Source: Ruminiclostridium cellulolyticum H10 (GTDB taxonomy: Bacteria > Bacillota > Clostridia > Acetivibrionales > DSM-1351). From it: DNA of 64,000 bases. The position numbers and the translations under genes are program-made. Each line of letters opens with the position of its first letter. The first letter of the stretch is position 1. The notes beneath the pieces were generated by a model. It was given only the letters and a program-made list of their open reading frames with translations. It did no database searches and was not told the DNA's origin. The stretch spans positions 1,014,001-1,078,000 of the forward strand of contig NC_011898.1 in assembly GCF_000022065.1 (NCBI RefSeq), in the 5' to 3' direction. Of the stretch, positions 1 to 64,000 are shown in pieces.

Positions 1-2
1 CT

Positions 3-3000
3 TCCTTCGGAAAAATTGACGGGATAATTCATAGTGCCGGTATCATAAATGATTCATTTATAATGAAAAAGACTTCGGAGGATATGCAAGGGGTACTGAG
101 TGCAAAGGTTTACGGTACCTTTAACATGAATGAAGCCACAAAGGGTATACAGCTTGATTTCTTCGTAGTGTTTTCGTCCATAGCTTCTGTTCTTGGAAAT
201 GCAGGCCAGTGTGATTACTCCTATGGAAACGCATTTATGGACAGTTTCGCTGTGCTGAGGGAAAGATTAAGGCAAAAGGGGCTCGTCAGCGGGAAAACCC
301 TCTCCATAAACTGGCCTCTCTGGGAAGAAGGCGGCATGCGTATTCCAGATGAGGAACGTAAGCAGATGGCAAAGCATACCGGACTCAATACACTGCCTAC
401 CGAAGAAGGACTTAAGGTTTGGAAAACATTGAAATTACTCGGAAAGGCCCAAGCTGCGGTGTTCTACGGCAACAGGGAAAAAGCCCTACGCTTCATTGAA
501 AAAAGGATTTGTGGTAAAAAAACCGATGAGATGGTAACGCCGGAAACAAGCAAGGAAAAAGCGGGAGAAGAAGTGTCGGTAGACCCGGTAATTTTAAGAG
601 AAAAAACGGAGGGATATCTTAAAGAAGTTTTCGGAGAACTGCTTAAGATACCAATTGATAAAATAGATGCTGGAATAGGCTTTCAGGAATACGGCATAGA
701 TTCAATCGTGGTAAACCAATTCAATGCCATAATGGAAGCTTCATTAGGGGCTTTGTCCAAGACGCTTTTATATGAATATCAGACCATAGCTGAGCTTACT
801 GATTATCTTACGGCAAATTTCAAAGGAAATCTTGTAAGCCTTTTAGGTCTTGACGAGAAAAAAGCCGTGCCGATTTTCAAAAAGGAAACCGCCAAAAACC
901 TTGACATAGGCTATGTACAAGAATTAAAGCCCTTGAGGGGAAAATCGGTACAAAAAGGACACTGGGAAGCCAATAGAGAGGCAGAGGAAAATGAACAGGA
1001 AATAGCCATAATCGGTGTCAGCGGAAGATACCCGGATGCAGAGAACCTGAACGTATTTTGGGAAAACTTGAAGAACGGCAGGGACAGCGTTTCGGAAGTA
1101 CCAAAAGACAGGTGGGATATTGATAAATATTTTGATCCTGACCCTGAAAAGAGTGTTGAAGGTAAGATGTATTCCAAATGGGGCGGATTTCTTAAGGATG
1201 CAGACAAGTTTGACCCACTTTTCTTCAGCATATCACCCAAAGAGGCAGAGCTAATTGACCCTCAGGAAAGGCTTTTCTTGCAGGCTGCTTGGGCTGTGCT
1301 TGAGGATGCCGGCTATACAAGAAAGCAGATAAGGGAGCTTACCCAAAAGGAGAAAGGTGCCAATGTAGGTGTTTTCGCAGGGGTAACAGGTACTACCTAT
1401 CAGCTTTTAGGACCTGAAGAATGGAGCAAGGGAAATTATGTTGTACCAAATTCCATGCAGTGGTCGGTAGCAAATAGGGTATCATATGCCTTCAATTTTA
1501 GAGGTCCCAGTATGCCGGTTGACACTGCATGTTCATCTGCTCTTACTGCAATACACCTTGCCTGCAACAGCTTGAAAAAAGGTGAGTGCGAGCTTGCAAT
1601 TGCAGGGGGTGTGAATATATACATGCACCCTTCCAAATATGTTTCTCTCAGTCAGGCAAGAATGCTTTCGCCAAAAGGAAAATGTCATGCCTTCGGTGCG
1701 GACGGTGACGGATTTGTACCGGGTGAAGGTGTAGGAGCAATACTATTAAAACCTCTCCAAAAGGCAATAGCAGATAAGGACTATATATACGGAGTTATAA
1801 AGGGCAGTGCGTTAAATCACGGAGGCACAGCCAACGGTTATACGGTTCCTAATCCAAATGCCCAAGCCGGAGTTATAAATGACGCCTTAAAAGGTGCAAA
1901 AGTTGATGCAAGAACCATAAGTTACATAGAAGCTCATGGTACAGGGACATCCTTAGGAGACCCTATCGAAATAACCGGACTTACCAAGGCCTTCAGAGAA
2001 TATACAAACGATAAAAGCTTTTGTTCCATAGGGTCTGTAAAATCAAACATAGGCCATTTGGAATCCGGTGCGGGGATAGTGGCAATCACAAAAGTATTGC
2101 TCCAGATGAAATACAAAAAACTTGTACCTTCTCTCTATTCAAAGCAGCTTAACCCCAAGATAAACTTTGAAGATTCTCCTTTCTATGTACAGCAGGAACT
2201 TCAAGATTGGAAAAGACCCGAGGTAGTGGAAAACGGCGTGAAGAAGACATATCCCAGACGTGCCGGCATAAGCTCTTTCGGTGCCGGAGGCTCCAATGCC
2301 CACATGCTGCTGGAGGAATATGACAACAGTAGCCATAGAAGAAATTCGGATTATGTTGGCTCCTGTGCCATTGTTTTGTCTGCTAAAAACAGAGAAAGGC
2401 TTATAGAATATGCAGGTAAGATGGTAGAATACCTGAAAAAATATGCCCGCGAATTGAATCCGAATTCCGACAGCGAAATGACTGAGGATATAAGACTCTT
2501 AGATCTGGCTTATACTCTTCAAATCGGACGCGAAGCCATGGATGAAAGAATTGCCTTTACCGCTAAAGATCTTGCAGAGGTTGTGTCTGTACTCGAAGGA
2601 TATTCTCAAGGCGAGACAGGTTTTAAAAATTTTTATAGTGGAAACATAAAGAGAAACAAGACCGACAATAAAGCGGGGGCAGCAGTCGGCGGAGATTTAG
2701 GTGATATATGCAGATTGTGGGTGTCAGGTACAGAGATTGAAAAAGAACTCCTTTATAAAGACACTGTTCCAAACCGTATACCCCTGCCTTCTTATCCGTT
2801 TGCAAAGGATACCTATATGGTGCCCGAAGCTCCTGAAGATAACAAAAAATTCGGTACAACAGCAAAGTTGCACCCTCTCATAGATTCAAACCAGTCCACA
2901 TTACAGGAGCAATGCTTTATAAAGTCCTTGACTAAAAACGATTTTGTCCTTAGAGATCATATAGTATCCGACAACATGATACTGCCGGGGGTGGCTTACC

Positions 3001-6000
3001 TTGAAATGGCATACGCTGCCGGAGCCCTTGCAAATGGGGTACAAAAAGTAAAGACTCTGAGAAACATAATTTGGGCAAAGCCTATAGTGTACCAAGCCCC
3101 TTCAACAGATGTCAGAGTGAGCCTGTATCCCGATAACGGAAATGTTGAGTACGAAGTAACTACCCTTGCTGAGGACGGTATAAGGATTGTACATTCACAG
3201 GGCAGGATAGATTATAAGGATGATAGCGAGAATAGAGACGAGTTTATTGATATAGAGGATATCAAAAAGCGCTGCTCACTACTTGCAACAGGAGAGCAAT
3301 GCTACGATAAATTCAGTGAAGCAGGCTTCAGATACGGACCGGGCTTCAAAGCAATAGGTGAGATATTAGGAAATAAGGATGAGGCATTGTCTACCCTTGT
3401 TGTGCCGAACGAGCTTAAAAAAGGGTTTGAAGACTATGTACTGCATCCTACGATAATGGATGGAGCCCTTCAAACTGCCGCAGGGCTTATAAACTCAGGG
3501 GAAGGGAAACAGTACCTGCCTTTTGCATTAGGCGAGGTTGAGATTATCAGTCCACTTTTCGAAAAGTGTTATGCCTATGTCACTATTTCGGATAATACCC
3601 AAGGAGCCGGAGCAAATTTAAGAAAATTCGATATAATGCTTACGGATGAAAAGGGTCGGGTACTTATAAAGATAAAAGATTTCCTCTTGAGAGAGCTTGA
3701 GACCGATTTGACGAAAAAAGCTTATGGCAGGATATATTATGTGAATGAATGGGAAAAATCACCTGCGGTTGCTAAAACTGTTGAGTTGAAAGAAAATGTG
3801 CTGGTGCTGGATGGCAATGATGAGGTATGTGAAATTATACGAGAGCATGCAGTAAACCAAGCAAAAGTCATTCAGGTAAAACAGGGACCGGGCTACAAAG
3901 AGCTTGGAGAAAACCTTTATGAGATAAATCCTGAAGCTCGGGAAGACTATTCCTCCTTGATAAAGTCCTTGGAAGAGAAAAACATGCTTCCGGATAAAAT
4001 AATACACCTCTGGTCAAAAGCTGATTTTGACACAAATACCGATGCTTTGAAATCTGGGCTTCAGAGGGGTATATACAGTATATTCTATATAACAGGAGAA
4101 ATGCTGAAACGTAAGCTCAAAGACGGTATGACCCTTCTTTACATGTTCGATTCCGCCAAGGGAGAACAGCCGGTAAACTCAGCGGTAAGCGGTTTTGCAA
4201 AAACACTAGAAAAGGAAAACCCGAAATTTATCATAAAAACCGTAGAGATGAAAAACGTAGAAAGCATGGATGTTTTAACGGCGGATATAGCACTAAATGA
4301 ATTAAATGACGATCAATATCCACACCAGGTTCTTTATAAAGAAGGGGAGAGATTTGTTAAACAACTAAAAGAGTATGCATTAAAAGAAGAGAAACAGTCT
4401 GACTCATTTAAGCAGCAGGGTGTGTATATCATAACCGGGGGAGCCGGAGGCCTTGGACTTATATACGCCGATTATCTGGCTAAAAACTACAAGGCTCATA
4501 TAGTACTTACCGGACGTTCCGAATTGACCTCGGGCAAGAAGGAAAAACTTAAGGAGATTGAAGCTTATGCATCAAGCCTCATTTATAAACGTGCGGATAT
4601 CAGCGATCCGAAGGCTGTGGCAGGGCTTGTAGCAGAGGTTAAATTCAAGCACAAGGCAATAAACGGAGTGATCCATGCGGCAGGAGTTCTTAGGGATTCC
4701 TTCATTCTTAACAAGACTTCGGAAGAGTTTGATGGGGTTATAGGACCAAAAGTATTCGGTACAGTAGGTCTGTATGAGGCACTAAAACAGGAGAAATTGG
4801 ATTTCTTTGCAATGTTCTCTTCCACCGCAGGAGTTACGGGAAATGCAGGACAAGGAGACTATGCATTTGCAAACAGCTTCATGGATGCCTTCTCGCACAA
4901 GCTTAATTTGGAAGGCGGCAATATGAAAACGATATCCTTCAACTGGCCTTTGTGGAAGGATGGGGGAATGCAGGTTGATAAAAAGTCAATAAAAATGATG
5001 GAAAAAATGACCGGTATAGCCCCCCTCAGTATAGATGCCGGAGTTAAAGCCTTTGAATGCGGGCTTGGGGCCGGGGTATCCCAGTTCATGGTTTTAGAAG
5101 GAAACATTGAAAAGATAAAGAAAACAATGGCTCCAAAGCAAGAGGATGATACTTCTTCCTGCGAAATAACTGTACTCGACAAGGAAGAAGAAGCTCGCCT
5201 TAGACAAAAAACAGAAGACTTCCTAAAAAACATACTTTCAAAAGAGATAAAGCTTCCACCGGCAAAAATAGACCCATATGAGCCTATGGAAAGCTACGGA
5301 ATAGATTCAGTCATGATTATGGGACTTACCAGGGAACTTGAAAATCAGTTCGGGGAGCTTTCCAAGACCCTGTTCTTTGAGTATCAGTCCATCCATGAGC
5401 TTGCCGGGTATTTTATTCAAAATCATCAGAGTAAGCTCGTGGAAAAAATAGGAGAGGACAAAAAGCCACAACCTGCTCAAAAAGAGAAAGCAAAGCCCGT
5501 TGAAAATATTCATGCACAAGTAAGAAGCCGCTTTGATGCACAAGTAGGTGTGTCCGGCAAAGCCAAGGGGATAAACGAGGATGTCGCTGTAATAGGTATA
5601 AGTGGACGTTATCCAATGTCAAAAAATGTTGAGGAGTTCTGGGAAAACCTCAAAAATGCAAGGGACTGCATTGAGGAGATACCAAGTGACAGGTGGGACT
5701 ACACAAAGGATTTTGACCCTGACAAAAACAAAAGAGGAAAATCATACACCAAATGGGGCGGTTTCATAGATGATGTAGACAAGTTCGACCCCTTGTTCTT
5801 TAACATGTCTCCTATGGAAGCTCAATTTATAGACCCTCAGGAGAGAATATATCTTGAAACCGTTTGGCAGGCAATAGAAGATTCAGGCTATACCAAGTCC
5901 AAGCTCACCAATAGTGGGGTAGGGGTATTCGTAGGGGTTATGTACGGTCACTACCAGCTTTTCGGAGTTGAAGAGTGTCAGAAGGGCAACATGATAGCTC

Positions 6001-9000
6001 TGGAATCCTCTTATGCTTCGGTTGCAAATAGGATATCCTACTTTTTCAATTTCCACGGACCCAGCATAGCCTTGGATACCATGTGTTCCTCTTCTATAAC
6101 CGCAATACATCTTGCATGTGAGAGCCTTAAGAGAGGGGAGAGCGAGATAGCCATAGCGGGAGGTGTAAATGTAACAATTCACCCTAATAAATATATTCTC
6201 CTCAGCCAAGGCAAGTTTGCCGCAAGTGACGGAAGGTGTAAGAGCTTCGGAAAGGACGGAGACGGGTATGTGGCGGGTGAAGGCTCTGGAGCTTTGGTGT
6301 TGAAACCTTTGAGTAAGGCGGTTGCTGATGGGGACCATATCTATGGTGTCATAAAAGGAACTGCAATAAACCATGGGGGCAAAACCAACAGCTACACCGT
6401 ACCAAGCCCCAACGCACAATCATGGGTTATATTAGAAGCACTACGCAACGCCGGGATAAATCCGAGAACAATAAGCTATATAGAAGCCCATGGAACAGGC
6501 ACCTCGCTAGGAGACCCCATTGAAATAACGGGTCTGATGAAGGCCTTTGGTGAGTATACCAAGGACAAGGAATTCTGCTCCATAGGCTCTGCAAAATCCA
6601 ATATAGGCCATCTTGAAGCAGCAGCTGGAGTTGCGGCGGTAACAAAGGTACTTCTCCAGATGAAATATAAAAAGCTAGTACCTTCAATACATTCGGAGAC
6701 CTTGAACCCCAACATCAATTTCAAGGAATCTTGCTTTGTGGTACAGCACAAATACGAGGATTGGAAGCAGCCTGTAATAATTGAAAACGGTGTGGAAAAA
6801 ACATATCCTCGCCGTGCAGGGGTAAGTTCCTTCGGTGCGGGCGGTGCAAATGCCCATATCATCATTGAAGAGTATACCGGCAATTCCGCCGAACAGTACA
6901 ATTTGGATGAGGGAGTACAGGTCATAATACTTTCAGCAAGAAACGAAGATAGGCTAAAGGCTTATGCAAAGGAATTAGTACATTACTTGAAAAAATATAC
7001 GGCATTAAGCGGTGAAGAGGACAAACAAAAGGTTTCTCTCAGCCAAATAGCCTATACTCTCCAGACTGGCAGGGAGCCTATGGACGAGCGCCTAGCCCTT
7101 GGGGTTTCAAGCCTTGAGGAAATGCTTGAAAAGCTTGAGATGTTTGTACAAAACAAAAACAATATTGATGGTTTATACAGAGGAAACGTAAAGAAAAGTA
7201 AAGACAAGTCTGACCTTCTTATAGAGGGTGAAGAGGGAGAGGAATTTTTAAGAAGGACAATTTCCAAAAGAAAAATGGAAAAGCTTGCGAAGCTTTGGAC
7301 GGCAGGCATAGATATAGACTGGTCCTTGCTCTATAAAAAGCATAGTGTTATATCCCTTCCGTCATATCCTTTTGCAAGAGAAAGATACTGGGTTCCGAAA
7401 CTTGACGGTGCTGAGAACGGGCAAGAGTATGGACAGCTTGGCATGGCGAGACTTCACCCCATGATAGACTCAAATGTATCAACTTTTGAAGAGCAATGCT
7501 TTATGAAAACTCTTACAGAGGGAGACTTCTACATAAAAGACCATGTCATAGGCCAAGACATGATGCTGCCCGGGGTTGCATACATTGAAATGGCAAGGGC
7601 GGCAGGTACATTGGCAAGCAGGAGAGAAAGCGTAAGAGTCATAAAAAATATAGTATGGGCAAAACCCGTTACTCTCACAGACGGCAGCAAAGAGGTTTAT
7701 ATAAGTCTTTATCCGAAAAACGAGTATATAGATTATGAGGTTTTCAGCATACCGGATGACGGCAGGAGGGTTATTCACTCTCAAGGCAGGTTGGCTTACG
7801 GAGACCATGAACTTTCGCAGCCTGAAGTGATTGACATAGAAGGCATAAAAAAAGCTTGCACCATGATGGTTAAAGGTAAGGATTGCTACACGGAATTTGA
7901 AGCTTCCGGCTTTAACTACGGTGAAAGTTTTAAGACCCTCCAAGACCTGTACCTTGACGACAATGGTGCTTTAGCTCTGATAAAGCTTCCGGAAGGGCTT
8001 GAAAACACATTCGACCGTTTTGTACTTCATCCCTCTATTATAGACAGTGCACTTCAAGCATCTGCAATACTTATAGGAAAAACTTTAAACGATGCCGTAT
8101 ACCTTCCATACTCCATAGGAGAGATAAAAATTCTGGGACCCATACCGGCAAAATGTTATGCATATGTCAAAACTTCAGACACCGGTAAAGGCGGGGTTAA
8201 AGGCTTTAATATAAAGATAACCGATGAAGCTGGACAGGTAGCCGTAGCCATAAGAGATTTTACCGTAAAAGAATACAGAGGAATATCACAGGATGCCGGC
8301 GGCGACACGGTATATTATACCTGTACTTGGGAAAAGGTACAGCCACTGAAGCAGTACAGCGAAGATTATGGGAATATAATGATATTTGACACCGATGAAG
8401 GGCTGACTCAAGCCTTAAAGCAAAATTCAAGGGGCAGTATTGTCCTTGTAAAGCCTGGGGATGCGTATTCTGATAACGGTAACGGAGTTTATACCTTAAA
8501 CCCTGCAGACGGGGAGCACTATGCAAGATTAGTCGGTGACTTGAAAGCAAAAGGCATAAATCCTGTTAATATACTCCACTTGTGGTCAAAGCAAGGCTTT
8601 GAAACAAGTAAAGAAGGATTGGATGCCCAGCTTGATATGAGCGTGTACTCTGTTTTTCGGCTCACAAAGGCATTAATGGCACAAAAAATAAAGGACAATA
8701 TAAACTTACTGTATGTTTATAACACCAGAGAAAAAGCAGAACAGCCGCTATATTCCGCAGTAAGCGGGTTTATAAGGACGACAGTCAAGGAAAGCTCCAA
8801 TTTAAGATATAAGCTTGTGGAGATCAGAAACATGGTCGGATCGGCAATTTCTAACCTTGACACGTTTATAAATGAATTAAAATCGGAGGACAGTGAATAT
8901 GAGATTCTTTATAACAGGGGCGAAAGATACGTAAAACGCACTAAGGAGTATGAGAACAAAGGTGTTGCCGATATACTTCCGATTAAGGAGAAGGGCACAT

Positions 9001-12000
9001 ACCTCATTACTGGGGGAATGGGAGGCTTGGGACTCATATTTGCGGAGCACCTTTCAAAAAAATATAAAGCTAATCTGGTGCTCACAGGGCGTTTGGCCTT
9101 AGAGGGAGAAAGGAAGACAAAGCTTGCAGAACTTGAGGCTTTAGGGGCAAATATCTTGTATATCCAAGCCGACATATGTGATCAAGACCAAGTACAGTCC
9201 CTTGCAGTAAAGGCAAAATCAGCCTTCTCAAAAATAGACGGGGTAATACACGGTGCCGGGGTCCTCAGAGATTCTTTAATTATCAATAAATCACAAGAGG
9301 ACATGGATGCTGTAGTAGCTCCAAAGGTTTTCGGAACAGTATTGCTTGACGAAGCCTTGAAATCAGAAAAACTTGACTTCTTTGCAGTATTCTCATCAAC
9401 CACCGGAGTTCTGGGAAATGTCGGACAGTGCGATTATGCTTTTGGTAACGGCTTCATGGATAATTATGTCGAGCTTCGCCAAAGACAAAACCCGGGCACA
9501 AAATACTTGTCAATCAACTGGCCTTTGTGGAAGAATGGGGGTATGAAGGTTAATGAGCAGGCTGTAACCCTGATGAAGAAAATGGCGGGAATAGCCCCTT
9601 TGAGTACAGGTGCCGGAATAAAGGCATTTGAAAAAGGACTTGCATCGGACGTTCATCAGATAATGGTTCTCCAAGGAGATACAGTAAAAATTAAGGCTGC
9701 AATGAGTGCAGTAAAAGAAAAAACCACCGAGATTGCAAAGGAACCGATTGATATAAGCCCGGAAGAAAATTCACAGATAAGGCAAAAAACAGAAACCTAT
9801 TTAAAAGAACTACTTTCAAAGCTCATAGGGCTTAACGTAAGCAGAATAGATTCAAATGAAGCAATGGAAGTCTACGGAATAGACTCTGTTATGATAATGG
9901 ACTTTACAAGAGAGCTGGAAGAAAAATTCGGAGAGCTTTCAAAAACATTGTTCTTCGAATACCAGACAATAGCGGGCCTTACGGGATACTTCACAAGCAG
10001 CCACATGTCTACGTTAGTTAAAATGTTCGGACAGGCAAATGTACCTCAGTCGGCTGTAAAGCCCACTACAGCCATTGCTGAACCTATAATGAAGGAGGAG
10101 CTGCAAAGCTTCAGAAGCAACCGCTTTATGAATATGGGAGGGGCTTATTCGGACAACGGCTATTTATATGAGGATATAGCCATTATCGGGGTAAGCGGAC
10201 GTTATCCCATGGCACAAAATATTGAGGAGTTGTGGGAAAACCTTAAACATGGCAAGGACTGTGTAGTCGAAATACCTTCCGACAGGTGGGATTACAGACC
10301 GTACTATGACCCTGACAGGAACAAAATGGGTAAAGCCAACAGCAAATGGGGCGGGTTTATTGATAATGTGGACAAATTTGACCCCATGTTCTTTAACATA
10401 TCGCCGATTGAAGCACAGATAAGCGATCCTCAGGAAAGATTGTTCCTACAGACGGTTTGGCATGCAGTTGAAGACGCCGGTTATACAAGACAAAAGCTTT
10501 CAAATACCGGAGTAGGTGTTTTCGTTGGAGTTATGTACGGGCAATACCAATTGTATGGCGTAGAGGAATCCATGAAGGGCAATGACATGGCACTTCAATC
10601 CACTTTTGCTTCCATAGCAAACAGAGTATCCTACTACTTCAATTTCAGAGGACCAAGCATTGCTCTTGATACAATGTGTTCTTCATCCCTGACAGCCATA
10701 CATTTGGCATGTGACAGCATCAGAAAAGGCGAAATAGAGATGGCTGTGGCAGGGGGCGTCAACCTAACACTGCACCCCAATAAATATATACTCCTAAGCC
10801 AAGGCAAGTTTATGTCAACAGAAGGCAAGTGCAGAGCTTTTGGTGAGGGCGGAGACGGCTATGTTCCAGGTGAAGGCGTAGGTGCTGTAATATTAAAGCC
10901 TTTGAGCAAAGCGGTGGCTGACCGCGACAATATATATGCGGTTATAAAAGCAAGTGAGCTGAACCACGGAGGAAAGACCAACGGCTATACAGTGCCCAAC
11001 CCTAATGCTCAGGCAAATGTAATATCCAATGCATTGAGAAAGGGAAAGATAAATCCGGCAACAATAAGCTATATAGAGGCTCATGGCACGGGTACTTCCT
11101 TGGGAGACCCCATAGAGATAGCAGGCTTAAGTAAGGCCTTCAGACAGTATACATCAGAAAACGGGTTCTGCTCTATAGGCTCTATTAAGGCGAATATAGG
11201 TCACTTGGAATCAGCATCGGGAATTGTTGGAATAACAAAGATCCTGCTCCAGATGAAGTACAAGATGTTGGTGCCTTCAATATTATCTGAGACCTTGAAC
11301 TCAAACATTAATTTTGAAGATTCACCTTTCTATGTGCAGCACGAGCTTGAACCTTGGGAAAGACCGGTAATCATAGAAAACGGCGTTGAAAAAACATATC
11401 CCAGACGTGCCGGGATCAGTTCTTTCGGTGCAGGGGGAGCAAATGCACACATAATACTTGAAGAATACGCTGCTGACTTCTCAAAACAAGCGGTATCCCC
11501 GTTGAAGAAGCCGAACCTTATCGTACTTTCGGCTAAAAATGAAGAAAGGCTTAAGGAGTATGCTGAAGAATTGTATAAATTCTTGCAGAAAGGCATTGTC
11601 ATAAACCTTAAAGAGGCAGTTAATAAAACTGCAATTATAAAACAGCTTCAAACTGAGCTGCTTGAAATAGCTACGGGTATCATAAACGTTCCGGCAGAGC
11701 AAATTGACATGTCTGAAAGCATACATGAGTACGGATTTGAACCTGTCTCTTTGACTGAGTTTGCTGACAGCATTAACGAAAAATACGATATCTCCACGGA
11801 TTTCAGCTTGTTCAACGAGTATATATCAATAGCGAATATTGCCGAGTACTTATTTAAGACATATGAAGATGTATTTGCAAAGCCGGATACAACAAGCCTT
11901 ATTCCGGCCCAGGATGTATCTGTTCAGGAAACAATCAGCCTCACTGATATGGCATACACATTGCAAACAGGAAGAGAAGCCATGGAGGAACGTCTTGCAA

Positions 12001-15000
12001 TAGTTGTTGAAGACTTGCAGGAACTTCGTGAAAAACTAATGCTTTACTGCCAAGACAAAAATGACATAGACGGACTTTACAAAGGAAACATAAAATCGGG
12101 CAAAGCAAAGTCTGAGCTTATCATCGACGGAGACGAGGGAGAAGAGTTCATCAGAAAGACCATCCATAATAAGAAACTTGACAGAATTGCAAGGCTATGG
12201 GTATCGGCAGTGGAAATAGACTGGAGCCTACTTTACGATAAAGAAATGCCCAACCGTATATCTTTACCGGTATACCCCTTTGCAAAACAAAGCTATTGGG
12301 TGCCGGGAACGGATGATACTGGAGACTTGGCAGGCAGGCGAGGTGTGGTTTCAAGATTGCATCCTTTGATAGACACCAATGAATCTACCCTTCAAGAGCA
12401 ATGCTTTAAGAAGCTCCTTACAGGAAGTGAATTTTATTTAAGAGATCACTCGGTGGGAGGAGAAATGCTTCTGCCCGGAGCAGTTTACATAGAAATGGCA
12501 AGGGTTGCGGGAAATCTCGCAAACAAAGAAGGCAGCGTAGTAAGTATTAGAGATATTACTTGGATCAGACCAATAGCAGTGGGAACAACCCCGAAAGAAG
12601 CATATATAAGCCTCTACCCCGTTAAAGACGGTATTGAGTATGAGGTGAGCACCAGAGGAGAAGGGGGAATCAGACTTGTACATGCAGGCGGAATGCTTTC
12701 CTACGGTGATCTTGGCGAAATACAGAGTGAACGAATAGAACTTGAAGAAATTAAAGCAAGGTGTAACCTTTCCATGAACGGCGAAGAGTGTTACAAGGTC
12801 TTTAAAGATAAGGGCTTTAATTACGGCCCCGGCTTTAAAACCATAAAGAAACTGGTAGCAAACAAGACCGAAGCCTTGGCATATCTCGAACTCCCGACGG
12901 AGGCCGGGGGAGACCTTGAAAGCTTCATGCTTCATCCTTCTCTGACTGACGGAGCATTACAGGCGGTTGCGGGACTTGTGGGAGACAGCAGTATAATGTA
13001 TCTTCCTTATGCAATCGGTGAAGTGAAGCTGATCGGTGCTCTGACGGAGAAATGTTATTCCTATGTTTCGTCAGCACCAAAAGGTTCTTCAGAAAATCTT
13101 AAGTTCAATATTAAGTTGACGGATGAAGATGGCTGTCTACTTGCTGAAATAAAAGAATTCATTGTAAAGCCTTATAAAGAGGCAATGCATTCAAAACCGG
13201 AAATCGCGGCAGAGGAAAAAACAAGCACTATGGTTGTAAAAGAAGTTTCCGAAAACATCGAGGGTGAGTATGAAAATTCGGCACTTATAAAGAGAACGGA
13301 GGAATATCTCAAAAATGTTCTTTCTAAGGTGGCTTTGATTCCCGTAAACAGCATTGATTCGGCGGAGCCCCTTGATAAATATGGAATAGATTCAATTATG
13401 ATTATGAACCTGACCGGAGAGCTTCAATCCCACTTCGGGGAGCTATCAAAGACATTGTTCTTTGAATATCAGAGTATATCCGAACTTGCGGGCTACTTCA
13501 TTGAAAACCACTTGGAAAAGCTTTTGGAAAGAGTCGGAGATATCAAGAAGCCTGGTACATTAAATATAAAGAAAGCAAGGCAGGAAGTACAAAAAAACGG
13601 CACAACTCAAAAAGTACCAGAAACATCGAGAAGCCGATTTGCATATTCCAGTTCAGCAACCATGCAAGAAGATATAGCCATCATAGGCTTAAGCGGACGC
13701 TATCCGATGGCTAAAAATGTGGAAGAGTTCTGGGAAAACCTTAAGGCGGCCAGAGACAGCATAACAGAAATACCTAAAGACAGATGGGATTTCCGTAAAT
13801 ATTATGATGCAGATAAAAACAAGAGGGGCAAAGCTCACAGTAAGTGGGGCGGATTTATTGAAGATGCGGATAAATTCGATCCTTTGTTCTTCAATATGTC
13901 ACCTATCGAAGCTCAGGTAATAGACCCTCAAGAGAGAATATTCCTAGAGACTGTATGGCAGACAATAGAAGATGCGGGTTATACAAGACAGAGGCTTGAC
14001 AACGCAGGGGTAGGTCTATATGTGGGTGTTATGTCCGGACAATACCAGATGTTCGGGCCGGAGGAAAACATGAGAGGAAATATGATTGCATTAGGTTCAT
14101 CCTACGCATCAATTGCTAACAGAGTATCATATTTCTTCGACTTCCACGGACCAAGCATGGCAATCGACACAATGTGCTCATCGTCTCTTACTTGCATACA
14201 CTTGGCATGCGACAGCCTGAGAAAGGGCGAGATTGATATAGCTATAGCAGGCGGTGTAAACTTGAGCCTCCATCCGAATAAGTATTTACTCTTAAGCCAA
14301 GGCAAGTTCATGTCAACAGACGGAAGGTGCAGAGCCTTCGGATCAGGCGGAGACGGCTATGTACCCGGCGAAGGTGTAGGTGCGGTTGTACTGAAGCCCT
14401 TAAGTAAGGCTGAACAAGACGGAGACCAAATATATGGTGTAATCAAGGCAACCGCATTAAACCACGGAGGAAAAACTAACGGTTATACGGTGCCCAATCC
14501 AAACTATCAGGCAAAGGTTATATCCGAGGCATTAAAGAAAGCTGGTATAGATCCAAGAACCATAAGCTACGTAGAGGCACACGGCACGGGTACATCCTTG
14601 GGAGACCCCATAGAAATAACAGGATTAATGAAGGCTTACGGGGAGTATACAAAAGAAAGACAGTTCTGCTCCATAGGCTCCGCAAAGTCTAACATAGGGC
14701 ACCTTGAATCTGCGGCAGGAATTGCGGGACTTACAAAGGTGCTGCTGCAAATGAAGCACAAGCAGCTTGTTCCCTCACTACACTCAGAAATATTGAACCC
14801 GAATATAAATTTCAAGGATTCACCTTTTTATGTGCAACATACCCTTAGTGAATGGAAACAGCCGATTATAAACGAAAACGGTATGGAAAAGAAATACCCA
14901 AGACGTGCCGGTTTAAGCTCCTTCGGTGCAGGCGGCTCCAATGCCCATATTATAATAGAGGAATATCAAATTCCGAAAGAAAGCGGCGGGACTAAGGACG

Positions 15001-16541
15001 AATACATAATGGTGTTGTCATCAAAAAACGAAGAACGCCTCAAAGCCTATGCAAAAGAATTGTCTGATTACGTGAAAAAGCATATTTTGACCGTAGATAA
15101 TGAAAACGCGGATATCTTGCTTGCCGACATGGCGTATACCCTGGCTATAGGAAGGGAACCTATGGAAGAACGCCTTGCTATTGTGGTGCCGTCACTACAC
15201 GCATTAAATGAAAAACTATCAGCATATGTCCAAGGCAAGAATGATATAGACGGTGTATATACAGGCAGCCTGTGCTCGGAAAAATCAAAATCTGAATTCT
15301 TCTTAGACGGCAAGGAAGGCGAAGAATTTCTTAAAATAATAACAATGGACAGGAAGTTGAACAAGCTTGCACAGCTTTGGACATCCGGTGCAGGTATAGA
15401 TTGGTCATTGCTCTTTGACGATGAAAACAGAGCCATCATCTCTCTCCCGGCATATCCATTTGCAAGGGAAAGATGCTGGATACCGGGGACAGAGGAACAT
15501 GGGCATTCGGGCGGGACTTACGGTAGGATTGCGAAAATCCATCCGCTGCTTGATAAGAATACCTCTACATTGAGAGAACAGAGATTTACAACGGTGTTAA
15601 ATGGAAAAGAGTTCTTTCTTGAAAATCATACGGTAGGAGGCAAAAAGGTATTGCCTGGTGCCGTATATATAGAAATGGCAAGGGCTGCCGGTACATACGC
15701 AGGTGAACAGGAAGCAGTTGCTGTCAGCGGCATAGCATGGGCAAAGCCTATTGTTGTAGATGAAACCCCGAAAGAGGTGAACATAGGTCTTTATCCTGAT
15801 GAAGACAAGGTTGATTTTGAAGTGTACACTATAGGCGACAACGGAGTGAGGTTGGTACACTCGGAGGGAAGTATAAGTTTCGAGCCTTCCTCCGATGATA
15901 GTGTTACATCCATAGACCTTGATGCAATAAAGAAGAGATGCACTAATTCCATAAGTGGAGAGGACCTCTATAAAGGATTTGAAAGAAGCGGTTTTGGATA
16001 TGGTCAAAGCTTCAGGGCCATAAAAGAGCTTCAAGGAAATGCCTCTGAAGTACTCTCAAGTCTGGAACTGCCTGATAGTGAAGGTGGTGATGACGGCTTT
16101 GTCCTGCAGATTTCCTTGATAGACGGAGCCTTCCAGACGGTTGCGGGGCTTGTAGGAATGACGGGAGATTCATTTCTTCCTTACGAGACTGGAGAAATTG
16201 AAATAATCGGAAAGCTTACTCCAAAATGCTTTGCTTATGTTCTAAAAGCAGAAAGCTTTGATGAAAACCCGGAAACCATAAAATTCAATATAATGATTGT
16301 GGATGAGACAGGCAAGATATCTGTAAGAATTAAGGATTTCACAGTTAAAAAATTGAATAAGGAAGCTGCAATAAGGCCTGTGAAAATAGTAGGCAGGGCA
16401 ATAAGCAGGGAGGATATTATGGGTTTGGAAGGTTCCGCCCCCGATAAAGTTATGAATATTTTGAAAAGCATAGAAGAAAGAAAAATAAATGCTGATGAAG
16501 CTGATAGATTAATGGAGGAGATTTATGAGTCATCCAAGTAG
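3..16541 (+). CDS. trans-AT polyketide synthase, 5'-truncated multimodular protein
   Basis: The reading frame is open from base 3 and begins inside a ketoreductase (KR), so the start lies outside the window; the Met at 63 is internal. Domains by base position: KR end 3-480; ACP ~580-840 (Ser codon 702). Module A: KS ~1000-2320 (Cys 1530, His 1935), DH ~2868-3700, KR ~3730-5100, ACP ~5190-5450 (Ser 5307). Module B: KS ~5577-6870 (Cys 6084), DH ~7443-8275, KR ~8310-9690, ACP ~9770-10010 (Ser 9885). Module C: KS ~10170-11470 (Cys 10677), nested ACP-like ~11610-11880, DH ~12357-13160, ACP ~13275-13540 (Ser 13392), no KR. Module D: KS ~13665-14960 (Cys 14175), DH ~15537-16350, then a short helical docking tail. 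Each KS is followed by a flanking subdomain ending in a YPFA motif, but no AT is present, which defines the trans-AT type. The visible KRs have Asp in the LxD-like position, suggesting B-type reduction (inference). Confidence 0.95.
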   Translation, partial: SFGKIDGIIHSAGIINDSFIMKKTSEDMQGVLSAKVYGTFNMNEATKGIQLDFFVVFSSIASVLGNAGQCDYSYGNAFMDSFAVLRERLRQKGLVSGKTLSINWPLWEEGGMRIPDEERKQMAKHTGLNTLPTEEGLKVWKTLKLLGKAQAAVFYGNREKALRFIEKRICGKKTDEMVTPETSKEKAGEEVSVDPVILREKTEGYLKEVFGELLKIPIDKIDAGIGFQEYGIDSIVVNQFNAIMEASLGALSKTLLYEYQTIAELTDYLTANFKGNLVSLLGLDEKKAVPIFKKETAKNLDIGYVQELKPLRGKSVQKGHWEANREAEENEQEIAIIGVSGRYPDAENLNVFWENLKNGRDSVSEVPKDRWDIDKYFDPDPEKSVEGKMYSKWGGFLKDADKFDPLFFSISPKEAELIDPQERLFLQAAWAVLEDAGYTRKQIRELTQKEKGANVGVFAGVTGTTYQLLGPEEWSKGNYVVPNSMQWSVANRVSYAFNFRGPSMPVDTACSSALTAIHLACNSLKKGECELAIAGGVNIYMHPSKYVSLSQARMLSPKGKCHAFGADGDGFVPGEGVGAILLKPLQKAIADKDYIYGVIKGSALNHGGTANGYTVPNPNAQAGVINDALKGAKVDARTISYIEAHGTGTSLGDPIEITGLTKAFREYTNDKSFCSIGSVKSNIGHLESGAGIVAITKVLLQMKYKKLVPSLYSKQLNPKINFEDSPFYVQQELQDWKRPEVVENGVKKTYPRRAGISSFGAGGSNAHMLLEEYDNSSHRRNSDYVGSCAIVLSAKNRERLIEYAGKMVEYLKKYARELNPNSDSEMTEDIRLLDLAYTLQIGREAMDERIAFTAKDLAEVVSVLEGYSQGETGFKNFYSGNIKRNKTDNKAGAAVGGDLGDICRLWVSGTEIEKELLYKDTVPNRIPLPSYPFAKDTYMVPEAPEDNKKFGTTAKLHPLIDSNQSTLQEQCFIKSLTKNDFVLRDHIVSDNMILPGVAYLEMAYAAGALANGVQKVKTLRNIIWAKPIVYQAPSTDVRVSLYPDNGNVEYEVTTLAEDGIRIVHSQGRIDYKDDSENRDEFIDIEDIKKRCSLLATGEQCYDKFSEAGFRYGPGFKAIGEILGNKDEALSTLVVPNELKKGFEDYVLHPTIMDGALQTAAGLINSGEGKQYLPFALGEVEIISPLFEKCYAYVTISDNTQGAGANLRKFDIMLTDEKGRVLIKIKDFLLRELETDLTKKAYGRIYYVNEWEKSPAVAKTVELKENVLVLDGNDEVCEIIREHAVNQAKVIQVKQGPGYKELGENLYEINPEAREDYSSLIKSLEEKNMLPDKIIHLWSKADFDTNTDALKSGLQRGIYSIFYITGEMLKRKLKDGMTLLYMFDSAKGEQPVNSAVSGFAKTLEKENPKFIIKTVEMKNVESMDVLTADIALNELNDDQYPHQVLYKEGERFVKQLKEYALKEEKQSDSFKQQGVYIITGGAGGLGLIYADYLAKNYKAHIVLTGRSELTSGKKEKLKEIEAYASSLIYKRADISDPKAVAGLVAEVKFKHKAINGVIHAAGVLRDSFILNKTSEEFDGVIGPKVFGTVGLYEALKQEKLDFFAMFSSTAGVTGNAGQGDYAFANSFMDAFSHKLNLEGGNMKTISFNWPLWKDGGMQVDKKSIKMMEKMTGIAPLSIDAGVKAFECGLGAGVSQFMVLEGNIEKIKKTMAPKQEDDTSSCEITVLDKEEEARLRQKTEDFLKNILSKEIKLPPAKIDPYEPMESYGIDSVMIMGLTRELENQFGELSKTLFFEYQSIHELAGYFIQNHQSKLVEKIGEDKKPQPAQKEKAKPVENIHAQVRSRFDAQVGVSGKAKGINEDVAVIGISGRYPMSKNVEEFWENLKNARDCIEEIPSDRWDYTKDFDPDKNKRGKSYTKWGGFIDDVDKFDPLFFNMSPMEAQFIDPQERIYLETVWQAIEDSGYTKSKLTNSGVGVFVGVMYGHYQLFGVEECQKGNMIALESSYASVANRISYFFNFHGPSIALDTMCSSSITAIHLACESLKRGESEIAIAGGVNVTIHPNKYILLSQGKFAASDGRCKSFGKDGDGYVAGEGSGALVLKPLSKAVADGDHIYGVIKGTAINHGGKTNSYTVPSPNAQSWVILEALRNAGINPRTISYIEAHGTGTSLGDPIEITGLMKAFGEYTKDKEFCSIGSAKSNIGHLEAAAGVAAVTKVLLQMKYKKLVPSIHSETLNPNINFKESCFVVQHKYEDWKQPVIIENGVEKTYPRRAGVSSFGAGGANAHIIIEEYTGNSAEQYNLDEGVQVIILSARNEDRLKAYAKELVHYLKKYTALSGEEDKQKVSLSQIAYTLQTGREPMDERLALGVSSLEEMLEKLEMFVQNKNNIDGLYRGNVKKSKDKSDLLIEGEEGEEFLRRTISKRKMEKLAKLWTAGIDIDWSLLYKKHSVISLPSYPFARERYWVPKLDGAENGQEYGQLGMARLHPMIDSNVSTFEEQCFMKTLTEGDFYIKDHVIGQDMMLPGVAYIEMARAAGTLASRRESVRVIKNIVWAKPVTLTDGSKEVYISLYPKNEYIDYEVFSIPDDGRRVIHSQGRLAYGDHELSQPEVIDIEGIKKACTMMVKGKDCYTEFEASGFNYGESFKTLQDLYLDDNGALALIKLPEGLENTFDRFVLHPSIIDSALQASAILIGKTLNDAVYLPYSIGEIKILGPIPAKCYAYVKTSDTGKGGVKGFNIKITDEAGQVAVAIRDFTVKEYRGISQDAGGDTVYYTCTWEKVQPLKQYSEDYGNIMIFDTDEGLTQALKQNSRGSIVLVKPGDAYSDNGNGVYTLNPADGEHYARLVGDLKAKGINPVNILHLWSKQGFETSKEGLDAQLDMSVYSVFRLTKALMAQKIKDNINLLYVYNTREKAEQPLYSAVSGFIRTTVKESSNLRYKLVEIRNMVGSAISNLDTFINELKSEDSEYEILYNRGERYVKRTKEYENKGVADILPIKEKGTYLITGGMGGLGLIFAEHLSKKYKANLVLTGRLALEGERKTKLAELEALGANILYIQADICDQDQVQSLAVKAKSAFSKIDGVIHGAGVLRDSLIINKSQEDMDAVVAPKVFGTVLLDEALKSEKLDFFAVFSSTTGVLGNVGQCDYAFGNGFMDNYVELRQRQNPGTKYLSINWPLWKNGGMKVNEQAVTLMKKMAGIAPLSTGAGIKAFEKGLASDVHQIMVLQGDTVKIKAAMSAVKEKTTEIAKEPIDISPEENSQIRQKTETYLKELLSKLIGLNVSRIDSNEAMEVYGIDSVMIMDFTRELEEKFGELSKTLFFEYQTIAGLTGYFTSSHMSTLVKMFGQANVPQSAVKPTTAIAEPIMKEELQSFRSNRFMNMGGAYSDNGYLYEDIAIIGVSGRYPMAQNIEELWENLKHGKDCVVEIPSDRWDYRPYYDPDRNKMGKANSKWGGFIDNVDKFDPMFFNISPIEAQISDPQERLFLQTVWHAVEDAGYTRQKLSNTGVGVFVGVMYGQYQLYGVEESMKGNDMALQSTFASIANRVSYYFNFRGPSIALDTMCSSSLTAIHLACDSIRKGEIEMAVAGGVNLTLHPNKYILLSQGKFMSTEGKCRAFGEGGDGYVPGEGVGAVILKPLSKAVADRDNIYAVIKASELNHGGKTNGYTVPNPNAQANVISNALRKGKINPATISYIEAHGTGTSLGDPIEIAGLSKAFRQYTSENGFCSIGSIKANIGHLESASGIVGITKILLQMKYKMLVPSILSETLNSNINFEDSPFYVQHELEPWERPVIIENGVEKTYPRRAGISSFGAGGANAHIILEEYAADFSKQAVSPLKKPNLIVLSAKNEERLKEYAEELYKFLQKGIVINLKEAVNKTAIIKQLQTELLEIATGIINVPAEQIDMSESIHEYGFEPVSLTEFADSINEKYDISTDFSLFNEYISIANIAEYLFKTYEDVFAKPDTTSLIPAQDVSVQETISLTDMAYTLQTGREAMEERLAIVVEDLQELREKLMLYCQDKNDIDGLYKGNIKSGKAKSELIIDGDEGEEFIRKTIHNKKLDRIARLWVSAVEIDWSLLYDKEMPNRISLPVYPFAKQSYWVPGTDDTGDLAGRRGVVSRLHPLIDTNESTLQEQCFKKLLTGSEFYLRDHSVGGEMLLPGAVYIEMARVAGNLANKEGSVVSIRDITWIRPIAVGTTPKEAYISLYPVKDGIEYEVSTRGEGGIRLVHAGGMLSYGDLGEIQSERIELEEIKARCNLSMNGEECYKVFKDKGFNYGPGFKTIKKLVANKTEALAYLELPTEAGGDLESFMLHPSLTDGALQAVAGLVGDSSIMYLPYAIGEVKLIGALTEKCYSYVSSAPKGSSENLKFNIKLTDEDGCLLAEIKEFIVKPYKEAMHSKPEIAAEEKTSTMVVKEVSENIEGEYENSALIKRTEEYLKNVLSKVALIPVNSIDSAEPLDKYGIDSIMIMNLTGELQSHFGELSKTLFFEYQSISELAGYFIENHLEKLLERVGDIKKPGTLNIKKARQEVQKNGTTQKVPETSRSRFAYSSSATMQEDIAIIGLSGRYPMAKNVEEFWENLKAARDSITEIPKDRWDFRKYYDADKNKRGKAHSKWGGFIEDADKFDPLFFNMSPIEAQVIDPQERIFLETVWQTIEDAGYTRQRLDNAGVGLYVGVMSGQYQMFGPEENMRGNMIALGSSYASIANRVSYFFDFHGPSMAIDTMCSSSLTCIHLACDSLRKGEIDIAIAGGVNLSLHPNKYLLLSQGKFMSTDGRCRAFGSGGDGYVPGEGVGAVVLKPLSKAEQDGDQIYGVIKATALNHGGKTNGYTVPNPNYQAKVISEALKKAGIDPRTISYVEAHGTGTSLGDPIEITGLMKAYGEYTKERQFCSIGSAKSNIGHLESAAGIAGLTKVLLQMKHKQLVPSLHSEILNPNINFKDSPFYVQHTLSEWKQPIINENGMEKKYPRRAGLSSFGAGGSNAHIIIEEYQIPKESGGTKDEYIMVLSSKNEERLKAYAKELSDYVKKHILTVDNENADILLADMAYTLAIGREPMEERLAIVVPSLHALNEKLSAYVQGKNDIDGVYTGSLCSEKSKSEFFLDGKEGEEFLKIITMDRKLNKLAQLWTSGAGIDWSLLFDDENRAIISLPAYPFARERCWIPGTEEHGHSGGTYGRIAKIHPLLDKNTSTLREQRFTTVLNGKEFFLENHTVGGKKVLPGAVYIEMARAAGTYAGEQEAVAVSGIAWAKPIVVDETPKEVNIGLYPDEDKVDFEVYTIGDNGVRLVHSEGSISFEPSSDDSVTSIDLDAIKKRCTNSISGEDLYKGFERSGFGYGQSFRAIKELQGNASEVLSSLELPDSEGGDDGFVLQISLIDGAFQTVAGLVGMTGDSFLPYETGEIEIIGKLTPKCFAYVLKAESFDENPETIKFNIMIVDETGKISVRIKDFTVKKLNKEAAIRPVKIVGRAISREDIMGLEGSAPDKVMNILKSIEERKINADEADRLMEEIYESSK

Positions 16542-19500
16542 AAAAGAAATACTTAAAATGTTGGAAACTGCTCAAATATCTGCCGCAGAAGCTTACGGAC
16601 TGTTAAAAAAAATTGAAGCGGGTCATGCTTTGGATGAAAAGCCCCTATATTTTGGGGAAGAATGGATTATATCCGAAGCGGACAGCAGTGAAGTTACAGA
16701 ACAGGGAACCATAATGGTAATGGATTTGGGTGCAGGCATAGGGCATGAATTTAAAAGGTCTGCTTCAAACAAAGGCCTGCATGTGGTTTTGGCTGTGCCT
16801 GGGCAAAGCTTTTCTGAAGGAGAAGGCGGTATATATGAGTTTGAAATAACTTCACCTGATTGCTTCACAATGCTTTTTGAAAGCTTAAAGAAAAAGGGTT
16901 CTGTTCCCGAAAAAATAATAATTATATATCCGGACGGACAGGGGGCCCTTCCGGATACCATTAATGAAAGCCTTGACAGGGGAATATACGGCCTTTTTAA
17001 AACTATCAAGGCAATTATGACTCAAAAAACAAAAGCCGTAAAACTATTGTGTGTGTATGGGGGAAACACTACAAGTCAAAACCCTTGCTATGCCGCTCTA
17101 AGCGGTTTTGCTAAAACACTTTTCATGGAAAACCCAAAATACACCTGCAAGGTTTTGGAAGTACCAGATATTTCAAATGTTGAGTTTGTATTCGAAAAAG
17201 CCATTACCGAGCTGAGTTTAAAAAACGTTATGGAGTTTGAGGTAAAGTACTCTGACAAATGCCGTATGGTAAAAACCATAAAAGAAATAGAAAAGACGGA
17301 ATGTAAAAGTCTGCCTATAAAAGAAGACGGAGTATACCTCATTACAGGGGGAACAGGCGGACTTGGACTCATATTCGCACAATATTTGGCAGAAAAATAC
17401 AAGGCCCGCTTAGTGCTTACCGGACGTTCAGCACTTACCGATGAGAAAAAGGTTGCCATGACTAAGCTTGAAAACTGCGGTGCAAAGGTGCAGTATATAA
17501 AGGCTGATGTGACAAGCCGTGAATCGGTGAATAAATTGGTTGAATCGGTTAAATCAAGTTTTGGATGCATAAACGGTGTTATACACAGTGCCGGAGTTAT
17601 ACGAGACGCTTTTATAATAAAAAAGACCTTGGAGGATATGAAAGCTGTTATTTCTCCCAAGGTTTACGGGACTATGTGGCTTGATGAGGCAACCCGATCT
17701 GAAAATATTGACTTCTTTGTGTTGTTTTCGTCAGCATCCTCTGCAACAGGAAACATGGGGCAGTGTGACTACGCCTTCGGAAACAGCTTTATGGATAACT
17801 ATGCGGTGATGCGCTCAATAAACAATCCGAATTCGGTATCTTTGTCCATCAACTGGCCTTACTGGAAAGAGGGAGGCATGAGGCTTGGGGAGGAAACCAT
17901 AGCGATGATGAAAAAGATTAGCGGAATAATACCTCTTCTCACTGATGAAGGGATTAGGGCTTTTGAATACGGATTGTGCTGTTCTCCCGCATTAAGCAGA
18001 TTGATTGTCCTAAAGGGAGAAGCTGGCAGGATAAAAAATAGCCTAGGAATTAAAACAGAAAAACAGGAAGAGTTAAAGCAAACTATAAAAGAGAACCAAC
18101 CTGCACCAGCTGTGGCAAATACTAATATTGCTGCCGGAGAAGACGAAAAGTGGATATTGAAAGAAAAAACCGAGGCATTTCTAAAGGAGATACTGTCAAA
18201 GCAGATAAACCTGAGTGTGGACAGGATAGATTCAGTAGAGCCTCTTGAGAGGTACGGCATAGATTCAGTTATAATTATGGGACTTAACAGTGAACTTGAA
18301 GGACATTTCGGAAAGCTTTCTAAGACTCTGTTTTTTGAGTATCAAAGCATATCCGAGTTAGCCGAATATTTCATGGAAAAGCACTCAGACAAGCTATACC
18401 TCAAGTTCGGAGGACTTAAAAAAACTGAGGATCGTGAGCAAGCTGTTATAATTGGTGATTTTACTGGGACTGAGACACAATCTCGGTTTCAAAGCCGCGG
18501 CAGAAACAGATTCGCAGGCGTTGGTCAGACAAAGAAAAAGGACGATGAAGACATTGCCATAATTGGCATAAGCGGACGCTATCCTATGGCGGCAAACCTT
18601 GAGGAATTCTGGGAAAACATAAAAGCAGGGAAAGACTGTGTAACAGAGATACCGAAGGACCGTTGGGACTATAACGATTACTTTGATACCGAAAAAGGCA
18701 AACCTGGTAAAAACTACTGCAAATGGGGAGGATTTATAGACAACGTAGACTGCTTTGACCCTCTGTTCTTCAATATCTCCCCGAGAGAAGCGGAATATAT
18801 GGATCCTCAGGAAAGGATTTTCCTTGAGACGGTATGGCACACCATAGAGGATGCAGGTTATACAAGGGCCACCCTTGGTAGTAATGTGGGAGTTTTTGTA
18901 GGGGCAATGTACGCCCACTATCAGTTTTTTGGGGTTGAAGAGTCTGCCAAAGGCAATATAACTACTATCAGTTCTATGTTATCGTCAATAGCAAATAGGG
19001 TATCATACTTTTTCAATTTTCAAGGTCCAAGTATTGCGCTTGACACAATGTGTTCATCGTCTCTCACATCAATCCACCTTGCATGTGAAAGCCTGCGTAG
19101 AGGTGAAATTGCAGTTGCAGTTGCGGGAGGGGTAAATACTTCCCTGCACCCTTATAAATATAATGTTTTGAGCCACGGAACATTTATTTCAAGTGACGGC
19201 AAATGCAGAAGCTTCGGAGAAGGCGGAGACGGTTACGTACCCGGTGAGGGAGTGGGTGCAGTGCTTTTAAAGCCATTGCCAAAAGCCGTTGCCGATGGGG
19301 ACAACATTTATGTAGTCATAAAGGGCAGCTCGGTAAACCATGGAGGTAAAACAAATGGCTTCATGGTGCCTAACCCTAATGCTCAGGCAAACCTCATAGG
19401 AGCTACACTGAAAAAGACAGGTATAAACCCGAGGACTATAAGTTGCATAGAAGCTCAAGCTACCGGAACACCTTTGGGAGATCCTCTTGAAATAGCGGGG

Positions 19501-20847
19501 CTTTCTAAGGCTTACGGTGAATACACCAGTGAAAAGCAGTTTTGTTGTATAGGCTCAGTAAAAGGTAACATAGGACATTTAGAAGCTGCGTCTGGAATGG
19601 CAGGCTTATCCAAATTAATACTACAGATAAAGCACAAAATGACGGTTCCTTCCATAAACTCCGAAAAACTTAATCCGAATATAAACTTTAAGGATTCACC
19701 CTTTTATATACAACACGAGTTAGAGGAGTGGAAGCAGCCGGTCATCACGGAAAACGGAATAGCTAAAAAATATCCCAGACGTGCAGGGCTTAATGCCTTT
19801 GGGGCGGGAGGCTCCAATGCACATTTTATATTAGAAGAGTATGAAGCCCCAAAAGGTTCAAAATATGTCTCTGGGGTAGAACAAATAGTTGTACTGTCGG
19901 CAAAAAGTAAAGAGGTTTTAAAGGATTACGCAAGAAGACTGTCCGAGTTTCTGACGAAAAACGCACCACAATACAATGAAGGTTGGATTTCAAATATAGC
20001 ATATACCCTACAGACGGGCCGGGAAGCTATGGAGTTCAGGGCTGCATTTATTGTTTCCGACATTAATGAGCTGTGTATAAAACTCGTCTCCTTCATAAAT
20101 GATACCGATGAGCCCGGGATATACAAAAACGGCAGCGAAAAACCGCAGATGTCTTTCGGTAATCCCGATGAGGCCTTTATTAAGGCTGCTATACTGAGCA
20201 AGGATATTCAAACAATAGCATTATTATGGGTATCCGGGATTGAACTGGATTGGAAGCTGCTGTACAAAAACGGTACTCCGCAAAAGACCCCTCTGCCGGT
20301 TTATCCCTTCTTAAGAACCCACTACCACTTACCGGAACCGGAATGCAGGGTTGAAAAGTCCTCTAAACCTAGTCTTGATTCACAAAAAAAAGTTAAAACG
20401 GCAGAACCTGAGAGAGAAAAGCACTTTACAGATGAACTTATCCCCTTTGAAAATCAGGTTGAAAGCGTACTCAGACAAATAATTTCCAAGCTTTTAAAGC
20501 TTCCGGAAGAACAGATAGGTGTTGACGAAAACCTAAAGATATTCGGGTTTGACTCGTTAAGCGGAATGAAACTTGCAAATATAATACAGGATTACTTCGG
20601 AAGTAAAATACCTGTTAAATCATTATTTGAATTTAACAGCATAAAAGATATAGCAGGTTATCTGATAAAAGAAAAAATTATAGTACCTGAGAGTACTGAG
20701 GAAAAGCCCATGAGCTCTGTTGAGGAAAGAGACTCTTCAGACAGGAAGATACTCAAATTTATACTTGAAGGCCTTAGCGAAGGAAGTATCACAACGGAGC
20801 AGGCAATGGAACTGGATTCTCAGAAGATAAAAGCGGCAGAAAGGTAG
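16525..20847 (+). CDS. trans-AT polyketide synthase: docking-KR-ACP-KS(His lost)-ACP-docking
   Basis: The ATG at 16525 overlaps the preceding gene by 17 bases and has GGAGG at 16514-16518. Order in 1440 residues: N-terminal helical docking segment (~1-35); KR with structural half, then a nucleotide-binding TGGTGGLG motif near residue 275 and an active Tyr in CDYAFGNSF; ACP (Ser581); KS ~675-1110; flanking subdomain; second ACP (Ser1344 in FGFDSL); C-terminal docking helices. The KR-ACP completes the KS-DH that ends the previous protein, so one module is split over two polypeptides. The KS keeps Cys843 (DTMCSSS) but the usual EAHGTGT reads EAQATGT, with Gln978 replacing the catalytic His. That is the signature of a non-elongating KS (KS0), so the last KS-ACP probably only transfers the chain to the NRPS module downstream. 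No DH or KR accompanies it. Confidence 0.95.
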   Translation: MSHPSRKEILKMLETAQISAAEAYGLLKKIEAGHALDEKPLYFGEEWIISEADSSEVTEQGTIMVMDLGAGIGHEFKRSASNKGLHVVLAVPGQSFSEGEGGIYEFEITSPDCFTMLFESLKKKGSVPEKIIIIYPDGQGALPDTINESLDRGIYGLFKTIKAIMTQKTKAVKLLCVYGGNTTSQNPCYAALSGFAKTLFMENPKYTCKVLEVPDISNVEFVFEKAITELSLKNVMEFEVKYSDKCRMVKTIKEIEKTECKSLPIKEDGVYLITGGTGGLGLIFAQYLAEKYKARLVLTGRSALTDEKKVAMTKLENCGAKVQYIKADVTSRESVNKLVESVKSSFGCINGVIHSAGVIRDAFIIKKTLEDMKAVISPKVYGTMWLDEATRSENIDFFVLFSSASSATGNMGQCDYAFGNSFMDNYAVMRSINNPNSVSLSINWPYWKEGGMRLGEETIAMMKKISGIIPLLTDEGIRAFEYGLCCSPALSRLIVLKGEAGRIKNSLGIKTEKQEELKQTIKENQPAPAVANTNIAAGEDEKWILKEKTEAFLKEILSKQINLSVDRIDSVEPLERYGIDSVIIMGLNSELEGHFGKLSKTLFFEYQSISELAEYFMEKHSDKLYLKFGGLKKTEDREQAVIIGDFTGTETQSRFQSRGRNRFAGVGQTKKKDDEDIAIIGISGRYPMAANLEEFWENIKAGKDCVTEIPKDRWDYNDYFDTEKGKPGKNYCKWGGFIDNVDCFDPLFFNISPREAEYMDPQERIFLETVWHTIEDAGYTRATLGSNVGVFVGAMYAHYQFFGVEESAKGNITTISSMLSSIANRVSYFFNFQGPSIALDTMCSSSLTSIHLACESLRRGEIAVAVAGGVNTSLHPYKYNVLSHGTFISSDGKCRSFGEGGDGYVPGEGVGAVLLKPLPKAVADGDNIYVVIKGSSVNHGGKTNGFMVPNPNAQANLIGATLKKTGINPRTISCIEAQATGTPLGDPLEIAGLSKAYGEYTSEKQFCCIGSVKGNIGHLEAASGMAGLSKLILQIKHKMTVPSINSEKLNPNINFKDSPFYIQHELEEWKQPVITENGIAKKYPRRAGLNAFGAGGSNAHFILEEYEAPKGSKYVSGVEQIVVLSAKSKEVLKDYARRLSEFLTKNAPQYNEGWISNIAYTLQTGREAMEFRAAFIVSDINELCIKLVSFINDTDEPGIYKNGSEKPQMSFGNPDEAFIKAAILSKDIQTIALLWVSGIELDWKLLYKNGTPQKTPLPVYPFLRTHYHLPEPECRVEKSSKPSLDSQKKVKTAEPEREKHFTDELIPFENQVESVLRQIISKLLKLPEEQIGVDENLKIFGFDSLSGMKLANIIQDYFGSKIPVKSLFEFNSIKDIAGYLIKEKIIVPESTEEKPMSSVEERDSSDRKILKFILEGLSEGSITTEQAMELDSQKIKAAER

Positions 20848-20848
20848 G

Positions 20849-23800
20849 ATGAGTATGCGATACAGCAGGAAGGAAATATATTCGAAAGTAGCCTCCAAAC
20901 AGATGACGGTAGAGGAGGCAATGGCATATCTGGAAAATTTACAGGACTCTGAAAGAGCTCAAAAACAACCAATCAGAGAAGAATATCCCCTATCTGAAGG
21001 TCAAAAGGGATTGTGGGTTGTAAATCAATTTACACCGGGAAATTATGCATATAACTGTCCGATAGCATTCAAAATAAGCAGTGATGTTGATATTGCAGCT
21101 TTGAAAAAGACTTTTCAGATCCTTATTGATCGCCACCCGGCGTTGAGAACAAGGATACATTTAGTTGGCAGCGGCCCTGCACAGACTGTAATGGAAAATC
21201 AAGAAGTACTGTTTGAAGAAAAATACTTGGATACCTTGGCAGATGATGAAATCGAGATATGTGTAAGAGAAGAAGCTAGAAAGCCCTTCGACCTTGAATG
21301 CGGTTCCCTTCTCAAAGTTACTTTGTTCAGGCTTCCTGAAGAGCGTATGGTACTGTTGATTAATTTCCATCATATTATATACGACGGCATGTCTTTTGCA
21401 ATATTTATGAGAGAATTCCAACAGATATACATAGCTTTAAAAAGCGGGACGAAATATGAACTCCCTGACGTAAAAGCTACATACAAGGACTATGTTTATT
21501 GGCAGCAAAGTATGCTCCAGGGTGAGGCAGGTGCAAGACACCGGGACTACTGGCTGAAACAACTGCCGGACGGTATACCGGCCATAGATTTAAAACCGGA
21601 CAAGCCTAGACCTTCAGTACAGTCGCTTAAGGGGTCAAGCGTGGTTGCCGGCATTGATAGAGAGTTAACTCAATCGCTGAAAAACCTTTCGGTTTCCACG
21701 GATAAAACCTTATTTGTTATTATGCTGTCCGCATTTAACGTCCTTTTGTACCGCTATACCAATCAAGAGGATATTTGTGTTGGAACACCCATGCTGGGAA
21801 GACCGGGTATTAAGTTTGAAAATGTTTTGGGATATTTTATGAACATAGTAGTCATAAAAAGCAGACTAAACAGCGAGTATAAATTTTATGACCTTGTAAA
21901 TGATGTTCAGAATACCGTATATGACGCATTTGACCACAGCGACTATCCTGTTTCCACGCTTATTGAGGAAATGAGAAAGGCTAAAATGGCTAATGCACAG
22001 CTATTCCAAATAGCATTTTACTTCCAGAACTGGATGGATGATTTGCAAAAAGACCTTGAGACAGGTGCTGAGGGCTCAACGGGATTTATGGATTTTATAC
22101 CTCTTCCCGGTATACATCAAGAGGGAGAATTTGATTTAGCTCTAGAGATATTAGAGAATGAAAAAGACCTTTCAATATATTTTAAATATAGCACCGACAT
22201 ATTTGAAGAACAAACAATAAAAAGAATGTTAGGCCACTATACCGAAATTTTAAGATATATAGTAAAAGAACCCAGCTCAAAAATATCCGATATAACACTC
22301 CTCACACAGGAGGAAAGCAACGTTATCCTGAAGGATTGGAACAACACATTTTTTGAATACCCATCCGACAAATGTGTCCATGAGCTATTTGAGGAGCAGG
22401 CAAGGAAAACTCCGGATGCAATAGCCGTAATATTTGAAGAAAAGAGTATAACCTACGGTGAACTGAGTAAAAAGGTTACCCTCCTTGCGGCATACCTGAA
22501 GCTGTATTGTGTTGAGCCCGGAATTTTAGTAGGTATATTCATGGAACGCTCTATTGAAATGGTAATAAGTCTTTTAGCCGTATTGAAAGCGGGAGGGGGA
22601 TATGTACCGTTAGACCCAACCTACCCTGCAGACAGGCTTTTATACATGTTCGAACACAGTAAAATGCCTATACTTATTACCCAATCAAGCATAGAAGATA
22701 GGTTGCCGGAATGCAAGGTGGAATTGGTGCTCATTGACACCGGTTGGGACACTATAGTAAGCGAGAGCGAAAAGATCATTAAGGACATGGGAGATGAGGT
22801 GTTTAGAACAAGTGCAAAGCCTGAAAATTTGGCTTATGTAATATATACCTCCGGGTCTACCGGTAAACCCAAGGGTGTAAAGGTAATACACAGAGGCTTT
22901 ACAAATTTCCTGTGTTCAATGGCAGAATGTCCCGGGTTTACGGACCAAGACTATATTCTGGCACTTACAACAATATGCTTTGATATAGCTGGTTTGGAAA
23001 TTTTTCTGCCGCTCATAAAGGGTGGTAAGGTTGAGATGCTGCCAAACAGCATAGCAAAAGACGGTATAAAACTGAGAGAAAAGATGGAAAACAGTCCGGT
23101 TACGGTAATGCAGGCAACTCCTGCCACATGGCAGATGCTTATTGCTGCAGGTTGGGAAAAGAAGGTGCCGATAAAGGTATTGTGCGGCGGTGAGGCAATG
23201 AGCAGAGAATTGGCAGACAAGCTGGTTGAAAGAGCCAGCGAGGTTTGGAACATGTTCGGACCCACCGAGACTACAATATGGTCTTCGGTAAGCCTTGTAA
23301 AGGCAAATGAAAAGGTTACTATAGGTCGTCCAATTGCAAACACTCAGTTCTATGTGTTGGATGAACTGATGAAGCCTGTACCTGCAGGGGTTGCGGGAGA
23401 ATTGTATATAGGAGGCGACGGCCTGGCTGAAGGCTATCTGAACCGTCCTGATATTACTACGGAGAAATTTGTGAAAAGTCCTTTTGATAATAATGCTATT
23501 ATCTATAAAACAGGGGATCTCGTATGCTACCTCCCGGATGGAAATATTGAATATCTCAGCAGGATAGACCACCAAGTAAAAGTCAGGGGCTTCAGGATAG
23601 AATTGGGTGAAATAGAATCCGCTTTAAAGAAGATAGACGAGATAGAAGAAGCAGTTGTGGTAATGAGGGAAGAAACTGGACATAAAATGCTTGTAGGATT
23701 CCTTATACCAAAAGAGAATGTGGAGTTGCCGTCAAAAAGACAAATAGGTGAGATGATTAAAAAATGGCTGCCTGATTATATGGTGCCGGCATCCTTCGTA

Positions 23801-26800
23801 TTTCTAAAATCCTATCCAATGACCATGAACAGAAAAGTAGACAGGAAAATCCTGTTTACGAGGAGTATAGAGGAAATAACCAAAGGTTTTGGTGGAAGCG
23901 GCATGAATGCCTTAGAGAAAAATAAAGCTTCATCGTCAAAACCTTCAACGGTAAAGACCCACAAAACAGTAGCAAAGGATGTAAACCAATTACTGCTTCA
24001 GCTTATAACCGATGATTTATGTAAAGCCGTGGCATACGTAATAGAAGGAAATGCAGATGAGATAGACGTACATACGCCGCTGGGAGAGTATGGGTTTGAC
24101 TCAATAAGATATACTACTTTCAGCGTTATATTAAAACAGCAAAACACATTAGAATTTAATCCGTCCATATTTGTCCAATATCCCACGGTTGAAAGCCTAG
24201 CAGAGTATTTTTTCAAGAATAACTATCAAACCATGAGAAGCCACTATGCAGAAATGCTTGAACAAATGCAAAAAGAGGTTGAACTTCAAGAGGATGAAAA
24301 CGTATCGAATGAGGTGTCGGACCAGGGAACAATTCGGACAGGCACCGGAACAATAACGCAGGAACCGGTTGCTATAATAGGTATATACGGTAAAATGCCC
24401 GGCTCCTATGATCTTGATACTTTTTGGGGAATCCTTGAAAAGGGTGAGAGCGTGATTTCTGAAATACCTGACGATAGGCTTGAGCTTATGGGACTATCAC
24501 GTAAGGATTTAAAGTCCGGTGCAGGTTGGGGTGCTTTTATTGACGATGTAGAAAGATTTGACGCTCAGTTCTTTAATATGTCAAAAATACATGCAGAGAT
24601 GACGGATATTCACCAGAGGTTGTTCTTGGAAACTGCATACAACACAATAGAGGATGCCGGATATAAGCCGTCAGGACTTGCAGGAACTAAGACAGGAGTA
24701 TTCGTAGGAGTTGCTTCCTCTGATTATGGGGATATTTTAAAGAAAAAAGGGATTTATGGAGAGCCTTATACAATAGAAGGAACCTCAGCAAACATGGTGG
24801 CAAACAGGGTGTCAAACGTATTGGATCTCAGAGGTCCGAGCGTGGCTATAGACACCGCTTGCTCAAGTTCCCTTGTGGCAATACACCGGGCTGCGAAGGC
24901 TGTCAGAGACGGGGAGTGTCAAATTGCCATAGCTGGAGGAGTTAACCTTTTATTAAGCGGAACCGCTCTTGAGGGCATAGCAAAAAACGGTATGCTCAGC
25001 CAAACCGGCACGTGCAGGGTTTTTGACAAAGATGCGGATGGGTACGTTAGAGGAGAAGGTGTGGGAGCTGTACTATTAAAGCCTTTGAGCAAGGCAGTGG
25101 AAGACCGGGATCATATCTACGGCATAATAAAGGCTTCAGCCGAAAATCACTGCGGTTCCGGAAACTTCATTGCCTCGCCAAACTCAGATGCTCGTAGAGA
25201 GCTTTTATGCGAGGCTTATGAAAGAGCGGGTATAGGCATGGATACAATCGGATTAATAGAAGTCAGCGGGAGTGCCACAACCTTGGGGGACTCGGTTGAG
25301 GTTAACGTTTTAAGACAGGCTTTCGGTGAAAACTCCGGAGCAGAACAGGCTTCAATAGGGCTTGGCTGCGTAAAGGCGAATGTAGGACATCTTGAAGCCG
25401 CATCCGGTATTGCTTCGCTGTTTAAAGTGCTGCTTTCAATGAAAAACGGAAAAATGCCTTCAACCCCGGGCTTGAAGGAACCCAATCCATATATAGAACA
25501 AAGTAACAGCCCCTTCTTTTTACTAAAGGATGGAGCAGTGTGGGAACCTAAAAAGGATGTTGCTAATAAGCCTATACCGAGACGTGCAGCTATAAACTCT
25601 TTCGGATCCGGAGGCAGTAATGTACATATCATCCTTGAACAGTATACAGATGAGCGTAAATCAGTTCAAAAGGAAAACGATCTCTATTTGGTGGTGCTTT
25701 CGGCAAAGGATGAAAACAGGCTTAAACACTACAGTGCTGACCTCCTTGAATCTATTGAAAAAAACACAGCTAAGGACAGGGATGGGTTGAACCTTGGTGA
25801 TTTAGCATACACACTTCAAAAGGGTCGTGATACCATGGAAGTGCGTTTGGCGACGGTTGTTTCGAGTATGGACGAATTAAAGGAAAAGCTCAAAGCATAT
25901 TGTTCTGGGACACAAGCTAAAAACCTTTTTACCGGAAATGCCAGGACTGAAAAAATAGTTAAAACCGAAGCAGATAAAAAAAGGTCTGAGGAAATAAGCC
26001 TTGAAGAAACAGCGGCTACCTGGGTTTTGGGTGCGGAAGTAGAATGGGAGCATTTATACAAGTCCGAACTTCCGTATTCTATATCTCTTCCGGTATATCC
26101 TTTTGCAGGAGAAAAATTCTTTGTACGGAGCAAGGACAGTGGAGTAAACAAAAAGATTGCCATAGCCGGAATCAGGAAGGCATCCTTTGAGGATATGTTC
26201 GGCGGCTATTGCAAGGCATTGCAGGACAAAACCCTTTCTGCTGAAAACACTATTGATGTGGTTAATGAGTATATAAATGGAGAGGCATCAAGAGGTAATA
26301 TATTGCACTTATTTGTCGAGATATCCAATTCAAGCAAGATGGAAGTCATGGTTTCAGGCAAGGGAACTCCCATATTGCTCATATCAGGTTATGCAGCGAC
26401 TGCACCCCAGTGGTTCTTCCAGTTCAAAAACTGGTCATCAAACCATAAGTTAATATCTATAAACACCCCTTGGCATGGCATGAGTGAAGGAATAGAAGAC
26501 GTTTCTTTGGCAGGGATTGCAAAGGCTTATGCAGAGGTACTCAGGGAGCTTGATATCACCGAGCCAATTCATGTCATCGGTGCTTCATGGGGCAGTATGA
26601 TTGCCCAACAATTTGTTGCAGATTTTCCCGAAATGGTAAAAACCCTGACGGTAGTGGGGGGGATGTGCAGTTACAAGGTAGATGACGAAGAGAAGACAAA
26701 GGAAGACTTAAAGCGGGACTTCAACAATATAAATGCACCGAAATTCTATGACCTGTTCATGTATACATCGTCTATAAAGGCCGAGGCCACTCAGTTGAAT

Positions 26801-27046
26801 GAAATATTCATAAACGAGGGCTTTTCAACCATGGATATACTGCATAAAATCAAAGTTCCGACCCTTGTAGTGGGAGGGGCAAAAGACGTACTCATTGATC
26901 ATGAACAGTTCCAGTTGCTATATTGCAAATTACCTGACTCCAGATATTATGAAATGGCTTCTGCGGGACATGCACCGTTTATCACTCATCACCGTGAGTT
27001 TAACAAGAGGGTTATGACTTTCATAAGAGATAATGAAAAAAGATAG
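20849..27046 (+). CDS. hybrid NRPS-PKS terminal protein: docking-C-A-PCP-KS(His lost)-TE
   Basis: 2065 residues, starting 1 base after the previous stop; Met3 (20855) is an equally possible start. Order: docking helix ~1-35; condensation domain ~45-480 with HHIIYDG at 174-180; adenylation domain ~490-1000 with the YTSGSTGKPKG loop near 665; PCP with Ser1085 (GFDS); KS ~1170-1600; KS flanking subdomain ending YPFAGEKFF; alpha/beta-hydrolase thioesterase from ~1830 with GASWGS (Ser1913), Asp2013 and His2041 as the likely triad. The A-domain pocket, aligned by eye to GrsA, reads D-I-L-Q-C-G-M-I-W-K, close to glycine codes. The KS has Cys1338 (DTACSSS), but the HGTGT region reads EVSGSAT, with Ser1473 in place of His. 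No ACP lies between this KS and the TE, which is unusual. Expected role: add glycine to the polyketide acyl chain and release it. Glycine is an inference; the domain calls are firm. Confidence 0.95.
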   Translation: MSMRYSRKEIYSKVASKQMTVEEAMAYLENLQDSERAQKQPIREEYPLSEGQKGLWVVNQFTPGNYAYNCPIAFKISSDVDIAALKKTFQILIDRHPALRTRIHLVGSGPAQTVMENQEVLFEEKYLDTLADDEIEICVREEARKPFDLECGSLLKVTLFRLPEERMVLLINFHHIIYDGMSFAIFMREFQQIYIALKSGTKYELPDVKATYKDYVYWQQSMLQGEAGARHRDYWLKQLPDGIPAIDLKPDKPRPSVQSLKGSSVVAGIDRELTQSLKNLSVSTDKTLFVIMLSAFNVLLYRYTNQEDICVGTPMLGRPGIKFENVLGYFMNIVVIKSRLNSEYKFYDLVNDVQNTVYDAFDHSDYPVSTLIEEMRKAKMANAQLFQIAFYFQNWMDDLQKDLETGAEGSTGFMDFIPLPGIHQEGEFDLALEILENEKDLSIYFKYSTDIFEEQTIKRMLGHYTEILRYIVKEPSSKISDITLLTQEESNVILKDWNNTFFEYPSDKCVHELFEEQARKTPDAIAVIFEEKSITYGELSKKVTLLAAYLKLYCVEPGILVGIFMERSIEMVISLLAVLKAGGGYVPLDPTYPADRLLYMFEHSKMPILITQSSIEDRLPECKVELVLIDTGWDTIVSESEKIIKDMGDEVFRTSAKPENLAYVIYTSGSTGKPKGVKVIHRGFTNFLCSMAECPGFTDQDYILALTTICFDIAGLEIFLPLIKGGKVEMLPNSIAKDGIKLREKMENSPVTVMQATPATWQMLIAAGWEKKVPIKVLCGGEAMSRELADKLVERASEVWNMFGPTETTIWSSVSLVKANEKVTIGRPIANTQFYVLDELMKPVPAGVAGELYIGGDGLAEGYLNRPDITTEKFVKSPFDNNAIIYKTGDLVCYLPDGNIEYLSRIDHQVKVRGFRIELGEIESALKKIDEIEEAVVVMREETGHKMLVGFLIPKENVELPSKRQIGEMIKKWLPDYMVPASFVFLKSYPMTMNRKVDRKILFTRSIEEITKGFGGSGMNALEKNKASSSKPSTVKTHKTVAKDVNQLLLQLITDDLCKAVAYVIEGNADEIDVHTPLGEYGFDSIRYTTFSVILKQQNTLEFNPSIFVQYPTVESLAEYFFKNNYQTMRSHYAEMLEQMQKEVELQEDENVSNEVSDQGTIRTGTGTITQEPVAIIGIYGKMPGSYDLDTFWGILEKGESVISEIPDDRLELMGLSRKDLKSGAGWGAFIDDVERFDAQFFNMSKIHAEMTDIHQRLFLETAYNTIEDAGYKPSGLAGTKTGVFVGVASSDYGDILKKKGIYGEPYTIEGTSANMVANRVSNVLDLRGPSVAIDTACSSSLVAIHRAAKAVRDGECQIAIAGGVNLLLSGTALEGIAKNGMLSQTGTCRVFDKDADGYVRGEGVGAVLLKPLSKAVEDRDHIYGIIKASAENHCGSGNFIASPNSDARRELLCEAYERAGIGMDTIGLIEVSGSATTLGDSVEVNVLRQAFGENSGAEQASIGLGCVKANVGHLEAASGIASLFKVLLSMKNGKMPSTPGLKEPNPYIEQSNSPFFLLKDGAVWEPKKDVANKPIPRRAAINSFGSGGSNVHIILEQYTDERKSVQKENDLYLVVLSAKDENRLKHYSADLLESIEKNTAKDRDGLNLGDLAYTLQKGRDTMEVRLATVVSSMDELKEKLKAYCSGTQAKNLFTGNARTEKIVKTEADKKRSEEISLEETAATWVLGAEVEWEHLYKSELPYSISLPVYPFAGEKFFVRSKDSGVNKKIAIAGIRKASFEDMFGGYCKALQDKTLSAENTIDVVNEYINGEASRGNILHLFVEISNSSKMEVMVSGKGTPILLISGYAATAPQWFFQFKNWSSNHKLISINTPWHGMSEGIEDVSLAGIAKAYAEVLRELDITEPIHVIGASWGSMIAQQFVADFPEMVKTLTVVGGMCSYKVDDEEKTKEDLKRDFNNINAPKFYDLFMYTSSIKAEATQLNEIFINEGFSTMDILHKIKVPTLVVGGAKDVLIDHEQFQLLYCKLPDSRYYEMASAGHAPFITHHREFNKRVMTFIRDNEKR

Positions 27047-27503
27047 TAAAATTTATTACAAACTTAATTGAAAGGTGAGAAGCCACTTTTGAAGTGAAAT
27101 GCAATCTTTGTAATTAAAAACTGAATAAATAAAGATTAATTCCCTCTCGATATTTTTGTAATAGGAGAAGCAACCCATGCTTGTATTATTAAGATTGGAT
27201 TGTTGGCGGTACAGTTTTTGTTCTATTTTTTAAGAAGACTTGGTTTTAGGTGGTTTTCATCGACTGTAATCGGTGAAAACCCCAGTTTTTGCAAAACCTC
27301 TTCTACATGGTAGAAGCTGAACGTTTCGTACTTAAGTTTGTAAGATTAAATCCCGTATATAGTGTGGAGGGTGGAATTTTTTTAATTGAGCTAGATCATT
27401 CTAAGTAAAAATTTTGTTAGTTTATATACAAAAATGGTAAAATATTATATAATAAAGACGAAATACCAAAATATTAAATCGTTTTAATAAGGAGTTGGCT
27501 GAG
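27047..27503 (+). promoter_or_regulatory. intergenic leader between the two biosynthetic regions, with hairpins
   Basis: A 457-base gap with no convincing gene. It holds an imperfect hairpin at 27252-27281 (11-base arms with one G-T pair, 8-base loop) and a perfect 7-base inverted repeat with a 3-base loop at 27300-27316. A run of five T after the first hairpin could make it a weak terminator of the PKS/NRPS operon. Alternatively the two hairpins form a 5' leader of the following operon. An 18-codon ORF (27177-27233) with an AGGAG site precedes them; it is probably chance. Composition turns markedly AT-rich from about 27330 onward. Confidence 0.4.
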
Positions 27504-27893
27504 ATGTGTGAGAGTAATATTCTTTTCCAAAAAGTAAGGAGTATTGTAATTGAGGCGTTGTCAATTGACCAAGCTGATGACGTAAGTTTAGATTCTTTAC
27601 TTATTCAAGATCTAGGTGCAGAATCTATTGATTTTATTGATATTAGTTTTAGGCTAGAAAAGGAATTTGGAATTGCAAAAGTTAACGCTAATAATATTTT
27701 TCCATTTGCATATCTCCAAAAAGATTTGTTTAATGATACAAATCAGTTAATTCATACAGCGGTTGAAGAAATAAAAGTTAATTATCCCCACATTGACGAC
27801 GAAGTATTTGAAAACGTTTCTAAAAAGTGTGATAAGTTCATGCTCTTTTCTTTACAAGTAATACTAAAATATGTCGAGTATAATGCAAAATGA
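27504..27893 (+). CDS. acyl carrier protein of a discrete (type II-like) system
   Basis: A 129-residue carrier protein with phosphopantetheine site DLGAESIDFID (Ser in the AES motif) and the following helix-2 pattern FRLEKEFGI. The TTG at 27495 is rejected as a start because AAGGAG (27489-27494) would abut it, whereas ATG 27504 sits 9 bases away. The protein is about 45 residues longer than a typical ACP; the C-terminal part (HPHIDD-like region onward) may be a partner-binding extension. It is the first gene of the AT-rich operon, and its stop overlaps the next start by 4 bases (ATGA), indicating translational coupling to the KS. It presumably carries the growing chain for the KS, KR and DH encoded downstream. 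Confidence 0.9.
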   Translation: MCESNILFQKVRSIVIEALSIDQADDVSLDSLLIQDLGAESIDFIDISFRLEKEFGIAKVNANNIFPFAYLQKDLFNDTNQLIHTAVEEIKVNYPHIDDEVFENVSKKCDKFMLFSLQVILKYVEYNAK

Positions 27894-29122
27894 GTAGAAA
27901 AAGAGTTGTCATCTCAGGAATAGGTATAATTAGTCCCATAGGAGATTCAATTGACGATTTTTGGAATGCTGTATTGGACGGTAAAAGTGGTATTAAATAC
28001 TTTTCAGATGAATATAGACACCTAAATATTAATGGAGTTAAAGGTGGTGGCTATATTTCTCGCATTGATTTGAGTAGGTTTGAAATTAGAAAAGACAAAA
28101 TCAGACAGATTAAGGATTCTGAGAAAACAACGAAAATGTTAATTTATGCAGGATTATCAGCTCTTGAGGATGCAGGAATAAAATATCCTCTAGATGTTGA
28201 AAAGTATAATTTAGGCATGATTGTCGGAACAGGAATGTCTTTGGCTGAACGCTATTCGGAAATACCATACTCTGAAAGAAATCCCAAATGGTTTCTTGAA
28301 ACTTACCCAAATATTCATTTAGCATATTTTTCAACAATTACTTCTCTAAAAGGCTTTAGTAGTACAATTGTTACTGCATGTACGGGTGGCAGTCAGGCTA
28401 TAGGTACAGCTTTTAGAATGATTTGCAATGGGGATGCGGATATCATGTTGGCAGGCGGTGTGGATAGTAGATTTTCAACACCATATATATATGGATTTAG
28501 TCGTTTAAATATGATAAATACTGAACAAGATCTCTTAAGTGCAATGCGGCCTTTTGATAGGAATCGAAGTGGTTTTGTTATGGGTGAAGGCAGTTGTATT
28601 CTGGTTATAGAATCACTTGAGCATTGCATGGAAAGAGGAGGAACCGCAATATGTGAAATTGTGGGATATGGAAATGCCTCAGATGCTACCAGTTTAACTG
28701 ACGCTAATTGTCATGGTAAGTATAGAGCTATGGATATGGCTCTTCGTGATGCTGGAATATCGATAGATCAGATTGACTACATTAATTCTCATGGAACATC
28801 AACACAATCAAATGACAGAGAAGAAAGCAAAGCTATTAAGGAGCTTTTTGGAAAGCGAGCATATGACATACCTGTTAACAGTACAAAATCAATTATTGGA
28901 CATACTTTCGCAGCATGTGGAGCCATAGAAGCCGCGGTATGTGCAAAAAGTATACTTTCCGAGAAAATTCACAAAACTTTAAATTTTACTTTAGGTGACA
29001 TATATTGTGATTTAAATTATGTAAAAGATGACGTAATACAAAAAAAGATTGCTTATTGTATCAGTAATAATAGTTCTATTGGGGGATACAATACTTCTTT
29101 GGTCTTTAAAGAAATTGATTAA
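27890..29122 (+). CDS. FabF-like beta-ketoacyl-ACP synthase (KS-alpha-like)
   Basis: 410 residues, the normal length for a KAS I/II enzyme. The active-site Cys is Cys164 (VTACTGGSQ), with catalytic His301 (SHGTST) and His338 (IIGHTF), so all three catalytic residues are present. It should condense malonyl-ACP with the growing acyl-ACP. It overlaps the ACP gene by 4 bases and is followed within 13 bases by a KS-like protein lacking Cys, the arrangement of KS/CLF heterodimers in type II PKS and aryl-polyene systems. Sequence similarity is to FabF rather than to the modular KSs of region 1, so this is not a duplicated module. Its role as the KS-alpha of a heterodimer is inferred from context. 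Confidence 0.9.
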   Translation: MSRKRVVISGIGIISPIGDSIDDFWNAVLDGKSGIKYFSDEYRHLNINGVKGGGYISRIDLSRFEIRKDKIRQIKDSEKTTKMLIYAGLSALEDAGIKYPLDVEKYNLGMIVGTGMSLAERYSEIPYSERNPKWFLETYPNIHLAYFSTITSLKGFSSTIVTACTGGSQAIGTAFRMICNGDADIMLAGGVDSRFSTPYIYGFSRLNMINTEQDLLSAMRPFDRNRSGFVMGEGSCILVIESLEHCMERGGTAICEIVGYGNASDATSLTDANCHGKYRAMDMALRDAGISIDQIDYINSHGTSTQSNDREESKAIKELFGKRAYDIPVNSTKSIIGHTFAACGAIEAAVCAKSILSEKIHKTLNFTLGDIYCDLNYVKDDVIQKKIAYCISNNSSIGGYNTSLVFKEID

Positions 29123-29134
29123 GGGATGATAGGT

Positions 29135-30406
29135 ATGAAGAAAGTTGTTATTACTGGAATGAGTTTAATGAGCATTCTGGCAAACGATAAAAAGGGGCAC
29201 CAAGATATTATTAAACTTGATCAGATGCCCGAAAATAAATTCCCAATAAGCTATTGGGATAATTATTTTGATGGAGAAGTAGGGAGTATACCTTTTTTTG
29301 AACCTAAAGAATTCATAAAGAATCCTAAGTCTATAAAATTTATGAGCAGGCAAACTATTTTGGGGTGTACTGCAGTGGCACAGGTAATACGAGATGCTGA
29401 AATTGACGATAATCAACTTCAAAAAAAACAATTTGAAAATTCTTTGATTTGGGGGGCCGGTGTTAGCGATAGTATTTTTCCTTTACTTCCAGCTGTTATT
29501 GATTGTATTCGAGATGACGGATGCATTGACTATAAGAGCTTGGGAGAGGATGGTTATCGTAATTTACCACCGTTATGGATTCTTAAAAAGCTTCCGAATA
29601 CTACGGCTGGACAAATATCTGTACAGAATTGTATCAGAGGATTAAATTATACAGTAGTAAATGGACCGTTAAGTGGTATATTAGCGTTTTCTATGGCATT
29701 CGAACATATACAAAGTTGCAGGAGCAATTTCACTATATGTGGAGCGGCAGAAGAGCGAACTCATTCAGATTATATTTATTATCTAAAAGAGAAGGGAGTA
29801 ATATCACTCTCAACAAACGGTTTAATGCCATTTGATGAACAAAGTGACGGGGGTTATATTGCAGAAGGTGCTTCGGCATTCATCCTTGAGGATGAAGATT
29901 CGGCTTGTGAAAGAGGTGCAAGAGTGTACGCTCAAGTTTTGGCGTGCAGCAATAGATACTTGCCTCACTTTACAGATAGTGGATATGAATATGCTGCATT
30001 AAAGTTTGAAAAATGTATGCGTACTGCTTTAGAAAATGCAGGAATAACTGCGGAGGACATTGACTTTATTCAGACAAGTGCCTGTGGAGATAAAAGACTG
30101 GATTTTCCAGAGGCTTTGGCTATAAGAAGTATATTTGGGAACAAAGTACCTATTACGTCATGTTCATCTTATTCTGGATACACTCTTGGAGCTTCAGGAG
30201 TTGTATCGCTATCTTATGCAATAATGCAAATGGAACAAAATTTAGTTTTACCAATGAGAAAAACAGAAAATAAATTCTTAGAAGATGAATTAAACTATGT
30301 CGTTGAGCGTTTACAACGGCATAAGAATAATTATGTTTTGATCAATTCGTTTAGCTATATGGGTGATGCTTGTAGTGTAGTCCTAAAACGGGGAGGTGTA
30401 AAATGA
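29135..30406 (+). CDS. KS-like protein without active-site Cys (chain-length-factor-like)
   Basis: 423 residues with the thiolase fold pattern of FabF proteins (start MKKVVITGMS, end SFSYMGDACSVVLKRG). The nucleophile position reads NGPLSG, with Pro178 where the preceding KS has Cys, and the HGTST position reads TSACGDK, so the first His is also lost. These losses, and its place directly after an intact KS, are what is expected of a chain-length factor (KS-beta). ATG 29126 is also in frame but lies directly against AAGGG (29121-29125); ATG 29135 has proper spacing and gives the usual FabF N terminus. Its end overlaps the next gene by 4 bases. It may instead pair with the third KS; the sequence does not settle this. 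Confidence 0.85.
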   Translation: MKKVVITGMSLMSILANDKKGHQDIIKLDQMPENKFPISYWDNYFDGEVGSIPFFEPKEFIKNPKSIKFMSRQTILGCTAVAQVIRDAEIDDNQLQKKQFENSLIWGAGVSDSIFPLLPAVIDCIRDDGCIDYKSLGEDGYRNLPPLWILKKLPNTTAGQISVQNCIRGLNYTVVNGPLSGILAFSMAFEHIQSCRSNFTICGAAEERTHSDYIYYLKEKGVISLSTNGLMPFDEQSDGGYIAEGASAFILEDEDSACERGARVYAQVLACSNRYLPHFTDSGYEYAALKFEKCMRTALENAGITAEDIDFIQTSACGDKRLDFPEALAIRSIFGNKVPITSCSSYSGYTLGASGVVSLSYAIMQMEQNLVLPMRKTENKFLEDELNYVVERLQRHKNNYVLINSFSYMGDACSVVLKRGGVK

Positions 30407-31698
30407 GAGAGGTCGTAGTAACTGGTATGGGTGCAGTTACGCCATTTGGGTTTGGAGTTGATGTCTTATGGAAGGCACTACTAAGTGGTGAAAATGCTAT
30501 TAGGTACTTAGATAGTAGAATTTATCAAGGAGATATCGTAAAGATAGGAGCTCCTCTTCCGGAATTAGACTTTAGACATAGTTTTATTCATGAAGACTAT
30601 TTTGAGATGGTAAAGAATGAAGATAACAATTTAAGGCTGTTTTTTTTGGCTGTATTAGAGGCAATTGGAAAATCGGGAATAGATCCTCGAAATTTGAATG
30701 ACACTGGTCGCATTGGGGTATTTATTGCAGATAGGTATAATAGCCCAATACAGTATTTAGATGATTTTGCTCCCCTACTTCTTAAAGCTAAGGATGACAA
30801 AAACCAAATTAATGAAAAGGTTTTCTTTTCACTTCTAGGAAATTACAACCAGTTGAAACACTATCGAAATTACAATACAAGTGAGAGTATTAATCATTTT
30901 GTATCCAGATTCTATAATATTGAGGGACCGCAATTAAGTATTGGAACAGCTTGTGCATCAAGTAATACAGCTATTGGTGAGGCAGTACATAAGATTATTA
31001 ATAATAAATTAGATATGGCCATTGTTGGAGGAGCATATAATTTGGACCTAAGTGCAATGATTGGCTTTTCTCGTATAGAAGCACTTACAACCAATCCTGA
31101 TCCGGATACTGCGTGTAGACCATTTGATTTAAATAGAAATGGTTTTGTAATGGGAGCAGGATGTGGCATTTTAGTCTTAGAATCTTTAGAATCAGCAAAA
31201 AATCGTAAATGTGACATACTTGCCAAGGTATTAGGGTTCGGAAGCTATACAGATGCTTATCGGTCGACAGATCCCGACCCGACAGCTACAGCAGCTACAA
31301 TGTCTATCCAGTCAGCGCTAAAAATGGCTAAGGTAGATATAAGTGAAATAGATTACATCAATGCACATGGTACTTCGACAAAAATGAATGATTACACAGA
31401 AACTATTGCCATTAAAAATGTATTTGGGGAATATGCAAAAAAAATTCCTGTATCGTCAACAAAGTCTATGATAGGACATTCGATTATGGCAGCTGCCGCC
31501 ATTGAAGCTATTATATGTATTAAAAGCATACAAGATAATGTAATTCATCCTACAAGAAATTATAAGCAGATGGATTTAAATATGGACTTGGATTATGTGC
31601 CAAATGAGCTAAGAGAAGCAAAGGTAAGAAAGGCTTTGTCTAACAGCTTTGGATTTGGTGGAATAAATACAAGTGTAGTGTTTTCTTCCGTGTCCTAA
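30403..31698 (+). CDS. second FabF-like beta-ketoacyl-ACP synthase
   Basis: 431 residues, translationally coupled (ATGA) to the Cys-less KS-like gene. Catalytic residues are intact: Cys184 (GTACASSN), His322 (NAHGTST) and a second His in SMIGHSIMAA. The C terminus has the canonical NSFGFGGINTSVVF motif. A third KS-family protein beside a KS/CLF pair also occurs in aryl-polyene clusters, where separate KSs may serve initiation or particular chain lengths. Whether this one starts chains, extends them at a later stage or forms its own dimer with the Cys-less protein cannot be read from the sequence. The family call is secure. Confidence 0.9.
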   Translation: MREVVVTGMGAVTPFGFGVDVLWKALLSGENAIRYLDSRIYQGDIVKIGAPLPELDFRHSFIHEDYFEMVKNEDNNLRLFFLAVLEAIGKSGIDPRNLNDTGRIGVFIADRYNSPIQYLDDFAPLLLKAKDDKNQINEKVFFSLLGNYNQLKHYRNYNTSESINHFVSRFYNIEGPQLSIGTACASSNTAIGEAVHKIINNKLDMAIVGGAYNLDLSAMIGFSRIEALTTNPDPDTACRPFDLNRNGFVMGAGCGILVLESLESAKNRKCDILAKVLGFGSYTDAYRSTDPDPTATAATMSIQSALKMAKVDISEIDYINAHGTSTKMNDYTETIAIKNVFGEYAKKIPVSSTKSMIGHSIMAAAAIEAIICIKSIQDNVIHPTRNYKQMDLNMDLDYVPNELREAKVRKALSNSFGFGGINTSVVFSSVS

Positions 31699-31725
31699 AA
31701 TCTTATATATGGAGGGATTATAGAA

Positions 31726-32712
31726 ATGAGTTTAAATAGTGAAAGCTTTAATGATTATTATTCTCATTTGAAAGATTATACGCAGATTGTTAAAAATGGA
31801 AACGATATTAGTCTAAGTATCTGCATTGATACAGTTAAGCATCAATATTTGTGTGATCATGTTTTCGGAGGTATGTGCTTTATTCCGGCAACAATGATTA
31901 TGGAATTGCTGATGGAAGCAGCACTATGGTATACACGTGAAATACTTAAAAAAGATGATTTTTTTCCGGTGGGCTTAGATGATATAAATATTGAACGTGC
32001 TCTGACTGTTGCTAAAGGAGAGGCAATTCAGGCTGTAATCAATTTTCAGAAGGTCGTTGATACAAATGGAGAAATTGCTGTTTATTTCATAATTAATTCA
32101 GAAAGAAAGTCTGCTACAGGAGAGAAGGTAGGGACAAGGATAAACACAACGGCTAAAGTAATTCTAGCTAAAGAGTATCCTGCTACTCCTTCAGTAGATT
32201 ATTCAGATGCATTTACAGAAAGATATAATATTCCCCAAGATGTATTCTATAGAGAGTACTTTCCTTCTTTGGGCTTTCTTTTTAATTCTTGTATAGGTAA
32301 AATTGCCTTTGATAGGGAGCAAAGAATATTCTGCGGAGTATACAATTGTAATAGTAAGGAAAAAGAGTTTATCAAAAACGATACATCAGCATTTTTATCG
32401 TCTCCGTTGGGAAACGATTCATGTCTACAATACGCTGTTTTTTTCTCAAGAATACTAGCTTTAAAGGGGAGACTTCCTATAGGTGGCAGGGAGTTGAGAA
32501 TGTTTAAAAAACACCCTGTCAATGGTGAAGTAAAAGTTTTCATAAAATGTATACACTTAGATGATGATATTATGATTTTTGATTTTTATTCATTCGATGA
32601 GACCTCACTTATTGCTTTAGGAAAGGAATTCAAGGTTAAAAAATCGCCATATCACAAAGAGTTGAGCAGGCAAGAATTTGAACTTATTATGAATTTGTAT
32701 AAGGAGGAATAG
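31726..32712 (+). CDS. stand-alone PKS-type dehydratase (double hotdog)
   Basis: 328 residues with the two signatures of polyketide dehydratases. His45 lies in DHVFGGMCFIP, an exact HxxxGxxxxP motif. Asp231 lies in SPLGNDSCLQ, matching the HPxxxDxxxQ motif apart from the first His. Two signatures spaced by about 185 residues match the two halves of a double-hotdog DH such as those inside modular PKSs, unlike the short FabZ/FabA type. It would dehydrate beta-hydroxyacyl-ACP to the 2-enoyl form. With KSs, an ACP and a ketoreductase but no enoyl reductase in the operon, a conjugated polyene is the expected chain. Start ATG 31726 follows a GGAGGG site. Direct evidence is motif-level; the pathway is inference. 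Confidence 0.8.
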   Translation: MSLNSESFNDYYSHLKDYTQIVKNGNDISLSICIDTVKHQYLCDHVFGGMCFIPATMIMELLMEAALWYTREILKKDDFFPVGLDDINIERALTVAKGEAIQAVINFQKVVDTNGEIAVYFIINSERKSATGEKVGTRINTTAKVILAKEYPATPSVDYSDAFTERYNIPQDVFYREYFPSLGFLFNSCIGKIAFDREQRIFCGVYNCNSKEKEFIKNDTSAFLSSPLGNDSCLQYAVFFSRILALKGRLPIGGRELRMFKKHPVNGEVKVFIKCIHLDDDIMIFDFYSFDETSLIALGKEFKVKKSPYHKELSRQEFELIMNLYKEE

Positions 32713-32713
32713 A

Positions 32714-33460
32714 ATGAATGACCTGCTATTTCTTAATGGTATGTATAAAGGAAAAGAGAGTTGGATTAAGCAAATACGGAGTAAAAAGCTGAAAGAAAAT
32801 TATAGGATGATATTTATGGATTATCCGGAATTTGGGACAACTGAAGTACATAAAGAATATATGCATGTAGTAATGGAAAATATATATTCTTTATTACAAA
32901 AACAAAATATAGAGAAGATAAATCTTATAGGCTATTCAATAGGAGGAGTTTTTGCATCATGGTTTGCTTCGTTGTATCCTGAAAAAATAAATTCGTTAGT
33001 ATTAATTAACTCAGGTTTCTATCTAAGTACATATATGAAGGTCATTATAAGGCAATCATTGAAGTTACTACAATCCGAAATAGATTTTTCGATGATTTAT
33101 CCATACATTTCTGTATGGAACTATTCAGAAGAATACCTTGAAAAGATTATCGAACTGCCTAATTATATTAACCCATATTATGATGGGTATAAGGTTAACA
33201 GGAATGTACTATCGGGACTTTTACATATTGCAGACAGGCTTGAAAATTACAAAGGGTGCATAGAGAAAATTAGATGTCCTGTACTAGTTATAGGTGCAGA
33301 AAATGATAGTGTACTTCCCTTCGAAAGACAGCTAAAACTTTTTAAGAATAGAAGTGGTTTTGAAGTTAAGATAGTATCGGGTTCTTCGCATTCAGCCATT
33401 TATGAAAACTCAAATGAGGTTAATGCATATATACAAGAATTTTTAGATAGGTATAACTGA
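32714..33460 (+). CDS. alpha/beta-hydrolase, possible thioesterase
   Basis: 248 residues, starting 1 base after the DH stop, with ATG preceded by AAGGAGG. A nucleophile elbow GYSIGG (Ser near residue 77), Asp in GAENDSVLP and His in GSSHSAIYE form a standard triad of the alpha/beta-hydrolase fold. The N terminus LLFLNGMYKG carries the first strand and oxyanion loop. In this operon it could release or edit acyl chains on the ACP, as a type II thioesterase would, or hydrolyse or cyclise the product. The fold is clear; the substrate is unknown. Confidence 0.75.
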   Translation: MNDLLFLNGMYKGKESWIKQIRSKKLKENYRMIFMDYPEFGTTEVHKEYMHVVMENIYSLLQKQNIEKINLIGYSIGGVFASWFASLYPEKINSLVLINSGFYLSTYMKVIIRQSLKLLQSEIDFSMIYPYISVWNYSEEYLEKIIELPNYINPYYDGYKVNRNVLSGLLHIADRLENYKGCIEKIRCPVLVIGAENDSVLPFERQLKLFKNRSGFEVKIVSGSSHSAIYENSNEVNAYIQEFLDRYN

Positions 33461-33480
33461 TATAAAGAAAGGATACTACT

Positions 33481-34050
33481 ATGAGCAATATTTTATTTTT
33501 CTATGTAGGTAACAGCTACAATGAAAAAAAATTTGATTTATTTAAAAGCCAGCATAATATTTATAGTTTTTTTGACAAACAAAATTGCTCTTCCCCAATT
33601 TTAAGTGATAAATTAGGGTTCACAGTGGATTACTCAAATCCTGATGAATTAAATCAATTAATATCAGAAATATCATCTATTGACCAAATTTTTGTTTTTT
33701 CAAAATTAACAAATTATAAGGAAAAGCTTGAAGAAATGCAGGAAATATTGGATAAGGTTTTTCTCATTTTAAAGGCAGTAACTTTTAAACTAATGTTACA
33801 GAAAAGAGGGAATGTTTGGTTAATGCATGAACAATATTTAGATACCAAGTGCTTATCTTCAGAACTTGGTGCTGGATTGAAATCCTTAATTCAAGTATTT
33901 GCAATGGAAATGTCGAAAAAAGGGATAAAAGCCAATTACATTATACTAAACAGTAATAAAGATAAGGCCAAAGACAAGTTGGAAAATATTATAGAATGGG
34001 GCGAAAGTGATTGTGTCTTTAATTTCACAGCTCAGCAATTAATTATTTAA
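33481..34050 (+). CDS. degenerate short-chain dehydrogenase-like protein
   Basis: 189 residues. The C-terminal half (QYLDTKCLSSELGAGLK followed by FAMEMSKKGIKANYIIL) resembles the SDR region around YxxxK and the strand after it. The N-terminal half lacks the TGxxxGIG cofactor motif and the NNAG motif that the next gene possesses. I therefore read it as a shortened, probably cofactor-free relative of FabG. It directly precedes an intact ketoreductase gene, so a structural partner role is possible. The similarity is faint and judged by eye; it could be an unrelated fold. It is well coupled in the operon (20 bases from the hydrolase, AAAGGA site before ATG 33481), so it is probably functional rather than a decayed gene. 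Confidence 0.55.
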   Translation: MSNILFFYVGNSYNEKKFDLFKSQHNIYSFFDKQNCSSPILSDKLGFTVDYSNPDELNQLISEISSIDQIFVFSKLTNYKEKLEEMQEILDKVFLILKAVTFKLMLQKRGNVWLMHEQYLDTKCLSSELGAGLKSLIQVFAMEMSKKGIKANYIILNSNKDKAKDKLENIIEWGESDCVFNFTAQQLII

Positions 34051-34064
34051 GGGAGGTTTAAATT

Positions 34065-34802
34065 GTGGATGAGAGGGTTGCACTTGTTACCGGAGGAACA
34101 AAGGGCATAGGAGCCGCAATATGCAAACAACTTGCTTTAGAAGGATATTTTGTATATATAAACTATCGGAGAGATACTCCTGAAAAAGATGACTTAATAA
34201 ATGAAATTAGGGCAACGGGTGGAAAAGCTAAGCTTATTTGCTTTGATGTAACTAATATTGATGAAATACAAATTGCTATAAACAGCATTGTGCATGAAAA
34301 AATAGATATCCTAGTAAATAATGCGGGGTTCTTACAGGATGATCTCATTTACAAGATTGAATTAAAAACTTGGCATACAGTTTTAAATACAAATTATTTT
34401 GGACCAGTAAGACTTTTTGAACTAATAAAAGAAAAGCTGCTTAAAGGTGAACGCCCTTCGGTTATTAATATAGGCAGTATTTCAGGAATCAAGCCTCGAG
34501 CGGGTCAAGCTGCTTATGCAGTTTCCAAATCTATGATTATTGAATGGACAAACGTAATGGCAAATACTTACACTAATAAAATTAACTTTTATTGTGTATC
34601 TCCCGGTCCTGTAAAGACACAAATGATTATCCAAACAAAATGGGGAAAGGATCCTAATGCAACAAAACGCATACCTTTAGGGCGTTTTACTGAGCCTGAG
34701 GAGATAGCAAAAATTGTACATTTATTAGACAAAAATAATTTTATACTAAGTGGACAAAACATTGTTTACGATGGCGGTTTTATCAATACTATAATGGAGT
34801 AA
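34065..34802 (+). CDS. FabG-like 3-ketoacyl-ACP reductase (SDR)
   Basis: 245 residues, typical for FabG. Motifs: TGGTKGIG cofactor loop near residue 9, NNAG, Ser in GSISGIKP and YAVSK with the catalytic Tyr and Lys. The C terminus has the SPGPVKT and LSGQNIVYDGG patterns of the family. The start is GTG at 34065, with GGGAGG at 34051-34056; no in-frame ATG is better placed. It should reduce beta-ketoacyl-ACP with NADPH, supplying the hydroxyacyl substrate for the stand-alone dehydratase two genes upstream of the degenerate SDR. A housekeeping role in fatty acid synthesis is less likely given its place inside this operon. Confidence 0.9.
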   Translation: MDERVALVTGGTKGIGAAICKQLALEGYFVYINYRRDTPEKDDLINEIRATGGKAKLICFDVTNIDEIQIAINSIVHEKIDILVNNAGFLQDDLIYKIELKTWHTVLNTNYFGPVRLFELIKEKLLKGERPSVINIGSISGIKPRAGQAAYAVSKSMIIEWTNVMANTYTNKINFYCVSPGPVKTQMIIQTKWGKDPNATKRIPLGRFTEPEEIAKIVHLLDKNNFILSGQNIVYDGGFINTIME

Positions 34803-34846
34803 TATAAAAATATTATATGCTAACGAACAGAAAGTGAGGGGTAACA

Positions 34847-36178
34847 ATGTATGAGATTGATGATGAAGAGTTTTGGAAAATTTATGAAACTAAAAGCTAC
34901 TTGGATATTTTCTACATTAGAAACAAAGTATGGAGAAGTTTAATTCCTGCGCGTCCTCCAATTGGTTCAAGAAATGAAATGATGCAAAAAGAAAATCACT
35001 TTCCAAATAATAAAAACATGCTTTATTTTAACATTCCATTCTGTGCTTCAAGATGTAGCTTTTGTCTTTATTACACAAAGATTTATGAAAGAGAACTTGT
35101 TGATAGGTATTTAGATGCATTGGAAAAAGAGGTAGAAGCTATAAGCAATACTAAATATGTTAAGTCTACGAGGTTTGAGTGTGTCTATTTTGGTGGAGGA
35201 ACTCCTTCCTTGCTTAATGAGAAGCAAATTGACAGAGTAGCAAATATAGTATTTAAGAATTTTCAAGTTACTGATGAACTCGAGATTTCTTTTGAAGCAA
35301 ATCCTTCATCATTAAGTTTAGATAAAGTCATGGCATTAAAAAGAAATAATTTCAATAGAATTAGTTTAGGTATCCAGTCTTTTAATGATAAATATCTTAA
35401 GCAGATGAATTGCAGACATAATTCTAAAGAAGCAAAAGAAGTTATTAATATGCTTTTAGAAAAAGGTTTTAATGTTAACATAGATTTAATCTATGGATTT
35501 CAAGGACAAACAGAAGAAGAACTCCAGATGGATCTTGAAGAAATTTTAAATTTTAAAAATCTCCATCACATAAGTATTTTCCCATTACGACTTGTGACAC
35601 AGACCCCACTTTACAATAAATTAGAGAAACAGCAAGAGCTTAATATTCAAGCACACCAAAATAAAATAGTCAAATATCATGAATGCATAGATAGCTTCTT
35701 CAAAAATAATAGTTATATTTCTGAAGAAGAATCTGTTCATTATTACAAGCGGGGATTCCACCCACATAGATACCAATCCCTTGATGGAAGAATTATTGGT
35801 TTTGGTTCAGGTGCAGGAACTTTGCTTGATAATGTTGAAAGCGGAAATAAATTTGACGTAAATGACTATATTGAAGCAATTAATTCTAAAAATAGTGCTG
35901 CATTTGCAGACTCTGTTATAACAGATGAGCAAATGTATGAGAGGTACATATTATATAGATTGCTATACATGAATAGATCTTTACCTGATTTAAAGGGAAT
36001 AATTGAAAAGCGGTTTTCAGAATTTTATGGAATTGATATAGGCGACAGATATGAAAAAGTGATAGGTCATTTGCTTGCCAAAAAGCTTATAGTGTTAGAT
36101 GGTCAACGTGTTATTTTTACAGACAAATTTTTAAATATTTTAAAAAACTTCAGATTTGGAACACCAAGTGTTATATAG
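34847..36178 (+). CDS. HemN-like radical SAM protein
   Basis: 443 residues. The radical SAM cluster motif CxxxCxxC is at Cys66, Cys70 and Cys73, followed by GGGTP at 116-120 and later family motifs (ISLGIQSFND, LIYGFQGQT). The C-terminal third resembles the HemN_C domain. The fourth Cys found in true coproporphyrinogen dehydrogenase HemN is absent, and no heme biosynthesis gene lies nearby. HemN-like proteins in biosynthetic clusters act as radical SAM methylases or cyclopropanases (Jaw5 in jawsamycin, NosN and C10P/YtkT are known examples). Its position between the ketoreductase and the FabH-like gene suggests it modifies the polyketide, perhaps at its double bonds. The family is certain; the reaction is inference. 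Confidence 0.85.
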   Translation: MYEIDDEEFWKIYETKSYLDIFYIRNKVWRSLIPARPPIGSRNEMMQKENHFPNNKNMLYFNIPFCASRCSFCLYYTKIYERELVDRYLDALEKEVEAISNTKYVKSTRFECVYFGGGTPSLLNEKQIDRVANIVFKNFQVTDELEISFEANPSSLSLDKVMALKRNNFNRISLGIQSFNDKYLKQMNCRHNSKEAKEVINMLLEKGFNVNIDLIYGFQGQTEEELQMDLEEILNFKNLHHISIFPLRLVTQTPLYNKLEKQQELNIQAHQNKIVKYHECIDSFFKNNSYISEEESVHYYKRGFHPHRYQSLDGRIIGFGSGAGTLLDNVESGNKFDVNDYIEAINSKNSAAFADSVITDEQMYERYILYRLLYMNRSLPDLKGIIEKRFSEFYGIDIGDRYEKVIGHLLAKKLIVLDGQRVIFTDKFLNILKNFRFGTPSVI

Positions 36179-36189
36179 GAGAGTTAATT

Positions 36190-37236
36190 ATGGATGGTTT
36201 TTATAGTAGTTTTAAGGATATTTATATGTCAGTACCAGAAATAAGTCTACCTAATGAAGTTATTGATAATGAAGAGGTTATTCAAAGGGTAAAGAATAAT
36301 TTTAAAGGTACAGATGAAGAATTTATTAAAATTAAAAGAGGGTTAGAAAAATCCTTTTATTTTTCTGGCAGCAATACCCGATATTCAGAAGAGTCTGGAG
36401 AAGAAAAGATAGGTATTAATGCAGCAGAAACAGCTAAAAATTTATTAAATAAGATGAATATTTCTCCAAATGAAGTAGACATGGTTATATATGGGAGTGT
36501 TACTAGACCATACTTAGAACCTTCTGTTGCAGCGGAAGTGGCATCTAGATTAGGAGTAAAAAATGCTCATGTTTTTGATGTTAACTGTGCATGTTCTTCA
36601 CTTCTGCAAGCAATATATACGGGAGCGGTTTTCTTAAATTCTCATAAAGAATTGAATTACGTTGTTTGCTGTGCATGTGAGTATCCAATGAGTGCTGTAG
36701 ATTATAATATACAATCTATGAAAGAACTCCTTTTAAAGTCAAGTGCTTTTTCTCTTGGTTCAGCTAGTGCGGCTGTAATTTTAGCAAGAAAGCCCTTTAA
36801 GAATAATGGGTTTAGGTTACATAGTTTTAGAAATAGAACATATACAGATATATGGGATGCTTCTATAACGCCATTGGTAGGTAGCATAGAAACAAATAGT
36901 TTAGTAATAGAAGATGCTATACATGAAATACTGCCAGAGGAAATATATGGACATGTAAAATTTTTAAATTGGAAAATAGAGGACTTAAAACAATTAATTT
37001 TCCATCAGCCAGGAGATTTCTTTATACGATGGGTTATTAATAATTTTCCAGAAGTAAACGAGGAAAAAATATTAAAAGTGCACCAGTATTATGGATATAC
37101 AGCAAGTACAAGTGTATTGCTGGCTCTTGATCATTATATCCAAAATAATACATTAGATAATGGAGATAAAATGCTATTAGTCGTTCCAGGAGCAGGATTA
37201 TCAATTTTAGCGGCAGGAGTAAGTTGGGAAGGGTGA
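36190..37236 (+). CDS. FabH-like (KAS III) protein with altered catalytic Asn
   Basis: 348 residues with the KAS III layout. The nucleophile is Cys135 (DVNCACSSL) and the His is His272 (FHQPGDF). The third catalytic position, normally Asn in the YGNTSAAS motif, reads YGYTAST, with Tyr303. True FabH needs the Asn for decarboxylative condensation; relatives with a changed third residue (CerJ-type) transfer acyl groups to O or N nucleophiles instead. Here it could prime the ACP, transfer an acyl group from the ACP to another molecule, or initiate with an unusual mechanism. It starts 11 bases after the radical SAM stop, with AGGAGAG upstream. Confidence 0.8.
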   Translation: MDGFYSSFKDIYMSVPEISLPNEVIDNEEVIQRVKNNFKGTDEEFIKIKRGLEKSFYFSGSNTRYSEESGEEKIGINAAETAKNLLNKMNISPNEVDMVIYGSVTRPYLEPSVAAEVASRLGVKNAHVFDVNCACSSLLQAIYTGAVFLNSHKELNYVVCCACEYPMSAVDYNIQSMKELLLKSSAFSLGSASAAVILARKPFKNNGFRLHSFRNRTYTDIWDASITPLVGSIETNSLVIEDAIHEILPEEIYGHVKFLNWKIEDLKQLIFHQPGDFFIRWVINNFPEVNEEKILKVHQYYGYTASTSVLLALDHYIQNNTLDNGDKMLLVVPGAGLSILAAGVSWEG

Positions 37237-37243
37237 TATCCTT

Positions 37244-38935
37244 ATGATAGATATACTTAAGGTGTTAGTAAATAACATTAATGTAGAGCTTTTTGATAAA
37301 TCAAAAAAAAATATTCTATTTGAAATAAAAGATAATAGTCATACTTTTCAATATTGGTTAAGATTTAAAGATCAGATAGAAATATATGAAGGAATCCCCA
37401 GTAATGCAGATATTATCATTAAAGGAGAAAAAGAGGTTTTCAAATCTATAGCAAATGGAGATATAACCTACCCTAGCTTTCTGATTCAAAATTTGTTGAC
37501 TATTGAGGGTAATGGTGATGCATTTAGTTTTGTAAAAAAACTATTTAAACCTTCAAATGCTATAGATATTTGGTCTGCTAAAAAAATAATAGAAACACAA
37601 AATGAATTGTTAAAAACAGAGGAAATGACAAGAAATGAAATTATTAAAATGCAAAGGGAAAAACTAGATAAGCTTATTAGGTATGCCATTGGAAACAGCG
37701 ATTTTTATAGAAATCTCTATAAAGATATTGACCTAGATAACTATACTTTAGAGTCTCTTCCAGTAATAAATAAGAAGATGGTTATGCAGAACTTTGATAA
37801 AATAATCACTGATAAACGATTGAAACTTGAAGAGATTTATCCATATATCTATGACACTAATTCAGAAGAAAAGTTCTATAAGGATGAATTTATTGCCACT
37901 ACATCTTCAGCAACTACAGGTATTCCTGGTGTATTTGTATATAATAAAGATTCATGGTTACTTAGTATTTTAAGTCAGCATAGAAGTAGTAGGCAACGTA
38001 TGAAGAATAGAACTGTCATTCCCAAAATGGCACTAGTCAGTACTACTAGTATCACAGCATCATCACACAATTCTGTGAGGCTCTATCCGACGCATATAAT
38101 GCAAACAAAAACTTTTTCAATGATAGATTCAATAGAAGATATTGTTTCAGGTTTAAATGAATACCAGCCTCATATTTTAACGGGATATCCCACTGCATTA
38201 TATTCTTTAGCATTGGAACAACAGTCTGGTAAACTGAATATTCGCCCATGGTGGATAAATACATTTGGAGAGCAGCTAGGCTATATGAGAACCACGATAG
38301 AAAAAGCATTTGGTTCAGAGATATTTGATACATATCAAACAACTGAAACTATGAATATAGCATGGGAATGTGAACAACATCAAGGCTTGCATATAAATTC
38401 TGATCTTGTAATTATAGAATCTGTTGACAAAGACAATAAACCTGTGAAGGATGGAGAAATTGGGGAAAAAGTATTAGTAACAAATTTGTTCAATTATACT
38501 CAACCTCTTATAAGGTACGAGCTTTATGATATCATAAGTTTAAGTAAGAAAGAATGCTTGTGTGGTAGTCCATTTCCTGTCATTGAACGTCTGGAAGGCC
38601 GTGTTGAAGACTTCCTGACTTTATTATCCGGAGAGAGAATTATTAAGTTAAATCCACTTACAGTTGCTGCAATAATGAATGAGATCAGAGGGGTAAATAT
38701 GTGGCAGTTTGTGCAAAGTGATTTTAAGCATGTTTTAATAAATATTGTTACAGTTGAGCCCCAATATGCTGATTTATTTAAGGAATGCTTTATTAATAAG
38801 GTTTTAAAACCAAATAATATAGATGAAGGCACTATTGTTGAAATCAAAAACGTGAGTAGCATTAAGCCTATAAATAGTTCTGGCAAGATACAGAGTTTTA
38901 TTAATTACATTAATCGGGAAGGAGTTAAAGTATGA
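37244..38935 (+). CDS. SCP2-like domain fused to PaaK-like adenylate-forming ligase
   Basis: 563 residues. Residues ~1-105 match the pattern of SCP2 sterol-carrier domains (ADIIIKGEKEVFKSIANGD, then LTIEGNGDAFSFVKKLF), a fold with a hydrophobic tunnel for acyl chains. From ~125 on, the protein resembles phenylacetate-CoA ligase (PaaK): phosphate loop TSSATTGIPG near 216-226, YQTTET in the adenylate motif region, and a PaaK-type C-terminal domain. It would activate a carboxylic acid as an adenylate and load it on CoA or the ACP; the SCP2 part may present a hydrophobic acid. It is a candidate for supplying an aryl or fatty acyl starter unit. The fusion is visible in a single unbroken frame. Substrate unknown. 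Confidence 0.8.
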   Translation: MIDILKVLVNNINVELFDKSKKNILFEIKDNSHTFQYWLRFKDQIEIYEGIPSNADIIIKGEKEVFKSIANGDITYPSFLIQNLLTIEGNGDAFSFVKKLFKPSNAIDIWSAKKIIETQNELLKTEEMTRNEIIKMQREKLDKLIRYAIGNSDFYRNLYKDIDLDNYTLESLPVINKKMVMQNFDKIITDKRLKLEEIYPYIYDTNSEEKFYKDEFIATTSSATTGIPGVFVYNKDSWLLSILSQHRSSRQRMKNRTVIPKMALVSTTSITASSHNSVRLYPTHIMQTKTFSMIDSIEDIVSGLNEYQPHILTGYPTALYSLALEQQSGKLNIRPWWINTFGEQLGYMRTTIEKAFGSEIFDTYQTTETMNIAWECEQHQGLHINSDLVIIESVDKDNKPVKDGEIGEKVLVTNLFNYTQPLIRYELYDIISLSKKECLCGSPFPVIERLEGRVEDFLTLLSGERIIKLNPLTVAAIMNEIRGVNMWQFVQSDFKHVLINIVTVEPQYADLFKECFINKVLKPNNIDEGTIVEIKNVSSIKPINSSGKIQSFINYINREGVKV

Positions 38936-39705
38936 GTGCTTTTACATATTCTGACTTAATAAGCAGAAATTATGCATATATTAACGAGGAGCTTCAGACG
39001 AAAATAAAGCAGACTAGACTAGTGTTCATTGGATGTGGTTTATCAAGTGGAATAGTAGAAGATTTTGCTCGAATTGGATTTACAAAATTTGTGCTTATCG
39101 ATTTTGATGTAGTTGAATTGTCAAATATGAACCGACAGCACTACTATTTTAATGAAGTTGGATTAAATAAATGTGAAGTACTAAAAGGAAAGGTTATAGA
39201 AATTAACCCTGAAGCAAAAGTAGAAGCGATTAACAGAAAAATTTCTGGAGCAAAAGATATCGACTGGTTGCTTTGTAATGCGGATATTGTTATTAATACA
39301 ATTGATTTTGGTGAGGACTATTTTAATTTAGTTTCACAAGCACAAAAAAAGGGAGTATTAGCTATTTGCCCTTTGAATCTTGGTTTTGGAGGAATGATTA
39401 CATGTTTTAATAAATACTCAGGGACTTTTTATGATTTACTTGGAGTTGAACAACCTGAGACACGTACGGATTACTATTTGCGTCTTTTTGTTAGAAATAG
39501 AGATAAGTTGAAGATTGCGGAGTATTTTTATAAGAATCTTATACAACTGACTAATAGAATTCAACAAAAAGGATATCAACCACAGATGTGTATAGGTGCA
39601 AATATCGTATCTGCTTTAATAATAACTACTGTTGTTAAATATCTAAATAATGATAGAATATCGTTAGCACCGGAAATCATTTATAAAGATTTTTTCAGTA
39701 TTTAA
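38932..39705 (+). CDS. ThiF/MoeB/E1-like adenylating protein
   Basis: 257 residues, overlapping the ligase gene by 4 bases. The Rossmann ATP loop is IGCGLSSG (33-40), followed by the diagnostic acidic and SNxNRQ segment at 57-69 (Asp57, Asp59, Asn65, Arg68), and Lys80. The paired CxxC zinc motifs found in many ThiF/MoeB proteins are not seen. This family adenylates a carboxyl group, usually the C terminus of a small protein or peptide, for thiocarboxylate, amide or cyclic product formation (ThiF, MoeB, MccB, TcdA). It is the last gene of the operon; its target here is unknown. One candidate is the short ORF 112 bases downstream. Confidence 0.8.
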   Translation: MSAFTYSDLISRNYAYINEELQTKIKQTRLVFIGCGLSSGIVEDFARIGFTKFVLIDFDVVELSNMNRQHYYFNEVGLNKCEVLKGKVIEINPEAKVEAINRKISGAKDIDWLLCNADIVINTIDFGEDYFNLVSQAQKKGVLAICPLNLGFGGMITCFNKYSGTFYDLLGVEQPETRTDYYLRLFVRNRDKLKIAEYFYKNLIQLTNRIQQKGYQPQMCIGANIVSALIITTVVKYLNNDRISLAPEIIYKDFFSI

Positions 39706-39817
39706 GAGACTTTAAGGTATTAGCTGCTAGGGAATTAATTTCACTTGACAGTATCTGAATATGTTGGGAAACATCTCCTCTGGACAATAATTAAATTGTA
39801 AGGAGGAGTTTTAAATT

Positions 39818-39892
39818 ATGATAGCAAAAGATCGTATAGTTAAAAACAAAATGATCCCGATTGAATTGGCTGAATATCTTCAAATACAGTAA
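39818..39892 (+). CDS. possible 24-residue peptide
   Basis: ATG at 39818 is preceded by AAGGAGGAG (39800-39808) at 9 bases, one of the strongest ribosome sites in the window. The peptide is 24 residues, starts MIAKDRIVKN and ends in YLQIQ, with no Cys. It resembles no family I can name. It may be a leader peptide, the truncated remnant of a larger gene, or a real substrate of the neighbouring adenylating protein (MccB in microcin C biosynthesis acts on a very short peptide, but its gene order and sequence differ). Expression is unproven. Confidence 0.35.
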   Translation: MIAKDRIVKNKMIPIELAEYLQIQ

Positions 39893-40051
39893 CCTTCTTT
39901 ATTACCACCAAAGAACGCAGCTTTTAATGTAATTTAACCCATATTATAAATCAAATCTACGCAAGGTTATTTTAGGTCAAATTTCTTGCAAATACTGTAC
40001 TTTCAGCCTCTAAGGGAGTAAATTTTAACATTTCATTTTACTCATTAGCAA

Positions 40052-40080
40052 TTGTTTTACTTATGAGCTTATTATATAAT
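40052..40080 (+). promoter_or_regulatory. putative sigma-70 promoter for the MFS exporter
   Basis: TTGTTT (40052-40057), a spacer of 17 bases and a perfect TATAAT (40075-40080). It lies about 150 bases upstream of the exporter gene and upstream of the TetR-type palindrome. Confidence 0.45.
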
Positions 40081-40190
40081 CCTATGTGAAGCAAGCAATG
40101 GGATTTGATTCTTCAAACAATAATTCCCAAAAAGTAAGAGAGCCATAATATGGAGATAATAGTAGAAGTCGATTCGTACTCTTCCTTAGA

Positions 40191-40213
40191 AATTGACTGA
40201 ACAGTCATCAATT
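40191..40213. promoter_or_regulatory. TetR-type operator palindrome
   Basis: The core TGACTG-AA-CAGTCA (40194-40207) is a perfect inverted repeat, and the flanks AATTGA/TCAATT extend the symmetry loosely. This form is common for TetR-family operators in clostridia. It sits 18 bases before the exporter start, fitting repression of an efflux gene. No TetR gene is found within the window. Confidence 0.55.
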
Positions 40214-40230
40214 ATACAAACATACGCAGA

Positions 40231-41553
40231 ATGGAGACAACAGTGAATACATTACAAAAAATAAAAACTCTGGGTAAGCACCCACTAATTCAATTATTAA
40301 AAAATAACAAAGGAAATCCAACGACTCTAATTTTGATGGAGCCTCTCTGGGGCATTCCTTATAATTTAATTGCACCTTTTGCCACACTATATATGTACAC
40401 GTTGGGAATAACCGACGTTCAAATCGGACTAATTCTGTCGATTGCCATGTTTGTTCAGGTGTTTTTTTCCTTCTTTGGTGGTATAATCACCGATAAGTTG
40501 GGACGTAAATTTACAACTATGATGGGGGATTTTTTTGGCTGGAGTATTGCTTGCTTGGTATGGGCTATTTCTGATAACTTTTGGCTCTTTTTAATTGCAG
40601 TTTTATTTAATAGTTTTGAGCAGATTAACCAGACGGCGTGGTTTTGTTTATTAATTGAAGATGCAGATCCCAAAGATTTATTAGGAGTCTATACATGGGT
40701 GAACATAGGCGGTCTAGTTGCAATATTTTTTGCACCAATTTCGGGATTGCTGATAAATTCCTTTACCGTAGTTCCGGTTGTCCGTGTTTTATATTTGGTT
40801 TTCGCTTTGAATATGCTGATTAAGGTGATTATTACTTTTCGACATTGTGATGAAACCCGGCAAGGAAAGATTCGAATGGCCGAGACGAAAAATACCTCTG
40901 TTTTACAGATGTTATATGAATACAGGGATCTAATACCCAAAGTGCTAAAGAATATAGAGATTATGAAAGTGGTTATTATCTCTGTTATATTACACATAAC
41001 TAATCTTATCAGTACCAACTTCTTTAGTTTGTATGTAACACAAAGGTTAGGTATAGCAGATAGTTATCTTGCTTTTTTTCCTATTTTAAATGCGGCTGTA
41101 ATGCTGATTTTCATGATTGGAATACAGCACCGCTTGGAATCTGTGAAATTTCGGATACCTATGTGGATTGGTCTGGTATTGTATGCCGCGTGTTCGATCC
41201 TTCTGATACTGACTCCAATCGGCAGTATTCCGTTTGTTATAATTTACGTCTTTGTTGGGGCAGTAGCCAGTGCCCTTGTAATGCCTCGTAAAGATGCCTT
41301 GCTCCAACTAAACATTAATCCAAAGGAGAGGGCACGTATTAATGCTTTGATTATGTCATTTACTATTGCTTTTGCCTCACCATTTGGCTATTTAGCCGGA
41401 TGGTTATCAAGCATTGACCGCCGCTTACCATTTATATTTACATTTAGTATTTTTATCATAGCAATCATTATAGTTGGTCGTATACGTGATCCAGAGTTCG
41501 ATGAAGCACATAGTGAGGTTGATGATCCTGTGGTTAGTGGTACAGTTGAATAA
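40231..41553 (+). CDS. major facilitator superfamily transporter, probable product exporter
   Basis: 440 residues with about 12 hydrophobic segments and an MFS motif A between TM2 and TM3 (GGIITDKLGRKF). A second start, GTG 40243, is better placed relative to GGAG at 40233-40236 and would shorten the protein by 4 residues. It follows the biosynthetic operon in the same direction and has its own promoter and a TetR-like operator, which suits inducible self-resistance or export. Assignment to the cluster is by position only; the family includes drug and sugar exporters that cannot be told apart here. Confidence 0.8.
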   Translation: METTVNTLQKIKTLGKHPLIQLLKNNKGNPTTLILMEPLWGIPYNLIAPFATLYMYTLGITDVQIGLILSIAMFVQVFFSFFGGIITDKLGRKFTTMMGDFFGWSIACLVWAISDNFWLFLIAVLFNSFEQINQTAWFCLLIEDADPKDLLGVYTWVNIGGLVAIFFAPISGLLINSFTVVPVVRVLYLVFALNMLIKVIITFRHCDETRQGKIRMAETKNTSVLQMLYEYRDLIPKVLKNIEIMKVVIISVILHITNLISTNFFSLYVTQRLGIADSYLAFFPILNAAVMLIFMIGIQHRLESVKFRIPMWIGLVLYAACSILLILTPIGSIPFVIIYVFVGAVASALVMPRKDALLQLNINPKERARINALIMSFTIAFASPFGYLAGWLSSIDRRLPFIFTFSIFIIAIIIVGRIRDPEFDEAHSEVDDPVVSGTVE

Positions 41554-41702
41554 AGCTAAGTTGTTATAGCAATGAGAAATCTTGCAGCAGAACGGCAGTC
41601 CAGTTGTTTTTTAAGGGGCACCTATCCTGATTCCAGACCAATCTCTCAAAGGAGTTGTTGCAAAACAGAAAAATCTTGTAACAAGCCCCCGTTATATAAA
41701 AC

Positions 41703-42692
41703 CTACTTGACTGCCTTGTCAGCGTAGTTATTGTCAACTACTTTGTCATAGGGAGCTTTCTGCTTGAGTTCTCCCGCCTGATTCATTACAGTTTGGAGTA
41801 GCTCGAAGGACTCCTTTTTCATGGCAGGTTCCTTACACCAGGCATCAATTTTCTTGTACCTTTCGGCAACAATTGTCAGAAGCTCTGTATCAGTATCGGG
41901 GAAGAATGCTTTTATTATTTCGGCAATTTCTTTCGAAGAATGGGTATCTACCCAGACCTGACCCTTATAAATTGCATTTGTGAACTTTTGAATTACAGCT
42001 TTATGCTTTTCTATGTAACTCTTCTTTGCGAAATATGCCGTGTAAGGTATCTCACCACTGTCCTGCCCTACGGAAGCTAATATATATCCTTTTCCTTCTT
42101 TTTCAAGAGAAGATGCAACCGGCTCGAACAAAGTTACATAGTCACCCTTACCTCCGGTAAATGCACCGGCCATAAGTGCAAACTGAATACTTGTATCAAC
42201 ATTTACATCAGTACCGGGAACAAGCCCGTTTTTATTTAACACATATTCAAGAGTCATTTCAGGAACTCCGCCTTTTCTTCCGCCTATGATATTTCTGCCT
42301 TTGAGACTATGCCACTCAAAACCGGGTTCAGGCTTTCTTCCAACAAGAAAGGAACCGTCCCTTTTGGTTAACTGGGCGAAAACCTGTGCGTAGTCAGCTT
42401 TTCCTTCGTTATATACGTATATACTTGCCTCGGGCCCTGCCAAGCCTATGTCGCATTGTCCTGACAAAACGGCAGTCATAACCTTGTCGGCACCCTGACC
42501 GTTCTGAAGCTCGATTTCCAATCCTGCATCCTTAAAAAAGCCTTTATCCAAAGCAACATACTGTGGAGCATAAAATACTGAATGTGTCACTTCACTTAGC
42601 TTTACTTTAGTCAAATTATCATTACTGCCGCAGGATGGCAGTATAAAGATAGTACTTGTTAATATAGCAAATAAAATAAATAATTTCTTCAT
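41703..42692 (-). CDS. ABC transporter substrate-binding lipoprotein, NMT1/SsuA type
   Basis: About 329 residues with a signal peptide and lipobox LPSCGS. After the lipidation Cys the pattern resembles NMT1/THI5-like and SsuA/TauA binding proteins (SVFYAPQYVALDKGFF, GQCDIGLAGPEASI). The start at 42692 (ATG) is chosen over the TTG at 42698 because GGGA lies 8 bases upstream. With the permease and ATPase upstream in the same transcript it forms a complete importer. Such systems take up nitrate, sulfonates or pyrimidine thiamine precursors; no sulfur or thiamine gene nearby decides between them. Confidence 0.85.
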   Translation of the reverse strand: MKKLFILFAILTSTIFILPSCGSNDNLTKVKLSEVTHSVFYAPQYVALDKGFFKDAGLEIELQNGQGADKVMTAVLSGQCDIGLAGPEASIYVYNEGKADYAQVFAQLTKRDGSFLVGRKPEPGFEWHSLKGRNIIGGRKGGVPEMTLEYVLNKNGLVPGTDVNVDTSIQFALMAGAFTGGKGDYVTLFEPVASSLEKEGKGYILASVGQDSGEIPYTAYFAKKSYIEKHKAVIQKFTNAIYKGQVWVDTHSSKEIAEIIKAFFPDTDTELLTIVAERYKKIDAWCKEPAMKKESFELLQTVMNQAGELKQKAPYDKVVDNNYADKAVK

Positions 42693-42730
42693 ATACAACT
42701 TCCCTTTCTTTTATAAAACTTAGAACAGTA

Positions 42731-43555
42731 TCAGATATGTTTTTTTATAAGAATTTTTTGAAGCAGTACAACGGCTTGATACATAATACCTGCAGCAAAG
42801 CATAGTATTATAACGCTTGCCATAACCAGATCGAGCTTGAAAACCTGCCCGCCATACACTATAAGATAGCCAAGTCCTGATTTGGAAACTAGAAATTCAC
42901 CAACAATTACTCCTACCCATGAAAGACCAACATTTACTTTCAATGAGTTTATAATTACAGGAAGATTGGCAGGGAAAACCACTTTGGTAAATACTTGAAA
43001 CCTACTGGCACCGAAGGTTTTCACCAGCTTTACCTGCTCTTCATCGGTTGCCATGAATCCATTTAGCACTTCCAGAATTGACACAACAATGGATATAGCA
43101 AGAGCAATAATGATAATTGAAGTAGTTCCTGCTCCGAACCAAACGATAAAAATTGGTCCAAGAGCTATCTTTGGAAGACTGTTTAATATAACGAGATAAG
43201 GTTCAAACACCTTTGATAGAAATTCTGACCACCAAAGCACAACGGCAATTAATGTACCAAGTACTGTCCCTGCTACAAACCCTACAACAGTTTCCCAGCA
43301 CGTGATTCCTATGTGATGGAATAACTGTCCTTCACTGTAAAGATTGATTATGGTATTAGCAATACGTGATGGCTGGCTTGTAATAAAAGAGTCTACAATA
43401 TTCAGCCTTGCCAGTATCTCCCACTGTGCAAAAAACACTACAAGAATCACTATTTGTGTTACAAGGACAGATACTTTACGCCGCTTCTTTGATTTAAGAT
43501 AGACAAGCCTTTCCAGAGACACAATAGTTTGTTCTTTATGTTTAAACATGTACAT
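42731..43555 (-). CDS. ABC transporter permease, SsuC/TauC type
   Basis: The frame is open from 43606, but the start is placed at 43555 (Met before YMFKHKEQ), preceded by GGAGGAG, which leaves a 14-base overlap with the ATPase gene. The protein of about 274 residues has roughly six hydrophobic helices. It carries the binding-protein-dependent permease motif (EEQVKLVKTFGASRFQVFTK) that couples to the ATPase. It is the middle gene of the ATPase-permease-lipoprotein operon. Confidence 0.85.
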   Translation of the reverse strand: MYMFKHKEQTIVSLERLVYLKSKKRRKVSVLVTQIVILVVFFAQWEILARLNIVDSFITSQPSRIANTIINLYSEGQLFHHIGITCWETVVGFVAGTVLGTLIAVVLWWSEFLSKVFEPYLVILNSLPKIALGPIFIVWFGAGTTSIIIIALAISIVVSILEVLNGFMATDEEQVKLVKTFGASRFQVFTKVVFPANLPVIINSLKVNVGLSWVGVIVGEFLVSKSGLGYLIVYGGQVFKLDLVMASVIILCFAAGIMYQAVVLLQKILIKKHI

Positions 43556-44312
43556 CCAGCTCCTCCCATATTTTATTAAAATAATGTCTGAATTCGGGAG
43601 CTTCACGGCTGTTAAATGGGGTTCTTACGTCATTGCAGGTTAACGATATGTCGTACTCACATTTTATGGATGAGGGTCTTCCGGTAAGAACAAAAATTCT
43701 GTCAGCCATGCTTATACTTTCAGCTATGTCATGGGTAACCATAATCGCTGTTTTGTTTTCTTTTTTAATTATATAATATATATCCTCGGTCACTGCTAAT
43801 CTGGTCTGGTAATCCAGGGCAGAAAATGCTTCATCTAAAAGAAGTATTTCCGGCCTTAAAGCCAAGGTTCTTATCAGGGCTGCACGCTGCCTCATTCCTC
43901 CTGACAGCTGAGAAGGGTATTTATCTTTAAACTCACTAAGTCCGTATGTATCAAGAAGATTATAAACATACTCCCTGTTTTCAGTGTTAAGGGCCTTTTT
44001 GATTTCTAGTCCCAGCATGACATTTTCAAGAATAGTGCTCCATTCAAAGAGATAATCTTTTTGAAGCATATAACCCACATCCAGCAGACATTTACCTTTA
44101 CAACCACTGTTTATAACAATGCTTCCGCTAGAAGGCTTGATGAGACCGGCAATAATAGATAAAAGTGTGGACTTGCCGCAACCGCTGGGTCCTACTATGC
44201 AGATAAATTCGCCCTTGGATATATTCATACTAATACCAGCTATGGCAGGAATTTCGCCATTTAGGGATTGGTAGTTCATTCCTATATTTTTAATTTCGAC
44301 TATGTAAGACAT
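43542..44312 (-). CDS. ABC transporter ATPase, SsuB/TauB type
   Basis: 256 residues. Walker A GPSGCGKST, signature LSGGMRQRA, Walker B ILLLDEAF and the switch His in MVTHD are all present, so it should be an active ATPase. It is the first gene of the importer operon, with GGGAGG before the ATG at 44312. Substrate is as uncertain as for the binding protein. I see no riboswitch in the 190 bases upstream. Confidence 0.9.
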   Translation of the reverse strand: MSYIVEIKNIGMNYQSLNGEIPAIAGISMNISKGEFICIVGPSGCGKSTLLSIIAGLIKPSSGSIVINSGCKGKCLLDVGYMLQKDYLFEWSTILENVMLGLEIKKALNTENREYVYNLLDTYGLSEFKDKYPSQLSGGMRQRAALIRTLALRPEILLLDEAFSALDYQTRLAVTEDIYYIIKKENKTAIMVTHDIAESISMADRIFVLTGRPSSIKCEYDISLTCNDVRTPFNSREAPEFRHYFNKIWEELDVHV

Positions 44313-44431
44313 TATAGATACCTCCCGCCACTTGTATTAATGTATATACAAACTCCTAATACAGTATATAGACATAATCCCGAAATGGTTAAAGGTTTAT
44401 AAAATAAAGCTAAAGTCTTTATAAAAGAGAA

Positions 44432-44473
44432 GGAGTACCGCTAGCTACTTTTTTAGTAGTTTTGCGACACTCC
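44432..44473 (-). terminator. hairpin terminator after the M60-like gene
   Basis: A 42-base hairpin, followed on the - strand by TTCTCTTTTAT. It lies 31 bases past the stop of the M60-like gene. It is nearly the same sequence as the hairpin at 55658-55699, with 6 differences. Confidence 0.7.
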
Positions 44474-44504
44474 TTTTATCTCTAATGTCATTGATAAGCT
44501 ACGG

Positions 44505-45806
44505 CTAATTTGCTGCAAGATAGTTCCTAATGGTATCCAATTCACCTGTCAGAAATGTGGATCTTACATCATAGCCGGAATACTCAGTTAATTTATCCAA
44601 GAATAGGTCAAATTTTGCAACCTTTGATGCAGGATTTGCACCTGAACTGGTAAAGTATCTGAAGGTCATCTTAAAAGGTTCCCAACCAATTACATTTTTA
44701 ATTCTGATAAAGCAATAAGTTAGACCGTCTCCTTTGAATGTTCGGTTTGCAATTGTATTAGCATAGCTACCAGAAGCATGTGTTCTGTAATAATTCTCCA
44801 ACTGCGATCCTACATAGTATGTATTGTTTTGAAAGACCTTTCCTCCCAATTGTTCAACAACATAGTACATTTTTGTATTGGCCCAGAATTCTGCATCCCA
44901 GTTCCAACCATCCTGGTCAAAGTCATGTCCGATTTCATGAAGTATTCCAAATGACCAGTCGTCATCTGTGTTAATTTTATAAATCTCTTCGGCCACGTAC
45001 GGTTGATTCCAATTAATAGGGTTTCCCGCAATAGCCCAGTAACCTGGGTAAATATGAGCAGACTTTATGCCGATATTGGTTCCGTTGTATGGTTTTGTTC
45101 CTACCAATTCATAATACTTGTCATAAGCATCGTCAAGATGACCAATCCAACGAGTATCATTGGTTCCTGTAAAAATTGACCATTGGCTGCTTTCAAGATT
45201 CAAATAAACGTTTCTACCACTCCGTCTTTGGAGTTCGATTATCTCAATATCATCAAAGTATGCCTTTCCTGACATTACGCTGCCGTAGAATCCAAGCCTG
45301 CATCCGAGCTTAACACTGCCACTTTCAGGAGCGACAAAATCAAGATATATTTTCTTCCATCCGAATGTTCCAGTTGATTCTGTACTGTCACTTACAGTCC
45401 ATTCGTCCATAACACTTATATTTGCCCCTGTCGTTGCTGTACCGTCAGGATTAATATTTTCACCTTTTACATAAGCACTTAAAACATAATGTTTATTGGG
45501 TGTAAGCTGAACTGTCTGAACCCATCTTGCATCATTATAGGAATTTGAGGTTATACTGATACATTTGCTCCCATTTCTGCCCGCACTTTGCTCCCATGTG
45601 AAACTGCTCCCTGTTGTCCATGCATCTGTACTCCAACCTGTAGGTGCATTACCTGAACCACTTTCAAAATTACCATTTGATATTACTGTAACAGCATTTG
45701 CTTCATTTGTATAAATACCCCCATCAAGTGCAATGTTATGCGGTTGTACCTGAAACAAAAACATCAGTGACAAGACTGTACAAAAACTTTTTAACTTTTT
45801 TTTCAT
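44505..45806 (-). CDS. secreted protein: carbohydrate-binding-like domain plus M60-like metalloprotease
   Basis: 433 residues with an N-terminal signal peptide. Residues ~45-195 form a beta-rich domain (VISNGNFESG, ending in FDDIEIIEL) typical of CBM4/9-like carbohydrate-binding modules. The C-terminal half carries zinc motif HEIGH followed by WNWDAEFWAN, matching the M60 (enhancin-like) HExxH...E pattern. M60 enzymes cleave glycoproteins such as mucins, so this may act on extracellular glycoproteins. No dockerin domain is present. Start 45806 follows AGGAGAG. Confidence 0.75.
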   Translation of the reverse strand: MKKKLKSFCTVLSLMFLFQVQPHNIALDGGIYTNEANAVTVISNGNFESGSGNAPTGWSTDAWTTGSSFTWEQSAGRNGSKCISITSNSYNDARWVQTVQLTPNKHYVLSAYVKGENINPDGTATTGANISVMDEWTVSDSTESTGTFGWKKIYLDFVAPESGSVKLGCRLGFYGSVMSGKAYFDDIEIIELQRRSGRNVYLNLESSQWSIFTGTNDTRWIGHLDDAYDKYYELVGTKPYNGTNIGIKSAHIYPGYWAIAGNPINWNQPYVAEEIYKINTDDDWSFGILHEIGHDFDQDGWNWDAEFWANTKMYYVVEQLGGKVFQNNTYYVGSQLENYYRTHASGSYANTIANRTFKGDGLTYCFIRIKNVIGWEPFKMTFRYFTSSGANPASKVAKFDLFLDKLTEYSGYDVRSTFLTGELDTIRNYLAAN

Positions 45807-45976
45807 ACTATTCTCTCCTTATTATTTTAGTACAAATTTTGGAAATCAACCCCCATGATACCATTGCAGGAAAATTATGTCAATTAATAATATTATTTAG
45901 TAACTTGAATTAACATAGCTGGACTTTCACCAGCAGGCGTGCTTCAGCTTCTCTGGATGCCACCGAGATAACAAAA

Positions 45977-46007
45977 GGGCTGTTGCAATACTTATTTGCA
46001 ACAGCCC
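45977..46007 (-). terminator. terminator of the PQ-loop gene
   Basis: A perfect 12-base inverted repeat (45977-45988 with 45996-46007) around a 7-base loop; on the - strand it is followed by TTTTGTTATC. It lies 79 bases past the stop of the PQ-loop gene. Confidence 0.75.
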
Positions 46008-46085
46008 TAAGGAGAAGCGGATGGTATTAGCCTTCAACTGCCAGTACACTCAAAGTAGAGGAACGCAGAATCCGAAAATTGAAGG

Positions 46086-46367
46086 TTACATAATTGGAGT
46101 GATATTCTCGTTTTTTTCCAGCCTTTTATTTCTATAATACAGACATAAATCTGTTGATACCATTATAAGGTTAATTATATACAATATCATAACAATGTCT
46201 CTTTGGTACAAAATCTTATTTGTTATGCCGCATAAGTAGCCGAATATCAAAATATATAGGAAAGCAACACTCTTTCCGGCTGTTTTTCTCGATTTATAAG
46301 ACTTGTATATCTGTGCAGGCCATGCCGCACCGAAACTTAAAAGCATTAGTGCTTCAAATACGCTCAT
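46086..46367 (-). CDS. small PQ-loop (SemiSWEET-like) membrane protein
   Basis: 93 residues, three hydrophobic segments and a PQ-loop-like motif (WPAQIYKSYKSRKTAGKS) after the first. One three-helix unit of about 90 residues is the size of bacterial SemiSWEET sugar transporters, which act as dimers. AGGAGA lies 9 bases upstream of the ATG. Substrate unknown; the PQ-loop family also includes proteins with other cargo. Confidence 0.7.
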   Translation of the reverse strand: MSVFEALMLLSFGAAWPAQIYKSYKSRKTAGKSVAFLYILIFGYLCGITNKILYQRDIVMILYIINLIMVSTDLCLYYRNKRLEKNENITPIM

Positions 46368-46445
46368 TTGTAAATATCTCCTGATTCTTTAAAAAATGTG
46401 ACTGCTGCCTTGATAATTATACACGACTAAAGAAAAAATGGGTAT

Positions 46446-47342
46446 CTAAGGGCAGAATTTTTTAAAGAAATTTTCTGTAGATATTCCATGGGGCCGGTTT
46501 TTTCGCTTCAAACCATATAGGACGTCCTTTTTATTCCTGTTAATAATATTAACACCTTCAGAGCAAGACAAAGTTGCCTTAAAACCCATTTCCTTTAAAA
46601 TAGGTACTGAATCGCTACACATATAACCAAAGGGGTATGTAAAGGTATTTGGCTCGATACCCGCAGATTCCTTAAGTTTTTGCTGAAGAAGTCCCACGTC
46701 AGAGTTCAAAAGGTTCTTATAGGCCTCAATGGATTCACTCTTGTTCTTTTTTGCCCCAAATCTCTTTTTGCCGTATTTGTGAAGATTATATGTATGGTTT
46801 TGTATTTCATAGATACCTGAGTCATTCATGTTTTTAATTTGTTCCCATGTTACGTAGGAATACTGCACATTGTTTTCAGGTATTTTAGTGGATGCCTCCG
46901 TAAACTCACCTACAACGGATATTACAGCTTTCATATTATAGTTTTCGAGAATCGGCGTGGCATATATATAATTATTATAATATCCGTCATCAAAGGTGAG
47001 CATAACAGGTTTGACCGGAAGCTCAGTGTCATTATATACATAGTTTATAAGGTCCGTCATAGTTATGGAAGTGTACCCATGGTTTTTCAGGTACTTAATA
47101 TCACTTTCAAGCTCTGCGGGAGTTATCACAAATTTACCCAGGTCCTTGGATTTAGGGATAGTACCGTGGTACATTACTATGGGTACTTTAATTCCATTTT
47201 CTTTTCCCAAACTTTCAAGTGCATCGTCAAAAACACTAGTTGTAGCAGAAAGTATAAGAACCAAAGGTAGTGCCAGAATAAAAAACACAGTAAAAACCAG
47301 TAAAATGTATTTTATTAATTTCTTACTAAACAAATCAGACAT
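46446..47342 (-). CDS. membrane-anchored polysaccharide deacetylase
   Basis: 298 residues. A hydrophobic N-terminal segment (~12-32) acts as signal or anchor, followed by a NodB-homology domain: TFDDGY (metal-binding Asp pair), NHTYNLHKYG (HTxxxH-like metal motif) and TYPFGY. It would remove acetyl groups from peptidoglycan or another surface glycan, outside the membrane. It lies 29 bases after the M23-like gene in the same direction and is probably co-transcribed. GGAGG is 7 bases upstream of the ATG. Confidence 0.85.
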   Translation of the reverse strand: MSDLFSKKLIKYILLVFTVFFILALPLVLILSATTSVFDDALESLGKENGIKVPIVMYHGTIPKSKDLGKFVITPAELESDIKYLKNHGYTSITMTDLINYVYNDTELPVKPVMLTFDDGYYNNYIYATPILENYNMKAVISVVGEFTEASTKIPENNVQYSYVTWEQIKNMNDSGIYEIQNHTYNLHKYGKKRFGAKKNKSESIEAYKNLLNSDVGLLQQKLKESAGIEPNTFTYPFGYMCSDSVPILKEMGFKATLSCSEGVNIINRNKKDVLYGLKRKNRPHGISTENFFKKFCP

Positions 47343-47371
47343 ATAAAGGCCTCCAATTATATAATATTACT

Positions 47372-48409
47372 TTAAAAGTGATAATTCATTTTTGGTTCAA
47401 TAATGTCATAAGTACGGTAAAAATCGCGGGTTTCTTCGTCCTTTGTAACTGCCGAACGGTTCTTTTGAAGAAGGTCAACAATATTATATAGATCAATCCA
47501 GATTTCATTGTTGCTTTCTTTTTGAGATTCATCGAAAATAAGCTGCATACCGAAGTGAAGATGTGGTGTGGAAATGTTGTTAACATTTTCACGTGTACTA
47601 TAGCCTGTCATTCCAAGATATCCGATAACATCTCCAGCCTTAACTATCTTTCCTTCATAGAGATCCCCATGAAACGGCCTGTCTTTTCTCAAATGTGCAT
47701 AATAATAGTATCTTTTCTGGTCAAAGCTACGGATACCTATTCTCCACCCTCCGTACATATTCCATCCCATTGCTTCCACGATACCGGATTCAACTGCCAT
47801 AATCGGAGTTCCTATAGAACCCATCAAATCGTTGCCCAGGTGCTTTCTGGTAAAACCAAATGAACGGCCGGTACCAAAATCATCATAATGGCTGAAACCG
47901 TAACCTCTGGCAATAGGTGAAAAGACTTTTAAACCGTATTTCTTCTGCCAGATTGTTTTATCGCTGTTATCAGGGTCTTTTACCTGAATGTCATATTCAC
48001 CTACAAAGTTACCCAGGATTGCATCATATGCCTGATAAAAATAGTTGTAATGCTTCATATTTGCGGTCAGCTGTTCCATTGTCTGCCCCTGATTCAGTTT
48101 GGCTTCAAGTTCATCCAGATCCTTTGATTTGTACATCTTGAAGTTACCGCCGTATCTGGTTGCAAGGTATGCTAACATTTCAACCCAGTGAAGCTGTACA
48201 GGTTTCTCATGAGACTTCACATCCATGCTTAATGCCTTCTCCATTGCCTCATAGGGTACATTATATTCAACCCATTTTATATAACCCTCGTTACTTACCG
48301 ATAACACCTGACCCGTATTGTCCCTCAATAGGATTGCAGTAGATCCGGCAAGAATACAAACTATTAAACCGAAACACACTATTATTTTAAAAAACTTGGT
48401 TCTAGCCAA
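47372..48409 (-). CDS. M23-family metallopeptidase-like protein
   Basis: 345 residues with an N-terminal membrane segment (~8-27). The M23 (LytM) fold motifs are HLGNDLMG (HxxxD) near residue 197 and HLHFGM near 288, so the zinc ligands are present. A TTG start is used, with AAGAGGTGA about 7 bases upstream. The N-terminal half has no named domain. Such enzymes cleave peptidoglycan cross-bridges in cell-wall remodelling or sporulation. It forms a pair with the deacetylase gene downstream. Confidence 0.8.
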   Translation of the reverse strand: MARTKFFKIIVCFGLIVCILAGSTAILLRDNTGQVLSVSNEGYIKWVEYNVPYEAMEKALSMDVKSHEKPVQLHWVEMLAYLATRYGGNFKMYKSKDLDELEAKLNQGQTMEQLTANMKHYNYFYQAYDAILGNFVGEYDIQVKDPDNSDKTIWQKKYGLKVFSPIARGYGFSHYDDFGTGRSFGFTRKHLGNDLMGSIGTPIMAVESGIVEAMGWNMYGGWRIGIRSFDQKRYYYYAHLRKDRPFHGDLYEGKIVKAGDVIGYLGMTGYSTRENVNNISTPHLHFGMQLIFDESQKESNNEIWIDLYNIVDLLQKNRSAVTKDEETRDFYRTYDIIEPKMNYHF

Positions 48410-48636
48410 ATAAAGTCACCTCTTAACCGTTTTATGAAAGACAAGTTTCTACTATTTAAATCTATGCAGTACAAACTCAACATATCCTAGTAATTTTATT
48501 AGCAATGAGGCAACTTTATAAAACTCATTAACTTATTACTTTACTTTATTAAAGTTATGAAGTAGAATATTATGTAGATGAAAGTCTAAATAGAGAGAAA
48601 AATAAAAACACATTTTATTTGAAGGGATTGGTATTT

Positions 48637-49491
48637 GTGGGAAAAGGTAGGATAATCAAAGCTCTGGCTGCTGCCATGGCATTGACGTTTTTAGTTGCAG
48701 GGTGTGGGGCCTCGGGTGATTCTTCAAAAAGTTCGGGCACAGCTGCTTCAAGCAATATAGCTGTAGATGAGTCATGGGACAAGGTTAAGGAAAAGGGTGA
48801 GCTTGTAATGGGCTTGGATGAAAATTTTCCTCCTATGGGATTTAGAGATGAAGATAATAATATAGTAGGATATGATTTAGACCTTGCAAAGGAAGTTGCA
48901 TCACGGTTAGGTGTCAAACTTAAGGTTCAGCCTATTAACTGGGATTCAAAGGATCAGGAGCTGAATACCGGAAACATTGATTGTATATGGAATGGTTTTT
49001 CCATAAACGAAGAAAGAAAAGAGAATATACTTTTTTCGGACCCATACATGAAGAATAATCAGGTAGTTGTTGTAATGGCTGATTCAGAATACAATACTTT
49101 TGGCGATCTTAAAGGTAAGTCTGTTTCGCTTCAGGCACAGTCAAGTGCTTCCGACGCACTTGCTAAAAATGCAGAATTTAAAAATTCACTTAAAGATGTA
49201 ATAGAACTAAAAGATAACACTCTTTGTCTAATGGACCTTAAAACAGGCAATACCGATGCAGTTGTAATGGATGAAGTTGTAGCAAGATATCAGATTCAGA
49301 TGAATAGTGAAAAATATAGGATGTTGGGTGAATCACTGGCTGCCGAAGAGTATGGAGTAGGTTTTAGAAAAGGTGATGTTAAGTTGATGACAAAGGTGAA
49401 TGACACCCTCAAGGAAATGGCCAAAGATGGCAAGATAACTGAAATATCAAACAAATGGTTTGGTAAGGATATATCTATTGTAGAAAAGTAA
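48637..49491 (+). CDS. polar amino acid ABC transporter substrate-binding lipoprotein
   Basis: About 284 residues. The GTG at 48637 is preferred over the TTG codons at 48619 and 48628, since AAGGGA at 48622-48627 is 9 bases upstream of it. A signal peptide ends in lipobox LVAGCG. The mature part has family 3 solute-binding features (DENFPPMGFRDEDNNIVGYDLDLAKEV). Its permease and ATPase follow. The exact amino acid cannot be told. Confidence 0.9.
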   Translation: MGKGRIIKALAAAMALTFLVAGCGASGDSSKSSGTAASSNIAVDESWDKVKEKGELVMGLDENFPPMGFRDEDNNIVGYDLDLAKEVASRLGVKLKVQPINWDSKDQELNTGNIDCIWNGFSINEERKENILFSDPYMKNNQVVVVMADSEYNTFGDLKGKSVSLQAQSSASDALAKNAEFKNSLKDVIELKDNTLCLMDLKTGNTDAVVMDEVVARYQIQMNSEKYRMLGESLAAEEYGVGFRKGDVKLMTKVNDTLKEMAKDGKITEISNKWFGKDISIVEK

Positions 49492-49534
49492 AATTGTTTA
49501 TTATAACAATTGACTATATGAATAAAAATCTTAA

Positions 49535-49567
49535 GGGCTGATATCTTATGTATCGGCCCATTTTTTT
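49535..49567 (+). terminator. internal terminator between binding protein and permease
   Basis: A 9-base-arm hairpin with one G-T pair, followed by TTTTTTT. Because it lies inside the importer operon, it probably lets only part of transcription reach the permease and ATPase, giving excess binding protein. Confidence 0.6.
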
Positions 49568-49677
49568 GGTGAATAGTTGCAAAATGGCAACAAATAATGC
49601 ATTATATTATGTAGAAATATGTAGAAAATTATAATACAGTATCATATATAAACGATTTATAGAGAGGGGATTTATCA

Positions 49678-50310
49678 GTGAAGCTGGTATTATTATTATT
49701 GGAGGGAATGGTAGTTTCTTTGCAGATATTTGCACTTACGCTTATATTTGCAATACCTTTAGGGCTTGTTATTTCCTTTGGGAGAAGGGCAAAACACATA
49801 ATTATTAGCGGAGTAACAAGTATTTATATCTCAATAATGAGAGGAACGCCATTAATACTGCAGCTGCTGGTTGTCTATTTTGCACCTTCTTATGTATTTG
49901 ATGCAAAAGTTGGTAGATTTACGGCTGCCGTTATTGCATTTATACTCAATTATGCGGCTTATTTTGCTGAAATATTCAGAGGCGGAATAGAGTCTATACC
50001 CAAAGGACAATATGAAGCGGGAGAAGTTCTGGGATTTACAAAACTACAGGTATTTTTTAAGATAATTCTGCCGCAGGTGATAAAAAGGGTATTACCTCCT
50101 ATCAGTAATGAAGTAATAACCCTTGTCAAGGATACTGCACTTGTAACAGTAATCGGTGTAGAGGAAATGTTCAGGATTGCCCAGAATGCTTCAAGCAGGG
50201 TATCATCGGTGCGACCGTTATTTGTTGCCGGAGCCTTCTATTATGTAATGAATCTTATTGTGGCTCAGGTGTTTACATTTGCGGAGAAAAAGCTTAATTA
50301 CTATAGATAG
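49678..50310 (+). CDS. polar amino acid ABC transporter permease
   Basis: 210 residues with a GTG start at 49678 and a GAGAGGGG site upstream. Several hydrophobic helices and the HisM/GlnP-type coupling motif ([19 protein letters not shown]) identify it. It works with the binding protein and ATPase on either side; since only one permease gene is present, a homodimer is expected. Confidence 0.9.
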
Positions 50311-50338
50311 CAAAAAGGGATTTATCCGGAGGGAATAT

Positions 50339-51100
50339 ATGAAAATGATACAAGCAACAGATATATATAAAAGTTTTGACGATAATCTCGTACTTTCAGG
50401 TATCTCATTTGAAGTAAATAAAGGCGAGGTTGTTGCTGTAATAGGGCCGTCAGGTTCTGGAAAAAGTACACTGCTCAGGTGTATAAATCTTTTGGAAAAA
50501 GTAGATAAGGGTTCAATTACCGTAGAAGATGATGTAATGGTTTCTACCAATGCACAAGGCAGGGCCGTCTATGCAGAAAAAAAGAAGCTGAGGGAGATTC
50601 GTTTAAAAATAGGTCTGGTTTTTCAGAACTTCAATCTTTTTCCACATTACAATGTATTGGATAACATTACTGCCGCACCTGTAAGTGTCGCAGGCGTTAG
50701 TAAGGCAGATGCTAAAAAAACCGCCATGGAGCTACTTGTAAAGATGGGGCTTGAAGACAAAGCAAACGCATATCCATGCAATCTGTCAGGAGGTCAATGT
50801 CAGAGAGCAGCTATAGCAAGGGCACTTGCACTAAAACCAGATGTTCTGTTTTTTGATGAGCCTACGTCTGCCCTTGATCCTCAGCTCACAAACGAAGTTC
50901 TTAAAGTTATCAGGCAGCTTGCAGAAGAACATATGACAATGGTGGTTGTGACCCATGAAATGAATTTTGCACGGGAAGTTGCAGACAGGATTATTTTTAT
51001 GGACGGCGGTATTATTGTAGAGGAAGGGAAGCCGGAGGATATTTTTGATAATCCTAAGAACGAAAGAACCAGAGCATTCATAAGCGGTTTCAGTGAATAA
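50339..51100 (+). CDS. polar amino acid ABC transporter ATPase
   Basis: About 253 residues; the start at 50339 ([13 protein letters not shown]) is set by GGAGGG at 50328-50333, although the frame is open from 50258. Walker [10 protein letters not shown], signature LSGGQCQRA and Walker [14 protein letters not shown] are all intact. GlnQ-type. Confidence 0.92.
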
Positions 51101-51120
51101 AAGACATGCAGTTACAAAAA

Positions 51121-51157
51121 AGCAGCGGCACTAATCATATAGTGCAGCTGCTTTTTT
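51121..51157 (+). terminator. terminator of the amino acid importer operon
   Basis: The stem AGCAGC plus GGCACTA pairs with TAGTGC and GCTGCT, followed directly by a run of T (51151-51157). It is 20 bases past the ATPase stop. Confidence 0.8.
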
Positions 51158-51221
51158 TGACGGTAAAAACTCCTCATTTAAGCCTGTGTTGTATATTTAT
51201 GCAAAAAAAAGTTAGATTTTA

Positions 51222-51250
51222 TTGACATAGATAATATAATATGATATACA
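51222..51250 (+). promoter_or_regulatory. promoter of the regulator/polyamine importer operon
   Basis: TTGACA (51222-51227), a 17-base spacer and TATACA (51245-51250): a near-consensus sigma-70 promoter. Confidence 0.7.
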
Positions 51251-51269
51251 TTTATTTGTTGTTTAATTG

Positions 51270-51290
51270 AAGTAAACAAAAAGTTTACTT
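51270..51290. promoter_or_regulatory. palindromic operator upstream of the XRE-cupin gene
   Basis: A perfect 8-base inverted repeat, AAGTAAAC and GTTTACTT around AAAAA, lying between the -10 box and the start codon. Its position suits autoregulation by the XRE-cupin protein. Confidence 0.6.
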
Positions 51291-51310
51291 ATGCTAAATG
51301 AGGAATGTCA

Positions 51311-51850
51311 ATGAAAATCGGTGAAAAAATAAAACAGCTAAGAGTAAAAAATGGTCTTACACAAGAAGAACTTGCCGGAAGGTGTGAATTATCAAAAGGC
51401 TTTATATCACAGCTTGAGAGAGATCTGACTTCTCCGTCAATTGCTACTTTGATGGATATTCTTGAATCGCTGGGAACCAATATAAAGGACTTCTTTAATG
51501 AATCTGTCAATGAAAAGGTTGTCTTTAAAAAAGATGATGTTTTTACCAAAGAAGATAGAGATTTGGGCTATGTAATACATTGGCTTGTTTCAAATGCCCA
51601 GAAAAATACCATGGAGCCTATTCTTATGAAACTGGACCCAGGAGGCAGTTCAGAGCTGGATAACCCACATGACGGTGAGGAATTCGGGTATGTTGTCAGC
51701 GGCGGTGTAATTGTTTTTCTGGGTGCACAGAAATACAAGGTAAAAAAAGGCGAATGTTTCTACTTTAAACCTGTTACAATCCATAAAATAGTTAATGCCG
51801 TTAAGAGTCAGTCCGTTATTCTATGGGTATCATCACCGCCTAGTTTTTAA
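51311..51850 (+). CDS. XRE-family regulator with cupin domain
   Basis: 179 residues. The start is Met at 51311, since GAGGA (51300-51304) directly abuts the alternative ATG at 51305. Residues ~2-60 form a helix-turn-helix (LTQEELAGRCELSKGFISQLERD) and ~100-175 a cupin fold (HDGEEFGYVVSGGV, KKGECFYFKP). Regulators of this build, such as PuuR, control polyamine genes, and the next four genes encode a spermidine/putrescine importer. It likely binds the palindrome just upstream and senses a polyamine or related ligand through the cupin. Confidence 0.85.
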   Translation: MKIGEKIKQLRVKNGLTQEELAGRCELSKGFISQLERDLTSPSIATLMDILESLGTNIKDFFNESVNEKVVFKKDDVFTKEDRDLGYVIHWLVSNAQKNTMEPILMKLDPGGSSELDNPHDGEEFGYVVSGGVIVFLGAQKYKVKKGECFYFKPVTIHKIVNAVKSQSVILWVSSPPSF

Positions 51851-51888
51851 GGTGGTAGTTAGTGAGTATCAATTGTTGGAGGAAAAGA

Positions 51889-52935
51889 ATGAGCGAAAAT
51901 CAACCAATTATATTACTAAAGGATGTTAAAAAAAGTTTTGATGATAGTCAAGTACTCAACAGTATCAATTTATATATACTAAAAAATGAGTTCATTACAT
52001 TTCTTGGACCAAGTGGCTGCGGAAAGACAACCACTCTTAGAATAATAGGTGGGTTTGAAAAGCCTGACAGCGGAGATGTCTTTTTTGAAGGCAAAAGGAT
52101 TAATGATCTTCCTCCATATCAAAGAAAGGTCAACACTGTCTTTCAGAAATATGCACTTTTCCCTCATATGAATGTGTATGAGAATATAGCATTTGGCTTG
52201 AAAATCAAAAAAATGGATAAGTCCACAATAAACAAGAAAGTTGATGAGATGCTGGAGCTTGTAAACCTTAAAGGCTTTCAGAAAAGATCGGTAGAATTAT
52301 TATCAGGGGGACAGCAGCAGAGAGTTGCCATTGCAAGGGCCCTTGTTAATCAACCGGAGGTTTTATTGCTTGACGAGCCACTTGGAGCATTGGATCTTAA
52401 ACTTCGTAAAGAGATGCAGATAGAGTTAAAAAACATACATAAACAGACGGGGATAACCTTTGTGTATGTAACACATGATCAGGAAGAAGCCCTTACAATG
52501 TCGGACACAATAGTAGTTATGAATTCAGGCAGCATACAGCAGATAGGCACACCTCAAATGATTTACAACGAGCCTAAGAATGCATTTGTAGCTGATTTTA
52601 TAGGCGAAAGCAATATTATAAAGGGCAGGATGATTAAGGATTATACCGTTGAATTTGCAAACAGGGTTTTTGAATGTCTTGATAAAGGTTTTTCTGAAAA
52701 TGAGGAAATAGATGTGGTAGTACGTCCTGAGGATATTAAGCTTGTTAGTGAGGAAAAAGGTATGATATCAGGAATTGTAAGGTCGGTTACCTTCAAAGGG
52801 GTTCACTATGAAATGCTTGTGGAGGGACAGGATTATGTCTGGACAATACAGAGCACTCAAATGGTCGAAGCGGGGTCAAGAGTAGGTATTGTAATGAATC
52901 CCAACGATATTCATATTATGAAAAGGATGGGCTGA
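51889..52935 (+). CDS. potA: spermidine/putrescine ABC transporter ATPase
   Basis: 348 residues from ATG 51889 (GGAGG at 51878-51882); GTG 51862 is a possible longer start. Walker [10 protein letters not shown], signature LSGGQQQRV, Walker [13 protein letters not shown], and a C-terminal TOBE-like regulatory domain (~265-348), as in PotA. It is the first of potA-potB-potC-potD, immediately after the XRE-cupin gene. It powers polyamine uptake. Confidence 0.9.
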
Positions 52936-52937
52936 TA

Positions 52938-53765
52938 ATGAAAAAGAAGTGGTTGTCTTATCCATACCTTGTATGGATGGCTATTTTTATAGTTATACCT
53001 TCATTGCTTATCCTTTTCTATGCATTTACAGTAAAGGATGATCAGGGCTTCAGGTTTTCCCTGGAGAACTTTTACAGATTTTGTAATCCTATATTTTTCA
53101 GTGTTTTGTTTAAGTCTCTATGGCTGGCACTGCTCAGTACTTTTGTGTGCCTTATTGTAGGCTACCCTGTTGCTCTTATACTTTCAAGCAAAGAGTACAG
53201 TAAAAAAACAACCATGTCCCTGCTCTTTATAATCCCCATGTGGATGAATTTTTTGCTGCGTACATATGCATGGCTTACATTGTTGGAAAAAAATGGAATA
53301 ATAAACTCTGTACTTTCATTTTTCCATCTGCCGACGATTAATATTCTGTATACAAATGGGGCTGTTATACTTGGTATGGTTTATAATTTTCTTCCGTTTA
53401 TGATACTACCCATATATACAGTGCTTATGAAAATAGACAACAAGCTGGTAGAGGCTGCACAGGATCTAGGGGGAAACTGGCTCACTGTCTTCAAGAGAGT
53501 AATTCTGCCCCTTAGTTTGCCGGGAGTTATGTCAGGGCTGACAATGGTATTTATGCCGGCAGTTACAACCTTTGTGATATCCAAGCTTCTTGGTGGAGCA
53601 CAGTATACGCTTATAGGAAATCTCATTGAGAGACAGTTCCTGACGGTGTACGACTGGAACTTTGGTGCGGCTATTTCAATTATAATGATGATATTCATAT
53701 TAATAAGCATTGCAATTATGTCCAGATTTGATGAGGACAAGGGAGGAGGAGCAGCACTATGGTAA
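52938..53765 (+). CDS. potB: spermidine/putrescine ABC transporter permease
   Basis: 275 residues with about six transmembrane helices and the coupling motif KLVEAAQDLGGNWLTVFKRV. It starts 3 bases after potA ends and overlaps the next permease by 7 bases. Family features and gene order match PotB. Confidence 0.9.
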   Translation: MKKKWLSYPYLVWMAIFIVIPSLLILFYAFTVKDDQGFRFSLENFYRFCNPIFFSVLFKSLWLALLSTFVCLIVGYPVALILSSKEYSKKTTMSLLFIIPMWMNFLLRTYAWLTLLEKNGIINSVLSFFHLPTINILYTNGAVILGMVYNFLPFMILPIYTVLMKIDNKLVEAAQDLGGNWLTVFKRVILPLSLPGVMSGLTMVFMPAVTTFVISKLLGGAQYTLIGNLIERQFLTVYDWNFGAAISIIMMIFILISIAIMSRFDEDKGGGAALW

Positions 53766-54580
53766 AAAGGGCTTTAATGAAGACATATCTCGGACTGATA
53801 CTGATTTTTATGTATCTTCCGATAGTAGTTCTGATTGCCTTCTCATTCAACAAGTCCAAGTCCAGGGGAAACTGGACCGGATTTACATTCAAATGGTATG
53901 AGGAATTGTTCAAGAATTCCCAAATAAAGGATGCTCTTTACAATACAATCGTAATAGCTCTGCTTTCTTCGGTAATTGCTGTTGTAATAGGGACTTTGGC
54001 TGCTATAGGGATACATAACATGAAGAAAGCCAAAAGAACTGCTGTTATGAATATGACATATCTGCCAGTTTTAAACCCGGACATAGTTACGGGAGTTTCA
54101 CTTATGTTAATGTTTGTTTTCATAGGTACATTTGTCAACCTGAAGCTGGGCTTCTTTACAATGCTTCTGGCACATGTGACATTCAATATACCCTATGTTA
54201 TTTTATGTGTTCTGCCAAAGCTGAAACAGATGAATACAAACTTGTATGAAGCAGCTCTGGATTTGGGAGCAAGCTCTTCATATGCATTTAGAAAAGTTAT
54301 TATTCCTCAGATAATGCCGGGAATAGTGTCGGGATTTCTTATGGCAATAACTCTTTCTGTAGATGATTTTGTCATAAGTTACTTTACTACAGGTTCAGGA
54401 GTTTCAAATCTCTCAATAACCATTTATTCAATGGCAAGAACCGGTGTTAAACCAACTATTAACGCACTATCAACTCTTATGTTTACGGGCGTACTTCTGC
54501 TGCTGGTTATCATCAATATACGTACTGACAAAGAGGAAAAGAAAAAGAAATCTATAAAAATCCATGGTATGGAGGTCTAA
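53759..54580 (+). CDS. potC: spermidine/putrescine ABC transporter permease
   Basis: 273 residues, about six hydrophobic helices and the coupling motif NLYEAALDLGASSSYAFRKV. It overlaps potB by 7 bases and ends 2 bases before potD begins. PotC-type by order and motif. Confidence 0.9.
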   Translation: MVKRALMKTYLGLILIFMYLPIVVLIAFSFNKSKSRGNWTGFTFKWYEELFKNSQIKDALYNTIVIALLSSVIAVVIGTLAAIGIHNMKKAKRTAVMNMTYLPVLNPDIVTGVSLMLMFVFIGTFVNLKLGFFTMLLAHVTFNIPYVILCVLPKLKQMNTNLYEAALDLGASSSYAFRKVIIPQIMPGIVSGFLMAITLSVDDFVISYFTTGSGVSNLSITIYSMARTGVKPTINALSTLMFTGVLLLLVIINIRTDKEEKKKKSIKIHGMEV

Positions 54581-54581
54581 C

Positions 54582-55634
54582 ATGAAAAAAATAATATCAC
54601 GTGTTTTAATGATGGCAGCTACGTTATCTGTCAGTTTTGCTCTGACAGGCTGCGGGGGAGCTTCAAACGACAAAATAACCCTTAAGGTATTCAACTGGGG
54701 TGATTACATAGGAGAGGAGGTAATACAGAAATTCGAAGATAAATATAACATAAATGTTCAATATAGTATATTTACAACAAATGAAGATATGTATGTTAAG
54801 ATGAAGGCAGGCGGTGGTGACTATGATGTTGTTATCCCCTCTGATTACATGATAAAGAAAATGATAAATGAAGGTATGGTTAAGAAAATAGATTTAAACA
54901 ATATACCAAACTACAAGTATATTGACGACAAGTTCAAGAATCTTTCCTTTGATCCCAACAATGAGTACTCTGTTCCTTATATGTGGGGTACTGTAGGAAT
55001 AATTTATAATAAAACAATGGTTAAGGAACCTGTTGACAGCTGGAATATACTGTGGGATAAGAAATATGACAAACAGATATTCATGTTGGACAGCCTTAGG
55101 GATTCTATCGGAGTAACCTTGAAAAAGCTGGGTTATTCCCTTAATACCAAAAACAAGGATGAACTTGAAAGAGCTAAGAACGAATTAATAAAGCAGAAGG
55201 ATATTGTACAGGCGTACGTTGGTGATGAAGTCAAGGATAAGATGATAATGGACGAGGGAGCCATGGCTGTAGTCTGGTCCGGGGATGCAGTATATATGAA
55301 AAGCCAGAACAAGGACCTCGAATATGTAATACCAAAGGAAGGCAGCAATCTGTGGTTTGATTCCATGGTTATACCAAGCAACGCGAAGCACCAGAAGGAA
55401 GCGGAGGACTTTATAAACTTTATGTGTGAAACTGAAATCGCACTTGAGAATACCAATTATATAGGATACTCAACGCCACAAACAGAAGCAAAGAAAAAGG
55501 TTGCTCCTGCATTATTGAAGGATATTACAGCTTATCCAACCGATGAACAAATTAAGAATTGTGAAGTATTCATTGATTTGGACGCTTCTATCAAGGATTA
55601 TGACAAGATATGGACTGAGATTACCTCCAGATAA
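54582..55634 (+). CDS. potD: spermidine/putrescine-binding lipoprotein
   Basis: About 350 residues; ATG 54582 is chosen because GGAGG (54571-54575) lies 6 bases upstream. A signal peptide ends in lipobox LTGCGG. The mature protein starts with LKVFNWGDYIGEEVIQKFE, typical of PotD/PotF polyamine-binding proteins. The next hairpin terminates the operon. Confidence 0.9.
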   Translation: MKKIISRVLMMAATLSVSFALTGCGGASNDKITLKVFNWGDYIGEEVIQKFEDKYNINVQYSIFTTNEDMYVKMKAGGGDYDVVIPSDYMIKKMINEGMVKKIDLNNIPNYKYIDDKFKNLSFDPNNEYSVPYMWGTVGIIYNKTMVKEPVDSWNILWDKKYDKQIFMLDSLRDSIGVTLKKLGYSLNTKNKDELERAKNELIKQKDIVQAYVGDEVKDKMIMDEGAMAVVWSGDAVYMKSQNKDLEYVIPKEGSNLWFDSMVIPSNAKHQKEAEDFINFMCETEIALENTNYIGYSTPQTEAKKKVAPALLKDITAYPTDEQIKNCEVFIDLDASIKDYDKIWTEITSR

Positions 55635-55657
55635 ACAAATATTACCATATAGTATAG

Positions 55658-55699
55658 GGAGCGTCGCTAAACTACTGAAAAAGTAGCTGGCGATGCTCC
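55658..55699 (+). terminator. hairpin terminator of the polyamine importer operon
   Basis: A 42-base hairpin followed by TTTTATTTT, beginning 24 bases past potD. It is nearly identical to the hairpin at 44432-44473 read on the - strand. Confidence 0.8.
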
Positions 55700-55855
55700 T
55701 TTTATTTTGCCGTGAACATGCTTATTGTGTAGTAACTCTGTTTTACCGTTATACCGTATCTACTATATTTATCATATGAATAGTTTTTGGCAATATTGCA
55801 TAAATTGCTTTTCAGAGGAAACAATATACTTTAAATTCTATATAAGGAGGACTTC

Positions 55856-56440
55856 ATGGGAAAGTTATCAGGTACAAGAACTTCTGAAAACCTTGCAAGG
55901 GCCTTTGCGGGAGAATCGCAGGCAAAAAACAGGTATACATTTTATGCGAAGTATGCGAAGAAAGAGGGACACGAAGTTATCGAACAGGAGTTTACACAAA
56001 TAATAAAAAACGAGGAAGCTCATGCAAAGGTATTCTATGATTTGCTTATTAACGGGATGGGGCCAGATGAGAGCAATGTTAATGTAGACGCTGGATATCC
56101 ATTCGAACTGGGAGATACACTTGCAAATCTAAAAGCGGCTGCACAAGGAGAACATGAAGAAAATTCAAAAGTATACCCTGCTTTTGCTGATGTTGCCAAG
56201 GAAGAGGGGTTTCCCCAAGTAGAAGCAGCTTTCAGAATGATAGCAAAAATCGAAGGAGAGCATGAGAAAAAATTTAACCAAATGGCCGCAGACCTTGAAA
56301 ATCAGACATTATACAAAAAGGCAACGGCTGTTAAGTGGATTTGTACAAACTGCGGACACATACATGAGGGTACAGAAGCACCGGGAATCTGTCCTGTATG
56401 TAAATATCCTCAGGGCTGGTTTCAGGTAGTACCATCATAA
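55856..56440 (+). CDS. rbr: rubrerythrin
   Basis: 194 residues: an N-terminal four-helix diiron domain with the iron-binding Glu/His pattern (GESQAKNRY, EEAHAKVF, GEHEENSKVY, EGEHEKKF) and a C-terminal rubredoxin-like domain with two CxxC pairs (CTNCGH, CPVCKY). It reduces hydrogen peroxide in anaerobes, using electrons from rubredoxin-type partners. The start follows AGGAGG. It is a single-gene unit. Confidence 0.95.
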   Translation: MGKLSGTRTSENLARAFAGESQAKNRYTFYAKYAKKEGHEVIEQEFTQIIKNEEAHAKVFYDLLINGMGPDESNVNVDAGYPFELGDTLANLKAAAQGEHEENSKVYPAFADVAKEEGFPQVEAAFRMIAKIEGEHEKKFNQMAADLENQTLYKKATAVKWICTNCGHIHEGTEAPGICPVCKYPQGWFQVVPS

Positions 56441-56632
56441 AAGAATTAAGTTAATAAATTAACAAACTTATGTATTCTTCATTAATATTAAGTTAAAAAG
56501 AGTAAACGAGGGAAAATTGTGCTAAATTACAGATAGTGATCGTTGTTTTTTTAACAATCTAGTTTTATATTAGTGACATAGGGTATAAATTAATTAAATC
56601 AAATATACCAATACAAACGGGAGGTAGAGGAT

Positions 56633-57832
56633 ATGTGGGAAAACAAGATTGACATTAATCAGGTAGTAGAAATAAGGGCAAAAACAACAACGTTCTTTGG
56701 TGTGGGAGCTATCAACAAGATGGCGGATATTGCGGCAAACTTATCTGGGAGAGGTATAACAAAAGTTATAGTCATGACAGGAAAAAGTTCACATATTAAG
56801 ACCGGTGCATGGGACGTAACAAAAAAAGCTCTTGAGGACAATGGAATTAAATACTTACTGTACAGCAAGGTTACTCCGAATCCTACAGTTGATCAGGTTG
56901 ATGAAGCAACTGCAGAAGCTGAAACCTTTGGTGCCGAGGCTGTTATTGCAATCGGAGGGGGAAGCCCAATAGATGCGGCTAAGAGCGTTGCAATACTTCT
57001 GGCTTATCCTGAAAAGAATGCAACTGAGCTTTATGAACTCACCTTTGTTCCTGACAAGGCAGTTCCTGTTATTGCTATAAATCTTACCCACGGAACAGGT
57101 ACTGAAGTTGACAGATTTGCGGTTGTAAGTATTCCGGCTAAAGAATACAAGCCTGCAATTGCATACGACTGCATTTATCCTTTGTTTGCGATTGATGATC
57201 CTTCATTGATGACAAAATTACCTGCTGAACAGACCATATATGTATCAGTAGATGCTATAAATCATGTTGTTGAGGCTTCAACAACAATAGTAACAAATCC
57301 TTTGGCTATACTTTTGGCAAAAGAAACAATCAGACTGGTTGCAAAATATCTGCCGATTGCCATAAAGGAACCGGACAATCTAACTGCAAGATACTATCTA
57401 TTATATGCTTCATTGATTGCAGGAACTTCCTTTGACAATGGCTTACTGCATTATACACATGCACTTGAACATCCTTTAAGTGCTGTAAGACCTGATCTTG
57501 CACACGGACTTGGACTTGCTATGCTCCTTCCGGCTGTTGTAAAGGAAATTTACCCTGCATCAGGGGAGGTTCTGGCAGAGATTTTTGAACCAATTCTTCC
57601 GGGTTTAAAAGGTACGGCTGATGAGGCTGACAAGGCGTTTACAGGTTTGAGAAACTGGATTGAGAGTGTTGGTATAAAGTCACATTTAAGGGATGAAGGC
57701 TTTGATGACAGTGTTGTTGATAAACTTGTAAATCTGGCATTCGAGACTCCTAGTCTTGATGGACTGTTAGCTCTTGCACCTGTTAAGGCAACAAAGGAAT
57801 CTGTAAAAAACATTTATGTTAATTCGCTCTAA
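56633..57832 (+). CDS. iron-containing alcohol dehydrogenase
   Basis: 399 residues. Cofactor motif GGGSPIDAAKS near residue 110, iron ligands in SVDAINHVVEA and HALEHPLSAVRPDLAHG. It would interconvert an alcohol or aldehyde with NAD(P)H. The exact substrate is open: the family includes butanol, ethanol and propanediol dehydrogenases. GGGAGG precedes the ATG. The gene stands alone. Confidence 0.9.
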   Translation: MWENKIDINQVVEIRAKTTTFFGVGAINKMADIAANLSGRGITKVIVMTGKSSHIKTGAWDVTKKALEDNGIKYLLYSKVTPNPTVDQVDEATAEAETFGAEAVIAIGGGSPIDAAKSVAILLAYPEKNATELYELTFVPDKAVPVIAINLTHGTGTEVDRFAVVSIPAKEYKPAIAYDCIYPLFAIDDPSLMTKLPAEQTIYVSVDAINHVVEASTTIVTNPLAILLAKETIRLVAKYLPIAIKEPDNLTARYYLLYASLIAGTSFDNGLLHYTHALEHPLSAVRPDLAHGLGLAMLLPAVVKEIYPASGEVLAEIFEPILPGLKGTADEADKAFTGLRNWIESVGIKSHLRDEGFDDSVVDKLVNLAFETPSLDGLLALAPVKATKESVKNIYVNSL

Positions 57833-57860
57833 TAATTACGAAAGTAAATTTGTTGATATA

Positions 57861-57897
57861 AATCAGCAGCTGTATAGTATATGTACAGCTGCTGATT
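57861..57897 (+). terminator. terminator of the alcohol dehydrogenase gene
   Basis: A perfect 14-base inverted repeat (57861-57874 with 57884-57897), followed by TTATTGG; 28 bases past the stop. Confidence 0.75.
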
Positions 57898-58013
57898 TTA
57901 TTGGAAGCTTTACTTTAAACATAAATTGAGTATACAATTGTTGTTATAAATCTTATTTAATAGGAATTTCCACTGATAATGATTTTGATATCAATAAGTG
58001 AGGAGTGGTCTAG

Positions 58014-58433
58014 GTGAAGCTTGAAGAAGTACTGACAGTAAATATTAAAATAAAAAATGCAATTGATTTAAAAAATGATAATGGTGACTCAGTAGTAATG
58101 ATTTCTTTCACTGGCGATGTTAAAAGCAAGTATTTTGAAGGAAAGGTACTTCCGGGGGGAATCGATACTCAGGTTATTGGAAAATCCGGTGATAGACACA
58201 CCTTATCGGCAAGATATATGCTTGAGGGGAAGGATTATAAAGGTGAAACCTGCAAGATTTACATAGAGAATAATGGAAACATAAACAACCATCTACAAGG
58301 TGTCCTGTTCAGAACATACCCAAAGATAATCACAGATAGTAAGGCTTTAGATTTTCTGAACCATGATTTATTATTAGGAGAAGGATTCCCAGCAGAAGGC
58401 GGGGTAAAAATCATCATATACAGGACACTTTAA
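58014..58433 (+). CDS. DUF3237-like protein
   Basis: 139 residues, GTG start at 58014 with GAGGAG 8 bases upstream. The pattern (GKVLPGGIDTQVIGKSGDRHTLSARYMLEG) matches DUF3237-type beta-barrel proteins. Function is unknown for the family. Neither neighbour suggests a role. Confidence 0.65.
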   Translation: MKLEEVLTVNIKIKNAIDLKNDNGDSVVMISFTGDVKSKYFEGKVLPGGIDTQVIGKSGDRHTLSARYMLEGKDYKGETCKIYIENNGNINNHLQGVLFRTYPKIITDSKALDFLNHDLLLGEGFPAEGGVKIIIYRTL

Positions 58434-58645
58434 ATATAAATCTCAAAACTCTTTATATGTACCCATAGTTTGGCCATAATCCAGCTATGAAATTAGCTGC
58501 TCCTTCCTATCTATTATACCTAATATTATATACACAAATTGGAAGGTATAAGCAAATATATTTTTGTTGTAATATATATCAAAAAGGAATACAATAATAT
58601 AATTATAACCAGGTAATAATTATATTATCTTCCTCAGGAGGGCGT

Positions 58646-60466
58646 ATGGCTAAAAATGGAATATCCATAACAAACGAAAAAGACAAAAGAATTGTAAAGG
58701 GTCTGGGATATTATGAAATAAGTCCAGTGGAAAATATTAAGGAACTCCTTAAAGCAAGCATAGATACTTTTAGGGATAAGACGGCTTTCATTTACAAATC
58801 AGGGACGGACATAATTACTAAATCATACAACAGCTTCGGTGCGGAAGTGGCTGCCTTGGGTACTGCCCTGCACAGTATTGGCTTAAAGGGTAAAAGGATA
58901 GCGGTAATAAGTGAAAACCGTTATAAATGGGCTTTAAGCTTTTTTTCTATTGTAAGTGGTACAGGAATAGCAGTTCCTCTTGATAAACACCTTCCTGAGG
59001 TTGAAATAGAAAAGCTCATTATCAGAGGAGAAGTGGATGCAATATTCTACAGCAATCACTTTGATGCTCAGATGCTGAGTCTGGCAGAGCGTATGAATAG
59101 TATCGAGTACTTTATATGTATGGATGATATAGGAGAAAATTATCCAACTAATTTCACAACTATAGACCGGTTGCTTGTACAAGGTGAGAGCCTTATAAAA
59201 AATGGCGACAGGAGCTTTACAGAGGCATCGGTTGATTCAGAGAAGCTGTCTGTACTCCTTTTTACATCAGGTACAACAAGCATTTCGAAAGGGGTAATGC
59301 TCAACCAGCGTAATATTTGTGCTGATGTAAGTGCCGTTTCTTCTGCAATTAAAGTTATGCCAAATGACGTACATCTTTCTCTGCTTCCGTTACACCACAC
59401 CTTTGAATTGTCAGTGGGTATGATTTTTATGATAAAAAACGGCATCACCATAGCTTACAGTGAGGGAATCAAGCATATTGCCAAAAATCTCAAGGAGTTT
59501 AATGTAACTATACTTGTGGTAGTTCCCGCCATTTTGGAAGCAATGTATAAAAAAATGAAAGAGGGCATTAAAAAGTCTGGCAAGTCCAGGCAGGTTGCAA
59601 TACTTGCCAAGGTTTCAAAAGGACTTAAAAGTATTAAAATAGATTTAAGAAGAAAGTTTTTTAAAAGAATTCTGGATCAAATGGGACCGGGGTTGAGGCT
59701 GGCTGTATCAGGTGCGGCACCTATTGATAAAGAAATAATAGAAGGTTTCGACATGCTGGGATTAAAGGTTATACAAGGATATGGTCTGACTGAAACCTCA
59801 CCTGTGGTCGCCGCCAATAATGATTTTTATAATAAGGCTGGAACAGTCGGACAGCCTTTGTTTGGCATAGAAACGGCCATTTATAACCCCGATGAGAACG
59901 GTATGGGCGAGATTATTACAAGGGGTCGGAATGTAATGATGGGATATTACAATGACGAAGCCGCAACAAAAGAGTCCATTGATGAAGAAGGCTGGTTTCA
60001 CACAGGAGACTTGGGATATATTGATGATGAAGGGTTTATAACTATTACAGGCAGGGCCAAGTCAATGATTGTTCTCACCAATGGTAAAAAAGCCTTCCCG
60101 GAAGAATATGAAACTATTCTAAACAATATTGAGGGTATCAAAGAATCCTTTGTATGGGGAAATGAAGCCCCTGATGGAGATATTCAGGTATGTGCTAAGC
60201 TGGTTCTCAATGAGGATGTTTTAAAGGAAAAGTACGGTAGGATTCCTTCTGAAAAAGAATTAGCGGACATTATGCAGCAGGAGATAAAAACCTTAAACCG
60301 GGATATACCCCAGTATAAAATTATACGGTATTTTATTATGAGCTATGAAGAACTGGTTAAGACAACTACACTAAAAATAAAAAGGCCTGTCGAATATAAA
60401 AAAGTTAAGGAGAACCTGGATAATGCAGGATTAACTATGAGAAAAGCCAACGGAAAGTTGTTTTAG
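58646..60466 (+). CDS. AMP-dependent acyl-CoA synthetase
   Basis: 606 residues. The AMP-binding loop is FTSGTTSISKGVML near residue 210, followed by GYGLTETSPV near 380 and the C-terminal domain with GWFHTGDLGY and its hinge (ITGRAKSMIV). The size and motifs fit a long-chain fatty acid-CoA ligase, although an aryl acid is possible. AGGAGGGCGT precedes the ATG. It is separated from the polyketide loci by about 19 kb and has its own terminator, so I do not link it to them. Confidence 0.88.
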   Translation: MAKNGISITNEKDKRIVKGLGYYEISPVENIKELLKASIDTFRDKTAFIYKSGTDIITKSYNSFGAEVAALGTALHSIGLKGKRIAVISENRYKWALSFFSIVSGTGIAVPLDKHLPEVEIEKLIIRGEVDAIFYSNHFDAQMLSLAERMNSIEYFICMDDIGENYPTNFTTIDRLLVQGESLIKNGDRSFTEASVDSEKLSVLLFTSGTTSISKGVMLNQRNICADVSAVSSAIKVMPNDVHLSLLPLHHTFELSVGMIFMIKNGITIAYSEGIKHIAKNLKEFNVTILVVVPAILEAMYKKMKEGIKKSGKSRQVAILAKVSKGLKSIKIDLRRKFFKRILDQMGPGLRLAVSGAAPIDKEIIEGFDMLGLKVIQGYGLTETSPVVAANNDFYNKAGTVGQPLFGIETAIYNPDENGMGEIITRGRNVMMGYYNDEAATKESIDEEGWFHTGDLGYIDDEGFITITGRAKSMIVLTNGKKAFPEEYETILNNIEGIKESFVWGNEAPDGDIQVCAKLVLNEDVLKEKYGRIPSEKELADIMQQEIKTLNRDIPQYKIIRYFIMSYEELVKTTTLKIKRPVEYKKVKENLDNAGLTMRKANGKLF

Positions 60467-60485
60467 TAAATAAAATTGTCTGGAA

Positions 60486-60523
60486 GCAAAAACCGTCGAA
60501 CAGCAGGTTTTTGCTTTTTTTTT
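60486..60523 (+). terminator. terminator of the acyl-CoA synthetase gene
   Basis: The stem GCAAAAACC (60486-60494) pairs with GGTTTTTGC (60506-60514), followed by nine T. Confidence 0.85.
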
Positions 60524-60606
60524 ATTGGTATAGTATAATCACTGAGGAAAAATTATGGGTATTAAAACTAATTCGTACTATTCGCAAAAGCATTTCAGGG
60601 GGATAA

Positions 60607-61968
60607 ATGCAAAGTTTAAAACTTAAGAACAAGGAATTTTATTTGAAGCTTTTTTCGCTGGCCTTACCGATAACTATTCAGAACTTAATTTCTTCATCTC
60701 TTGGCGTGGTTGACTCTGTAATGGTCGGTTCTCTGGGGAATCAGTCATTAGCAGCCGTGGGTGTTGCCAACCAATACGGTCTGATAGTATTTTTGCTATA
60801 CAATGCAATCCACAGTGGGTGTGGTATTTATGTGGCCCAATTCTGGGGTAAAAATGACCACGATAATATAGGAAGAGTGGTAAATCTGGATATTGCAATA
60901 GCAGCAAGTGTATCATTGATACTTTCAGCTATAGGCATATTGCTGCCAGAACAAATTATATCGGTTTTTAATACCGACCCGGTGGTTATTAGTCAGGGTG
61001 CAGATTTTTTAAGAATATTAAGTATGAGTTTTGTATTTGCATCAATAAGTTTTGGATTCAGCGTAGCTCTAAGGAGTATAGGGAAGTCTACTATGCCGAT
61101 GATAATAAGTGCTTCAGCACTGGCCCTCAACACGATTCTCAATTATATTCTGATATATGGAAGGTTTGGTATGCCACAAATGGGGGTAAGGGGCTCCGCA
61201 ACAAGTACTTTAATAGCCAGAATAGTTGAAATGATTTTATTTCTTATTGCCGTATCAAAATACTTTCCATTGCTGAAAATCAGAGTAAGCGAGCTTATGA
61301 AGGTTACGAAAGATTTGTTGGGAAGGGTTACCAAGACCATGATACCTGTTATCCTTAATGAAATGTGTTGGGGACTGGGTACTGTGGTATATTCAATTGC
61401 GTATGGCAGGATAAGTACTGAGGCGTTTGATGCAGTTCAGATAACAAACAACGTAGTTAACCTGTTTACGGTAGCTGCTTTTGGTATGGCCAGTGCAGCT
61501 GCGGTTATGACAGGACATGTTATAGGTGCTGGGGAGGAAAAAAAAGGAAGGCAGTATGCGTGGGGGTTTGTGCGACTGTGTATAATAGGAGGATTTATTC
61601 TGGGTGGACTTCTATACCTATTCTCTCCGTCGATTGTAAGCTTGTTCAAGGTAAGCAGTGATGTCCTTGAAACATCTATAATATTGTTGGCAATTAACGC
61701 CATTATTCTACCTATAAGGTTTACAAACATAGTTGCCATTGTGGGAGTTCTGCGTGGAGGGGGAGACGCTTCATTTGCTTTTATTGCTGAAGGCATGACT
61801 ATGTGGCTTATAGGGGTGCCGCTTTCCTTTATAGGTGCATTTGTTCTCAGACTTGATGTTCAGTGGGTTGTCCTCATGGTAATGGCGGAAGAGATTGTTA
61901 AAATGATTTGCGGTGTTGCCAGATTAAGGTCAAATAAGTGGATAAAAAATGTTGTCAGAGAAATTTGA
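60607..61968 (+). CDS. MATE-family efflux protein
   Basis: 453 residues with about 12 hydrophobic segments. The N-terminal motif (ALPITIQNLISSSLGVVDSVMVGSLG) and the repeated half starting near 235 (MIPVILNEMCWGLGTVVYSI) are typical of the MATE family. These exporters use a Na+ or H+ gradient. Substrate unknown. Confidence 0.9.
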   Translation: MQSLKLKNKEFYLKLFSLALPITIQNLISSSLGVVDSVMVGSLGNQSLAAVGVANQYGLIVFLLYNAIHSGCGIYVAQFWGKNDHDNIGRVVNLDIAIAASVSLILSAIGILLPEQIISVFNTDPVVISQGADFLRILSMSFVFASISFGFSVALRSIGKSTMPMIISASALALNTILNYILIYGRFGMPQMGVRGSATSTLIARIVEMILFLIAVSKYFPLLKIRVSELMKVTKDLLGRVTKTMIPVILNEMCWGLGTVVYSIAYGRISTEAFDAVQITNNVVNLFTVAAFGMASAAAVMTGHVIGAGEEKKGRQYAWGFVRLCIIGGFILGGLLYLFSPSIVSLFKVSSDVLETSIILLAINAIILPIRFTNIVAIVGVLRGGGDASFAFIAEGMTMWLIGVPLSFIGAFVLRLDVQWVVLMVMAEEIVKMICGVARLRSNKWIKNVVREI

Positions 61969-62026
61969 TTTTGTTTAATTGAAATATGGGCATTATAATA
62001 TTATTATTATATATTTTGGAGGTCTT

Positions 62027-62641
62027 ATGATTATTAAGAATGCTTCTCACGAGATTACGGCTGTAAAGCCAATTCAATATCCGGTAACGGGCTTTCCGGA
62101 GATTGCTTTTGTAGGAAGGTCAAATGTAGGTAAATCGTCAATAATTAACACGTTGGTTAACAGAAAAAGCCTTGCAAGAGTAGGTTCTACCCCGGGGAAG
62201 ACAAGGCAGATTAACTTTTTTGATGTAAACGGTGAATTTTATCTTGTGGATTTGCCCGGTTATGGCTTTGCCAATGTATCAAAAGAGATGAAAGCATCGT
62301 GGCAGAATTTAATAGAGACATATTTGTATTCGAGAAAGGAAAACTTCCTTAAAATGGTTGTAATGTTGGTGGATATCAGACATTCTCCAAGTAAAGACGA
62401 TATTATAATGTATCAGTGGCTAAAGGGTTTCGGTCTGGATACACTTATAATTGCCAACAAGGTTGACAAAATATCCCGGGGACAGATTCATGTTCGCATA
62501 AATGACATACGTAAGGTACTGCAACTGGACGATGCAGAAAAGGTTATACCTTTTTCGGCGGAAAACCGCTTTGGATTGGAAAAGGTCTTGGCTGAATTTG
62601 ACAATGTTTTGAGTATACCGGGTGAAGAACAGAAGGATTAG
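62027..62641 (+). CDS. engB: ribosome biogenesis GTPase YsxC/EngB
   Basis: 204 residues from ATG 62027, with TGGAGG 4 bases upstream; the longer frame from 61979 begins with TTG and lacks a ribosome site. G-motifs: GRSNVGKSS (G1), TPGKTRQ (G2), DLPGYG (G3), NKVDK (G4). YsxC is essential for large-subunit assembly in Bacillus. Next gene follows after 14 bases. Confidence 0.95.
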   Translation: MIIKNASHEITAVKPIQYPVTGFPEIAFVGRSNVGKSSIINTLVNRKSLARVGSTPGKTRQINFFDVNGEFYLVDLPGYGFANVSKEMKASWQNLIETYLYSRKENFLKMVVMLVDIRHSPSKDDIIMYQWLKGFGLDTLIIANKVDKISRGQIHVRINDIRKVLQLDDAEKVIPFSAENRFGLEKVLAEFDNVLSIPGEEQKD

Positions 62642-62655
62642 GCAGGGAATTGGAT

Positions 62656-63909
62656 ATGGAAAAGTATACTTATACTGATGAAAATGAAAAGCTTAGAAAA
62701 AAATTAAGGCTGATGAAAATTATTGCAACGTCACTTTTAGTTTTTATGACGCTTATATTTATTATTTTTAAAAGAATAGAGGGACGAGGGCTTCTGTATT
62801 CGTCCATTGCGGCCTTTGCGGAAGCGTCAATGGTAGGTGCTCTTGCAGACTGGTTTGCTGTGGTGGCTCTTTTTAAACATCCGCTTGGTCTTAGGATTAT
62901 TCCTCATACAGCCATTATTGCAAACAACAAATCAAGAATAGCCAGAGCTTTGTCTAACTTCGTGGTCTCTAATTTTTTTACACCTGACATTATTAAGGCC
63001 AAGCTGGACAAGGTAAGTATTTCAGAAACGGTTGCAGGCTATGTTGAAAAAAACAGAGATATAATTGTAAAAGCCATAGTCGTGAGACTTCCTTCATTGG
63101 CTGATTCCTTTATAAACGATGAAAAAGTCGGAACTTTTATAAAAAAGCAGCTTAAAAATAAAGCCGAAGATATAAGTCTCTACCCTCTATTGGGGAAAGG
63201 TTTAAGTCCTGTTGTTGAGTCAGGATATCACAAACCTCTGGTAAAAGGTCTGCTGAATGCTACATATAAATTTATCAGTGATAATAAGGACAAGACAATC
63301 CTTGTTTTGGGAGGAATAAATAAAACTTTTGCATTGCCTATTATAGGGGATTTGGTTTACCGAAAGATACTTGAATTTGTAATCAGGCAGATTGAAGAGA
63401 TAGATACAAATGAAGAGGCCGAAATAAACAAACTTTTGATGTCTGTCATTCCAAAGTTGATCGATGATATGAAAAATTCTCAGGAGCTTATTGATAAAGG
63501 GGAAGCACTCAAAGGGCAGATATTGAATTCCGATGTTTATAATATGGCTGTAAATGTGCTCACAGAAGAGATATTAGACTATAAAAATTCTTATTTTGAA
63601 AATGGCACTAAGCTTGAAGAAAAAGTCAGCTTGCTGATTGATACAGTAGTTAGTGGTATCAATAATAACGACACATTGCGTGAAACAATTGATAACACTG
63701 TAATTGGCGGTGTTGAAAGTATAGTTTCCCAATATGGTGACAGAGTAGGTTCCTTGATATATGAAACTATGGAAGGTTGGGAAACAAAAGATATGGTGGA
63801 TAAGATGGAGGTTCAGGTAGGAGCTGATTTGCAGTATATCAGAATTAACGGAACCGTAATAGGCGGTCTGGCAGGTCTGGTTATCCATTTGCTATCCCAG
63901 CTGTTTTAA
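62656..63909 (+). CDS. DUF445 membrane protein
   Basis: About 417 residues from ATG 62656 (AGGGA 7 bases upstream; TTG 62650 is too close). A first transmembrane segment (~22-42) is followed by the DUF445 motif ADWFAVVALFKHPLG and a long helical region, then a C-terminal hydrophobic segment (IGGLAGLVIHLLSQLF). YheB-like; function unknown. Confidence 0.8.
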   Translation: MEKYTYTDENEKLRKKLRLMKIIATSLLVFMTLIFIIFKRIEGRGLLYSSIAAFAEASMVGALADWFAVVALFKHPLGLRIIPHTAIIANNKSRIARALSNFVVSNFFTPDIIKAKLDKVSISETVAGYVEKNRDIIVKAIVVRLPSLADSFINDEKVGTFIKKQLKNKAEDISLYPLLGKGLSPVVESGYHKPLVKGLLNATYKFISDNKDKTILVLGGINKTFALPIIGDLVYRKILEFVIRQIEEIDTNEEAEINKLLMSVIPKLIDDMKNSQELIDKGEALKGQILNSDVYNMAVNVLTEEILDYKNSYFENGTKLEEKVSLLIDTVVSGINNNDTLRETIDNTVIGGVESIVSQYGDRVGSLIYETMEGWETKDMVDKMEVQVGADLQYIRINGTVIGGLAGLVIHLLSQLF

Positions 63910-63932
63910 TACTTATTAGAGAGGTTTAATAT

Positions 63933-64000
63933 ATGGATAGGTTCAAAATTACTCGGCTTGTTGCGGTATTTGGTATCGTAGCAAATGTTTTTCTTCTTTT
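63933..64000 (+). CDS. start of a membrane protein, possibly a cation diffusion facilitator
   Basis: ATG at 63933 with GAGAGG 10 bases upstream. The 22 residues visible (MDRFKITRLV and then a hydrophobic stretch) resemble the N terminus of CDF cation transporters. The gene runs off the window, so the family call is tentative. Confidence 0.35.
   Translation, partial: MDRFKITRLVAVFGIVANVFLL

Follow-up and report, generated by a model that had tools for sequence, protein, structure and literature searches.

The conserved core of an operon in Ruminiclostridium cellulolyticum H10 may be an iterative highly reducing polyketide synthase (PKS) built from separate proteins. Our preferred reading, to which we give about an even chance, is that this core makes a polyenoyl-ACP, that a HemN-like radical SAM enzyme transfers a C1 unit to it, and that the acyl chain is handed to the neighbouring CcelA trans-AT PKS/NRPS line. 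The operon lies at 27504-39705 of the window, the whole 64,000-nucleotide stretch analysed here. Its twelve genes are all on the + strand with intergenic gaps of -4 to 44 bases, and the tight packing and named domains reported in the initial annotation were all recovered. The features of the operon and its surroundings are as follows.

3..16541, + strand: CcelA trans-AT PKS protein, starting upstream of the window
16525..20847, + strand: CcelA PKS protein
20849..27046, + strand: last CcelA protein, C-A-T-KS with an alpha/beta hydrolase (thioesterase-like) domain
27252..27281, + strand: terminator-like hairpin at the junction of the CcelA PKS and the operon (1 found vs 0.3 expected)
27425..27453, + strand: promoter-like site 5' of the operon (TATACA-17-TATAAT)
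27504..27893, + strand: acyl carrier protein (ACP), 129 aa (PF00550, E 3.8e-06)
27890..29122, + strand: KS1, elongating ketosynthase (alpha subunit), C-H-H in 4/4 loci
29126..30406, + strand: CLF-like KS partner, lacking Cys and both catalytic His
30403..31698, + strand: KS2, second ketosynthase, C-H-H intact
31726..32712, + strand: stand-alone double-hotdog PKS dehydratase (DH), His45/Asp231
32714..33460, + strand: alpha/beta hydrolase, thioesterase-like candidate (GYSIG)
33481..34050, + strand: catalytically dead SDR (psi-KR), no NADP or catalytic motif, SDR fold
34065..34802, + strand: FabG-like ketoreductase (KR), TGG..GIG and YxxSK intact
34847..36178, + strand: HemN-like radical SAM protein, CX3CX2C, two-SAM site like class C methylases
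36190..37236, + strand: FabH-like thiolase-fold protein, Cys135 and His272 kept, triad Asn replaced by Tyr303
37244..38935, + strand: SCP2 domain (PF02036) fused to a PaaK/F390 synthetase-like adenylate-forming enzyme
38932..39705, + strand: ThiF/MccB-type E1-like adenylating enzyme (PF00899, 96 bits)
40231..41553, + strand: MFS transporter, possible exporter (PF07690)

We compared gene content across the four known core loci, which come from two Ruminiclostridium genomes (the window and G019), a Bacteroidales MAG and a Spirochaetales MAG. Eight genes (ACP, KS1, the Cys-less KS partner, KS2, DH, hydrolase, dead SDR and KR) were observed in all four. The radical SAM gene accompanies them in three; it is missing from the Spirochaetales core, and the best match in that genome scores 119.5 bits, compared with 610.4 in the Bacteroidales MAG, where the nine genes stand in the same order as in the window. 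For the FabH-like, SCP2-PaaK and ThiF-like genes, tblastn found no counterpart in the remaining three core loci, so the earlier treatment of the twelve genes as one unit does not hold. The ThiF and PaaK pair is found again in G019, next to a different ACP-KS cluster. Each locus carries acyl-activating or amidotransfer genes: PaaK and E1 in the window, PP-loop and Asn synthase in G019, LuxE, FAAL and PP-loop in the Bacteroidales MAG, and LuxE and PP-loop in the Spirochaetales MAG.

A CLF query matched 38 of 58 genomes of the order at E 1e-25, but apart from the own genome and G019 (42%) the matches stay at a level of 26-31%. A two-row DH profile matched 2 of 391 Clostridia genomes, own genome included. 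With a four-row profile the matches were 1 of 398 Bacillota (the own genome, in a sample partly overlapping the Clostridia set), 1 of 395 Bacteroidota (the genome at the search centre) and 6 of 296 Spirochaetota; one of these six, again the search-centre genome, has the stand-alone pair, and the other five matches are weaker and lie inside frames of 910-2863 codons. Scans of genome contigs with peptide patterns, which require short exact peptides, miss distant relatives and possibly exclude records near the own genome, gave 2 confirmed loci among 47 CLF pattern matches and none among 109 DH pattern matches. Viral contigs gave 291 DH pattern matches, none confirmed, and nothing with the CLF pattern; a DH search of plasmids also found nothing.

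KS1 and KS2 keep the C-H-H residues and the CLF is inactive in all four loci, so that a KS with a predicted active Cys occurs throughout beside a Cys-less CLF, as in highly reducing type II PKSs. The CLF profile gives a strong full-length match to chain C of 9s5h. The ESIDF motif around the Ser of the ACP is invariant, and in the four loci this protein is lengthened at its C-terminus by roughly 60 aa, with an invariant Pro-His there. In the KS tree, KS1 and CLF form clades of their own (100/100 and 100/99, respectively), and KS1 groups with KS2 (95/96) to the exclusion of all 29 clostridial FabF-like rows, 28 of which are the best CLF matches from genomes of the order and not each confirmed as FabF. 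Grouping with housekeeping FabF, the outcome that the initial annotation had set against its own proposal, is therefore not seen. That the operon is an extra type II fatty acid synthase set with no special chemistry is very improbable: FabF-type models do rank first in NCBIfam for KS1 (347.8 bits, cut-off 387) and KS2 (362.9 bits, cut-off 493.75), each short of its cut-off, but the clades are separate from FabF-like proteins, and the inactive CLF, PKS-type DH and radical SAM protein, with no dedicated ER and no FabZ, speak against such a copy.

The reducing enzymes resemble parts of a type I module. By Foldseek VIA-align, the predicted model of the DH matches PKS dehydratases and is folded like the DH domains of type I PKSs, with the catalytic H/D pair invariant, and that of the dead SDR has a FabG/SDR fold despite the absent NADP and catalytic motifs. 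From this model we propose that the dead SDR may be a structural partner of the KR. The KR also matches adh_short_C2, and its best models are ketoreductases; the hydrolase has a shorter N-terminus than its relatives. Since discrete ACP, KR and DH are present and no dedicated ER was recognised among the twelve scanned proteins, the domains bear out the highly reducing type II-like set (KS/CLF, KR and DH) proposed earlier. The separate core proteins would then represent a reducing type I module taken apart, with a double-hotdog DH and a KR whose structural SDR half is detached. KS1 and CLF would extend the chain by malonyl units on the ACP, and KR and DH would leave one double bond per cycle; we infer a polyenoyl-ACP because no ER would act. 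KS2 may prime or boost elongation, analogous to ApeR in aryl polyene synthesis.

The radical SAM protein has its cluster motif, Cx3CxxC, at 66-70-73. The SAM-II residues of NocN (Tyr34, Tyr96, Arg153, Asp196 and Ser225, the last as S/T/T) are kept in 3/3 homologues. However, five HemN/HemW-type controls keep most of them (Tyr34, Arg153 and Asp196 in 5/5, Ser225 in 4/5, Tyr96 in 2/5), so the site indicates binding of two SAM rather than methylase function. NocN Arg230 is kept as well, and is missing from HemN and the four other HemN/HemW-type controls. The catalytic Tyr276 of NocN is not kept, and the SAM-I-binding Arg (NocN Arg171) is replaced by an invariant Cys, Cys189 in the window protein. 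The best NCBIfam model is HutW, at 202 bits against a cut-off of 400. The CX3CX2C motif and SAM-II residues would be compatible with a class C methylase, although they are not decisive alone. In the preferred reading, the enzyme would bind two SAM and transfer a C1 unit to an sp2 carbon, giving a methyl group, or a methylene that leads to a ring.

A more specific alternative makes the enzyme a cyclopropanase acting in every cycle, so that the operon would yield a polycyclopropanated acyl chain as the discrete-subunit counterpart of the jawsamycin/fuelimycin synthases. As these are outlined in part of PMC13389473, the functional set of a polycyclopropanating iPKS equals that of the operon except for the AT, and the missing dedicated ER and the retained two-SAM site also fit. 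We nevertheless consider it unlikely: the Jaw5-type motif given there is Cx7CxxC, compared with Cx3CxxC here, class C enzymes are just as well known for methylation and lactonisation, and the Spirochaetales core has no radical SAM gene. Less likely again is a whole family of anaerobic, discrete-subunit polycyclopropanating synthases in Clostridia, Bacteroidales and Spirochaetales, made of type I-like parts, in which the HemN-like enzyme would add methylene to double bonds during growth of the ACP-bound chain and the strained product would be handed to a trans-AT PKS. The overlap with ladderane loci remarked on earlier is only generic: the anammox clusters, in an excerpt of PMC2649909, hold FabF paralogues with degenerate active sites and radical SAM genes. 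The defining partners are another matter: the scans recognised neither FabZ nor a phytoene desaturase-like protein nor a B12-radical SAM among the operon's products, the TIGR04072 score of 30.3 bits is far under its cut-off of 360, and the genome does not belong to an anammox bacterium. A ladderane-type lipid pathway is thus extremely improbable.

The last three genes may modify or activate the acyl group, with acyl transfer as the candidate role of the FabH-like protein. Asn is part of the catalytic triad of FabH-type enzymes; aligned to 2ebd and 3row, the FabH-like protein keeps Cys135 and His272 and has Tyr303 at the Asn position. OleA-type chemistry was considered, 3row and its kin being presumably OleA; 3row scores 57.5 bits, close to the 65.1 of FabH 2ebd, but the Asn of both is lost, and we rejected this assignment. 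The SCP2-PaaK protein reaches 120.8 bits with TIGR02304, under the cut-off of 251.9, and the nearest solved chains to the ThiF-like protein are 9egc/9egb, followed by MccB.

The neighbouring line was identified from its primers, as both published CcelA primers match within the trans-AT PKS directly upstream of the operon. In the 2012 report (PMC3250452), as excerpted, CcelA is a silent trans-AT PKS/NRPS cluster of 26 proteins with 16 KS domains. Those totals equal the sums for CcelA and the operon (14 + 12 genes and 14 + 2 KSs), and the operon was therefore probably counted inside the cluster, although that part of the report does not mention the type II-like portion. The earlier view that no such system had been described stands only in part: among the matches listed, the open-licence literature held no description, but the region adjoins a published cluster and is probably inside it (PMC3250452). 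We found no reported product for CcelA.

The first CcelA KS (DAACASS, HGTGT, NIGH) begins at residue 29, and nothing ahead of it was recognised as a domain; the Bacteroidales line likewise begins with a KS at residue 29. The CcelA line thus appears to have no loading domain of its own, as would suit a starter supplied to it, and the acyl-ACP would most likely pass to this line, which opens with a condensing KS. The region after that KS occurs in 3 of 58 genomes (the own genome, and G029 and G031 at 31-40%). G029 and G031 show no CLF relative above the general level, and a constant association of the first CcelA module with the operon was discarded. The Bacteroidales cluster has a FAAL-ACP and a further KS pair, which could prime its line in place of a hand-over.

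The main competitor to the hand-over, less probable in our estimate but a serious possibility, is an independent pathway that lies by chance beside CcelA. It would produce an unsaturated acyl compound of its own; the hydrolase would free this compound, the PaaK-like, E1-like and FabH-like proteins would couple it to a partner, and the MFS protein would export it. The operon has a GC content of 0.327, lower than the 0.426 of the window's PKS part and the 0.375 of the DNA downstream; by this measure a shared origin or co-transfer of operon and CcelA is not supported, and the two were probably not acquired together. The operon also has promoter- and terminator-like sites of its own, which, like the GC contrast, separate it from CcelA and speak against a hand-over, although the promoter-like site is weak evidence, since this AT-rich stretch holds 10 such sites where 4.0 are expected. 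In the read flanks of the G019 and Spirochaetales cores no type I PKS was seen, judging by the ORF starts alone, so the core seems independent of one, and the presence of acyl-activating or amidotransfer enzymes at each core locus points the same way. Conversely, the operon adjoins CcelA on the same strand, and its discrete ACP follows directly after a cluster whose first protein has no recognised loading domain.

If the preferred reading is true, the operon is a further reducing-PKS architecture in which type II logic is run by a type I-like DH and split KR parts, and in which radical chemistry possibly transfers C1 units to the chain as it grows. The extended ACP, dead SDR and inactive CLF are markers for relatives that FabF-based searches would blur. 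The host, a model cellulolytic anaerobe, is reportedly open to published genome editing; with no reported CcelA product, the chemistry and the hand-over are testable in it.

Finally, we compared the operon with known systems. The ishigamide-type highly reducing type II PKS has, in an excerpt of PMC10698177, KS/CLF, ACP, KR and DH without an ER, and the operon is likened to it by this composition. However, the operon also has a type I-like double-hotdog DH, a dead SDR beside the KR, a second full KS, an extended ACP and the HemN-like radical SAM protein. Aryl polyene synthases share the KS-CLF pair and second KS, represented by ApeO-ApeC and the homodimeric ApeR in part of PMC8358021. Assignment to that class was set aside, with no ammonia-lyase among the twelve genes and a radical SAM protein present; aryl activation by the PaaK-like ligase is possible. 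Dehydratases of the aryl polyene class are single-hotdog proteins. The cispentacin synthase AmcF-AmcG (PMC10698177, in part) likewise works on a discrete ACP with a type II KS whose partner is non-functional, and the AmcF model gives 171.5 bits for KS1 and 196.2 for KS2 against a cut-off of 325. The class C methylases NosN/NocN, C10P, HutW and CoeI share the SAM-II residues and Arg230 with the operon enzyme, but Cys189 replaces NocN Arg171 and Tyr276 is not kept; CoeI, too, has a type II polyketide as its substrate, according to an excerpt of PMC9714029. The jawsamycin/fuelimycin iPKS combines KS, DH, ACP, a separate KR, a HemN-like enzyme and a thioesterase (PMC13389473, in part), with a multidomain KS-AT-DH-ACP protein there and separate ORFs, with a CLF and without an AT, in the operon.

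The genome of R. cellulolyticum H10 is a single contig of 4,068,724 bases, and the window spans bases 1014001-1078000. Both RT-qPCR primers printed for ketosynthase AKS1 of the CcelA cluster in Clostridium (now Ruminiclostridium) cellulolyticum H10 (PMC3250452) match exactly inside the first ketosynthase (KS) of the trans-AT PKS, which places the twelve-gene operon directly downstream of CcelA:

last gene ending at 27046, + strand: trans-AT PKS (CcelA), with the exact primer matches in its first KS
27504-39705, + strand: twelve-gene operon, neighbouring genes spaced by -4 to 44 bases

According to PMC3250452, the PKS clusters tested in this organism are silent, or expressed at a basal level, under standard culture conditions; the same paper lists CcelA as YP_002505201-26, a series of 26 numbers, and assigns 16 KS domains to it. 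Our own tally is 14 type I KSs and, beginning with the NusG-like gene and ending with the last PKS gene, 14 genes; with the twelve operon genes the gene total becomes 26, and with KS1 and KS2 the KS total becomes 16. Since these sums equal the printed totals, the operon was likely counted within CcelA. This NusG-like gene, with which CcelA begins (L074:12742-13263), perhaps encodes a LoaP-type antiterminator.

Domain scans of the operon proteins confirm the domain list of the initial annotation; the twelve-gene operon is real and was well described. A related locus is found in G019 (L039), a genome of the same genus, and a scan of the species-genome collection with a CLF (Cys-less KS partner) peptide pattern revealed two further loci, in a Bacteroidales MAG (L052) and a Spirochaetales MAG (L053); the family is rare among the genomes sampled. 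The initial annotation treated all twelve genes as one system. This stands for the core of ACP, KS1, CLF, KS2, DH, hydrolase, catalytically dead SDR and KR, present in all four loci, and for the HemN-like protein, present in three (window, G019 and Bacteroidales), and fails for the last three genes. The nine-gene order is the same in the window and the Bacteroidales locus. The hydrolase lies at another position in G019, and the Spirochaetales locus has KS1 at the end, two genes after the ACP, and the DH and hydrolase doubled.

Identity to the window protein (G019/Bacteroidales/Spirochaetales)
KS1: 51/48/53%
KS2: 58/53/52%
CLF: 41/41/38%
KR: 48/44/52%
DH: 42/38/31%
dead SDR: 24/22/29%
radical SAM (G019/Bacteroidales): 43/42%

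One of the two Spirochaetales hydrolases (L053:14597-15436) has its nucleophilic Ser replaced by Cys (AYCVG). Long FMN reductase/flavodoxin-like proteins (460-493 aa) adjoin the core in two of the four loci (L053:7250-8731 and L039:995-3792).

In all four loci the Cys-His-His residues are kept in KS1 and KS2, and all three are lost in CLF. In a 49-row KS tree, KS1 (100/100), CLF (100/99) and KS2 (100/100) each form a single clade, and KS1 and KS2 form a joint group (95/96) with every clostridial FabF-like row outside, long branches and few outside references restricting inference on deeper kinship. In aryl polyene synthesis a KS-CLF pair suffices to build the whole polyene in vitro, and throughput rises when a second KS is present (PMC8358021); by analogy, KS1/CLF and KS2 could plausibly work in this way. 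The KS-like proteins of L014, L021 and L024, from three further genomes of the order, form their own clade, have an active-site stretch that does not match the simple Cys pattern and are possibly CLF-like partners elsewhere.

In our main model the core acts as a polyenoyl-ACP synthase, the radical SAM protein adds C1 and the chain is handed to the CcelA line. The first CcelA protein starts with a KS from residue 29 that has its Cys and His residues intact and is preceded by no recognised loading domain, and the operon supplies a discrete ACP; both points favour hand-over against the main rival, an independent operon beside CcelA. The Bacteroidales line likewise starts with a KS, which also counts for hand-over. 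Independence is favoured by the GC content (0.327 in the operon versus 0.426 in the CcelA PKS; along 27000-40500 it falls from ~0.44 in the PKS to ~0.30-0.36 in the operon, then rises again), by a terminator-like hairpin and promoter-like sites between the two, by the flanks read in G019 and Spirochaetales (two of the four loci), where no type I PKS was seen as judged by ORF starts, and by other possible primers in the Bacteroidales cluster. Within the main model, we rate hand-over at somewhat better than even. In L075:3301-6540, which covers the first CcelA KS and what follows it, this KS shows an unusual active-site stretch, DAACASSSTALHEA, and behind its linker come ~550 residues without a Pfam match. 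The Bacteroidales core neighbours (L070:2912-17503 and L052:1-7462), some named by look only, comprise a second KS pair, FabZ-like, SDR, FabD-like and PfaD-like ER genes, a KS-ACP-C-A line with a nitroreductase-like end, LuxE, FAAL-ACP and an AT-like gene.

As for the three genes at the end of the operon, Cys135 and His272 are retained in the FabH-like protein, but Tyr303 takes the position of the FabH triad Asn, a replacement suggesting that it transfers acyl groups instead of catalysing decarboxylative condensation. PaaK-like and E1-like neighbours recur in a different G019 cluster:

L097:8029-14305 (G019:C1), - strand: mini-cluster of ACP, KS, acyltransferase-like, PP-loop, ThiF-like, PaaK-like and metallo-beta-lactamase-like genes (KS, ThiF and PaaK named by sequence matches, the others by sequence look)

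E1, PaaK and PP-loop proteins are thereby linked and possibly form a tailoring set. In the remaining three core loci there is a PP-loop protein whose nearest model is WbuX (154-164 bits against a cut-off of 203.2), accompanied by LuxE in two loci and asparagine synthase in one. With PaaK/E1 in the window and these pairs elsewhere, each core locus has a separate carboxyl-activating or -amidating set.

The proposed highly reducing type II PKS is upheld, as a variant with type I-like parts and, in three of four loci, a radical SAM partner. The operon is not a ladderane cluster, and identity with an aryl polyene cluster is also rejected. No description of the gene set was found in the open-licence literature, covered as titles and abstract beginnings among the matches listed, with most subscription papers outside this scope. 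Where the passages of PMC8222398, PMC6694145 and PMC11747023 name R. cellulolyticum, closthioamide is their sole subject. A polyene product and C1 transfer are what we infer for the operon, and polycyclopropanation would be the boldest reading left by the evidence.

The HemN-like radical SAM protein (34847-36178) has relatives in plasmid records that, among the best 25 of 95, share ~25-35% identity and are annotated as HemW, HemN, STM4012-type, other radical SAM or unnamed proteins; its best NCBIfam model is HutW, of the class C methyltransferase family, with a score under the cut-off. When its residues are mapped on NocN (PMC13266988), the SAM-II contacts Tyr34, Tyr96, Arg153, Asp196 and Ser225 (NocN numbering) are kept, with Ser225 as S/T/T in the three homologues. 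Among five controls (HemN and four HemN/HemW-type proteins), Tyr34, Arg153 and Asp196 occur in all, Ser225 in four and Tyr96 in two. Because the controls share most of these residues, the residues are evidence of a two-SAM site, not of methylase function. NocN Arg230 is kept in all three homologues and missing in all five controls. However, the SAM-I-binding Arg171 of NocN, which forms a salt bridge and is Arg in four of the five controls, HemN included, is an invariant Cys in all three operon-type homologues (Cys189 in the protein of this operon), and NocN Tyr276 is not kept; these differences argue against a simple equivalence with NocN.
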